Shown here: positions 1-60,000 of the stretch, piece by piece
How the letters are laid out: each line of letters opens with the position of its first letter
How positions within the stretch are numbered: the first letter of the stretch is position 1
Assembly (NCBI RefSeq): GCF_026151205.1
Contig: NC_087072.1
Coordinates: 12,998,169-13,058,168 of the forward strand
From: Bolinopsis microptera
Taxonomy: Eukaryota > Ctenophora > Tentaculata > Lobata > Bolinopsidae
Length of the DNA: 60,000 nt
Direction: 5' to 3'
Notes under the pieces: model-generated
What the model saw: the letters and a program-made list of their open reading frames with translations, nothing else
The model's database searches: none
What the model was told of the DNA's origin: nothing
Made by a program: the position numbers and the translations under genes

Positions 1-2671
1 CATCACAAGTAGCACCCACCTTGAAGATCTTTGACACCCAGACACACCACATTGGCGAACAAACTTTGGATATAATCTTACATGCTCCCGAAGGAATCCC
101 TGGTTTATGGTCTTTCTCATCGTCACCAGCACTTTCACTAGGTCACAAGCTCTTTCACTGAAGTCATCAGCCCTTTCACTGAAGTCATCAGATGTGACTC
201 TGATCAACGGTATAGTTGTGGACACAACAAGAAAATTGAGAATAATCTTGTGCGAGGGTAGGGACCCAGATGTCGTTTCCATGGGCTACATCACCGGGGG
301 GGCAGGGGGGGCAGCTGCCCCCCCTGGGGTTTGGGGGACAAGTTTACAAAAACATGAAAATTTATTCTTCAACATAACATTAAACCAGACGGTTTGCTGC
401 TAACGTAAATTCGTGTCCCTCAAGTACTGGAAAATGCGTCAAAATTGTCTAATTTCCTTAAAAATTTTCCGGGGGGCTTCGCCCCCCTATCCTTCGACAA
501 GGGGCTTCGACCCCCTACCCCCCACCAGGGGCTCCACCCCTGGACCCCGCAGGGGGCTTCGCCCCCTTGCCCCCCCTGGGTTGAAGACGTGATGTAGCCC
601 CTGGTTTCTAACCCAAATAAACTTTAAGGAGGCTTCTCATCAGTAGCCGCACCTCCTTACTCGGTTTCTGAACTGGAATTCTATGGGCTTCCAGACGGCC
701 AGACCGAGTATTACCACCCCATCCTTCTAGAGTTCATCACAAGTAGCACCCACCTTGAAGATCTTTGACACCCAGACACACCCCATTGGCGAACAAACTT
801 TGGATATAATCTTACATGCTCCCGAAGGAATCCCTGGTTTATGGTCTTTCTCATCGTCACCAGCACTTTCACTAGGTCACCAGCTCTTTCACTGAAGTCA
901 TCAGCCCTTTCACTGAAGTCATCAGATGTGACTCTGATCAACGGTATAGTTGTGGACACAACAAGAAAATTGAGAATAATCTTGTGCGAGGGTAGGGACC
1001 CAGATGTCGTTTCTAACCCAAATAAACTTTAAGGAGGCTTCTCATCAGTAGCCGCACCTCCTTACTCGGTTTCTGAACTGGAATTCTATGGGCTTCCAGA
1101 CGGCCAGACCGAGTATTACCATCCCATCCTTCTAGAGTTCATCACAAGTAGCACCCACCTTGAAGATCTTTGACACCCAGACACACCCCATTGGCGAACA
1201 AACTTTGGATATAATCTTACATGCTCCCGAAGGAATCCCTGGTTTATGGTCTTTCTCATCGTCACCAGCACTTTCACTAGGTCACCAGCTCTTTCACTGA
1301 AGTCATCAGCCCTTTCACTGAAGTCATCAGATGTGACTCTGATCAACGGTATAGTTGTGGACACAACAAGAAAATTGAGAATAATCTTGTGCGAGGGTAG
1401 GGACCCAGATGTCGTTTCTAACCCAAATAAACTTTAAGGAGGCTTCTCATCAGTAGCCGCACCTCCTTACTCGGTTTCTGAACTGGAATTCTATGGGCTT
1501 CCAGACGGCCAGACCGAGTATTACCATCCCATCCTTCTAGAGTTCATCACAAGTAGCACCCACCTTGAAGATCTTTGACACCCAGACACACCCCATTGGC
1601 GAACAAACTTTGGATATAATCTTACATGCTCCCGAAGGAATCCCTGGTTTATGGTCTTTCTCATCGTCACCAGCACTTTCACTAGGTCACCAGCTCTTTC
1701 ACTGAAGTCATCAGCCCTTTCACTGAAGTCATCAGATGTGACTCTGATCAACGGTATAGTTGTGGACACAACAAGAAAATTGAGAATAATCTTGTGCGAG
1801 GGTAGGGACCCAGATGTCGTTTCTAACCCAAATAAACTTTAAGGAGGCTTCTCATCAGTAGCCGCACCTCCTTACTCGGTTTCTGAACTGGAATTCTATG
1901 GGCTTCCAGACGGCCAGACCGAGTATTACCATCCCATCCTTCTAGAGTTCATCACAAGTAGCACCCACCTTGAAGATCTTTGACACCCAGACACACCCCA
2001 TTGGCGAACAAACTTTGGATATAATCTTACATGCTCCCGAAGGAATCCCTGGTTTATGGTCTTTCTCATCGTCACCAGCACTTTCACTAGGTCACCAGCT
2101 CTTTCACTGAAGTCATCAGCCCTTTCACTGAAGTCATCAGATGTGACTCTGATCAACGGTATAGTTGTGGACACAACAAGAAAATTGAGAATAATCTTGT
2201 GCGAGGGTAGGGACCCAGATGTCGTTTCTAACCCAAATAAACTTTAAGGAGGCTTCTCATCAGTAGCCGCACCTCCTTACTCGGTTTCTGAACTGGAATT
2301 CTATGGGCTTCCAGACGGCCAGACCGAGTATTACCATCCCATCCTTCTAGAGTTCATCACAAGTAGCACCCACCTTGAAGATCTTTGACACCCAGACACA
2401 CCCCATTGGCGAACAAACTTTGGATATAATCTTACATGCTCCCGAAGGAATCCCTGGTTTATGGTCTTTCTCATCGTCACCAGCACTTTCACTAGGTCAC
2501 CAGCTCTTTCACTGAAGTCATCAGCCCTTTCACTGAAGTCATCAGATGTGACTCTGATCAACGGTATAGTTGTGGACACAACAAGAAAATTGAGAATAAT
2601 CTTGTGCGAGGGTAGGGACCCAGATGTCGTTTCTAACCCAAATAAACTTTAAGGAGGCTTCTCATCAGTAG
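1..2671. repeat. 405-bp satellite array, about six units
   Basis: Tandem units recur every 405 bp (unit starts near 1, 735, 1141, 1546, 1951 and 2356; the first interval is longer because of an insertion). The copies are almost identical base for base, so the array is young or homogenised. It ends abruptly near 2671 inside the unit and probably continues left of the window. Each unit holds an internal 21-bp direct duplication and, on the minus strand, an open frame of about 105 codons without an obvious early ATG (ATG-less part upstream of the 82-codon stretch at, for example, 711-959). I do not recognise that translation and treat it as incidental unless expression is shown. Confidence 0.93.
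280..603. mobile_element. 324-bp MITE inserted in one satellite unit
   Basis: Comparison with the intact neighbouring units shows a clean 324-bp insertion. It has 15-bp terminal inverted repeats (CATGGGCTACATCAC at the left; the right end reads CAGGGGCTACATCAC on the other strand, one mismatch). It is flanked by a direct 5-bp repeat, GTTTC (275-279 and 604-608), that is single in empty units. The interior is G/C-rich, with several short hairpins of the type GGGGGCTTCGCCCCC, and has no coding capacity. A 5-bp duplication with CAGGG-like ends fits a hAT5-type non-autonomous element, but the superfamily is inferred. Confidence 0.85.
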
Positions 2672-2689
2672 CATCTTTATACAGAAAGA

Positions 2690-4945
2690 TTGTGTCTAGT
2701 TGTAATTTTTTGTCTGAGATTGGGTTTTAGACCATGTGTTGGTTATTTAAAGAATGTGTTTAGATTGGAGGCAGAGTGAGGGGTTAATGTGTAAAAAATT
2801 AAATCTTCAATCCACAACTTATTTGATATACGATCTGATGGACGAAATATATATGAGTAAATCTAAGTCTTATAAACCAGGAATCATCTTTTTTGATCTT
2901 AAGAAGGCCTTTGACACAGTAAATCATGAAATATTGCTTCAAAAATTGGCATATTATGGAATTGGTGGCATTGCTTTAACTTGGTTTAAGAACTTCTTAT
3001 CTTGTAGATATCAATGCACTAGGATCAATGGCAAACTAAGTTCATTTTTAGAAGTTCTGAGTGGTGTACCACAAGGAAGCATCATTGGGCCTATATTATT
3101 TAGTATCTTCATAAATGACATCATTTATGCCTGTAACCTATCTAAGCCCTTTCTATTTGCAGATGATGGTGCACTATTCTTTGATCAAACCTGCAGAAGC
3201 ACATTTATAAACATGAAAATAGAACTTATGACAATCTTTAAATGGCTCAGTGTAAATAAATTATCACTCAATGAAAAGAAGACTGAATTCCTATATTTTG
3301 ATTCTGTTGATCAACATGATGAATTAACCATTGAATGTAATGAAGTAACTTTCACAATCAAGGAGTGCAAAGAGACAAAATATCTTGGCCTCATTCTAGA
3401 TAGTAAATTAAACTTTAAAAGCCATGTAGATTATATTATTAGGAAGGTCATGAAGAGAATTGGTGCCATGTATAAAAGTAAAGCACTGCTACCCATTAAA
3501 TATAGGAAAATGTTTGCCAATGCACTCATGTTGCCACAATTCGATTATTTAGACACGATCTATTGTAGAGCTGGCAAAACAAAACTTGCTGAACTTGACA
3601 CTCTGTACAAAAAGGTAGCCAAAATAGCTCTCAACGTTCCACAAACAGAGAGCAGCCTTAATGTTTATAGAGACATGAAATGGTTACCACTCCATCTTAG
3701 ACGACAACTCCATCTGTCAAATTATATGTTTAGAATCATCCATGACAATTGTCCTACAAACTTTATGAACAAATTTAGTTACATATCAGGAGGTAGTAGG
3801 AGCGGCGAAATCTGCAACCTATATGTTAATAGATCAACATCACATAAAAACTTTCAATACTTGGGGGCAAAATGTTGGAATAATGTTCCAACAGATCTAC
3901 GAAATCTGCCCGATGTTAAAAGCTTTAGTGATTCGTATAAGAAACAGCTACTCTCATCTATAACAACAGACCCTAATTATACCGTCGACAATTCATATGA
4001 CAAATTTTACACTGCAATCATAGTCGACGATAACTAAGCATCTTCTAATTCTTTTAAATCTGAGGCATATATAATTGATGTATCGAAAGGATTTTCCCTT
4101 TTTTACCACCTTACCATTTTGATTGATTTTGCACATGACTGACATGTTTTAACTGGAGAAAGGGTTCGCACAGTGGTAGTTTTATAAACCACTTTTAATT
4201 TATTGACCTATTATACCTAGTGGTAGTTTTATAGACCACATTTAATTTATTTACTTATTATACTTAGTATTTATTTTTGGTGACTGTATCACCCAGTTTT
4301 AACATTTGATAATTGTACAGTTTATTGACGACACATTGACTGAATGTTATTTTATTCTAATTTATATTCTAGATATTTTATTTATTTTTCAACAGACGAC
4401 AACTTCCTGTTTTTTCTTCTATATTAGTTACTCATATCTCTTTTACAGACTTTTTTACAAGGACATTGACAGATGATACTCACATTAGGCATTCATTATT
4501 GCATCTAAATTATTTCACTTGCATTAGGTTTAGAAATTTATTCTCTGGTTAACAGATTTCAAATGTTTAATTAATTTGTAGTATGACAGTAAGGTATATA
4601 AGAAGTTATTTAATTTTGCTTGGGCTGTTATATTGACTATTGAGATTTAATGATGATATGGAATTTGAATTCTATATAAATTTACACTATGTGGTTGGGG
4701 CATTTTGCATAGTAAATATGGTTACTACTCCTATATATCATATTATTTGATTGGTATTCGATTTCTGATTATTTCTCTAGGAATATGATTATTATATCTC
4801 AATTTGGCTTTAGGTAGGGTGCCCCGCTAAAAGAACTGGATTCTTCCAGGAAGCATCCCGTGCACAGACCTTGGTCTACATATATATTAAATTATTAACC
4901 ATTCATTCTGTATGTGCACGAAAATTTATTTCAATCAATCAATTG
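2690..4945 (+). mobile_element. 5'-truncated CR1/L2-like LINE
   Basis: The coding part encodes the fingers, palm and C-terminal region of a non-LTR reverse transcriptase (separate entry). It is followed by about 900 bp of AT-rich 3' UTR containing a roughly 60-bp direct duplication (about 4160-4265). The 3' end near 4920-4945 is a short TCAA-type repeat (ATCAATCAAT) instead of poly-A, which is usual for CR1/L2-group LINEs. No endonuclease domain or ORF1 is present, so this is a 5'-truncated copy that starts next to the end of the satellite array. The left boundary is approximate. Confidence 0.8.
2754..4037 (+). pseudogene. Reverse transcriptase of the CR1/L2-like LINE (truncated)
   Basis: The uninterrupted 427-codon frame shows RT motifs in order. 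Motif A is at residues 44-56 (IIFFDLKKAFDTV), the VPQGS motif is near residue 105, and the catalytic box is FADD instead of the usual YADD. Next come the KTEFL and KYLGLILD motifs, then the C-terminal domain typical of CR1/L2/Jockey elements, ending in a WNNVP-like motif. The N-terminal endonuclease and the first RT blocks are missing. The ATG at 2754 is only the first one in the remaining frame and not a real start. The long intact frame suggests fairly recent insertion. The product would reverse-transcribe LINE RNA at the target site, but this copy cannot do so alone. Confidence 0.85.
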
Positions 4946-5107
4946 TTAATTCTATGGGGTGCTATAAAATCAAGGTCTATCCACTCAATTCTGATTGCAC
5001 ATCAATTTTTTTTCCTGTCATCACTCCTGGAGTAATGGATATTATATGTTTATTTCAATGAATATAATAAGCAGTAAATTAGAATAGAATCTTGTCTTCT
5101 TTTCAGC

Positions 5108-6142
5108 TCACTCTTCTGAAACCTCTTCCTCTACATTCTCAACCTCATCATCAACTTCCTCATCTTCATCATCAACATCATCACCCCTGTCTTCATCGCT
5201 GGTGGTGTGTGCGAGATTTAGGTCCAGTTCGTCAACGGGTATTGCTTTCTCATAATACCGTCCTCTGTGTCCTCTCACTGCAATCAAAACTGTTTTGAGT
5301 AGCTCAAATCGCAAACGACGTCTAAGATTTGCCATGATGAGGCTTTTGTCCTGGCTGGTCTTGGCTGCCAGAAGTGTTGCCACTCGTTTAAGGAACATGG
5401 TAGCCTGTGGGCCCATACCTCCGGTGGTCGAGAATACAAGGCCATTGCAGGTTCCTTTTTCGATCTGTACACAGCGGTCTCCATATTTCCTTTCTTTCTC
5501 TCTTTCATGCTTATTGTACATCTTTGCTGGGGTGTTGTGATTAGCGTTGGATCTGGCTCCGGGGTGTAAAACCCTGATATCAAAAAATGCCAACTCCATT
5601 GGTGACCACAGACCTCTAGCTGCAATGTCAAGCCTTGCCCCATCATCCAGAATGGTACCAGGGCGAAGGCTTTCTCCAGTGCATGGCTGGAGTGTGGGCT
5701 CTACAACAACCTCATTACAGATTTTTTCAAGAATGCTTGCAATGGTGTCTCTCAGTCGGTTGTGTCTGCTGTTGACAAAACCTCCTTTCTTGCAAATGAG
5801 AATGTGGTTGTAGGTGTTATCTTTGCCACAAATGCATTTCTTGGCTATGTTGGCAATGGGTAGAGCGTATCTCAGTGCTATAGCGTCTTTGAACCCTTGC
5901 TTGTTCAAGACAAATTCGTACTTCTCATAAGGTAGTCCGGTCAGCCAGCTTGATGCACCTTTTTCACATGCATGTGGGATCTTCTCACTGATCAAAGGTG
6001 GTAGATCGTTCATCAGCTGGTTTTTGAGAGATTTGTGTCTCTTTGCATTTGACAGGCTAATGGCACTCTTGACCGCTTTCCCAGCCTTTCTGTTGGTATT
6101 GAGAGTGGTGTGTGCTTCATAATGTGTTCTGTAAGCTGCTGG
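5108..6142 (-). pseudogene. C-terminal retroelement fragment with restriction-like endonuclease-type motif
   Basis: On the minus strand the frame is open from just after a TAA at 6143-6145 to the stop at 5108; the first ATG is at 6013 (301 codons). The region has the order seen in restriction-like endonuclease (RLE) modules of early-branching non-LTR elements: C-x-C (CICG), then H-x4-C (HILIC), then RHN, then an ARLDI motif in the position of the PDL motif, then FDIRV. A GGMG block and an arginine-rich helix follow, then an acidic Asp/Glu tail. The frame begins with GASSWL-type sequence, as in similar proteins I recall from cnidarian and sponge genomes. No RT domain is found upstream (6150-6600), so it is a detached or decayed end. 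The family is an inference; alternatively it is a domesticated gene. Confidence 0.55.
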
Positions 6143-9100
6143 TTAGCCATGAGTGAGTTCTTGTATTCTCAATTCGATGTATTATTGTCTGTACTCAGAT
6201 GGCAATGAGACGGGTTACCTGGGGACCTCAGGCTATGTTCATAGAGATTAGGCGGAATGACAGGCTGAGCGCGGCCCAGTAATGAGACGGGCTGCAAGGT
6301 TCCTGCCATAGTTATATAATGCTATTGTTAGAAACCTACCAGGTACATGAATCTGTGTTGTCTCAGCCGAATGTTCGAAAAACCGAGGTTAAATGAGAAG
6401 GGGCCTGCCTAAAAAGATTAAGAAGATTGTTGGTGATGAAAGCAACTTAACATCTTCCCTGGATACCCCTTCAGTGCATCTACATAGTAGTTTACTGTAA
6501 ATATACTTCCATAATCAAATCATAAATCAAATCAAAGAATAATGACACTAACATCATCACACCTCATCGTAAATATTTCTATAAAAATTTGACTAAAATT
6601 TTAGAGGGCGAGAACGAACTTTGTGGATATAGAGAGTCTAGATTTGAACAAGGTCAAGGGTGAATTTAAAATGTTTCTGCCAATATTTAATCCAGTGTTC
6701 TCGGCCCACAGCTACAGGTTCCTCCTATTAAAAAAATTTTGATTTTGGTAAATGTGTGCTGACTCCACCGCCTATGTATTTAACCTAATATTTAGTGTAT
6801 TACAGGTAGACATTGACTTAGGTAGGTATTTTTCTCTTAGGTAGATATTAAGAATTTGGTAAATTTCTTAATTGTATGACTATTTCCATTATTGAGACGT
6901 TTTTAATATTTAATTTAAGAGGGTTTTTGAAATTTTTATAGGACTGGTTCACAGTGTGAACAAATTCCAGATTTTTATATTTTTAAACTGATAATTAATA
7001 AATGATTTAAAAGTACCAATTTTAAAGTTGCCATGCTAAAGCCTTTAGGTCCAAAAATATACCCATTATGCTCACTTAAAAACAACTCTAAATCAGTAGG
7101 CTGTCACTCTATTAATGCACCACACTGCTACCTCCACTGCACTGAAATTTATACAATAAATTCTACAATCCTAATTTTGTATCGTGATGGAGACCGGAGT
7201 CCATACAAAACATTTACTAGGTTGCCGTTTGGTGTGAGCAATAGCGAACAGCACGCACACTCCTTTGCCCCGTCAACCTATATCTAATCTATTTAAAGAG
7301 TGACAACCATACTACACATTGAATTAGGATTCCTTTAAACATCAAATTGATTTATTGTAAACTTGTTTACTCTGGGTATATTATTGCCCACGTTAAGGGG
7401 CCTGTTAATAATTTATTAAATTATTAGCTATTTTAGATTTAATAATAATCTGTAACAAATGGCATAGAATTGAAATTTTTGTTTAACTGAATATTCCAGT
7501 TGGGGAATATATTGTATTTTGAAGGTTTCATTTTTTACAGGTTCATTGTGATATTATGTGTATACTAGGAAGCCTGCGGTAACAGGAATAAAGCAGTATC
7601 TTTCTTTGAAAGAAAGTTTTAATCGCATCAACAAATTTCATCTTAACCAAAGATACAGCAGATTTAAATGTAGAACACTTTAATCACAACGTAATTACCA
7701 CAACACCGATCAAAATGCTGTTTCAACAATCTTTGCACGTGCGCATTACAACACTGTTGCTATGCAACCATTTGGTTTTTACCTAACTTTCTATTTCTCA
7801 TCCTATTTGCATGTGGGAGGTTGTACATACAAACAGACATACAGACACAGATAATCTTCTGAATTATGAAAATTTATCTAATTAGGGATGGGCACGGATA
7901 GCAATATTTTTGCGTCATCTATACTATTCTATAGCTATAAATTATGAATACATATTCTACTTTTCAAATAGTTGCTGTGACTTAATCACTGTTAGGACCT
8001 GTGTCATTTATAAATAACAACCACCTTGACCTGTCAGAGATGGATATTTCTTACCAGCTTCAACAAGTTTTCCTCCCGTGGCTTTCTATTCTGCCAATGG
8101 CTAAACTCGTATGATACAATTGATTTTACATCTCTATTTGTTTGTACAGTCCAGTATTTACCACTCGGCTGACCCAGCATTAAATTTTCAGATAATGGGT
8201 CTGACATATGTTTGTTGTACAAAAAATAAGACATCAAATCTTATTCTACAATTTATAGTGGAGTAAACATGTGTGTTCTTCCTAGAGCATAGATGGAAAC
8301 TTTTAGATCCAGTCAATATAAATAAACTTTTCATTTTATCTGATCAGGCTTAAATTTAAGTGCATTAAACTACTTATACAAAGTTTTCCATGTTATGGAT
8401 CATTCTAGTGGTAGTTGTTTAATTGACCCTTAATTATAATTAATCTCTGCATAATATACTTCATTAACATGCAGAGTGCCCCCCTTATTAAGAATTTAGA
8501 ACCCTTTAGCTGGTAAACTGTCTCATTAACATGATACCTTTTAATTGTACAAACAGTTGGTCTATAGAGATATCATCACATGACTCGTTTGTGAGATCAG
8601 TTGCTTGATATGTTTATTCTGGAGATCCTTAAAGGGAAGAATCTCCATTTCATTGCTAAGTCTTATGTCATTTGTCGCTGTAACTAAATGATGCAGATTT
8701 TGTGTTTTAGTGCAGGCAGCTCTTTGACCAATTCAACCCATAAGTTTGTATTTTCTAGTTCGATACATTTGAAATAATTGTCTTTGCACTGGTTATCATG
8801 ATATAAGGACGGTTTGTATGGTGTTTCTGAAGGTAGCTTATCTAACATAACCTGGTGATGAGGACACATGTTCATCATTACATTATTGAAAGCCAACATT
8901 TGCTTATATATACTTCTTCTGCATGCAGCATACTTTAATTCATATCTTAGTGCCTAAATCTTTAAACTGTTGCAATTTGCAAATAGCATAATAGCTAATT
9001 TTCAAGTTAGTTGCAGTATTACCTATCCTCCTTAAATATGATAAATTTTTCAGCAAAGGCTCAATTTTTGGTTTCTTGATTTTTATTGTTCGAGGTTGAT

Positions 9101-9422
9101 CCAGTAGTGTAGTAGCTGAGCTCCTGTTCTTTTAATCCCCACTGCACCATTAAGGTTTTATCATCTCATCAAAACAGATGCTCATTAAAATCTTTCAATC
9201 TCATTAAAATCTGATCATTGCAAGCTAATTATGTGGCTTGGAATATCAAAAGCAAGGACAATCGCTTAACAGAATTCTGTTTTTATTACTGACTTAACTC
9301 CTGTCTTGTAAATTATCATTTTTTTAAGGTAGACGGTAGTCTATCATGTTCAACAAACTTGAAATTAATGACTACATACCATGCTAGCCAGATCCAGAGA
9401 TGTGAACTCTACCTGTTAATGT
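6143..9422. other. Intergenic, no gene recognised
   Basis: This is AT-rich sequence with only short, low-complexity frames on either strand. I see no RNA gene, no conserved coding motif and no clear transposon ends. Two minus-strand frames (8034-8237 and 8684-8899) are discussed among the rejected items. The promoter of the receptor gene must lie in the right-hand part, but no TATA box or initiator can be assigned with confidence. Confidence 0.6.
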
Positions 9423-9956
9423 ATGTTCATGAGTTTAGTTTGGATAACATTGGCATGGGTAATCGGACAATCACAAGCAGTGAAAATCCCTGAAGAAGAG
9501 ATTGTTCCGATAGACTGTTCATGTAGTTACCCTGATAAAGACTGTAGAGAAAACAAGACATGTGAATCTGAATATGGTGAGTAATTAACCTTACCAGATT
9601 TAATTTTACATTTTATAGAATCACAATATGGTTTGGACAGCATCGATTCTCGTTTTTTTATCTAGTCTGTTGTGTCCAATAATTTACCGAAACACAGATA
9701 TTATGTTCTATATAATAAACCCCCACTACTTCAGGTTTCTGCTACTGGAAGGCAAAGATAGAGAACAACAAGATTTTGAGTAATGAAAAGGGGTGTATTG
9801 GTGCTCACATCATGCGTCATGTTTGCTTCCTGGACAGACACCAGGACGAGAACATGTTAGTGGAGTGTTGCAACACGACCCTTTGCAACAGAGACACGGA
9901 CAGCTTCCTAATACGTGTAGATAAAGAGATCAATGTTGGGTACGGTGAACCACCTG
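9423..9956 (+). other. Receptor exons 1-2: signal peptide and three-finger ectodomain
   Basis: Exon 1 (9423-9576) starts with a hydrophobic leader of about 19 residues ([12 protein letters not shown]...). Exon 2 (9735-9956) completes a compact extracellular domain with ten cysteines and the family hallmark ECCNTTLCN, the CCx4-5CN box of activin/TGF-beta receptor ectodomains. The intron between them is 158 bp with a GTGAGT donor. Exon 2 ends inside the first unit of a minisatellite (CACCTG before GTAAGT). If intron 2 is retained, the frame runs on for six codons and stops at 9974-9976. This would give a secreted ectodomain without the membrane segment. Confidence 0.92.
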
Positions 9957-12900
9957 GTAAGTGTTGGGTACGGTGAACCACCTGGTAAGTGTTGGGTACG
10001 GACTACGGTGAACCACCTGGTAAGTAATGTTGGGTACGGTGAACCACCTGGTAAGTAATGTTGGGTACGGTGAACCACCTGGTAACTTGGTAAGTAACGT
10101 TGGGTACGGTGAACCACCTGGTAAGTGTTGGGTACGGTGAACCACCTGAAAAGTTATGTTGGGTACGGTGAACCACCTGGTAAGTAATGTTGGGTACGGT
10201 GAACCACCTGGTAAGTGTTGGGTACGGTGAACCACCTGGTAAGTGTTGGGTACGGTGAACCACCTGGTAAGTGTTGGGTACGGTGAACCACCTGGTAAGT
10301 GTTGGGTACGGTGATCCACCTGGTAAGTGTTGGGTACGGTGAACCACCTGGTAAGTAATGTTGGGTACGGTGAACCACCTGGTAAGTAATGTTGGGTACG
10401 GTGAACCACCTGGTAAGTGTTGGGTACGGTGAACCACCTGGTAAGTGTTTGGTACGGTGAACCACCTGGTGAGTGTTGGGTACGGTGATCCACCTGGTAA
10501 GTGTTGGGTACGGTGAACCACCTGGTCAGTGTTGAGTACGGTGAACCACCTGGTAAGTGTTGGGTACGGTGAACCACCTGGTAAGTAATGTTGGGTACGG
10601 TGAACCACCTGGTAAGTAATGTTGGGTATGGTGAACCACCTGGTAAGTAATGTTGGGTACGGTGAACCACCTGGTAAGTGTTGGGTACGGTGATCCACCT
10701 GGTAAGTGTTGGGTACGGTGAACCACCTGGTAAGTGTTGGGTACGGTGAACCACCTGGTAAGTGTTGGGTACGGTGAACCACCTGGTAAGTGTTGGGTAC
10801 GGTGAACCACCTGGTAAGTAGTACGGAATCCTGCACAGCTTAAATGTTTCATATAATTCAGCAGATTCACATCCAAATAAGTTTCAAATTGAAAGTATGC
10901 CATTGTTTGAAACATACCACTTTGGTTTTAAAAGGTTTCTAGTTTTGTCTAATAGCATCCAATTAATTTCAGCTCCTGCAAACAGCAATGTCTTGATGGT
11001 GATAATCGGGGCAGCTGGTACTCTCGTCCTGGTCATATTCAGCTTTGGGATCTACAAGTTCTTCAGGTCAAGAATGATGAAGAAAATCCTGGGTTACGAG
11101 AAAGACCCTTACGTAGCTGTAGCCAAAGAGCCGCAGTACACTAACCACATACTAGACGAGATCAGTCTGAGTAACACCAGTGGAGCCGGTCGCACTCAGT
11201 TCGTACAGGTACAGTCTGACATTCACACAGACTAGAACACAGACTAGAACACAGACTAGAACACAGACTAGAACACAGACCAGAACACAGACTAGAACAC
11301 AGACCAAAACACAGACTAGAACACAGACCAGAACACAGACTAGAACACAGACCAGAACACAGACTAGAACACAGACCAGAACACAGACTAGAACACAGAC
11401 TCACCTGATATCGACAAGAATTTGACATTCAGGGACATCCAGTGGCAGACTGACACGAGGCAGCTTCAATTAGCGGGCTTGTCTCGGGCTATCAGTGACA
11501 AACTGTGACATCTTAATATGCCGCACTCTGACCGTGTCTTATCAGGTGCATTAATTAAATACTTAATTAATTTAAAGTTCTGTAACCTTGAAAATCCAAG
11601 ATTGCGTTATCTGCGATCGTTTGCATGTTGGGTATGCTAATTCCAATTCTGCCCAAGTGCATACTGTGCAGTGTTTACTACTTTACTACTGTATGACATG
11701 ATCCATACTGCATTTTCAGAGGACGATATCAAAACAAGCCCAGCTTATTGAGTTAGTCGGAAAAGGCAGGTACGGTGAGGTTTGGAAGGCCCTGTGGCGA
11801 GGTGATCCTGTTGCTATCAAACAATTCGACCCCAGGGACGAACAGAGCTGGATTCAGGAGGTCAAAATGTACGAAACCTCTTGGCTTCGTCATGAGAACA
11901 TCTTAGGTTAGTAGAAAACTCGATTATTTTGTCAGTTGCATGTATATTTAATTGTGACATATGTCTGCTAATCCTTAGAAAATAAACTCTTAGTTGTGGT
12001 ACAATGCAACTCCGTTCAGTTCAGACAATTAATTTCTAGAAACTTGTCTGGCCTGTATTTTAGACGGCTCCCCTTGAGAAGAACCCTGTAAAGAGCAGCT
12101 AGCTAGCAACACAATACCACGTACCCCACAATACCACCCCTAATACCACGTACCTCACAATACCACCCCTAATACCACCCCTAATACCACGTACCCCACA
12201 ATACCACCCCTAATACCACGTACCTCACAATACCACCCCTAATACCACCCCTAATACCACGTACCCCACAATACCACCCCTAATACCACGTACCTCACAA
12301 TACCACCCCTAATACCACCCCTAATACCACGTACCTCACAATACCACCCCTAATACCACGTACCTCACAATACCACCCCTAATACCACGTACCCCACAAT
12401 ACCACCCCTAATACCACGTACCTCACAATACCACCCCTAATACCACGTACCCCACAATACCACCCCTAATACCACGTACCCCACAATACCACCCCTAATA
12501 CCACCCCCAATACCACGTACCCCACAATACCACCCCTAATACCACGTACCTCACAATACCACCCCTAATACCACCCCTAATACCACGTACCCCACAATAC
12601 CACCCCTAATACCACGTACCTCACAATACCACCCCTTATACCACGTACCCCACAATACCACCCCAAATACCACGTACCTCACAATACCACCCCTAATACC
12701 ACCCCTAATACCACGTACCCCACAATACCACCCCTAATACCACGTACCTCACAATACCACCCCTAATACCACGTACCCCACAATACCACCCCTAATACCA
12801 CGTACCTCACAATACCACCCCTAATACCACGTACCCCACAATACCACCCCTAATACCACGTACCCCACAATACCACCTCTAATACCACGTACCCCACAAT

Positions 12901-15900
12901 ACCACCCCTAATACCACGTACCCCACAATACCACCTCTAATACCACGTACCCCACAATACCACCCCTAATACCACTTACCTCACAGGGTACATGGGAAGC
13001 GACTGTAAATCCACCGCTTCCTCAACTCGTTGGTGGATCATGATGGAGTTCTGCCAGCACGGCTCCCTCTACGAGTACCTCAGTCACGCCAGATACACTC
13101 CCATCCAACTCCTCGAGGTAACCAGCTGATAACCCGTACACGGAGGTCACGTGATCTGGTAGTATCACGTGATCTGGTAGTATCACGTGATCTGGTAGTA
13201 TCACGTGATCTGGTAATATCACGTGATCTGGTAGTATCACGTGATCTGGTAGTATCACGTGATCTGGTAATATCACGTGATCTGGTAGTATCACGTGATC
13301 TGGTAGTATCACGTGGTCTTGTAGTATCACGTGGTCTGGTAGTATCACGTGGCCTGCCACCTGTTAATTTGTGTGTGCTATGTGTCAGATTGCGCTCCAT
13401 CACCATCCGCGTTTGATATTTTTAAACTGCCCCCCCCCCCTCACCAACTGTACACTTAAACTGTACATCTAGACACCATTTCCCGCCAAATACCGCTCTT
13501 CCCAGAACCATTAAATAGCCAGCCAGAGGATCTATCCAAACAACCAATATTCCACTTAACAGCAAGCTCACTGCTCCAGGGGTCTCTGTAGCTAATTTAG
13601 TAAATGAGGTGGCGTGCAGTCTGAACCACTGCCCACTCTCCACACTTTAAAACCCTGGACCTACTGGGATTGCTTGACAACGCCACAGTCGCCGCGTTTG
13701 CTGCCAGATCTCTCTCTTAGAAGCCGTACATTACATACCGTATGTACGCTATGTAACCCCCAGTCTTCACTTTCTGCCCTGTTCAGGGTGGAGTTGAGTG
13801 TCGGGACCGGGCTATTTTAAAATAATATAGTACTGGATAGTAATAGTACCTGGATGTACAGTGTACGCTGTTATTCAAGTCGTAAAGTGACTGAGTACAG
13901 GTTTAACTGTTTCCAAATACGGACATTTTAGATGGGGTTGAAAATAATCATTTAGTCTTATCTCCCTTTCAGTCAGTACGAGGTATATACTGTGGTTTGG
14001 AGCATTTACACAGCGCCATTTTTGGCAACAATCCAAACAACTCGAAGCCAGGGATCGCTCACCGGGACCTGAAAACGCACAACATTCTGGTGAAGAATCC
14101 CAGTGAGTATAATCATGTAATTAGATAATCACTGACGGAATGTTTCACTTATCACACTTATTGTTTTGTTGATCCCGCATTGTTTTCCTCGGCCCCTCCT
14201 ATTACTGGAATAGTAAGATCATGCAAGCCTTTAAAGTTTTGTTCTGTTTCTGCTCGGAACTGTGTTGAAGGAGAGAATTTCCGACACGAGGGAAGAGAGG
14301 AGAATGAGGAGAGAGGGGTGACTGATAAGGTTAACTGAAATCCAAGACAGGTAGTAATTATCAGACCAGCTAGTGACCGGTTGAGGAATGTGCAAATGTG
14401 TGCCCTGTTGGATTTGTAACGCACAGAGAGGGCAGGAGAGAGGCAGGATTATTTACGGTGTTTTGTTTCAGCTCAGGGCTGTATCGGTGATCTCGGACTA
14501 TAACCAGGTAACTAAGTAACCAAGTAACAGTGTTTTGTTTCAGCTCAGTGCTGTATCGGTGATCTCGGACTGGCCATTACTTCTAGCGACTTCAAGGAAA
14601 AAGTCAACAAAACTAATTTCCAGGTAATCCACCGATCTTATAGAATAAATAGCTGCTGGTATTTTATGTTGAGGAACTTTCATCGTGTCAATTGGATTAT
14701 CGCTAATCGTTTCTTTGTAAATATGCGACAGATGGTCTACGACCACCGAGTCAGCCCATTATATTTTTAATAAAATCTACCTACCGAATCACGGAAGTGT
14801 CACACGATGATGGCATGCTGTGAAATAACACCTAACACATATTGACATCTCAGGTAGGTACTAGACGGTATATGGCCCCGGAAATACTGGACAGTTCCTT
14901 AAACTTCGAGAAATTCTTCACCTTCAAATCAGCCGACATGTTCTCTTCGTCGTATATCATATGGGAGATGTTGCACGTGTGCCAAGTGGACAGTAAGTGT
15001 GATATTTCTTGTCTTCTTCGTCATATTAATTCAGACGAACTTATTTTAGGTACAATTTTAAGATGTTCTAGAATTTTAAGATTTTCCAGAATTTTAAAAT
15101 GTTCTAGAAATATTTCGTGCAGATAACACCCTCTGAGCGAGGTACAGGTCCTATTTTGTTAAGAAAGTTGAGATTTTATTATATTAAAGTGAAACAAGTT
15201 GAAGTTGGTGGATGAAATCTAGACACAGGGCAGATTTGTCCTTTAAAAAAGTACATAAAAACGAGGGGAGGGTGGCATTCTGAGTGATCTCAACCGCCAT
15301 CACACTGCCTACTGCCTGGCCAGCACACTACTTAGCCATGACAGCGCTTCCCACTGCTGCTCCATTAATCCCGGCTAGTCTAAATACTACCGCTTATATA
15401 ACAAGTGCACTTTTCATTCTCACTTTTCAGTTTTCACTCATTCACATGTTTCATCTTTAGAGAACAAAACTGGGGGTAAGGTTTGTTGTCCACACAATTA
15501 CTACTACATGTCCAGCTGGTGGGTTTGAGTTGTGGGGTAAGGTTTGTTGTCCACACAATTACTACTACATGTCCAGCTGGTGGTATGAGTTGTGGGGTAA
15601 GGTTTGTTGTCCACACAATTACTACTACATGTCCAGCTGGTGGTATGAGTTGTGGGGTAAGGTTTGTTGTCCACACAATTACTACTACATGTCCAGCTGG
15701 TGGGTTTGAGTTGTGGGGTAAGGTTTGTTGTCCACACAATTACTACTACATGTCCAGCTGGTGGTATGAGTTGTGGGGTAAGGTTTGTTGTCCACACAAT
15801 TACTACTACATGTCCAGCTGGTGGGTTTGAGTTGTGGGGTAAGGTTTGTTGTCCACACAATTACTACTACATGTCCAGCTGGTGGTATGAGTTGTGGGGT

Positions 15901-18900
15901 AAGGTTTGTTGTCCACACAATTACTACTACATGTCCAGCTGGTGGGTTTGAGTTGTGGGGTAAGGTTTGTTGTCCACACAATTACTACTACATGTCCAGC
16001 TGGTGGTATGAGTTGTGGGGTAAGGTTTGTTGTCCACACAATTACTACTACATGTCCAGCTGGTGGGTTTGAGTTGTGGGGTAAGGTTTGTTGTCCACAC
16101 AATTACTAGTACATGTCCAGCTGGTGGGTTTGAGTTGTGGGGTAAGGTTTGTTGTCCACACAATTACTACTACATGTCCAGCTGGTGGTATGAGTTGTGG
16201 GGTAAGGTTTGTTGTCCACACATGACAATTACTACTACATGTCCAGCTGGTGGGTTTGAGTTGTGGGGTAAGGTTTGTTGTCCACACAATTACTACTACA
16301 TGTCCAGCTGGTGGGTATAAGTTGTGGGGTAAGGTTTGAAGTCCACACAATTACTACTACATGTCCAGCTGGTGGGTATGAATTGTGGGGTAAGGTTTGT
16401 TGTCCACACAATTACTACTACATGTCCAGCTGCACTGGTGGGTTTGAGTTGTGGGGTAAGGTTTGTTGTCCACACAATTACTACTACATGTCCAGCTGGT
16501 GGGTATAAGTTGTGGGGTAAGGTTTGAAGTCCACACAATTACTACTACATGTCCAGCTGGTGGGTATGAGTTGTGGGGTAAGGTTTGTTGTCCACACAAT
16601 TACTTCTACATGTCCAGCTGGTGGGTTTGAGTTGTGGGGTAAGGTTTGTTGTCCACACAATTACTACTACATGTCCAGCTGGTGGGTATAAGTTGTGGGG
16701 TAAGGTTTGAAGTCCACACAATTACTACTACATGTCCAGCTGGTGGGTATGAGTTGTGGGGTAAGGTTTGTTGTCCACACAATTACTACTACATGTCCAG
16801 CTGGTGGGTATAAGTTGTGGGGTAAGGTTTGTTGTCCACACAATTACTACTACATGTCCAGCTGGTGGGTATAAGTTGTGGGGTAAGGTTTGTTGTCCAC
16901 ACAATTACTACTACATGTCCAGCTGGTGGTATGAGTTGTGGGGTAAGGTTTGTTGTCCACACAATTACTACTACATGTCCAGCTGTGCGAGTTTAATCAG
17001 TTATGTACGTTCCAGAATATTCTGCGTGTTTCCCTTGAGTAGCTCACCAAACTAATATTGTACAGTATTTTAACATAGTTTTATAGGGTTATACAGTTAT
17101 ACTTATAACATCAAGGAGACAGTTTGTGGCTTGCTTTATTGTGTCCAATGTCTAGTTGTTCAGAGTGAGAGAGAGTTAGGGATCTGTATTATATAATTAT
17201 GATATCTAGATGATGCTGTTGTATGGGGTTAACACATCCATATTCAAGTCTATAAATATAAGTCTATAAATATAAGTCTAATATAAGATCATGGTACAAA
17301 TTATTGATGTTTATTAAGTCACACCAAGCTGATTAATGCAGGGAGCAGAGAGTTAAGTTAAAGTATATTATATATACTCGGAGTAACGCTGGAGAATATG
17401 TAAAATAAGGGTATCTTTAGTTAGGGATCTTTATTCATGGAGTTAACTGAACATTGGTTCCTGGCAGTAACATAGAAATGCACTATAATGTAAGGACTGG
17501 ATCTTGTAGAGTTAGTTTGGTTAGAGAGTTTGCCCGAAAAGTCGGCACTATACATCAGTATAGTTACCCAAGTATTCTAACAGTTACAGATTCCTTGATT
17601 CTTACCCCCTCCTATTCGCTATTGCATTTGGGCCATGTTTTGGGAGGTAGTGACATGTCACTATAAAGTGCGGGAATCGTATTGGGACTTCTTTATTAAA
17701 TGTTTCTTATCCAGTTTATTCTTAAAAGCAAATTCCCTCGCGGAGCAGTACACAAGCGGTGTGTGATGCAAGAGAGCAGACATATTCTCAACTCATGAAT
17801 TAAAATCAGGTGCCCATTGTTTTTGAAAGGCTCACTGCACCCGGGGACATTTGCATTATAAGGCGGGAGTGCCAGGGATCTTGAAATAGCCTTATAATTG
17901 TAGATTACTAACATACCTCAGTGCCTCATATTCAGTTTGGCTAGATTGTGGTCCACGGAATATTGGATCATTCATGCGCATTCTTGTTATTGAAGTGAGT
18001 GTTGTAATATCTAAAGCACCAGCCATTATGGTAATGTCCAACTCTACGGAGAAGAAGATTAGGCCGTTCAGATCTAACTATACTTTGCCATCATTCTTAT
18101 TTTTTGGACCACCAACAACTCAAAGTAGACCCCGCCAACAACTCAAAGTAGACCCGGGCTTTGTAAAAATAGACAGCAATGCTTTGCATTTTGCATATGC
18201 TAACTCTTTAAGCTGGAGAAATTCTTTGTAGGTATCTGGGAATTAAGTTGAATAAACAGTGAAGCCAAAACATTCAAACCAGCTTAATGTTCTCTAATAA
18301 CTTCATGCCATTTATACTTTTCTATTGATCTCGTAGTTAGCATGGCAGTGCCTTTGACATAGCCATGTTACTGTACTAAATTAGCATGAAGCGGTCCAAC
18401 TTCCAAGTGAGCAAGTATCAAGGTCTTGTTATTACCATATCTATTTGTTTTCTTGTAGACACCGTGACCGTATCATGACTAACTAAACTAAACCACCCAA
18501 TTCTCGCGGTACTTTTCATTAAAATGTCTAGATGAACTCAAAGAGTCTGAACCCGGTCCAATGTACACACCCGACAATGTCTGTACTAAAACAAAGTCTC
18601 TTAAAGATCAGGAAAAAAACCGCTTGAACAGATATAGTGAGCAGTAACACCACCGACAGGGCGGCAATGACACTACCGACAGGGCGGCAATGACACTACC
18701 GACAGGGCGGCAATGACACTACCGTCAGGGCAGCAATGACACTACCGACAGGGCGGCAATGACACTACCGACAGGGCGGCAATGACACTACCGACAGGGC
18801 GGCAATGACACTTCTTCATATTGAATAGTCTGTCCGAATCAGGACTTCAATCATGCCCTTCATTAGTGCTAACCTCCCCTGGGAATAGCTGGCCGGGAAA

Positions 18901-21900
18901 TATTAATTAAGAGTTACACAGGTGGTGGGAGGGAGCATTAAAACCTGGAGCTGTTGGTTGAGTAGCAGGTTATATAAGAAGCAGGTTGTATAGGTTGTAT
19001 TACCTTCGTCTCAGGGTTACAACTTTATAACCTGTGTGGTACCTTCTTTTGGGAGATGAGAATATGAGTCCGTGTATTTCAGTAGCACTAGATACAGAGA
19101 GTATTATTTATCCAGGGTAGTAGATCTGATACCCACATTTAGCCTTCGCAAAATCACATAACACTGTCAGCTGATTAGGATAATTCGACCCATTTGCACA
19201 AATTTGGGAATTTTATCTTTGATACATTATTCCACATTCCATCCTAAAAGGGGCTCATATTTTATCACGTACGGTTTCATGAACTCGGTATTACGAATTT
19301 AAAACATCCCAAATATGTCAGTAAAATGTGCTCTTGTTCAGATGATGTAACGGAGCGAGAGCGGACTCTGCCTTATATAGACGAGGTGCCGGGTAACCCT
19401 ACGGTAGAGGATATGTTGAAGGTGGTGGTGGAGGAAGAGAAGCGACCCCCTCTTCTAGATCGCTGGAGACAGAACCCGGTCAGTACAACTTTAATACAAT
19501 GTAAATAATATCGTAAGTGTGAGTTGGGATTATCATGAATCACGAGAGTATTTATTGAAGGAGTTCCGAAACGGAGTGCCGAAAGGAGTGCCGAAACGTC
19601 GGTTATTTTATCTTATTTTCACAGTCATTTGCTGTTTCATCTTGTCCAGGTTAATATGTTGAGAGCCGTTATGCTCCCTACTAAATATTTCAACACTTCC
19701 ATATATTTGATAAATTTAACCAGGATGTGTGGTCATCGTTCGGAAAAGACTGGTCGAAAGTTTGCCCGAAAGTAATGAAATTGGGTTTAAATCTCCATAA
19801 ACATGTTTATGATGTTAATTGTTAATGGTTCGACCATGAGCCATGTTACAAATGGTAAAAATAGAAAAGAAGCAATTGGTAAAGGAGATTTACAACCAGT
19901 CCAGTTGGGTTTAAATCTGCATAAACATGTTTATGATGTCAATGGTTAAGTTCGACCATGAGCCATGTTACAAATAGTAAAAATAGAAAAGAAGAAATTG
20001 GTAAAGGATATTTACAACCAGTCCAGTTTTCAAGTTGCGACCATACTTTATACCAATTTATCTAGGTGTGTACTGAGATTATAAAGGTTTTGAGGTTACA
20101 TCCTTCTTAGTGTTTAGATTTTAAACAGATTGTTAAGAATTATCCTCCAAACCTTGTTTGCAGATTGATTCCATGGATGGAAAAATTCCTAATCCTAAAC
20201 TTTCTTAACGGATCTAATAATTGATACAAATGAAAATAATACCCCATCCGCGAGAAACTGGCCCCACAATTCTGAGCTTTTACTGCACTTCTGTTCTAAT
20301 TTCCAGCTTTTAGCGCCCGAGGTCGAGAACTGCTGTGCTGAAATGAACAAAACCATCAAACCACATGGCGGGACAAAATCTTTAAATACATTTGGGGTTA
20401 CATATTTTAAAACTTTCTTAATTTTATGCTTATTAATTTACTGCTCACTTAATTCTGAATTAAATAACGTTGAGGGAGTACGGTCGGTAGCTTGTTAGCG
20501 CAAACCTTCTCGAACACACCTAGACGGGCAGTCTTCCTGAGACAAATGTCTCATTATGTTAAAATTCCCAAAAAGCGTCGTTAAATCCCATCTTCACCTG
20601 GATTCTTAACATTCTTTAGCAGCTTCATTACACATTCATCACACCTATCACACCTTTACACTCTTTCTTGTGTGTCGAGTAGAAGTGTTAAGTATCAAGA
20701 CACTTGCTTCCAGTGAGATTGATAAAAGTGTGGTAGGATGTGACGTCACGTTACCTCGCCCACGTGTGGTAGGATGTGACGTCACGTTACCTAACCCACG
20801 TGTGGTAGGATGTGACGTCACGTTACCTAACCCACATTTGCGTTAGTCAGCTTGTTCGCCTGGTGGGCGGTGTGAGATATTCTCAGTCTTAGTGACTGTA
20901 AGTGTGTGTTTGGGAAATCATTCGCTGGAACGATCTGGTATTCTGTCCCAGTATTGCAAAAAAACGATCGTATGTGATCCTGCAAAGAGTAAAATTCCTT
21001 TTTTAATGGAAATTCAGAATTGTTAAAAAAATTCACGGCTGTGTGATTTTAACATTCACGCACGGATAATATTTCCGGTTACAGTGATCTCCTCTCACAG
21101 TATACACACGTGCACACAGCCACTACAAGGTTAGTTGAAAAGCGTGACTTGTATGATTTACTAGCTCACTCGAATCTGCCTTAGCTTCGCTCCTGGACTA
21201 ATTTCAACTCTCCTACAAAAGATTAGACCTGGTGATCTTGTAATTACTTAACCCCACAAGCCGTACACAGAACTGCCTCCAACAAAAGGCACATTGTCCT
21301 GATAACATTGCCCGCAGCTAACCCAATACAATGCGTTATTATCTCCGCCTAATGAATCTGTCCTGAACTGACATGTGAAGTTGAATTTAGGACCTCGATA
21401 GCTCAAACCTTACAATGGGATATGTCGAGCGGTAATCCCTGGGATAGAGACGGACATGTGGTTAATGGCCACCAGCCACTGCAGCTACCGTATAAATAGT
21501 TAAATACTCCGACCATTATAATTTAGTAGTTTACTGGGTAGGGAACGTCTGTGATTTGCACAGTATTCAGTAATAATACAGATCTAATATAGGAGAGATA
21601 GACCTGTGCTCGCTTATCATATATGTATACATTATACACACGTGCATCATGGTCATTTTGCACAAAACACACTCAAATTCTATTTAGAGAGCTAGCATGG
21701 ACACTATTAGCGCTCGTAAGCATGCTATGTCACCACGACATATGCTTGACAATGTTCCTGAACAAAACTGCAAGTCTCACATTATGTACTCGTGCGAGAG
21801 GTAACACATACTCGCATACTAGACACGTGACCTATAGGTCAGGGCCACGTGGGTTTTTTTGATCTCTTCTTGGTTAACAATTGATCACGGGGAACGCTTC

Positions 21901-22647
21901 CGAGCTTTTGATCGCGCCGTGACAAGCCGCCCCGTCGCGCTCGTACTCAACATTTATTTCCTCTGCACAACAAAATGTTTTAAATGATTACGTCATGTAT
22001 CTTGCTTAAAAATCTTGCTTTTAAAACGTGTACGTGAAATTTTGATGACCAAATGTAAATGTGTTGAATGTAGATTTGAGCCCCTCCCTTAGGTTAAAAG
22101 GCGTGGCAAATAATCCGACGCAGAAATACATCCTTGATAAAAATCATTAGTTATCGTTATTGCGGTATGACTGTCTTATTACGTTATCGTTAATTTAATT
22201 CCCTCTGAGTGGTGATAATTGTGGCATCTTACCGCGAATAATGTTGAGTGTGACCTGTTTTTAAGTATGCAACAACTGGAGGCCTTCACAAAGTGTACAT
22301 AAATTAACGATGTAGATTAAAGAATACATATAAATTTAATTTCTCATACAAGAGAACGCTCGATGAAAATCTCTCTGTCATGCTGTGAGAAGCGGGCCGG
22401 AACGAATTACTCAAGCTTGTCGGGGTATAGGATATATCTAAAAATATGTTTGTTGTGACAGAATAATATTTCCATACCTAAACCACAAGTTGCTGACCTC
22501 AAATATTTGCAGATAACCCGAGTTCTGTGTAACATGATAAAGGAGCTGTGGTGTACAGACCCCGCAGAACGGTTGTCAGCTCTCAGGATCAAGAAGACTC
22601 TGAGCGAGATGTTGTTACACAAACAAGACTCATTCCCCCCAGTGTAG
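9423..22647 (+). CDS. TGF-beta/BMP type I receptor Ser/Thr kinase (10 exons)
   Basis: The exons are 9423-9576, 9735-9956, 10973-11208, 11720-11906, 12987-13117, 13973-14102, 14544-14623, 14854-14992, 19342-19478 and 22513-22647. They all have GT..AG boundaries and compatible phases and sum to 1,551 nt (516 residues plus TAG), the normal length for type I receptors. The protein is a single-pass membrane kinase. By family knowledge it binds TGF-beta/BMP ligands together with a type II receptor, is phosphorylated in the juxtamembrane GS loop, and then phosphorylates R-SMADs. The beta4-beta5 (L45) loop, near [10 protein letters not shown], looks more like ALK1/2-type than ALK4/5-type loops, which hints at BMP/SMAD1/5 signalling (inference). 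The start ATG at 9423 is followed by a signal peptide. Introns 2, 3, 4, 5 and 8 carry minisatellites. Type I identity is strong because of the TSGAG segment, the HRDLK and DLG motifs and the C-terminal IKKTL motif. Confidence 0.95.
9935..10819 (+). repeat. Minisatellite of exon 2/intron 2 splice-donor junctions
   Basis: About 30 copies of a 28- or 31-bp unit (GTAAGT, optional AAT, then GTTGGGTACGGTGAACCACC and TG). The first copy contains the real end of exon 2. About 27 copies preserve CACCTG followed by GTAAGT, a near-ideal 5' splice site; one has GTGAGT and a few are mutated (GTCAGT, GAAAAGT). The array fills most of intron 2. Long minus-strand frames across it are by-products of the repeat. 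Confidence 0.95.
10973..11208 (+). other. Receptor exon 3: transmembrane segment and GS-like loop
   Basis: This exon encodes residues 126-204. A membrane helix lies at about 132-153 ([18 protein letters not shown]), followed by basic residues, the juxtamembrane stretch, and [11 protein letters not shown] (residues 194-204). The last is the counterpart of the TTSGSGSG GS box plus the L(P)xxVQRT hinge. Only one Ser and one Thr remain in the core, so the phospho-acceptor loop is reduced. The acceptor is ATTTCAG (10966-10972). The donor after CAG at 11208 is GTACAG, weaker than GTAAGT, and a 12-bp tandem repeat begins a few bases downstream. Confidence 0.92.
11214..11402. repeat. 12-bp minisatellite in receptor intron 3
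   Basis: About 15 copies of ACACAGACTAGA and close variants (CCAGA, CCAAA), starting about 10 bp after the exon 3 donor. It has no coding meaning; the frames through it are repeat artefacts. Confidence 0.92.
12100..12986. repeat. Intron 4 minisatellite reaching the exon 5 acceptor
   Basis: About 870 bp of units built from ACCACGTACC(C/T)CACAAT plus ACCACCCCTAAT, arranged as 29-bp and 41-bp blocks. The last unit reads CTTACCTCACAG where the others have CGTACCTCACAA, so the functional 3' splice site of exon 5 is itself the final, one-base-modified repeat unit. Confidence 0.93.
13148..13351. repeat. 18-bp minisatellite with 12 CACGTG sites in intron 5
   Basis: Twelve units of TCACGTGATCTGGTAGTA. 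The CACGTG palindrome (E-box class) recurs exactly every 18 bp from 13148 to 13346. The array starts about 30 bp after the exon 5 donor. All units keep CACGTG while other positions vary (AGTA/AATA, GATC/GGTC). Confidence 0.93.
14455..14507 (+). other. Partial upstream duplicate of exon 7 with in-frame stop (possible poison exon)
   Basis: The 3' splice region and first 28 bases of exon 7 are duplicated about 72 bp upstream. The copy has TTTTGTTTCAG at 14461-14471, then coding-like sequence from 14472, and CCAG followed by GTAACT at 14508, which can act as a donor. Splicing exon 6 to 14472 keeps frame through a DLGL-equivalent and then meets TAA. The copy therefore defines a 36-nt pseudo-exon that would truncate the kinase just after its metal-binding motif. 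Confidence 0.75.
15477..16985. repeat. 60/61-bp minisatellite in receptor intron 8
   Basis: About 25 copies of a unit starting GGTAAGGTTTGTTGTCCACA and ending in GAGTTGTGG. Units differ mainly in GGTATGAG, GGGTTTGAG or GGGTATAAG. In the first half the first two types alternate, giving a 121-bp higher-order period (about 15,664 to 16,027). Frames on both strands across the array are repeat artefacts. Confidence 0.94.
16986..19341. other. Remainder of receptor intron 8
   Basis: AT-rich intronic sequence. Apart from the 23-bp array and a short 22-bp duplication near 18,115-18,160, I see no gene, no RNA and no transposon ends. Confidence 0.6.
18645..18811. repeat. 23-bp minisatellite in receptor intron 8
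   Basis: Seven copies of GACACTACCGACAGGGCGGC plus AAT, with one or two substitutions. It lies far from any splice site. Confidence 0.92.
19787..20027. repeat. Direct duplication of about 120 bp in receptor intron 9
   Basis: Two head-to-tail copies of about 120 bp (about 19,787-19,907 and 19,908-20,027). Both start TTGGGTTTAAATCT and end ACAACCAGTCCAG and differ at a handful of positions. They contain a small palindrome, AAACATGTTT. Confidence 0.85.
20728..20838. repeat. 36-bp repeat with three TGACGTCA palindromes in intron 9
   Basis: Three copies of a 36-bp unit, each carrying the full CRE palindrome TGACGTCA (20741-20748, 20777-20784, 20813-20820), with CACGTG at two of the unit junctions. 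This could be an enhancer for CREB/ATF-type factors, or simply a small minisatellite. Confidence 0.8.
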
Positions 22648-22740
22648 GGCCAGCAGATCACGTGACATCACAAGACTATATTTCATGAGAGAGAGAGAGT
22701 GAGCGGGCCTGTTAAATCAACTAAAAGATCTACTGAGAAT

Positions 22741-22746
22741 AATAAA
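22741..22746 (+). terminator. Polyadenylation signal of the receptor gene
   Basis: AATAAA lies 94 bp after the TAG of the receptor and is the first canonical signal downstream. Confidence 0.55.
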
Positions 22747-22747
22747 T

Positions 22748-24192
22748 TGCTGCCAGGAATATCTCTAAGAAGTAGATTCAGCTCAGATTCTGTCCACCAG
22801 GGAACTATCAAACCATCTAAATACCCTCAAAGAAGAGGCACGCTCTCGGGAAGAAACAAATAGATAGTGGAGCGGAGAAACACTCTGAGATGGTGCAGTC
22901 AGGGAAGATTACATGCTCACCAGCGCGAGTGTGGTGGTTGTTTTTACTGGAACCCTGGTTTGATTCATTGCCCGCCTGTTTTGGTGGCTATAAAACCTTT
23001 TGAATAGTTGTTATCGTTATCGGTTTTTAGCATTTTTAATGTCCTGTATATTTAAGAGCTCATTCATCGCTTTTAAAGAGGAAGGTGTTTGTTTTACCTG
23101 TATTTAGCTTGGGTATTATTGATATCATATGGTACGTGGCCATGGTAATATGATCGTTACAATTGGGTGTAGGTTGTAAAGACATTACACATAGTCTGTT
23201 GTTGAAAAGCAGTTTTACAATGGTTAGCTTTTAAATATGGATTGGGAAATCATTGATTGATTAAATCCGGTTCTAGATTCCAATTAGTATAGGGGGATGT
23301 GATCTAAAGAAAAATGTTTTATAATATTTATGTCAATAATTAAAATTGAAGCTAAAATGAGGTTAATATGAAAAGTCTAGCTATAAATACATGCAGATTA
23401 TAAAGGAGTCAAGATGAATGCTTCTCAGTCTTGGTTGAATCGAGTTTATTTGTCCCTACAATATATGCGATTTGTGTTTAAACTTTTGTTTTAGTGATGT
23501 TTTATATAAACGTTTTATATTTAATTGCTTTTTACTACTACAACTGTTATCGGGCCCCTTGCGAGATTTGATTGGGGACAAAGTATTATGTAAATAGTTG
23601 CCGCGTGATCCAATCTTACTGGGGATAAAGTGATTTTATTGATAATCGGGCCGGGAAAACCGATGTGTATGATTTTCTGAATGGAATTCGTGTGGCAGCA
23701 ACGTATAGGAGGGCGGTTTATGCCGTAAAATGTTCTAAAAGAAACATGAAACTCAAGTTATCAACAAAATGCTACATCGAAAACGGAGTTGTACAGGCAT
23801 AAGTTTTTATACTTGGCTCACAAATACACTCATAAGTTATAAATTATTTATTTCTATCAAACTACTTGTGTACGATTATTAATCACAAATAATGGTGTTT
23901 CAATTAGTCTTTTAGAATCTAGAATAGGGTTTATTATGGAAATGACTTTGCATCTGGAAATCCAGGCACGCTCCTGGTGACCGTCATGCTGGCGCGGAGA
24001 CGAATTTTGTTGACCGCTAGCACTGTGGGGAGTACTTTATCTGTCGACGCGCGTGTGTACGTACGTGATAGGCGACGTTCGGACGTTATGTCCCCGGTAA
24101 TATCTGCGCGCCGGCATGGCCATCAAATCAGATTTGGAGGACTTCGCCGCTTCGACGCGCCGCGCAATCTAGCATTCTTGCTTCGCATCGAC
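22748..24192. other. Intergenic, nothing recognised
   Basis: AT-rich sequence downstream of the receptor gene. No coding frame, RNA gene or clear repeat is supported. A GC-rich patch begins near 23,980. Confidence 0.55.
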
Positions 24193-24223
24193 GATCGTTG
24201 CTCTGCTTCGCAGAGCAACGATC
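24193..24223. repeat. Perfect 13-bp hairpin in a GC-rich patch
   Basis: GATCGTTGCTCTG and its exact reverse complement are separated by a 5-nt CTTCG loop. The hairpin sits at the right edge of a CpG-rich stretch (about 23,980-24,240) next to a dispersed repeat copy. It may be a subterminal hairpin of an unidentified element. Confidence 0.7.
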
Positions 24224-24244
24224 TCGACGGATTGACATCGTCAA

Positions 24245-24530
24245 TTAGTGTATGTACTAAGAGCGCCAACTTGTGGGTGAGATTTTATGTCTCAAAACCC
24301 AACATATTATACACCATTGGAAAGGTCTCATTGAGTAGAGTCATATGGTACCAAGTTTTGGGGAAATGGCTGCTCCTAGTGGAAGTTATAACCCGTCGAA
24401 GTCCCAAAAATGATCAATTTAGAAAATGGGGTGGGACATCGTGTTCTTAAATTTTTTTACGAAATTTTTTTACAGAATATTGTTTATCACATTTTTTTAC
24501 ACAAGATTAGCTGTATGCCGTAATTTTATT
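24245..24530 (+). repeat. Dispersed repeat, copy 1 (inverted relative to 30,506-30,786)
   Basis: About 285 bp running from GTGTATGTACTAAGAGCGCC to GTATGCCGTAATTTT. It matches 30,506-30,786 on the other strand with scattered substitutions and small indels (roughly 10% by eye). Both copies translate to similar short peptides, but neither looks like a gene. It is probably part of an interspersed transposon family. Confidence 0.85.
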
Positions 24531-25837
24531 TTCCGATATTTGAATCAAAAATAATTTTTATTTGGATTTCAAAGTACGCGCTACGCCGCGCAGTTAGAAA
24601 TCGCAATAAGGAGATTTAACCATATTTTTTGTTGCGCCATTTTTATTCTCATATCAAATATGCGCTGATACTTTTCGGTCGAATTTCTTTTTGTTGCCGC
24701 TCATAGCAATTAGCATAGAGCCTCAATGCACACACCGTATATTTAGTTTGATAGTAGTTGTTTTGTTGCACATTGTAATGCAGATGTTACTAAATGATCT
24801 TGAGAGGGTATTTAATATAACTGAGTTAGTGTTACTGCGTTTTGGCTGCGATGTGCTGGAGACTACTAGAAACTTGTTCTAGTATAGAATAGCTTAGTGG
24901 ATCAGGATGTTGCTAAATTAAATCCCTTGTTACACTCGTTTAGTTCTGGACAGGATTTGAACGTTTTACACTTTTATCAGATCATTTCAATCATGGTTCA
25001 TACCGAAATTACAATTAACCCATTCAAGCCTTGTATAAACAATAACGGACAGTATTCTGTGTTAGAAAAAATATATGTACTTCCAATCAAATCGTGCAAT
25101 TGCCTTGGTACACAGGTGCACATTCTTTGATGCCCGAAACGCATTCCAAGCTCTAGATATCTGCCTTCAATAATGGCCTATAATCACATTTGCCAAAAAC
25201 AGTTGCTTTGTAATGCTGGTGTGTCCCACTTAGTTTGATTATCTTAGTTAAGCTGTAATATCGAACTCGAAGACCTGTTTCGTTATTATTTCTTGAAATG
25301 CAGGTATTTGAAGGTTTTGAAGCAATTTTTTTCAATTAATCTATTTTCCTGGTGTAGAAACAGACCTAACTTGATACTATATTGTTTATTCTAATTAAAG
25401 TATATTTGAATTTAAAATATGAACTTCAAATATCATTATTTCTAGCTGAACCAGAATTTCCTTTGGAACAAGATGCTTTCCTGACAAACATTATTGTATG
25501 CTGATATAATAATTAACAACCGATCCTATGGGCTGAAATATGTAAGTACTTTGTTCAAGCTTGATGTGACCTTTTTTATCTTAGTATACTTATGACTGCT
25601 TTAGCTCAGCCTTTATAATAAAAGATAACCTCTTACCAAGCGATTGTGGAGAGAAATGACAGTCCTATTTACCATTACCATTTTACAACTATTTAACAGT
25701 ACCACCAACTGACTGTAATTTTCAAGCAAGAATTATTACTGATGAAAACCCATTAAATACCTAAAACTGCGTTGTACAAACACACTTGTTTATTGATAGT
25801 TAACATTAAGGATGGTTGATGCCTGTTAAGTTCATTA

Positions 25838-26026
25838 CAGTGGAGTTCCCACCTACGAGTGGTGGCTGAGAGGTGGCGTGCCTTGCCGCGGACGCGATAA
25901 TTCAAACGTAATGAAAGCTAATGTCAGCTGCGCCGCAAGGCTGACATTATCATACTCTGCATACACCGCGCCACCTCTCAGGCGCGCCACCTCTCAGTTT
26001 ACCACTCGTAGGTGGGAACTCCACTG
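25838..26026. mobile_element. 189-bp MITE with 3-bp TTA duplication
   Basis: The ends are perfect inverted repeats of about 26 bp, beginning CAGTGGAGTTCCCACCTACG. TTA flanks both sides (25835-25837 and 26027-26029). The interior repeats a GAGAGGTGGCG motif in opposite orientations. A TTA target duplication fits PIF/Harbinger-like elements; the superfamily is inferred and there is no transposase. Confidence 0.82.
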
Positions 26027-26529
26027 TTATGCTCATCTACTTACCAGTTTATTTACAGCCAATTCTTATCATTGTGACTTTAGCAAGTGGATATTTTCAA
26101 TGCAACATTTAAACATCGTTTTTAGGCAAGATTGGGCAATTTGGTTTTGATCACTGGATTGATCACCAAAAGTTACTTAATTGAATAATAATTTGAAACT
26201 AAATCATTCGAAATCACTGATTAAGTGCCATTGATTGAGTGAAGAAATCACAGATTAAGTGCCAGGATCATGTATCCGTGCCAGATCTTAAAATGGTCAT
26301 AACTCGGCTTAGTTGTAAACAACGAACTTGAAGTTATAGGAAAGCACTTCAATTATCAAACCAAGTCCAAATGTGTCTGGAAATTTTGGATTTCCTAACT
26401 CAAAACGTTCTCAATTTATGGTGACAATAGAGAAAAAGAGGGAGTGTACAACCCTATACAATCTCACTAGTGACAATATACCTTTAGAATTTTAAAAATA
26501 AGTGCTCTATATTCGTTTCCTCCTTCGAA

Positions 26530-27261
26530 TAGTTGATTTGGTCATTTACTTTTGAAACACTGAGACAGTCTGAGTTCTTTAGCTTTGATCAGTATCTGAT
26601 GAACGGTGCTAGAGTTTCAAAATTATACTTTGACAGCTCTGGGTTTTTCAGCAGACATATTCCCAATTTGAGCAGCTTCGAAGCGTGGCTTTTCTGCAAT
26701 TTGTTCAGACACATCACAAATTTGATCGCCAAGTTTCTCTCCTGTATCCTCCTTGAGACTAAAAATGAAGACATTTCTGCAATCTGCTGCGATATTCTTC
26801 AGCTACAACATTCCAAACTACAAGTTTTCTGCCGTGAAAGTGGAGACAGAGCTGGGGGAAGGGTTTCCTCTGCATTTTTTGCTAATTTCTGAGCACTGAT
26901 GATTTCACACTTCATTTCCTCTATCTTTTTATTCGTGGAGAATACGCTGATATTAGACAATACCCTAAAACGCATCAAAGAGGACTTCTCGAATGTGATA
27001 TCACTATCTTCATCAAAGTTTATTGTCTTTATTACCTCAACCCAAATACCAAGTTCATTAGAAGCATCAGAAAGCTGGTCAAAATGTTTACTTGACTACA
27101 TTAGAGAGTCTAAGTACACATCTTCCATAACGTACTCACAATTGTATAGCACCGGACACAAAGTAGCAGATAAGTCGTCGAATTATAGCAATAAGAGATG
27201 CACATGTAAGAAATGTAGTAAATCAAAGTTTTCACTTTTTAGTCCCCGTCGGATCACATGA
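26530..27261. other. Unidentified open stretch, probably transposon-derived
   Basis: Two consecutive plus-strand frames (26533-26892 and 26899-27261) and overlapping minus-strand frames span this interval. None shows a family I recognise; the second ends in a short Cys/Lys-rich run (CTCKKCSKSK). It directly abuts an inverted repeat at 27,216, so it may be the remains of the body of a TIR element. No function is proposed. Confidence 0.25.
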
Positions 27262-27945
27262 TTTCTCTCCGCATAGAATTGGTTCCCAATTAGTGGTTTT
27301 ACAGTACCGTCGAGCTAGAATAAAGACTCCATATGAGTGTGTTACGTATTGTTAAGCTAGGAATTAGGATCTTAGCATTAAGCAATAATGAATAAGGTGT
27401 CAGAGAGCTAAGAGATGACAGGGAGTGATAGACAAGGTTCGACCGGGATCCCGGTTTAATCCCGAATTTTTTGAAAAACTGAAGTTTAAAGCAAAATTAT
27501 TTACCAATTAATAAACAAAAAACTGTCAGAGTCAAGTGCCAATTTGTTGGGTAAGCTGTGCTTGTGCTTTTTATCAGTTGCGGATACCAGATTTTAGTGT
27601 AAGTGTTAAGTGCTGGTTTTCTTAGCTATGATCCCGGTCCCAAATCTGGCTGAATCCCGGTCCCGGCGTATACCTGGTTCCGGCACTCCTTTCCAGTCCC
27701 GGCCAAAAAAGCAGTCCCGGTCGATCCTTGGTGACAGAAGGGGCGGTAAATAATGTTTTGTTTCTGATGTTGGTCAAAGAGCGTACTGTATAGCATTGAA
27801 CCTACACAGTTTTAGTACCCCTCACTTGAGTACTTGTGAACCATAGTCCATGACCACTAATTGGGAACCAATTCTGTGCGGAGAGAAACCATGTGATCCG
27901 ACGGCCAAGGGGACCAAAAAGTGAAAACTCTGATTTACCGCACTA
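27216..27945. mobile_element. Inverted-repeat element with about 85-bp arms, split by a MITE
   Basis: 27,216-27,297 and 27,853-27,945 are inverted copies (about 90% by eye), both containing GGATCACATG or its variant and ATTGGTTCCCAATTAGTGGT. The right copy has a small extra segment. A 298-bp hAT-like MITE sits between them. Outer ends and target duplication could not be fixed. Confidence 0.6.
27433..27730. mobile_element. 298-bp hAT-like MITE
   Basis: The terminal inverted repeat is CAAGG(T/A)TCGACCGGGA. The flanks are GTGATAGA (27425-27432) and GTGACAGA (27731-27738), an 8-bp duplication with one mismatch. Subterminal regions are full of CCCGG/CCGGG motifs and the centre is AT-rich. An 8-bp duplication and subterminal repeats are usual for hAT-derived MITEs. 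Confidence 0.78.
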
Positions 27946-29149
27946 TTTATCTTTCCCCAAACTGTACTGTAAGTCGGGGTTTTACTGTATATATTATCAC
28001 GAAGATCAGCCCAGGCTATATAGTAATTGCCATCCTGATATTAAAAGTAAATACAATTTTATTTAGAAAATAAGTGCTTACTTTCTATCACCATCTTATC
28101 AGTAATACTAGGCAAAATAGTGATACGTATATATATATAGTGCAGAGTGCTACATAGAGATCAATTGTTTCATCTTAAGTTTGTTACGCAGCTTACGCTC
28201 ATACCTGGTAGTGGTAGTGGTACCAGTAGTAGTGATAGATTGCCCGACCCTAATCGCGGGTTTTAATCTCGTGCTTCATGCTTGTTATAGGTGGTTATCA
28301 GCTGTTATGTTCTAAAAATTATAGCGCTCATTGTAAGACGTAGGTTCAATGTTGGTATGGTTTTAATTAAATTAGTTACCCAGAATTTTATTAAGATATT
28401 GTAACGTAATAGCTTTTTGAGTTCCGTTATTTTGTTTAAGTGTAATTGTTATTCAAAACATATAATTTCAGGTGTTAAAAGCTTGGAGCAAGACACATTA
28501 CGATCGATGGCGTTCGCTGACTGATGCATTGCTATTTACTGCTGACTAGCTTATCCTTTTGTTGCCTCTAATCAGTGATGAACATTGAACACCAATAAGA
28601 ATCAATCGATTTAATTCACAGGATATTACGATTGTTTACAAGGGCCCTAGCACCTGTAGTTTAAGTTATTCGATTCGATTTTTATTAAATAACGCCATTT
28701 TTCTTTTTCTGATCTATTATTAGAGCTGTCAATGTCTTCATCTTATATTTATTGCTGCGATGTTTTACTTTGTTTTATATATCAGTTGAGACTAATTAAT
28801 GAATTTGACAAATTTACAAGTTTTACATTTTTGATAATATTTGATATTTCGCCATATTTATAAATGTGTTATCAGTAGTCAATAACTACACAATATGTAA
28901 TGTATTTGATTTCTGTTTGTGTGTACAACCACTCCCGTGCATAGTAAAGCAGGCGGAGACTTGCACGTGCACGTGTTAATTTGGAGCTAAATTTCGATCA
29001 TTTACTGTTGAGTTTAGAGTGTTCTACGAAATAATAGCATGTATCTTCGGTTGTGATTTAAATTTTATGATGCGATAAAAATTGATTTCTAGCTTCCTCC
29101 CTGTGACAACGGATTTTCTAGTATGTCTTTAGAGTAAAATAAAGGTCGA
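27946..29149. other. Intergenic, nothing recognised
   Basis: AT-rich, with short simple repeats (for example TATATATATA near 28,130). There is no supported gene or repeat. Confidence 0.55.
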
Positions 29150-29329
29150 GACATATTTATATGGTACGAAATTCGGGGATTTTTGGAAAAAATGGGAAAA
29201 AATCCCCATATTTTCGTACTGAATTTCTGAAATTTCGTACTGAATTACTGAATTTCTGAAAAAAAATCCCCTAATTTTCGTTCCCCCATAATTTCGATCC
29301 CCGCTAATTATGATCCACATAAATATGTC
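29150..29329. mobile_element. 180-bp palindromic element
   Basis: The terminal inverted repeats are GACATATTTAT(A/G)TGG (15 bp, one mismatch). The subterminal parts mirror each other loosely (ACGAAATTCGGGGAT against ATTTCGATCCCCGC) and the middle repeats TTTCGTACTGAATT. No clean target duplication is visible, so it may be a decayed MITE. Confidence 0.5.
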
Positions 29330-29999
29330 TTGTAAGGTATGCACCACATACGATGGAATCAAACATTATACTTCGATCAATTATGCGCAATATCACGAAC
29401 ATCTTCTAGACCGGCAACAGAAATCAAACTAAAATGATGCTAAATTCATCTTGTATTGTACTGATTACAATTACGATTCACTCGATGTCAGAACAAATTC
29501 GGGAACTAAGACTTGTGAAATGGTAGATACCTATAATCTATATTTTAATACTCACTATTAGGGATACGGACAGCATTACAGCAATAGTCTTTATAATGCT
29601 TTAAATGTTCAATAAACTCCTCGCATGTTTGGGTGTACTTCAGCATACTAGTTGCATAACATAAATATTTAAGATATAACCTGATCTCGTTCTATTAACA
29701 AACGGTTATAGATACAGTTGGGAGCAAGCAGGCCATAAATGGGGGCACCAGGCCACCATTTCATTAATTTATGTATTGGTTAATTAAGTAATTAGTGACG
29801 TCGCTAATTACTAGCTGAATTCTCTACAATTAATTCCGATTATAGTTGTTAATAACTAGTTTCAGAATAAGTTAGATTCACATTCGACACAAAAACCGAG
29901 AATGCACTCTGGCATTGTTCGTGCGCTGCTCGGAGAGCACGTTTCCTTGATTTGTGTAGGGGATTTCACACTTGTATGAGTTCCCTTGGTATTTGGAAC

Positions 30000-30290
30000 A
30001 TTTTCAGGTGGTTTAATGGTAAGTACTTGTCCCTAACAATTAGAAAAACCGAGTTTTGACATCTTGACCCACTCAGGCCACTCCCAGGGGCCACGCCAAC
30101 CCCAAAATTACTGAAATCCAGGTCAAATCAAGAATGAGAATCTTTACCCCTGTAGGAGATTTATGTTCCGGGGTATTTGGAACATGATTTGGAGGTTAGA
30201 TAGGAAGTACCTGACCCCAACAACCAGAGAAACTAATTTTCGACGTCTTGACCCACTCAGGCCACTCCCAGGGACAATTCGAAACTATTT
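30000..30290. repeat. Two diverged tandem copies of about 150 bp
   Basis: The blocks at about 30,000-30,100 and 30,175-30,275 share GTATTTGGAACAT near their left ends and CTTGACCCACTCAGGCCACT near their right ends, with many substitutions between. It is an old local duplication. Confidence 0.7.
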
Positions 30291-30505
30291 TTAGGGGATT
30301 TGAAATCCGTGTCAAATCCCCTACAAAATCCCCAACAAAATTCAGGGAAACGTCTTCTGCTACGTTACTCGGAATTGTAACGCGCAATTTAACAATTTGT
30401 AGACAAAGAAGCGCGCCGCAAACCACGCGGAATATCAATTGTCTCCTCAAGTATTTCAAACTCTGTTGACAAAATAAATTGATTGTGACTCTAATAATGG
30501 ATTAA

Positions 30506-30786
30506 AAATTACGGCATACAGCAAATCTTGTGTAAAAAACTGTGATAAACAATATGCTGTTAAAAAAAGTTGTCAAAAAGTTTAAGAACACGATGTCCCG
30601 CCCAATTTTCTGAAGTGACAATTTTGGGACTTTGACGGGCTATAACTTTCGCTAGGAGCAGCCATTTCCCCAAAACTTGGTACCATATGACTCTACTCAA
30701 TGAGACCTTTCCAATGGTGTATAATATGTTGGGTTTTGAGACATAAAATCTCACCCACAAGTTGGCGCTCTTAGTACATACACTAA
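30506..30786 (-). repeat. Dispersed repeat, copy 2 (inverted relative to 24,245-24,530)
   Basis: The reverse complement of the repeat at 24,245-24,530, with the same limits. The pair lies 6 kb apart in opposite orientation. Confidence 0.85.
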
Positions 30787-31416
30787 ATCAAAATCAGATA
30801 TAATTGATAATAAGACTTTTTAGTTTTACCTTCAGCGTGAGCCTTTGGTGTTCATTAAACCCATATAAAAGCTGGAGAAAGGGTTCCGTCAAGGTTTAGG
30901 CTGATTTCATCGGCGGGGTGCCAGATATTAACGAACTGCACTGACACGACTATAATCACTACAGCTCCCCGGCAAGTTCAAAGTTTAATGAGTCCGGGTG
31001 TGTTTAAATAAATACCCCTAATCAGCGTTTCAATCACTATCCATAACATAAGCTTACTATAAATGTGTCAAGTTTTCAGTTTTAAGAGACAAGAGCGTTT
31101 GACGATTATCAAAAAACACTAAATCGTAAATACAGCGCATAGTAGTTCGTACATATTCGTATATCTAGAGTATACATACTTATTCTGCTCGTTTTCTGAC
31201 CTATTCGAATGGAATGCATCCTACAAATGATGGTACCACACGATGTTAATGTGGAAATAGGGTTAAATAGTGTCCACAGACAGCACATTTGATCCAAGAT
31301 AAATACCACTCCTCATGGACGCCTCTCCAGATACATAGAATTAATTCCTTCTGTTTCATCCTTACTCTCTAGTTACGAGTTGAGTGTGATAGATTTGCTG
31401 TGTAGCTATAATGGCG

Positions 31417-31610
31417 CAGGAGGGTCAACCTGAAAAGAACATTGCTTGACCCTCCTGCCCCACCACATGGATCAGGAGGTTCATTTCAGAAAAAACAGTG
31501 CTTGACCCTCCTGCCCCACCACATGGATCAGGAGGTTCATTTCAGAAAAAACAGTGCTTGACCCTCCTGCCCCACCACATGGATTACGGGGGTCATTTGA
31601 ACCCACGTGG
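31417..31610. repeat. Left subterminal hairpin and 56-bp repeats
   Basis: TTGACCCTCCTGCCCCACCA recurs three times, with a 56-bp period set by ATGGATCAGGAGGTTCATTT and a CAGAAAAAACAGTG tail. The first copy pairs with the terminal CAGGAGGGTCAA to make a 12-bp stem with a 17-nt loop. Confidence 0.88.
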
Positions 31611-32667
31611 GTTCAAGACCATGTGCACTTATTTCTACATCGCGCGCGATACGTGTGTGCGTGATTACATGAAATCTTACCGCGCCCTACGCCAAGTAGA
31701 CGAAAAGCGTGGTCGAAGAGCGAGAGTCGGTACAATAAATAAAACGAGAGTTGGTACATTTAACTGGCATTTTTTAACCGTGGTACAATCAGAATTGCAT
31801 ACAGCCGACACAGGATGAGGGGGGGGGGGGGCAATGACTACTGATGGAGATTTTTGAGCACCAATGGGGACGAAAATCATAGGGACTGAAGGTCAAATCG
31901 CTGGTGAAATTTTCCATTTGTCCCCATAAGTACCCAAAGTTTTGGCGAGTTTTATGTAGTTTTGATATTATCTTTTATTAAATGACTTCTAAAGGAGACT
32001 TTTGGGTACCAATGGGGGCTAAAAATCTTGGAGACTTGAGGTTAAATTGCTGGCGAAATTCTGCACTTGTCCCCAAAGTACCCAAAGTCATTGGCTCCCC
32101 CCCCCCTCCCCCGGGTGAGGTGACGGAGAAAAATAAACTGAGCTCAAGGCTACATTTCCAGATATCCCGCCAGGGCACCGTCGCTCATGCTGCAAAGTGT
32201 GTTGAGAGATGCCCACGTCATCACACGTAAACTGTGTCACGAATACCTGAAATGCAGACGTGCATCAAGAACAAACATAACTCTGATCTATATTTTTCAT
32301 AAAACTTTCAGGATTTGCCAATGAGGGAAAAGACAGCACTGTCCGAGAAGCTAGAAATGCATGAATCATAGGTGACATGGATAGGGGTAAGAAGTTTTTA
32401 AAAAACATGAAAATTGTGAAAGGAAAAGAAGTAGAAATGAGAAAGGGTAGATTTAAAATGTTTGAGAATCGATTTTGTGCTGAAGAACTCCGTCCGCAGG
32501 ACGGGCTTCCGGCTACTTATGATAATTCGAATAAATTTGAGATTCAAACAAGCTACGAATACGAATGCTTATAGCAGTGGCAAGCTCGTGGCAAGCTCTT
32601 GTTTGCTGCGCATTGGCTGCAATGTATAACCGCAGTATGAACTGTCAAAATATTTGAATTTGCTTAC

Positions 32668-32904
32668 CTAGTGGCTTTGTTTGATAAAGCATACATACTT
32701 TATATACCGATAAATCAATAACTCCTTTTGATTCTTCGGTTTGAGAATTGTGCGGTCACACATCTCTGCAATGTCTGAAAAGGTGGCAGGGAAGTATTGA
32801 AACTTACTTAACACTATATTTACAGTTAAACCTTGAACTACTATAACTAGGGCAGTAGGAAACGCCAAAAAGTAGATCATCTGACTAAAACAACTTAACT
32901 TCAT
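32668..32904 (-). CDS. Unrecognised 78-codon frame with hydrophobic leader (left arm)
   Basis: The ATG-started frame opens with MKLSCFSQMIYFLAFPTALV, which looks like a signal peptide, followed by a mixed hydrophilic region. The right arm has the same frame (46,295-46,531) with one residue change (Gly to Asp). I recognise no family. It could be an exon of a captured gene or chance; length and composition alone do not prove coding. Confidence 0.2.
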   Translation of the reverse strand: MKLSCFSQMIYFLAFPTALVIVVQGLTVNIVLSKFQYFPATFSDIAEMCDRTILKPKNQKELLIYRYIKYVCFIKQSH

Positions 32905-34690
32905 CCAAGAGTCTAGTTAGCAGCATTGTAGCGATAAGATACCACCATAGTTTGAGCTGTCGACACTGAAATAAAACAAACAATTTACTTTTCACTACTG
33001 CAGGGGAATGCATGTAACATATAAAGAATAAAGATATAATATATTGTATGTTTTTCATCGTGGCCTCAGGGGAGAAGGGCAGCTCGAAAAACCGAAAAAA
33101 GTCTAAAAAACCGTGTTGGAGCTGGTGAGTTAAAGCTACCGATCTCGATCGTGAGAGTCAGATGATCAGATCGCATGTAACGTGAGTTTCGCCCGCCTGA
33201 ATAAGGCAACATGAAATCATATTGCTGGTGACAGGTCTCGACCAAGATGTAAAATAAAGATACCCCAAATTTGTTATTTTTAAGCCGATTCACATCGACC
33301 CAAGTCTCTGCTTTGACCCTAAATGCTCAAACTTCGTTAATAGATTGGAAAATCGTGTTATGCTTGTTACTAATAACTGTTGTTTGTGAGAGGACATCTC
33401 GATTTCCCGGATCAGAGGATCACACCAATGAGGGGTTGATTGTGCATGTGTGAACTTGACTAAATTTTCAAATTGCCCGATTTTTTTTCAGTAGGTCACA
33501 TTACTCGTGACGTGCAAATGTATCTTTTGTCTTTTAATAGGTCAAGCTCAGAGCTTTAAAGCTTTAAAGACTTCTCCGTGACAAAGACGGCCGACATATA
33601 TCTTTACTCCAGGAAAAGTCAGAACTCTTTCCACACCACATTCTTAAATGTACACGACAGCAGAACGACGATGTAGCCCCACGCCGCAGTAAACTTTAAA
33701 TTTCTGACCCGGAACGAGCCCAGCAACTGTAGACAGCTGCGTGAGCTATGTACGGTTAGCAGATTTAAGAGCTTATGCAATAAGCAGTCACCGTTCACTC
33801 TCATTTTTGACTTTTCTTCTTTTGAACAACAAATGTCCATTGAATGATGCCAAGCTAAGCGATTATGATTAGAAAAGTACCGTGATTTACACTGATGGCT
33901 CATACAAGGACTTGTTGGACTTCGTGAATTTGGAGGACCTGCAGCTGTAATCAGTACTTCACTACCAGATGTGCGAGGCCGAGGTTCCCGTTTGACAACA
34001 TTACAAGTGGACCACCCAGGCCGGGATGATCACGCGCTAGTTGACATGAGATCTGATTCTCCCGGGAAAATTGGGCGAGATGACCGGTGTCCTGTCAGAG
34101 GTCACAGATACAAGGATACAAAAATATAAATATTTTATTGTACAATTACAATAGTCGTATAAACTTGACAAATTCGCCTACCATCACGTGACCCTCGTCA
34201 ACGAGCAAGTGAAAAATGTGTTCACAGCATTTATATTATACGGTAACTACACCATAGATTGACAAGCTAAGCGTACAGAAAAACGTCCAACTCCGGACTA
34301 TAATAAAACTCCGGTATAATAGCGTTTTTGACGGAGCAATTTAATGGCCTGGAGTAGGAAACTTTGTTGACCGGAATAAATTGATCCGAAAGGCGAAAGA
34401 TACATATGAGAGGCCATCATAAGATGGTACCAAAATATCTCTGTGAAAAGTCCTTTTTACTTTTTTAAGCGTCAAAAGTCGGTGCACTTACTTTATCCAT
34501 CGAAAAAAGGCATCCCCTGGTGGCTCGTAAAGTATCGATTTTAGCTGTCTAGTAGCCATCTTCTGTGCTCTCTGGCAGTCTAAGAAGAAACATTATATAC
34601 GACTCTATACAAATAATCTTATTATAAAACAGGATCATACATAGTTAATAGAACTCCATTAAGAAAACATCTTAACTACGTAATCTGTGC

Positions 34691-34840
34691 CTAGTACAAC
34701 AGTTTCCAACACTTCCTACAGCTAGCAATATCCCTTATTTCATTTAAATCACTCAAATTTCTAAGTTCTAAGTTTCTATATTTAAGGTCATCAACAAGCA
34801 TATTTGATATAAGTTTGTATTAGGTCTACCAACACGCCCT
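34691..34840 (-). pseudogene. RT C-terminal relic in left arm
   Basis: With one frameshift, the minus strand reads a C-terminal tail starting GRVGRPNTNLYQI and continuing DLKYRNLELRNLSDL to a WKLLY end. It resembles the tail of the LINE at 44,583-45,808 (GRRGRPQSNLF... RYWRNLQ). It is an old relic, mirrored at 43,128-43,277. Confidence 0.65.
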
Positions 34841-35879
34841 TTAAATTTACCACTACTATTTAACACAAATTTCTCTTTGTGATGAAAAAGTTTAAAGAAG
34901 CTTTACAACTTAACTCAAACTAATGCTTCTGTCTGTCTGCTGCATTTGAGTTTATTTCTAAATGATTCGCAGCTTTCGGTAGCTCCATGTTCAGCCCACC
35001 ATGCCTGAAAAAATTTGGTTCACAATAACTTTGGTTCCCATAAATATTATGGTTACCATAATATAAGTCACAAATTTTGTTAATTTCAAGTCAACAACAA
35101 TATTAGTCGTATTTTTAAGACCATTTTTCCATATCATTTAATTTTTTAAATTTATTCAGCTAGCTTTTTTGACTAAAATATTTTCGATCTGGGAAATTAT
35201 TTAAAGACGAGTCAACATTACATACATCAATTACATAGCATCACATACATTTACCTATAACACGCAGTAGCGACTTGTATAAATTTAACGATACTTAAAT
35301 TCGTTAAATCATATATCATGTATATGCTCTGCTGAAATTTTAGTCTCCTTTAAAATAAGTCCTCCCATGAAATTTAGTTTACAACAATTTTAGGCAATTG
35401 TTTGACTTAATTTATGGTATAATAGATTTTTCGTTCCTGAGGAAAGGGAATTTCGGCGGATATAGTAACACCAGAAAATATTGGTTTATGTAAATTGAGT
35501 TTACGTTGTTTATCAATGATTCGAGGGCACTGCAACGAGAATTAGAACAATTAATCAAAAATTACTGCCTAAACATTTAATGAGCAAAACCTAACGAGCT
35601 TAACCTCTGTCACTCTTTTTCGGAGATTCAATATCATTTGACACAACTCTATGGATTAACTATATGATTTTTTAAAATAGGAAAACTAATCTGGTTGTAT
35701 CCTAGCAGAACTGATTATTATATACGTTAAGAACAGTGTCAGCTGGAATATTCAAGTAAGGTCATTTGTGTGCTTTCTTTTACAACAGAAACAAGGAATT
35801 GAAATATCATTGTAAACTAAAACTGACAAGGGTAATCATAACATAACATTGTGCTCACAGTGTCACTCCATTCCTGAAA

Positions 35880-36200
35880 AAAGCCCATTTTCTTCCAATA
35901 AGACAACAAATAGAGTATAAGATTGCTCTAACCGTGTTCAAATGTGTCAACAACGTAGCTCCAAATTATATCACCAAATGCATCAACATTAAGAGTCAAC
36001 CTGTACGTGTACTACGGACTGAACAAGACTATTTCCTCCTAAATGTTCCTACTGTTTCAAATTATAGTAAAACTGAGAGAAGCTTTAGTTACTGTGGACC
36101 CTTTGTTTGGAATCAGCTTCCTTAGCAATTGAGAACATTAACCGATATCGTCTTGTTTAAAAAGAGAATAAATACGCATCTCTTTGAAAAAGCATTCATA
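35880..36200 (+). pseudogene. CR1-like LINE C-terminal relic, left arm
   Basis: Read with tolerance for stops, this encodes the end of a CR1/Jockey-group RT: an FKCVNNVAPNYI segment, VLRTEQDYFLLNVP, SFSYCGPFVWNQLP and a LFKKRINTHLF tail. The open part is 35,934-36,125; a stop follows NQLP. Upstream RT motifs are missing. Confidence 0.75.
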
Positions 36201-37389
36201 TAAGTAGCATATAATAACTTTCTCATAAAACCCAAACTTCATAAAAATAAGTTCTAATGTACATATTCATGAGTCGCTTTAGATGGCTTGAACTGAATCT
36301 TTACTTAGCTGTCATTAGTTTAGTGCTCAGTGTCAACAAGAATTGTCATTATATTTTCCCTGTGATAATATTCAATTTCAAGTCAATATATCATAGTTAT
36401 TGAATGCCTATATATATCCTGAAGTTAGGACTATGATTTGACCTGCCCATCCCCTAATTTTGGAAGTTTATATGCTCCTATCGTGAAAATGAGGTTAATT
36501 GAATGAAGGCTTTCATGTTATTCTGTATTATCACGTCATCTTACATCACATTATCAGGTCCAGTATATCCATAATTAAGACACCAATTGAATAATGAATG
36601 TGAATTTGTTTAGAGAATAAAATTTAGGTCGAAAATTTTGATCCTTCCCCCCCCCCCCCCCCCGCCCCCCTCTGGCCTTATTTCATTAAATCCATAACAC
36701 CTGATCTTGAAGTTACTCACAAGGCGAGGAACATCCTAGCCTGTCCAGCATCTGGGAGGTCTACACAGGAAACAGTAGCTCATTTAGCTCTAGGTCACCA
36801 GGCTGTGACAGTAGTCTTGATGTCCATTGTCCAACCAGTTCTGCGATTTACAGGTAACATCTAGGTAAATGAAATGAAATAATGAAATGAAATAAGAATA
36901 AGATTAAGTTGAATGTGCTTATGATGGGACCCCGGAGGGCAAGATCAGGTTATAATACTTGAATGACAACCCAAAAATAGGAAGAGATCAAGAGGCAGGT
37001 CTATAGGAAGAGCTTAAATGTAGTAGAAATGTTACCTACCCTCCGAAGATGTATAAGTAAAGTAATAAAACAGCTCGCGCAGACTAATCTTTTTGGATGG
37101 AGATCTCGCTAGAGTAACATGTTACTTGGTTCAATCCAATAACATATAAAATTAAAGAGTTTAAGAGTCCAAAATAGGAATTTAACACAAATATATATTA
37201 AATTCATTCACTGCAACAATCACTCCATAAAATCATGTAGGAGTATTGATAAGATTGAGTTCCAGATCACCTATATTGCTGTGGATGCTAAAATCCTGAC
37301 ACCTCTATAACCCCTAAAAGAAACTATACATGTCATGGGTAATGGATATCATTAGTAGGTAGTTATTGCAAACAGAGTGCTACCAAGTG

Positions 37390-38430
37390 CCACGTCTTAT
37401 GATTTTCTAGAAATCAGAAACAAAAAGTAAAACTCTAATCAAAATGCTGAGCAGGATGAAGCAAAGACTTGAAGAAAAACTAAGAGACAACCAGAATGGC
37501 TTCAGACCTGGTTGCTCTACAACTTCGCACATTCTTGTTCTGTGAAGAATTATATAGGGTCTAAAGAGTGTGAAGGCCACTATGATGTTTATAGATTTTA
37601 ATAAAGCCTTTGACAGTGTACATAAAGGTTTGCTTATTAAGATACTTAAAGCAAATGGTATACCAGAATACATAGTGCGATTGATCTACACAAACACAGT
37701 GGCTTAAGTAATCACAACTGCAGATGGTATTACAGGGGTCTTCGAAGTCCTGGTAGGATCAGGATTCGGGAGTACTGCAAAGAGACACCTCATACTTGTT
37801 CATCATCGTGATTGACTATATCATGACAGTGGCTATAGATGATGACTCAGACTCTGGGTTCACTCTTAAGCCTGCACAGGGTGTAGATGGATTTGTGCTG
37901 AAAATATCGCATATGTCAAATTCTCAGATGATGGTGCCCTTATCACTGATATAATTGAATGGGGCAAAACTACTCCTGGACAGGCTATAGGAAGCAGCAA
38001 AAAGTGTGGGGTTAGTCTTGAACAACTCTAAAACAAATCTCATGACTCTAAACACTACAGAGGAAAGTAGACTTTAAAGCTGTTCTGGAAACCAGCTGGA
38101 AAACGTACCTTGGGGGCATAGATATCAACAACTGAGAGAGACTTTAGAGAGACTTTTCAAGAGCAACTATGAAGATCCAAGAGCGTAGGATGCAACTAGC
38201 TTTGCCATATACACTGCCACCTTGAACTAGTTGCTAAGTGTGGGGTACTTAATGAACCTAACCATGGTGTGCTGAGCAGGGGAAGAACAGTCATAACTTA
38301 TGTTGATAGCCTAAGGGCTGATACGGGTTTGAGTAACACTGGAGAAATCACGGGACTTATGGAGGATAGAAATCTATCGAGACAGTGCATCAATACTCGG
38401 ACGCTGAAGCCTAAATTAAGAGAAGTTTAA
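37390..38430 (+). pseudogene. Degenerate non-LTR reverse transcriptase, left arm
   Basis: The plus strand reads NQNGFRPGCSTTSHILVL, then after two stops FIDFNKAFDSVHKGLL (RT motif A). Further on come an IIVIDYIM segment, an FSDDGALITD box in place of F/YADD, KTNLMTLNT, and near the end YVDSLRADTG with a RxCINTRTLK tail. Several stops and frameshifts make it a pseudogene. It belongs to an RTE-like or related family (inferred) and differs from the LINE at 44,583-45,808. Confidence 0.72.
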
Positions 38431-38903
38431 AAGTTCACAATCATAATTATTATTTAAAATTGCCTCTAATAGCTACTGATAATCAGCTTGATAGTCGTCT
38501 TCCAGCCAGTTTATCAGAAATAAATAAAATGCAGAACCTAACAAAAGGACTAAAATAACTCCAAGATATATTTCATGAAAATTACTAAATTTGCATTGGC
38601 GCTCGATTCCAAAGGATTTTTGTTAATGATGCGTTGACAAAATGCGCGGCGCGCAAAAATTATCATTTGAAATTGTTTGTTGTTCAAACATATTTCATAA
38701 AATAATCTGTAATATATAGTTCTAATAGTGTATAAAAAAGAATAATCTCAAAATATAACACTAAACAGAGCAAAAACGAGGATCGCGCAAAAATCATATC
38801 TATTTTGACAATTTCCGGGATTTTGAACAGGAACCATGTTTATACATATAGTATAATTAACAAAATACTCAAACCGTTAATTTATTGATCCATAAATTTT
38901 TAA

Positions 38904-38963
38904 ATTCTTTATATTTTCGTATATAAAATTATTTTTGCAAACTATTGACCGGGGACTCTACAA
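38904..38963. other. 60-bp spacer at the palindrome centre
   Basis: AT-rich, non-palindromic sequence between the arms. The adjoining 100 bp or so on each side pair at only about 80% while sequence further out pairs at about 99%. Confidence 0.8.
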
Positions 38964-39428
38964 TTAAAAATTTATGGATCAAGATTTTAATGGTTTGCGT
39001 ATTTTGTTTACATATATTTAAATGGTTCCTATTTAAAATCGCGGAAATTGTCAAAATAGATATAATTTTTGCGCGATCCTCGTTTTTGCTCTGTTTAGTG
39101 TTATATTTTGAGATTATTCTTTTTTATACACTATTAGAACTATATATTACAGATTATTTTATGAAATATGTTTGAACAACAAACAATTTCAAATGATAAT
39201 TTTTGCGCGCCGCGCATTTTGTCAACGCATCATTAACAAAAATTCTTTGGAATCGAGCGCCAATGCAAATTTAGTAATTTTCATGAAATATATCTTGGAG
39301 TTATTTTAGTCCTTTTGTTAGGTTCTGCATTTTATTTATTTCTGATAAACTGGCTGGAAGACGACTATCAAGCTGATTATCAGTAGCTATTAGAGGCAAT
39401 TTTAAATAATAATTATGATTGTGAACTT

Positions 39429-40565
39429 TTAAACTTCTCTTAATTTAGGCTTCAGCGTCCGAGTATTGATGCACTGTCTCGATAGATTTCTATCCTCCAT
39501 AAGTCCCGTGATTTCTCCAGTGTTACTCAAACCCGTATCAGCCCTTAAGCTATCAACATAAGTTATGACTGTTCTTCCCCTGCTCAGCACACCATGGTTA
39601 GGTTCATTAAGTACCCCACACTTAGCAACTAGTTCAAGGTGCCAGTGTATATGGCAAAGCTAGTTGCATCCTACGCTCTTGGATCTTCATAGTTGCTCTT
39701 GAAAAGTCTCTCTAAAGTCTCTCTCAGTTGTTGATATCTATGCCCCCAAGGTACGTTTTCCAGCTGGTTTCCAGAACAGCTTTAAAGTCTACTTTCCTCT
39801 GTAGTGTTTAGAGTCATGAGATTTGTTTTAGAGTTGTTCAAGACTAACCCCACACTTTTTGCTGCTTCCTATAGCCTGTCCAGGAGTAGTTTTGCCCCAT
39901 TCAATTATATCAGTGATAAGGGCACCATCATCTGAGAATTTGACATATGCGATATTTTCAGCACAAATCCATCTACACCCTGTGCAGGCTTAAGAGTGAA
40001 CCCAAAGTCTGAGTCATCATCTATAGCCACTGTCATGATATAGTCAATCACGATGATGAACAAGTATGAGGTGTCTCTTTGCAGTACTCCCGAATCCTGA
40101 TCCTACCAGGACTTCGAAGACCCCTGTAATACCATCTATTCTGGTATACCATTTGCTTTAAGTATCTTAATAACTCTGACTTACTTGACTTAAGGCGGCT
40201 TCAGCGTCCGAGTATTGATGCGCTGTCTCCATAAAACTCTATCCGCCATAAGTCCGCCCATTTCTCCAGTGTCGTTGAGACCCGTGTCAGCTCGTAGGCT
40301 ATCAACATAAGTCATGGCTGGTCTTAATAAGCAAACCTTTATGTACACTGTCAAAGGCTTTATTAAAATCTATAAACATCATAGTGGCCTTCACACTCAT
40401 GGCCTTTAGACCCTATATAATTCTTCACAGAACAAGAATGTGCGAAGTTGTAGAGCAACCAGGTCTGAAGCCATTCTGGTTGTCTCTTAGTTTTTCTTCA
40501 AGTCTTTGCTTCATCCTGCTCAGCATTTTGATTAGAGTTTTACTTTTTGTTTCTGATTTCTAGAA
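39429..40565 (-). pseudogene. Degenerate non-LTR reverse transcriptase, right arm
   Basis: Mirror of 37,390-38,430, interrupted near 40,140-40,330. About 52 bp are lost there and a second, diverged copy of the tail region (compare 39,449-39,590) is inserted, followed by repetition of TCTTAATAA. Confidence 0.7.
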
Positions 40566-41766
40566 AATCATAAGACGTGGCACTTGGTAGCACTCTGTTT
40601 GCAATAACTACCTACTAATGATATCCATTACCCATGACATGTATAGTTTCTTTTAGGGGTTATAGAGGTGTCAGGATTTTAGCATCCACAGCAATATAGG
40701 TGATCTGGAACTCAATCTTATCAATACTCCTACATGATTTTATGGAGTGATTGTTGCAGTGAATGAATTTAATATATATTTGTGTTAAATTCCTATTTTG
40801 GACTCTTAAACTCTTTAATTTTATATGTTATTGGATTGAACCAAGTAACATGTTACTCTAGCGAGATCTCCATCCAAAAAGATTAGTCTGCGCGAGCTGT
40901 TTTATTACTTTACTTATACATCTTCGGAGGGTAGGTAACATTTCTACTACATTTAAGCTCTTCCTATAGACCTGCCTCTTGATCTCTTCCTATTTTTGGG
41001 TTGTCATTCAAGTATTATAACCTGATCTTGCCCTCCGGGGTCCCATCATAAGCACATTCAACTTAATCTTATTCTTATTTCATTTCATTATTTCATTTCA
41101 TTTACCTAGATGTTACCTGTAAATCGCAGAACTGGTTGGACAATGGACATCAAGACTACTGTCACAGCCTGGTGACCTAGAGCTAAATGAGCTACTGTTT
41201 CCTGTGTAGACCTCCCAGATGCTGGACAGGCTAGGATGTTCCTCGCCTTGTGAGTAACTTCAAGATCAGGTGTTATGGATTTAATGAAATAAGGCCAGAG
41301 GGGGGCGGGGGGGGGGGGGGAAGGATCAAAATTTTCGACCTTAATTTTATTCTCTAAACAAATTCACATTCATTATTCAATTGGTGTCTTAATTATGGAT
41401 ATACTGGACCTGATAATGTGATGTAAGATGACGTGATAATACAGAATAACATGAAAGCCTTCATTCAATTAACCTCATTTTCACGATAGGAGCATATAAA
41501 CTTCCAAAATTAGGGGATGGGCAGGTCAAATCATAGTCCTAACTTCAGGATATATATAGGCATTCAATAACTATGATATATTGACTTGAAATTGAATATT
41601 ATCACAGGGAAAATATAATGACAATTCTTGTTGACACTGAGCACTAAACTAATGACAGCTAAGTAAAGATTCAGTTCAAGCCATCTAAAGCGACTCATGA
41701 ATATGTACATTAGAACTTATTTTTATGAAGTTTGGGTTTTATGAGAAAGTTATTATATGCTACTTA

Positions 41767-42087
41767 TATGAATGCTTTTTCAAAGAGATGCGTATTTATT
41801 CTCTTTTTAAACAAGACGATATCGGTTAATGTTCTCAATTGCTAAGGAAGCTGATTCCAAACAAAGGGTCCACAGTAACTAAAGCTTCTCTCAGTTTTAC
41901 TATAATTTGAAACAGTAGGAACATTTAGGAGGAAATAGTCTTGTTCAGTCCGTAGTACACGTACAGGTTGACTCTTAATGTTGATGCATTTGGTGATATA
42001 ATTTGGAGCTACGTTGTTGACACATTTGAACACGGTTAGAGCAATCTTATACTCTATTTGTTGTCTTATTGGAAGAAAATGGGCTTT
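41767..42087 (-). pseudogene. CR1-like LINE C-terminal relic, right arm
   Basis: Mirror copy of 35,880-36,200; the 63-codon frame (41,842-42,033) is identical at the protein level. Confidence 0.75.
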
Positions 42088-43127
42088 TTTCAGGAATGGA
42101 GTGACACTGTGAGCACAATGTTATGTTATGATTACCCTTGTCAGTTTTAGTTTACAATGATATTTCAATTCCTTGTTTCTGTTGTAAAAGAAAGCACACA
42201 AATGACCTTACTTGAATATTCCAGCTGACACTGTTCTTAACGTATATAATAATCAGTTCTGCTAGGATACAACCAGATTAGTTTTCCTATTTTAAAAAAT
42301 CATATAGTTAATCCATAGAGTTGTGTCAAATGATATTGAATCTCCGAAAAAGAGTGACAGAGGTTAAGCTCGTTAGGTTTTGCTCATTAAATGTTTAGGC
42401 AGTAATTTTTGATTAATTGTTCTAATTCTCGTTGCAGTGCCCTCGAATCATTGATAAACAACGTAAACTCAATTTACATAAACCAATATTTTCTGGTGTT
42501 ACTATATCCGCCGAAATTCCCTTTCCTCAGGAACGAAAAATCTATTATACCATAAATTAAGTCAAACAATTGCCTAAAATTGTTGTAAACTAAATTTCAT
42601 GGGAGGACTTATTTTAAAGGAGACTAAAATTTCAGCAGAGCATATACATGATATATGATTTAACGAATTTAAGTATCGTTAAATTTATACAAGTCGCTAC
42701 TGCGTGTTATAGGTAAATGTATGTGATGCTATGTAATTGATGTATGTAATGTTGACTCGTCTTTAAATAATTTCCCAGATCGAAAATATTTTAGTCAAAA
42801 AAGCTAGCTGAATAAATTTAAAAAAATTAAATGATATGGAAAAATGGTCTTAAAAATACGACTAATATTGTTGTTGACTTGAAATTAACAAAATTTGTGA
42901 CTTATATTATGGTAACCATAATATTTATGGGAACCAAAGTTATTGTGAACCAAATTTTTTCAGGCATGGTGGGCTGAACATGGAGCTACCGAAAGCTGCG
43001 AATCATTTAGAAATAAACTCAAATGCAGCAGACAGACAGAAGCATTAGTTTGAGTTAAGTTGTAAAGCTTCTTTAAACTTTTTCATCACAAAGAGAAATT
43101 TGTGTTAAATAGTAGTGGTAAATTTAA

Positions 43128-43277
43128 AGGGCGTGTTGGTAGACCTAATACAAACTTATATCAAATATGCTTGTTGATGACCTTAAATATAGAAACTTAG
43201 AACTTAGAAATTTGAGTGATTTAAATGAAATAAGGGATATTGCTAGCTGTAGGAAGTGTTGGAAACTGTTGTACTAG
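43128..43277 (+). pseudogene. RT C-terminal relic in right arm
   Basis: Mirror copy of 34,691-34,840 with the same frameshift, so the relic predates the duplication of the arms. Confidence 0.65.
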
Positions 43278-44582
43278 GCACAGATTACGTAGTTAAGATG
43301 TTTTCTTAATGGAGTTCTATTAACTATGTATGATCCTGTTTTATAATAAGATTATTTGTATAGAGTCGTATATAATGTTTCTTCTTAGACTGCCAGAGAG
43401 CACAGAAGATGGCTACTAGACAGCTAAAATCGATACTTTACGAGCCACCAGGGGATGCCTTTTTTCGATGGATAAAGTAAGTGCACCGACTTTTGACGCT
43501 TAAAAAAGTAAAAAGGACTTTTCACAGAGATATTTTGGTACCATCTTATGATGGCCTCTCATATGTATCTTTCGCCTTTCGGATCAATTTATTCCGGTCA
43601 ACAAAGTTTCCTACTCCAGGCCATTAAATTGCTCCGTCAAAAACGCTATTATACCGGAGTTTTATTATAGTCCGGAGTTGGACGTTTTTCTGTACGCTTA
43701 GCTTGTCAATCTATGGTGTAGTTACCGTATAATATAAATGCTGTGAACACATTTTTCACTTGCTCGTTGACGAGGGTCACGTGATGGTAGGCGAATTTGT
43801 CAAGTTTATACGACTATTGTAATTGTACAATAAAATATTTATATTTTTGTATCCTTGTATCTGTGACCTCTGACAGGACACCGGTCATCTCGCCCAATTT
43901 TCCCGGGAGAATCAGATCTCATGTCAACTAGCGCGTGATCATCCCGGCCTGGGTGGTCCACTTGTAATGTTGTCAAACGGGAACCTCGGCCTCGCACATC
44001 TGGTAGTGAAGTACTGATTACAGCTGCAGGTCCTCCAAATTCACGAAGTCCAACAAGTCCTTGTATGAGCCATCAGTGTAAATCACGGTACTTTTCTAAT
44101 CATAATCGCTTAGCTTGGCATCATTCAATGGACATTTGTTGTTCAAAAGAAGAAAAGTCAAAAATGAGAGTGAACGGTGACTGCTTATTGCATAAGCTCT
44201 TAAATCTGCTAACCGTACATAGCTCACGCAGCTGTCTACAGTTGCTGGGCTCGTTCCGGGTCAGAAATTTAAAGTTTACTGCGGCGTGGGGCTACATCGT
44301 CGTTCTGCTGTCGTGTACATTTAAGAATGTGGTGTGGAAAGAGTTCTGACTTTTCCTGGAGTAAAGATATATGTCGGCCGTCTTTGTCACGGAGAAGTCT
44401 TTAAAGCTTTAAAGCTCTAAGCTTGACCTATTAAAAGACAAAAGATACATTTGCACGTCACGAGTAATGTGACCTACTGAAAAAAAATCGGGCAATTTGA
44501 AAATTTAGTCAAGTTCACACATGCACAATCAACCCCTCATTGGTGTGATCCTCTGATCCGGGAAATCGAGATGTCCTCTCAC

Positions 44583-45808
44583 ATTATTAATTATTAAATC
44601 AAAGTTCTAAACAAGGGATAGTTAAAAAAACAACGCCCAAGTCTAATCTTTCCCTAAAACAAAAACTAAAAATTAAAAACTTCATTGCAAATTCCGCCAA
44701 TATCTCTTGTCATAACTCAAATTACGGAGATAATGCAGGTCAAAGATATTATTCAAATAAAGATTTCTTTTACATAAATCATGCACAATCAGTGAGAATA
44801 GATTGCTTTGGGGTCTTCCTCTTCTCCCTGGTAAGTCCAGTGTATTGATGGCAAAAATGAGGGAAGAAAACGCTGGTCCGTCAATAGGACCCCGCAAAAC
44901 ATGTCCTAACATTCTCCACCGACTACGGGCCACTCTTTCTGACAATGGTTCAGCATTGCAGCGTTTATACAAGTTTTTGTTGGAGATGACTCCTGGATAC
45001 CTTATATTCAAAATAGTGCGAAGATGTCTGCGGTGAACAACATCTAGTTTTTCAAGGAATATTTTGGGGACGGCCCAACAGGATGAGTTGTACATAAGAA
45101 CCGATACGACTAAAGCATTATACAGTATTAGACGTTTGTTTAGGGGCAGTTTATCACTCCAGGCCTTCTTGTAATTGTTAAAGGCAGCATATCCCAGGTT
45201 TATGCGACGCTGAATATCAGCTTTGCTACACAAGACGGACCCTAGAGTGATACTTTTCCTCCATGCTTCATTCCCCGACACTAATTTTCCATCACTGTCG
45301 ACTTCACCCGTACTAGCTAAATAAACATGAGTGAAGTCCGTTTTGTCTTCATTGACAAAGAGGTTCCATTTCTCGAGTATAGCTGTTGCCTGGGGCAAAA
45401 TAGCTCTCAAGTTGTCTTCCTCTTCATCATTGAAGTCAACATCATCAGCATATTCAGTGTCAAGTGGAAGGCCAGCAATAGTAATCGGGGGGATCGGCCT
45501 ATCTAAACTGATTGTTATAGTCCATCTAAGTTCATTCAAAGCACCAGCCAAGACAAGGGTGAACAGACAGCCGGATAGACAGTCACCTTGGAAAGCTCCA
45601 AGGAGACTTAAAAACTCAGCTGAAAGAACTCCATTTACCTTCACCCGTAGCTTTGTGTTGGACAACAACAACCGGACAATCCTCAGCTCATCCTCAGTAC
45701 AGCCACACAGTTTCAGGAGTTCAAGAATCGTAGTGCGTTTGATCGTGTCAAACGCACTGGACATATCAATGCCCATGCGATGATACTCCCATTTCTTCCT
45801 TTGGACAA
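44583..45808 (-). mobile_element. 1,226-bp 5'-truncated LINE present only in the right arm
   Basis: The left arm has the empty site at 33,386-33,390. The insertion is bounded by direct CTCAC (44578-44582 and 45809-45813). On the minus strand the 3' end is a TTAATAATTAATAAT-type tail and the 5' end is cut just upstream of RT motif A. The open frame (44,682-45,776, extending upstream to the junction) is intact. Confidence 0.92.
44682..45808 (-). pseudogene. Reverse transcriptase of the right-arm LINE (truncated)
   Basis: The frame is open from the 5' junction. It begins with a basic segment and MGIDMSSAFDTIKR (motif A), then GAFQGDCLSGCLF (motif B region), LDTEYADDVDF (catalytic box YADD), an EKWNLFVNEDKTDF motif, LGSVLCSK, a C-terminal WRMLGHVLRG segment and GRRGRPQSNLF. 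The RT lacks motifs upstream of A. There are no internal stops, so the copy is young. Similar RTs belong to RTE-like groups (inferred). The ATG at 45,776 is internal. Confidence 0.85.
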
Positions 45809-46294
45809 CTCACAAACAACAGTTATTAGTAACAAGCATAACACGATTTTCCAATCTATTAACGAAGTTTGAGCATTTAGGGTCAAAGCAGAGACTTGGG
45901 TCGATGTGAATCGGCTTAAAAATAACAAATTTGGGGTATCTTTATTTTACATCTTGGTCGAGACCTGTCACCAGCAATATGATTTCATGTTGCCTTATTC
46001 AGGCGGGCGAAACTCACGTTACATGCGATCTGATCATCTGACTCTCACGATCGAGATCGGTAGCTTTAACTCACCAGCTCCAACACGGTTTTTTAGACTT
46101 TTTTCGGTTTTTCGAGCTGCCCTTCTCCCCTGAGGCCACGATGAAAAACATACAATATATTATATCTTTATTCTTTATATGTTACATGCATTCCCCTGCA
46201 GTAGTGAAAAGTAAATTGTTTGTTTTATTTCAGTGTCGACAGCTCAAACTATGGTGGTATCTTATCGCTACAATGCTGCTAACTAGACTCTTGA

Positions 46295-46531
46295 ATGAAG
46301 TTAAGTTGTTTTAGTCAGATGATCTACTTTTTGGCGTTTCCTACTGCCCTAGTTATAGTAGTTCAAGATTTAACTGTAAATATAGTGTTAAGTAAGTTTC
46401 AATACTTCCCTGCCACCTTTTCAGACATTGCAGAGATGTGTGACCGCACAATTCTCAAACCGAAGAATCAAAAGGAGTTATTGATTTATCGGTATATAAA
46501 GTATGTATGCTTTATCAAACAAAGCCACTAG
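46295..46531 (+). CDS. Unrecognised 78-codon frame with hydrophobic leader (right arm)
   Basis: Mirror copy of 32,668-32,904, intact. A good splice-acceptor-like tract (GTTTTATTTCAG) lies about 65 bp upstream. Confidence 0.2.
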   Translation: MKLSCFSQMIYFLAFPTALVIVVQDLTVNIVLSKFQYFPATFSDIAEMCDRTILKPKNQKELLIYRYIKYVCFIKQSH

Positions 46532-47599
46532 GTAAGCAAATTCAAATATTTTGACAGTTCATACTGCGGTTATACATTGCAGCCAATGCGCAGCAAACAA
46601 GAGCTTGCCACGAGCTTGCCACTGCTATAAGCATTCGTATTCGTAGCTTGTTTGAATCTCAAATTTATTCGAATTATCATAAGTAGCCGGAAGCCCGTCC
46701 TGCGGACGGAGTTCTTCAGCACAAAATCGATTCTCAAACATTTTAAATCTACCCTTTCTCATTTCTACTTCTTTTCCTTTCACAATTTTCATGTTTTTTA
46801 AAAACTTCTTACCCCTATCCATGTCACCTATGATTCATGCATTTCTAGCTTCTCGGACAGTGCTGTCTTTTCCCTCATTGGCAAATCCTGAAAGTTTTAT
46901 GAAAAATATAGATCAGAGTTATGTTTGTTCTTGATGCACGTCTGCATTTCAGGTATTCGTGACACAGTTTACGTGTGATGACGTGGGCATCTCTCAACAC
47001 ACTTTGCAGCATGAGCGACGGTGCCCTGGCGGGATATCTGGAAATGTAGCCTTGAGCTCAGTTTATTTTTCTCCGTCACCTCACCCGGGGGAGGGGGGGG
47101 GGAGCCAATGACTTTGGGTACTTTGGGGACAAGTGCAGAATTTCGCCAGCAATTTAACCTCAAGTCTCCAAGATTTTTAGCCCCCATTGGTACCCAAAAG
47201 TCTCCTTTAGAAGTCATTTAATAAAAGATAATATCAAAACTACATAAAACTCGCCAAAACTTTGGGTACTTATGGGGACAAATGGAAAATTTCACCAGCG
47301 ATTTGACCTTCAGTCCCTATGATTTTCGTCCCCATTGGTGCTCAAAGTCTCCATCAGTAGTCATTGCCCCCCCCCCCTCATCCTGTGTCGGCTGTATGCA
47401 ATTCTGATTGTACCACGGTTAAAAAATGCCAGTTAAATGTACCAACTCTCGTTTTATTTATTGTACCGACTCTCGCTCTTCGACCACGCTTTTCGTCTAC
47501 TTGGCGTAGGGCGCGGTAAGATTTCATGTAATCACGCACACACGTATCGCGCGCGATGTAGAAATAAGTGCACATGGTCTTGAACCCACGTGGGTTCAA

Positions 47600-47835
47600 A
47601 TGACCCCCGTAATCCATGTGGTGGGGCAGGAGGGTCAAGCACTGTTTTTTCTGAAATGAACCTCCTGATCCATGTGGTGGGGCAGGAGGGTCAAGCACTG
47701 TTTTTTCTGAAATGAACCTCCTGATCCATGTGGTGGGGCAGGAGGGTCAAGCACTGTTTTTTCTGAAATGAACCTCCTGATCCATGCGGTGGGGCAGGAG
47801 GGTCAAGCAATGTTCTTTTCAGGTTGACCCTCCTG
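47600..47835. repeat. Right subterminal hairpin and 56-bp repeats
   Basis: Complement of the left subterminal block but with four copies of the GGGGCAGGAGGGTCAAGCA unit. The additional copy accounts for the 56-bp offset between the arm ends. Confidence 0.88.
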
Positions 47836-48148
47836 CGCCATTATAGTAGCAATTAGTTCAAAATATGTCCAGAACAATTGACTCATTGACTGTCAATTCG
47901 TTTCGGCATTTGATAATTACAAATTAATTTGCTATTTTGCTTATATCACTAGTTCTTATGAGTTTATAGGGAGGGTTTGGGGTATTACTGGAAGTATCAA
48001 ACACATTTCGTGGTGTAATCTGTCTACAATGCTAATGGTTAAACTTCACCTAGCTACAGGCAAAAAGTGGTGTGGAAGCAGCTATCATACCTTGATTATT
48101 GTTTTAAAATTTTGTGGTTAAGAATTGTGATATTCCAGCTTTTCTTAA

Positions 48149-49551
48149 GGGGAGATACACCAAAAACGTTTTTGCTCCGAACATCGATTTTATTTTATAT
48201 TATGGTTAAATAGACAAAAAGAATAAGATTGCACACCTTCAAAATTTTCTAAAAATATTCCCTCATCGAGAAAAAAAATATTTTTCTTTTTCGAAAATTT
48301 TTAAAATTTGGAGAAGTCTGTCACTGTAATATCGATAGTTCGGCCATTCTAAAAGTTTTTTGGCTGATTTTTTTACTGAAGATTACTTACACTCTGTACA
48401 AGACAACCCTTTAAAGGATTATTTAATTAAACAATAAATGACCAAGTTACAGACCGAACAAGGTGAAAAAAGAAAAGTTGGGATTTTTGCCTACCACCAA
48501 AGTTGTACATTTTACCACTCGCCCAGGTCATCAGATATCGCTTCAAAAATTCTTGTGAGTGTAGCTGATGAAAATATCAAACTTTTTGGAACAGGATTTC
48601 TCTCAGTTTTGAGTTTTAAGGTATGAAATGTGGCCTCAAACGACTTAGTAAAATTCATCGTAAAAAAGGGCCAAACATGGCAGATTTAAGGCTTAAAATG
48701 CCTATAACTCAAAAAGTATCAATTTTTTTGAAATAATTTTTACAGAATCGTAATCAGCTTGAAAAGACGAATCTTTTAGTACCAAATAGGTGATTTTAGA
48801 AGACAAATTGTCTTAAATAATTTTCTAGCTCGAACACAAGGGTCCCCCCTTGTATAAATTTTGTACAAATTGTACACATTTTTTTACAAATTTTGTGTCT
48901 TTAACTATTATAAATTTGGTACTAAAAGATTCGTCTTACCAAGCTGATTACGATCCTGTAAAAATTATTTCTAAAAAACTGATACTTTTTGAGTTATAGG
49001 CATTTTAAGCCTTAAATCTGCCATGTTTGGCCCTTTTTTACGATGAATTTTACTAAGTCGTTTAGGCCACATTTCATACCTTAAAACTCACAACTGAAAG
49101 AAATCCTGTTCCAAAAAGTTTCATATTATCATCAGCTACACTCACAAGAATTTTTGAAGCGATATCTGATGACCTGGGCGAGTGGTAAAATGTACAACTT
49201 TGTTGGTAGGCAAAAATCCCAACTTTTCTTTTTTCACCTTGTTCGGTCTGTAACTTGGTCATTTATTGTTTAATTAAATAATCCTTTAAAGGGTTGTCTT
49301 GTACGGAGTGTAAGTAATCTTCAGTAAAAAAATCAGCCAAAAAACTTTTAAAATGGCCGAACTATCGATATTACAGTGACAGACTTCTCCAAATTTTAAA
49401 AATTTTCGAAAAAGAAAAATATTTTTTTTCTCGATGAGGGAATATTTTTAGAAAATTTTGAAGGTGTGCAATCTTATTCTTTTTGTCTATTTAACCATAA
49501 TATAAAATAAAATCGATGTTCGGAGCAAAAACGTTTTTGGTGTATCTCCCC
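48149..49551. mobile_element. 1.4-kb foldback element flanked by TTAA
   Basis: Arms of about 650-700 bp mirror each other around a centre near 48,850. The terminal sequence is GGGGAGATACACCAAAAACG. TTAA borders both ends (48145-48148 and 49552-49555), the target duplication of piggyBac and Kolobok superfamilies. Mirrored 62-codon frames (48,438-48,626 and 49,074-49,262) differ at several residues, so the arms have diverged by a few percent. It is non-autonomous; the superfamily is inferred from TTAA only. Confidence 0.85.
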
Positions 49552-49555
49552 TTAA

Positions 49556-50126
49556 TGCGGTTATACATATAGATCCTTATTAAATGTGACCTATTAATAG
49601 CATTAGACACTGACTACTAGTCTAATTAGGACACGTGAGCTGATTGATTAGATAATTACCACATTATGTGTGATTTTCAATTTACACGCACATGATATCA
49701 TGGGGTAACATCATGGATACGAAAATATAGGCAAAATTCTGAGTTCAGCTAGCTTCATACTATACATGAAAAACAGGACATCAAAATTGTACACATGAAA
49801 AAGAATACATCTGCAAAATACATAGCATCTCAAATCCGTAGCTCATAACTTTAGTGATAAAATCAGCGACATCTGACACCTGACATGAATAGTAATCCAG
49901 CTATATTTACATATGAAAATGTTATAATGTGCAGATTAGGCAACCCGAATATTTTACCTATTTTCAAATACTCTGGTAATCTGGGAAATTTGTTCGATTT
50001 AACCCTCAACATTCAAATTTTGGTCTTTGCAAAAATATCACTGAATTAAATCCCGAAATTAGATGTTTTCCACTTTATTCTCAAGAATAAAAGAAAGTGA
50101 CCAAGAGAACCACGTGCAATATATGA
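49556..50126. other. Gap between foldback element and enkurin stop
   Basis: AT-rich sequence that must include the enkurin 3' UTR on the minus strand. Nothing else is seen. Confidence 0.6.
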
Positions 50127-52923
50127 TTAAAAGTTGTCGGTAACGTAGATGATTTTGTGCTTTTCGATCGTATCAATATCTTTCTCCAGTTGTTTCATCT
50201 CAGCTTCCATTCTTTCTTTCCTGAGAAGATAATGCGGTTATAATTAAGATTCGCCATTGGAACTCGTTATGATTATTCTCCCATTAATGATCAAAAACGG
50301 CAGACAAATATTCTCGTCAGGGGAGGAATAAGATTACCTGGCTTTCTTTGGAGCAGTGTCCGTGACAACAGACAGACCCTGATATTGTAAATGTAACTCC
50401 TCCCAGTTCTTCTTTAGACCATCCAGTGTCTTTTGCCTGAATTGTTACTGTCGTTAAACTGAATTCTTTAAAAGAGCATTCCATTAACAATCAATCAAAA
50501 ACAGAGTATAAAATATTGCTGCATCAGAATTATACTGATGCATATTTGTCGAATGTCGATCATGATTGATATTGAAATAAATATGATCAAAAGTTAACTT
50601 TCTGTACCTTTCAGGAGCGGTAACTTGGTTCAGGGCGCCTTTCTGTAATCTCTGTTGAATGTACTGTTCATAGTTTGCCTGATGTTCGGCCATCTGCTTC
50701 TTCCTTGCTTCCAAATATTTAGGTACTGTACCGTAATTGTCCTTCTTTACGAATTTGGGTACCAAACCGGAGTCCTAAAAATATCATGATAATCACTGGA
50801 AATACAGAAATTAATACATTTTTTTGTTACAGATAATGGGTATAATTGTCAGTCGAGAAAAAAACCCCGATCAGACGCAAAATATACACGCAACAATCAA
50901 CATATTTACAATTTACTTATTTATTGAACTCGCAAAAGTTTCAATAGGTAATTACTTTTGACATCTAACATACACAGATTTCTGCGGTAATATAGATGTC
51001 AAACCTCCAAGGCGTTTGTGGTTCCACCGGGTGTATCCACATATTTAGGCTGGGGTTTCTTGGCAACTGACATGATGTTCTCTACGGCATTAGTATGAAG
51101 GAAGTTCTTGTTCGACTTTAGCCCCATGACCGGCTTTTCGTCTCTCTTGGGCACGGCTGGTCGCTTACCGTCAGCATTTGGTCTTGCGAAGGCGGCTTCT
51201 GAAGTTATAGGCGAATTAATGATAGGAATCAGAATAAATTTACAGTTTTCTTTGAATTGTATCGAATAATCCTGCTTCGGCCGGCCATGCAGTTTGAACA
51301 TCAAAACAATACTAAGGTTACCATGGAGACGCGCATTTAAAGCGAATAAATTGCGTCTTTGATATTGCGCGAACGTTTTCGCGCGTTCCGCTTTTACTAT
51401 TCTGTAGACCTTTCATTTTAGTTAGAGATGTCAATGTCACAGTAGGACATATAATAAAGTATCTGGTCAAAACCTGGCACAACTTAGCGAGTTTAGAAGG
51501 TTTGAGATGTTATTTGTGCTCCCTAGGGTCTCTACTTCAAAAAAAATTTGGGTGGATAATTTTTTATGTTTGTTTAAACCCGTGACCACGCCCTTTTTAA
51601 AGCGTGGGAAAACTTTCCCAAAATTATTGAAATTTGCCTATAATATTTGATGGGGGTCTCTAAATGGCTTGATATGATGCCATCAGTATTACTAGAACAT
51701 AATAAAATAAAATTTGGGTAAATAAAAGTGTAGTGGCACCCTGACCACGCCCAAAATTCGGAAAATTCGAAGTTGTTTACTCTAGCAGCAGGGAGGTGTT
51801 TAGTTTGTATTTAAACTGCTGAATCGAGTTAAATAGGTTATATAAGTAACTTAATTCAATTAATTGGGCATGTTGAGCCATTAGTTTAGCCTTGGGGAAC
51901 CACGCCCATATTTCATATTAGGCGCGTATGTGAGAAATTTTTATCTCAGCTTCTGAAGACCGTAGAAACTTAACTTTGGGCTTAAAATTACCGCAATATG
52001 TAAGTTTATATTGACACTATTAAGGTGCTGAAGCTCTCCAGGACTTACTTTTGGATAAAAATGAGAAAAACTGATATAATTTACTGAAGCGCATTAACAA
52101 AAAAAAACTTCCCTAGCAGCTAGGTTAAGTCAAGTAGGCAAATCAATGTATAAAGTTTTACTCGACACGGTCGAGTAAAATTCGTAAGGTCTTAAGGTCA
52201 TTCTGGGCTAGAATAATTTGATTTTGGGTGCCCACGTTTATCAGTAGTCCAACCCTGGCCTAGGTAGTAAAATTTCTACATTGCCCTCAGGCGCAAATAT
52301 AAGATTTTTCTATCCATCTCAGCTCCTGAATATTGTAGGACTTTCAAGATAACCACAACAGCAGAATGGCCATATTGATATTTATATACAAGCTATGAAG
52401 CAGTATGGGGTCTATAGTGCATAGTTTTTGAGATATTTATTTTTAAAACATGATTTTTAAATATATCTTGCGCTTAAAAATACAACAAAGGTTCAACACT
52501 ACCGCATTTATGTACCAGCACCATCAGCTCATCTTAGAAATCACAAACAACCCGCCGGGCAGCTATCTCTAGTTAAGCTCATTTCAGTACCCGTTGACTA
52601 TAATATATGCCCACTTTTATGTCAGTACAACCTCATCTAGCAAAGTCCAGCTGAAGCAGGAGGCCGACTTCCAGGTCCCCCCATTATTAGGGGTCCCATG
52701 GAGATCAGATCATGTCACTAATCAGTGACGTATAATTAGTGATGTGATCCATCGGTAGAATTTAATTGACCTAGAAATGGGCGAGATACAGGGTAGAGTT
52801 CACATGTTAACTCTGTATGTATCATAGCTGTGCATTAAGAAGTAAACATGATCTGATGATCTTTAAGATTTGACCGCTCGACTCGTATATCACATAAGGG
52901 ACGGGAGCTCTTGCTAAAGCTAA

Positions 52924-52957
<34 letters not shown>

Positions 52958-55900
52958 CTCGTATCTAGGGATGTCAGACGTACGTGCCAAAGGCATGCAA
53001 CAGGAGTGAGCCGATCTGATGTCGAGCAAGTATTCTCTGAAATAACGTACTATATACAGACAAACTTGCCTAAGCTAATGTCTAATCTATAGTTGATTAT
53101 TTCGAGAAGACTTACCTTGGGTCAGTCATTGTGGACAGTGAGGTGAGGCTGCTCCCTGCATATCCCTTAGGAATTATTAAAGAGCAGCAAGTCATTACTG
53201 ACTTGTTGTAATGACTCAAATCACATGTTCTGTAAATCATAGCTGGTGGGGGCCTGGAAGTCGTGCAGCCGCTGAAGCTACTAACAGTTACCTCCAGCCC
53301 TATCCTAATATTACTTTTCCCTCCAATTCTAGCTCTTTCCAGTGACTTCAACTCCATTCTAATTTTTTCAAGTGAATGATTTTGTTTCCATTGTAAAATT
53401 TCACCATTTTCACAATTGTTCACCATTGTGACCCCCAGTTCTCTTCCGGTATTGGGATGGCCTGAGATGCTTATATCCTTTTCAGTAACCCTAACCCACT
53501 TGCACTCTGTGCCAAGGCACTATACTCGTATACTAGTTGTAGGGGGTTAGTCCTACGAGCCAGGGAGTGTGAATCTTAGTGATTGGCCGACATTACCCGG
53601 TTCCGGTCCGGCAAAATGCGGCAAACCGAAATATCCTGTCTTTTCCGGTCCGGTGGCCAAAACCTTTGACCGGTCAGTTTCTTACCCTCTGCTCTATCCA
53701 GCTGCCACTGGAAGCCTACTATTCCAGTTCTTCTGCCAATAACTTCCTGCTCCATCCATTTGTGTTCTTCAAGTAACTTTATCATTTTCCAGCAACGACT
53801 GTTGCAATTTACTCTATCCATGTAATAGCATCAACATCCTACAATTAAAGCTCTTTTAAAATGTTCCAAAAATGATTACTTAATATAATGTGAAAGACCT
53901 CCAAAAGGTTGCTATAAAATTTAGATTTGTAGGATACTGGTGATAGCTAGCAGGCTAGAAGCTACAATTAGTTGAAGAGGGCAGCAACAGGGTAGAGTTG
54001 GAGCCTAGAGATAACTGAAGGTTAGTTGCTAAAACCGGAATTTACTTGATGAGATTGAGGTCAGTGGAAAGAGCTAATATTGGAGGGAAAGGATAATAGC
54101 AGAAGATAGCTAGAGCTGCAGTTAGCTAGTGCTGGAGTTTCCTAAATGAGATTGAGGTCGGTGGAAAGAGCTAGGATTGGAGGGAAAAGTAATAATAGGA
54201 TAGGGCTGGAGGTAACTGTTAGTAGCTTCAGCTGGACTTTGCTAGATGAGGTTGTACTGACATAAAAGCGGGCATACAGGGTAGGTTGAAAATAGGTGTG
54301 TAGATTGTAAAAATCGATTATGTTTTATGTATATTATAGTCAACGGGTATATTATAGTCAACGGGTACTGAAATGAGCTTAACTAGAGATAGCTGCCCGG
54401 CGGGTTGTTTGTGATTTCTAAGATGAGCTGATGGTGCTGGTACATAAATTCGGTAGCCCAAGATAAATGCGGGTAGCCCAAGATACATTTAAAAATCATG
54501 TTTTAAAAATAAATATCTCAAAAACTATGCACCCCATACTGCTTCATGCACCCCATACTGCTTCATAGCTTGCATAATGTATATAAATAAGGGCTATTCT
54601 GCTGTTGTGGTTATCTTGAATGTCATACAATATTCAGAGCTGAGATGGATAGAAAAATCATATATTTACGCCTGAGGCAGTTTAGAAATTTTACCACAGC
54701 TAGGACAGGGTTGGACTACTAATAAAAGTGGGGCACCCAAAATCGAATTATTCTAGCCCAGAATGACCTTTAGACCTTACGAAGGACACTGTGTCGAGTA
54801 AAACATTATACATTGATGTGCCTACTTGACTTAACCTAGCTGCTAGGGAAGTTTTTTTTGTTAATGCGCTTCAGTAAATTATATCAGTTTTTCTCATTTT
54901 TATCCAAAAGTAAGTCCTGGAGAGCTTCAGCACCTTAATGGTGTCAATATAAACTACATATTGCGGTAATTTTAAGCCCAAAGTTTAAGTTTCTACGGTC
55001 TTCAGAAGCTGAGATAAAGTTTCCTCACATACGCGCCTAATATGAAATATGGGCGTGGTTCCCAAGGCTGAACTAATGGCTCAACATGCCCAATTAATTG
55101 AATTAAGGTTACTTATATAACATATTTAACTCGATTCAGCAGTTTAAATACAAACTAAACACCTCCCTGCTGCTAGAGTAAACAACTTCGAATTTTCCGA
55201 ATTTTCCGCCAAAAATTGTGTAAATGGGCGTGGTCAAGGGTGCCACTACACTTTTATTTACCCAAATTTTATTTTATATTGTTCTAGTAATACTGATGGC
55301 ATCATATCAAGCCATTTAGAGACCCCCATCAAATATTATAGGCAAATTTCAATAATTTTGGGAAAATTTCCCACGCTTTAAAAAAGGGCGTGGTCACGGT
55401 TTAAACAAACATAAAAAAATTATCCACCCAAATTTTTTTGAAGTAGAGACCCTAGGGAGCACAAATAACATCTCAAACCTTCTAAACTCGCTAAGTTGTG
55501 CCAGGTTTTGACCAGATACAGGATTAATAGCATGAATGTCTAAATTTATGATACATCCATGATATAAGTAAGGTAATCAATAGAGATGACATGCATTTCA
55601 GATCCAAGAATGTTTTTAAGGACGTTTTTAAGGAATTAGATTAGAATCAGCAGCCAGCAATCCAACATAGGATTAGGTGTACAATAACAAGGTAATGACA
55701 CTGAATATGGAGGATCTATTTAGCGACCACCGGTTTTGTCTTTTGAACAGGAAACCCATAGAAAGGTGGAAGATTTTGTGTACATAGGTTTCTGATCGAG
55801 AGCAAAAAGAGGGAGATTAGGAACAGAAAGGAAGAAGCACGGAGAGCCTTACACAAGCAAAATAATATTTGGATACCAAAACTACATATTTAGGAGCTTA

Positions 55901-58263
55901 AAGATTGGATTAGTCATTGCGGTACGGGAATCGGTTTTGCAGTACGGATCAGAATCCTGGACACACTCAAGGGATAAGTTTTGACAGACATACACAAATA
56001 TGTTGTGAATGGTGCAGGGTGTTTCTTTTATGAATATCATCATGATTATTTCAAACAAAGAGAAACACTCAAATTGGCGGGCAAACGACCCGTTTTATTT
56101 ATTATCATGATTATGTAGTTAGTTGTATTAAAATATTGGCCTGAAAAGAACAGTTTCTCCTTTGCAGCAACAATGTCACTTTACGTCACAAGACAAATTT
56201 TACTCTGCAGTTGTAACAAAATCAATACGTATTGTGTTTTAAATGTGTTCTGATGCAACTTTTTCAAAGGTCGATTCACAAATTAAAACCTAAAATCCAC
56301 TTTACTTGTTAATATTAACAATTAGTATTAACGATATATTTTCAAGCATACGTTTCCAGTCCTTAACTATTAAATATTAATCAAGTAATTTTCTGGGATG
56401 TTCAGATTAAACACTGCTGAGTATAAGTTTTATCTAATAATAGTGGTGTTATTAAACTTCAATTTATGATTATTGTTACTCAAGCTCAGGTGAAACTCTA
56501 TTAGGCAGACTGTTATGAGCTTATCATTGTTGGTTGTAGATTGAATTAAACTCCTACTAAGGTTTTCCGGAGACGTGACGGAAGGTCTCTAGATAAATGA
56601 AACTGTTCCATTGTAAAGATTCGACATCGTATTTGCGATTTTTAAGAACAACAATTTTTTCAAAGCACATGAGTTGACATTTCGTAATATGTTTCTCCAT
56701 CAAAGCACAACTGTCCATGTGAGGGTTCTAAGTAAATTACGAAGCAATGTGCACGACTTTCGATCTATCCCTGCCTCAAATACAGCAGTCAGGTACATGT
56801 AGACTATTTTGCTGGCCAGTTGTTCAATAATGTTGCTTTCTATTTGCCTGTTTTTCTTCGTCTTCGGATGCAGAGGTACGTTGCAGAGATCGTTTGATAG
56901 ATTCTTACATATTTTTAACGTAAATTCCCAAATCCATTTCAATCAATAATTTCGTCCGATGTAATGATCTGAACGCTTTCAAACTAACAATCAAAAGTAT
57001 ATCCACTGTTTCAGATTGTGTGTGGCGTCGTCACACAAACCCCTCGACAGAAACGCCAAAAACTTACATAACAGATACCTGGCCTCTTTCTGATACAAGC
57101 AATAAAATTACAACATCCTCTGCTCGAAAAGGCAAGTCTACAGGAGGTTTTACAGAAGTGCCTACACGAAGCAATGTGTACGGTCCTGCTACAGAAATAA
57201 CCGGCACAATCTCAGAAGAGAGTACAGGAACAACTGGAACATGGCTAGAAACGGAACGTACTTCAACTGAAGAAACCATAACAGAGCTTACTTCAACAGA
57301 AGTTAGTGGAACAGAGATCACTAAAACAGAAGCTCCTACAACAGAAAATTACAAGGATGCCAATAAAAAGAGTATATTGCCAGCGAAAACAGAACCGGAG
57401 ATTTCTGGTATTAAAACAGAAATTACTGATACAGTGATTTTCATCACTGAAACTTTACGTGAGAAGATCGTGAACGGAACATCCACGAGAGCACTCCTTC
57501 AAGAAGTCATCGAATGGATGAGCGATTTAAACAGAAATGCAGTCATTGGGATAATATCCGGTGTTGTCCTCGGAGTAACCACCATTATTATTACAATGTG
57601 TGTTGTTAAACGAAAGCTGGTGGAGGCAGTCAGGAGTAGAGAGGGTGGCGCTGAGGACAGAGTGGGGGAGGATGTGGAGGAAGACTAATGGGCCAAATGG
57701 TACAGTAACAATTGAAGTGAGCTCAAAAACTGTGATAACCTTCTACTAGTTAAACAATTATAAATCATTAGTTATCAGCGATAAACTTACTTTCTGGCAG
57801 GACCGGCTCCTTGGCGTGTTTAGTCATGAAACTAGTAGGTTCATTGGTGGCAACTTTAGCTGGACCCTGAAATGTTGATTGTTGAACTATGTTATGGTGT
57901 AATATAGCAACGTTGCTATTACCCCGTTAAAGAAATATACATACTATGTTATACAATATACGTTATACATTCTATATTATATGTATTTAAGGTTATAACT
58001 TGTTCAAGTAATGTTATGAAACGTACCATTGTTTTTGAAGCTTGTTTGTTTGTTTTGAGTTCTGCTTTTGCTGTTTCATTGAAAACTGATTTGTACCTGG
58101 AGAAAATTATGATAATAATTCAACAAATATTGTAAAACCAAAATCGTTATTTTCATTTATTAGATAATACGATAATGTTATTGAACAAATCTACAAACCT
58201 AGGATTTTTAGCCTCTGGCTGCCTGACTGTAGGCAGCAGGTTGTAAATGCTCTCCTCACCCAT
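50127..58263 (-). CDS. ENKUR: Enkurin (complete, 7 exons)
   Basis: On the minus strand the exons are 58263-58199, 58096-58027, 57866-57791, 51198-51005, 50774-50608, 50436-50338 and 50220-50127. All have GT..AG borders and consistent phases: 765 nt, 254 residues plus TAA, close to mammalian enkurin (about 256). The start is MGEESIYNLLP. Family landmarks follow in order: a KTMGPAKV block, KHAKEP, the proline-rich RPAVPKR segment, PVMGLKSNKNFLHTN, PKYVDT, SGLVPKFVKKDNYGTVPKYL, LKKNWEELHLQYQGLSV and the C-terminal KHKIIYV. Enkurin is an adaptor protein, first described in sperm and also a component of motile-cilium axonemal microtubules. Intron 3 (51,199-57,790) is 6.6 kb and full of inserted elements plus a nested opposite-strand gene. 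BBOF1 ends only 492 bp upstream on the same strand. Confidence 0.95.
51459..55519. mobile_element. 4.1-kb foldback element in enkurin intron 3
   Basis: The left arm (51,459-53,358) and right arm (54,150-55,519) are inverted copies ending in GTATCTGGTCAAAACCTGGC. The left arm is longer because a 613-bp MITE is inserted in it. Arm identity is about 95% by eye. The central spacer (about 53,359-54,149) is unique apart from a 45-bp direct repeat (about 54,045 and 54,145). No target duplication longer than TA can be resolved, because TA is itself part of the terminal palindrome. No transposase is seen. Confidence 0.82.
52658..53270. mobile_element. 613-bp hAT-like MITE nested in the foldback's left arm
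   Basis: The right arm gives the empty site. The insertion is flanked by an exact 8-bp duplication, GCTGAAGC (52650-52657 and 53271-53278). Its ends are imperfect inverted repeats sharing CGACTTCCAGG(T/C)CCCC. It contains a run of 33 G (52,924-52,956). There is no coding capacity. Confidence 0.85.
55762..55975 (+). pseudogene. LINE reverse transcriptase relic in enkurin intron 3
   Basis: With one stop and frameshifts the plus strand reads KVEDFVYIG, then RRALHKQNNIW, ELK and ESVLQYGSESWT. These match the order of the post-palm region of RTE-like RTs (DFVYLGSWI, RALHKMKNIW, ATVESVLLYGSEAWT). It is a short, old relic. Confidence 0.65.
55976..56829. other. AT-rich intronic sequence, probable promoter side of the nested gene
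   Basis: No coding frame, RNA or repeat is recognised. As the sequence upstream of the ATG at 56,830 it should contain the nested gene's promoter, but no element can be named. Confidence 0.5.
56830..57688 (+). CDS. Small mucin-like type I membrane protein, nested in enkurin intron 3
   Basis: Two exons: 56830-56875 and 57015-57688, separated by a 139-bp GTACGT..TTTCAG intron with matching phase 1. The product is 239 residues: a signal peptide (MLLSICLFFFVFGCR), then an ectodomain very rich in Thr, Ser and Glu (many TE, TST and TET runs). About residues 50-165 are mostly of this kind, and the likely role is an O-glycosylated stalk. Next comes one membrane helix (NAVIGIISGVVLGVTTIIIT, about 189-208), then CVVKRK and an acidic tail ending in EDVEED. 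The first exon is too short to stand out alone, but its leader and phase fit support it. I recognise no family; low-complexity mucins rarely show orthologues. It could be a cell-surface sialomucin-like protein. It lies antisense inside enkurin intron 3, 102 bp from enkurin exon 3. Confidence 0.72.
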
Positions 58264-58755
58264 CTATTAATAATATTATTTGATAAAAATCATGTAAAAC
58301 ATTAGTTATCCAAAAACTTAAAATGAACGAGAAAAATCTGATAGAGACTGTACCCATTCTCTATATTGATTGAACATTTGAACCAATGAAACAAGCAAAT
58401 TTGATAAAAAGAACATGTAATTAACTAAATGAAACTATAGATAAAATCTACGTAAAATTTTGTATTTCACACAAACAAAATTCTCACTTCACCATAAAAC
58501 ATTCATAGAATATTTATGATATTGAAGATTTAGGCAATCAAATAAAATACGCTTGGCAAAAAAATAATTTTTCGTCTCACAAATTAAACGATTTGAGCAA
58601 TTTTACTTAAATAAATCACAGAATCCATCTTCTGGGCCTCATGCCAGTCATTTGATCGTATAAAATAAGCTCACTGCACTGATTTCTGAATTAAGTTAAC
58701 AAGATAAGGCGATACACACATTTTGAAGACCCTGCTGATCAACCTTATTCTGTTT
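58264..58755. other. Intergenic spacer between BBOF1 and enkurin
   Basis: 492 bp, AT-rich. On the minus strand it must hold the BBOF1 3' end and the enkurin promoter/5' UTR. No canonical AATAAA is evident on that strand. Confidence 0.6.
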
Positions 58756-60000
58756 TCAAGTGTCAATAGCGAGAAGTTTCTCTTCTGAAAGTCTTGTCTG
58801 TGATACTTCCTCTAATCTGGGAATAAAACCCGCTAGAGGTTGGTCCTGCGGTATCGGAGGTAGAGAATCGGAGTTCTCTTCTGAAGCAGATGGAGTTTTG
58901 TCTTTACCGCGCTTAACATGTCCATTCATCTCAGCGAACAATGCTCGAAGTACCTTCTCTTTTTGTTCCCAAGTGAGATCGCCAATATCTTGATACTCCT
59001 CGATAGTATCAAATCTCTCTGCCTCCTCCAAATCTGAATACACACTGTTTGTGCTGTGTGGCAGCTTCCTGAACGTTCGTGTTCTTGGGAAGGGCGCTTT
59101 TCCTTTTTGAGCTTCCAACATTCTGCTGTGGTATGCAACTTCGGCATCTTTACGATACTGTGTTCTGTTAGCCACAATCTCCTCTTTTACTTGACCAAGA
59201 GCCGTCAAGAAGAACGATTCAGTATCAGTTCTCTGATCTAGAATTCGTTTTCCAAGACGTTTGATGTGCTTCAGTTCTTGTTCCTTCAGTTGGAGTGCTT
59301 TTTGAAGTGTATCAATGTCCTCATTACTGTTAAAAAGCTGAGCATCACACTGCCGAATGACCTTCTCCTGTTCTTGAATTGAATCTTCAACGATATCTGC
59401 AAGTTTTCGCTCCAGCCCTTCAATCCGTTCCTGTTTCTCTTTCAAACTCTTTCTCTGGTTTTTAACTTGCTGCACTTTCTCTCTGGTTATACTCTCGTTC
59501 ATCTCCTGAGAAGCGCTCAATGTTTCTACTTTGTTTTCCAGATCAGCAAGAGTCTTCTTCAGTTCTTCTGATTCTTTCATGTGAAGAGAAAGAGACTCAG
59601 TCAGTCTCACATTCTCTCTGTAGATGTTTCTAGTAGTTTCGTCCAAGTTCTGAACTGCCTCGTTGTGAGCTCGTTCTGCTAGTTCAGCTATCTGTCTTGA
59701 TGCCTCTGACTGGAGTCTGAGTTTTTCCTCAAAATATTTGTGCTCGATGCCGTTGATACCCTCACGTGCCTGTTTCCGTTCTTGGAAAAGTAGGTCTCGC
59801 ATTTCGTCCAGTTCGTGCTGCATTTCATTCTTCTTCCGACGGAATTCCTTGATTTGCATGAGTTCATCTTGCATGAGCTGTGCCTCACGTTTCTTATCGC
59901 TCAGTTGTTTTTCGAGTGTATTTATCTGGTAAGTGAAATCTTCAATTAAAGCTTCGCGATCTTTTCTAGATTCCTGTTTTAGGTTCTTTAATTGATTCTG
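58756..60000 (-). CDS. BBOF1: BBOF1 (basal body-orientation factor 1), 3' part
   Basis: The minus-strand frame is open from the window edge to a TGA at 58,756 (414 residues visible), so this is the C-terminal part of a gene that continues beyond 60,000. It is a long coiled coil of Glu/Lys/Arg/Leu heptads. Family landmarks are YQINTLEKQL, an EFRRKK segment, ERAHNEAVQNLDETTRNIY followed by RENVRL, and near the C-terminus LTWEQKEKVLRALFAEMNG. All resemble BBOF1 (CCDC176). BBOF1 acts at basal bodies and axonemes of motile cilia, where it aligns cilia. No intron lies in the visible 1,245 nt. The ATG at 59,874 is internal. Enkurin, another ciliary gene, follows in the same orientation. Confidence 0.88.
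   Translation of the reverse strand, partial: QNQLKNLKQESRKDREALIEDFTYQINTLEKQLSDKKREAQLMQDELMQIKEFRRKKNEMQHELDEMRDLLFQERKQAREGINGIEHKYFEEKLRLQSEASRQIAELAERAHNEAVQNLDETTRNIYRENVRLTESLSLHMKESEELKKTLADLENKVETLSASQEMNESITREKVQQVKNQRKSLKEKQERIEGLERKLADIVEDSIQEQEKVIRQCDAQLFNSNEDIDTLQKALQLKEQELKHIKRLGKRILDQRTDTESFFLTALGQVKEEIVANRTQYRKDAEVAYHSRMLEAQKGKAPFPRTRTFRKLPHSTNSVYSDLEEAERFDTIEEYQDIGDLTWEQKEKVLRALFAEMNGHVKRGKDKTPSASEENSDSLPPIPQDQPLAGFIPRLEEVSQTRLSEEKLLAIDT

Follow-up and report, generated by a model that had tools for sequence, protein, structure and literature searches.

A young family of foldback-type DNA transposons with co-evolving arms of about 7.4 kb in the ctenophore Bolinopsis microptera

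Long near-perfect palindromes are usually thought to be unstable, and palindromes are stabilised by an asymmetric centre. In Y-chromosome palindromes, the long arms flank a dissimilar centre and stay similar to each other through arm-to-arm conversion. Mobile elements differ in the length of target-site duplication that they leave: 8 bp in the P superfamily, 6 bp in Polinton/Maverick elements and 5 bp in Transib elements, the last ending in the heptamer CACWRTG. Galileo, a foldback-like member of the P superfamily in Drosophila, is described as having terminal inverted repeats (TIRs) that reach about 1.25 kb (PMC3573991) and 7-bp duplications (PMC3573991, PMC2775673). In Tetris, a foldback element of Drosophila virilis, duplications measure 8-10 bp and TIRs reach 1,735 bp (PMC4079207). 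Tm1, a Mutator/foldback element of root-knot nematodes, generates mostly 9-bp duplications, and its TIRs consist largely of 13-15-bp tandem repeats (PMC3169594). No foldback element with arms as long as those described here was found within the literature searched, which included passages of PMC3573991, PMC3169594, PMC6431247, PMC4079207 and PMC2775673.

The window, a stretch of 60,000 nucleotides of B. microptera contig NC_087072.1, contains at positions 31407-47845 a quasi-palindrome of 16,439 bp, composed of two arms and an imperfect core of about 270 bp (Table 1). An earlier note, made from the letters alone, had described a giant palindrome with inverted-repeat ends, arms of 7.5 and 8.9 kb and a flanking GTAGC duplication; self-BLAST, arm alignment and reading of the flanks bear this out. 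Inverted self-matches pair 31417-33390 with 47779-45809 (99.3%) and 33385-37642 with 44583-40322 (99.7%), and the segment 37722-40137 matches itself in inverted orientation (96.7%). In the global arm alignment, bins 31657-37406 contain 5 mismatches in 5,744 aligned bases, and the 1,073 bp of 37722-38794 contain 4. The right arm is longer because it carries a 1.2-kb retrotransposon, one extra 56-bp repeat and a non-matching patch longer by about 105 bp. The nested retrotransposon, which went unmentioned in the earlier note, contains an RVT_1 domain (E 2.6e-10), has CTCACA on both sides (44578-44583 and 45809-45814) and is lacking in the left arm. The LINE likeness of the left-arm remnant near 37643-37721 was judged by eye from translations. 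An Rfam search of positions 31000-48200 gave no match, and a tRNA search of the window found none. As expected of foldback elements, most of the element consists of TIRs, and tandem repeats, here of 56 bp, lie subterminally within them.

Table 1. Features of the window element (window positions), family members in the host assembly (the figure after C is the contig number) and related giant palindromes
Feature	Location	Strand	Basis
Left target-site duplication GTAGC	31402..31406	+	
Left arm of quasi-palindrome, begins TATAATGGCGCAGGAGGGTC	31407..38794	+	self-BLAST, global arm alignment
Subterminal 56-bp tandem repeats, 3.0 copies	31432..31598	+	
Left-arm non-matching patch, 79 bp, at end of LINE-like reading-frame remnant	37643..37721	+	
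Imperfect asymmetric core; left/right alleles recur in other copies	38795..39064	.	
Right arm, reverse complement of left arm	39065..47845	-	
Right-arm non-matching patch, 184 bp, opposite 37643-37721	40138..40321	-	
Truncated non-LTR retrotransposon, 1.2 kb (RVT_1), right arm only	44584..45808	-	
Subterminal 56-bp tandem repeats, 4.0 copies	47598..47820	-	
Right target-site duplication GTAGC	47846..47850	+	
C2a	9030170-9045498		
C2b	14527884-14543067		
C3	421557-443988		
C4	11096120-11112658		
C5	12688317-12707229		
C6a	about 2137035-2158430		
C6b	12381629-12409214		
C6d	14640506-14656735		
C6e	ends at 19985988		
C7a	17121224-17136450		
C7b	13264126-13287506		
C9	8811570-8828205		
C10	4229172-4245986		
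C11	17520519-17536029		
C12	4678596-4710567		
Giant palindrome, 6.8-kb arms at 98.5%, CCCTACAAAAAATC ends	C5:22709942-22724468		read through
Giant palindrome, CCCTCATAAAAAT ends	C10:5599477-5614419		read through
Giant palindrome, CCCTCATAAAAAT ends	C11:18204457-18224800		inverted ends and inverted inner matches

The element is one of many. The host assembly (264,652,675 bases, or 264.65 Mb, in 232 contigs) holds at least 56 matches to its first 494 bp, the best 40 of 66 candidates having been scored. Its 23-base terminus occurs at 49 genomic places with at most 2 mismatches, as against none for the reversed-pattern control; the length of the palindrome and the recurrence of this terminus rule out chance. 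In all, 16 two-armed elements were found, counting C7a with its short left arm. An internal 1-kb segment (window 33400-34400) is present as an inverted pair at 15 elements and as a single long match at five places: C146, C1:12868329, C9:2095569, the right arm of C7a and a diverged copy on C11 (87%). Fourteen elements have both 23-base termini and account for 28 of the 49 places. One end each comes from C6a, C6e and C9:2098587, and six ends lie on short contigs or at C1:12862040/12864473 and C146/C41/C51. A further eleven termini, diverged and at ten loci, sit within another repeat whose upstream flank is conserved, so that they were spread by another route. Two are terminal fragments with other sequence inward, at C2:14144384 (91 bp) and C1:1231659 (under 220 bp). 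Where both ends were found, elements measure about 15-32 kb; the extra length of the larger ones read (C12, C6b, C7b) consists of long retrotransposon-like frames, some confirmed by Pfam, the Gypsy-like frame of C6b being named by eye.

A matching 5-bp duplication flanks 9 of the 13 elements with two readable ends, namely the window element (GTAGC) and eight of twelve others (CTGTT, GTTAC, GATAC, CATAG, ATTGT, GTCTT, CAAAC and GTAAG), which upholds the earlier view of a TIR-bounded foldback element. C12, C6a (damaged end) and C6e (no left end found) stand outside the 13. A full match is absent in four: C5, C4 and C2b show none, C9 has 4 bp. No exchanged flank pair, as expected from inversion by recombination between elements, was noticed by eye among these four. 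Empty sites were sought with joined flanks of four elements, the 5 bp being kept once, and the best 40 of 293 candidates were scored. Among the matches listed, copies of host repeats match across the junction for C10, C11 and C7b; for C6b no such copy is among them. The paralogous empty sites of two elements, C11 and C7b, were read base by base, and the junction is gapless in all five loci. One C7b paralogue is identical over 220/220 bases; three C11 paralogues have a common 6-bp gap, located elsewhere in the flank.

The family is young. Over a 2.2-kb arm segment (window 32200-34400, 35 arms), median divergence between elements is 0.29%, and such low divergence of palindromes of 15 kb and more at many sites indicates recent spread. 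Three arms differ from the majority much more often, the right arms of C11 (34 differences) and C2a (72) and the left arm of C9 (30). They were considered as fast-evolving arms, a reading rejected because transitions contribute only 8/34, 20/72 and 3/30 of the differences and small gaps abound. The partner arms, in contrast, are separated from another element by 0-5 differences. The differences look like consensus error, and the three arms were left out of the counts of arm variants, so that 32 of 35 were kept. This pattern bears on the question of whether the palindromes themselves are artefacts, in that a read or contig folding back upon itself would have simulated an inverted duplication. 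Sequencing long palindromes is difficult, nanopore accuracy is reported to suffer from inverted duplicates and nanopore base calling from palindromes (PMC7229812), and the transversion-rich, gap-rich differences of the three arms resemble such error. An artefact would nevertheless have to produce inverted pairs at 15 separate loci, distinct 5-bp duplications around most readable elements, paralogous empty sites, insertions confined to one arm (the window LINE, for example) and an asymmetric core shared by several copies; we consider it extremely improbable.

The arms of the palindromes co-evolve, with base changes and insertions common to both arms. The 32 clean arms contain 48 variable sites, 32 of them readable in both arms of at least six elements; both arms are clean in 13 elements. 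Variants common to two or more elements are present in both arms of the carrier at 18/18 readable element-sites. Single-element variants in the 32-site set occupy both arms at nine sites and a single arm at 18. Among the former, the C7b variant at 32695 recurs in one arm each of C6a (left) and C9 (right), the other arm being unreadable there or dropped, so that the strictly private both-arm changes number eight. Discordance between arms amounts to 18 element-sites, as compared with a mean of 60.6 when alleles are dealt randomly among arms, and none of 2000 shuffles was as low.

Insertions behave alike. C6b carries a 118-bp insert, flanked by ACAGCTA, at the same base of both arms (177/177 aligned bases identical), for which the window element has the empty site. 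In C7b, an insert of about 495 bp occupies a TA in both arms (0 mismatches and 11 gap positions in 560); both arms of C3 show the same junction letters, the junction being all that was read there. An insert of about 1.5 kb is found in the left arm only of C5 and in both arms of C6e and C6a; the first 66 or so bases of its copies are identical by eye, and the right copy in C6a is enlarged. The window LINE and about 0.58 kb in the left arm of C4 are confined to one arm. Independent insertion at the same base of both arms is improbable, so one arm was probably copied to the other, and on these sequence comparisons such copying most likely explains the same-base two-arm insertions. Alternatively, the arms could be symmetric simply because all elements stem from one recent ancestor with identical arms, too little time having elapsed, with no later exchange. 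This would agree with the low overall divergence and with the 18 private one-arm changes, which show that arms do diverge. It is improbable, since both the eight private both-arm changes and the same-base two-arm insertions of C6b and C7b require exchange after the lineages had split. Cross-polishing of arms during assembly could mimic symmetric base variants, but would not readily transfer inserts of 118-1,500 bp.

The centre behaves differently from the arms. Between the inner halves of the window element there are 14 aligned single-base differences, ten innermost and four outer. At the ten innermost sites (38795-38884 and their partners), the left/right polarity of the window is found in 159/180 site-halves of nine other copies, counted where both halves were read and in either insertion orientation; at site 38869 the exception is the window element itself. 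In other copies, the two sides mostly agree at the four outer sites (37854-38615). The idea that the whole inner 2.4 kb retains an old asymmetry was rejected on account of these outer sites, and error as the mere cause of the lower likeness was rejected on account of the recurrence of the innermost differences. The retained polarity means that the copies examined descend from one palindrome moving whole and, together with the symmetric outer sites, that homogenisation ends short of the last 130 bp or so on each side. Stabilisation by the asymmetric centre may be the reason why only such copies persist. Two ordinary transposons lying head to head, or a local inverted duplication that is no transposition unit, would fit the structure by itself. 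None of six terminal motifs searched was present in window 38601-39300, the unit recurs at other loci with the same core, and the duplications are located at its outer ends; as a description of the mobile unit, either reading is very improbable.

We therefore regard it as highly probable that the palindrome is a non-autonomous DNA transposon of foldback architecture, with homogenised arms, moved by a trans-acting transposase. This reading builds on the TIR-bounded unit observed at many sites, its 5-bp duplication and empty sites, the low divergence and the arm co-evolution; to these it adds a presumed transposase in trans and a presumed repair route. Terminal inverted repeats would have grown to about 7.4 kb, meeting at a short imperfect core. 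A transposase from elsewhere would recognise the common terminus, TATAATGGCGCAGGAGGGTC followed by the 56-bp repeats, and the whole palindrome would be inserted at a cut staggered by 5 bp. One arm would serve as template for the other, either between jumps or during the repair associated with them, by inter-arm gene conversion or by fold-back template switching, so that base changes and TE insertions of one arm would come to be shared by both, the core remaining asymmetric.

The source of the transposase was sought within the element and beyond it. Ten window frames of about 80 aa or more, nine in the left arm and one lying for the most part in the core and right arm, matched no Pfam family above the cut-off, transposase, PolB, integrase and capsid included. 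This agrees with the earlier note, which had recognised no transposase inside, and makes mobilisation in trans the likely reading. Frames of the nested insert and of relatives encode the reverse transcriptase RVT_1, accompanied in C12 and C7b by a 2OG-Fe(II) oxygenase domain and weaker PHD and lipase matches. The autonomous relative with the same ends that had been suggested was not found among the 49 terminus places. As candidates, the C2:14144384 fragment was rejected (its interior is low-copy sequence unrelated to the family), as were the C1:1231659 fragment (no transposase seen by eye within 2 kb inward) and C7a, a relative with a different interior (a LINE frame inside, no transposase seen). 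A 16-base end pattern with 2 mismatches gave 124 places vs 90 in the control. Among the 100 places listed it added at least 51 with two mismatches, of which at least 21 can be assigned from their letters to another repeat (TATAATGGCGAAG...); the four of these that were read have flanks common to all four.

A search of the host genome for the RAG1 family gave two matches, one of them in a Transib-like element of 3.9 kb (C3:4782663-4786589) with TATCT duplicated and CACAGTGG ends. It was rejected as a same-ended partner because these ends do not match the palindrome's TATAATGG, and the superfamily is accordingly not assigned. That a Transib (RAG1-like) transposase nevertheless moves the family would accord with the 5-bp duplications, with the presence of such an element in the genome and with the terminus TATAATG, which agrees with CACWRTG at 5/7 positions. 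Against this, the resident element has ends of its own, no CAC version of the terminus occurs among the 49 places although two mismatches admit CACAATGG, and other superfamilies may leave 5-bp duplications too; we judge a Transib source unlikely.

Two further giant-palindrome families came to light by way of the interior of C7a, which is related to one of them (Table 1). Two-ended relatives of the C5 palindrome are present on C8, C6 and C4, all with CCCTACAAAAAATC ends. Outside the C5 and C10 elements, the palindromic structure of these sisters is deduced from inverted ends and inverted inner matches. In both sister families the ends start with CCC... and the flanking repeats are of 2 bp: no 5-bp match was present in the flanks of the six elements, and a 2-bp repeat was seen by eye in 6/6 (TG, TT, CA, CA, CT, TA), which is notable since two bases match by chance in 1/16 of cases. 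Different duplication lengths suggest different transposases, from which arises the idea of palindrome growth as a property of the host. Tentatively, and with more doubt than conviction, we suggest that in this genome TIR transposons belonging to different superfamilies, the 5-bp family of the window element and the 2-bp sister families alike, are repeatedly converted by a process of host repair into giant self-homogenising palindromes that are mobile as a whole and double TE insertions.

Despite the supposed instability of such sequences, many sites of this genome carry palindromes of 15 kb and more. Among the copies, empty sites and insertions in one arm or in two form natural before/after pairs, from which the tempo of arm copying can be measured, and the family offers a route to asking how foldback elements arise and persist. 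Such long inverted repeats probably also serve as substrates for chromosomal inversions and can mislead assembly polishing.

Compared with known systems, the family resembles Y-chromosome palindromes in arm homogenisation, but those are not mobile and have no target-site duplication. With Transib/RAG1-like elements it shares the 5-bp duplication, seen at the resident C3 element too; its terminus, however, is TATAATG instead of CACWRTG, and the resident element, which codes for a RAG1-like protein, is no giant palindrome. The 5-bp duplication also differs from those of Mutator (MULE, 8-10 bp), P/Galileo (8/7 bp) and Polinton/Maverick (6 bp). Galileo is similar in its long, internally repetitive TIRs, in non-autonomous copies that are mainly TIR and in chimeric copies with non-matching flanks (PMC3573991, PMC2775673); the window family departs from it in arms of about 7.4 kb and in the 5-bp duplication; moreover, the arm frames tested yielded no P-type transposase. 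Tetris is likewise non-autonomous: its reading frames are not conserved, tandem repeats lie inside its long TIRs, and no autonomous partner has been found (PMC4079207). Tm1 is comparable in its foldback-like composite TIRs of variable length (PMC3169594). The possible 'new class' of transposon proposed at first is better described as a long-TIR, non-autonomous foldback element with unusually long arms: the architecture is of the known foldback kind, and arm length, 5-bp duplication and arm homogenisation set the window family apart.

The host assembly harbors, besides the window-type family, two more families of giant palindromes, with ends starting CCC, whose interiors are akin to one another (palindromes were read through on contigs C5 and C10, and elsewhere inferred from inverted ends and inner matches). 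By eye, 2-bp repeats flank all six elements. The chimeric element on C7 combines window-type ends with an interior resembling the CCCTCATAAAAAT family, and is flanked by a 5-bp duplication, CTGTT.

Diverged relatives of the window-type family were also observed. At ten loci (sequence pieces L053-L060, L063 and L064) its diverged terminus is embedded in another repeat, always at the same place, behind the conserved upstream flank AGAAGATTGATCAATGGCAG; one locus carries this terminus twice. A diverged copy (87%) of one arm, for which no matching ends were found, is perhaps a relic of earlier activity.

In some palindromes one arm is rich in differences and gaps (L041, L088, L073 and the inner part of L052), probably reflecting consensus error specific to palindromes; the spectrum of differences was tested in the first three arms.

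Repeats and related features in the window and on host contigs (C)
Feature	Coordinates	Details
CCC-ended palindromes, first family	C5:22709942-22724468	
	C8:3405544-3421203	
	C6:15773077-15809467	
	C4:7541144-7556020	
CCC-ended palindromes, second family	C10:5599477-5614419	
	C11:18204457-18224800	
Chimeric element	C7:17121224-17136450	
Diverged arm	C11:12047000-12052500	L065
Foldback	window 48145-49555	1.4 kb; ends TTAAGGGG
Inverted repeat	window 51459-55519	ends GTATCTGGTC; arms ~1.15 kb, 91%; middle 1.7 kb
Tandem array	window 604-2672	405-bp unit x5.1 (99%)
Tandem array	window 15473-16985	61-bp unit x24.8 (95%)
Transib-like element	C3:4782663-4786589	L117:2664-6590
Open frame	C2:19700386-19702098	571 aa

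Within the window, the small foldback lies close beside the giant palindrome. The Transib-like element, to which the open frame on C2 is related, is flanked by the 5-bp duplication TATCT, and its ends, CACAGTGG, resemble the RAG heptamer.
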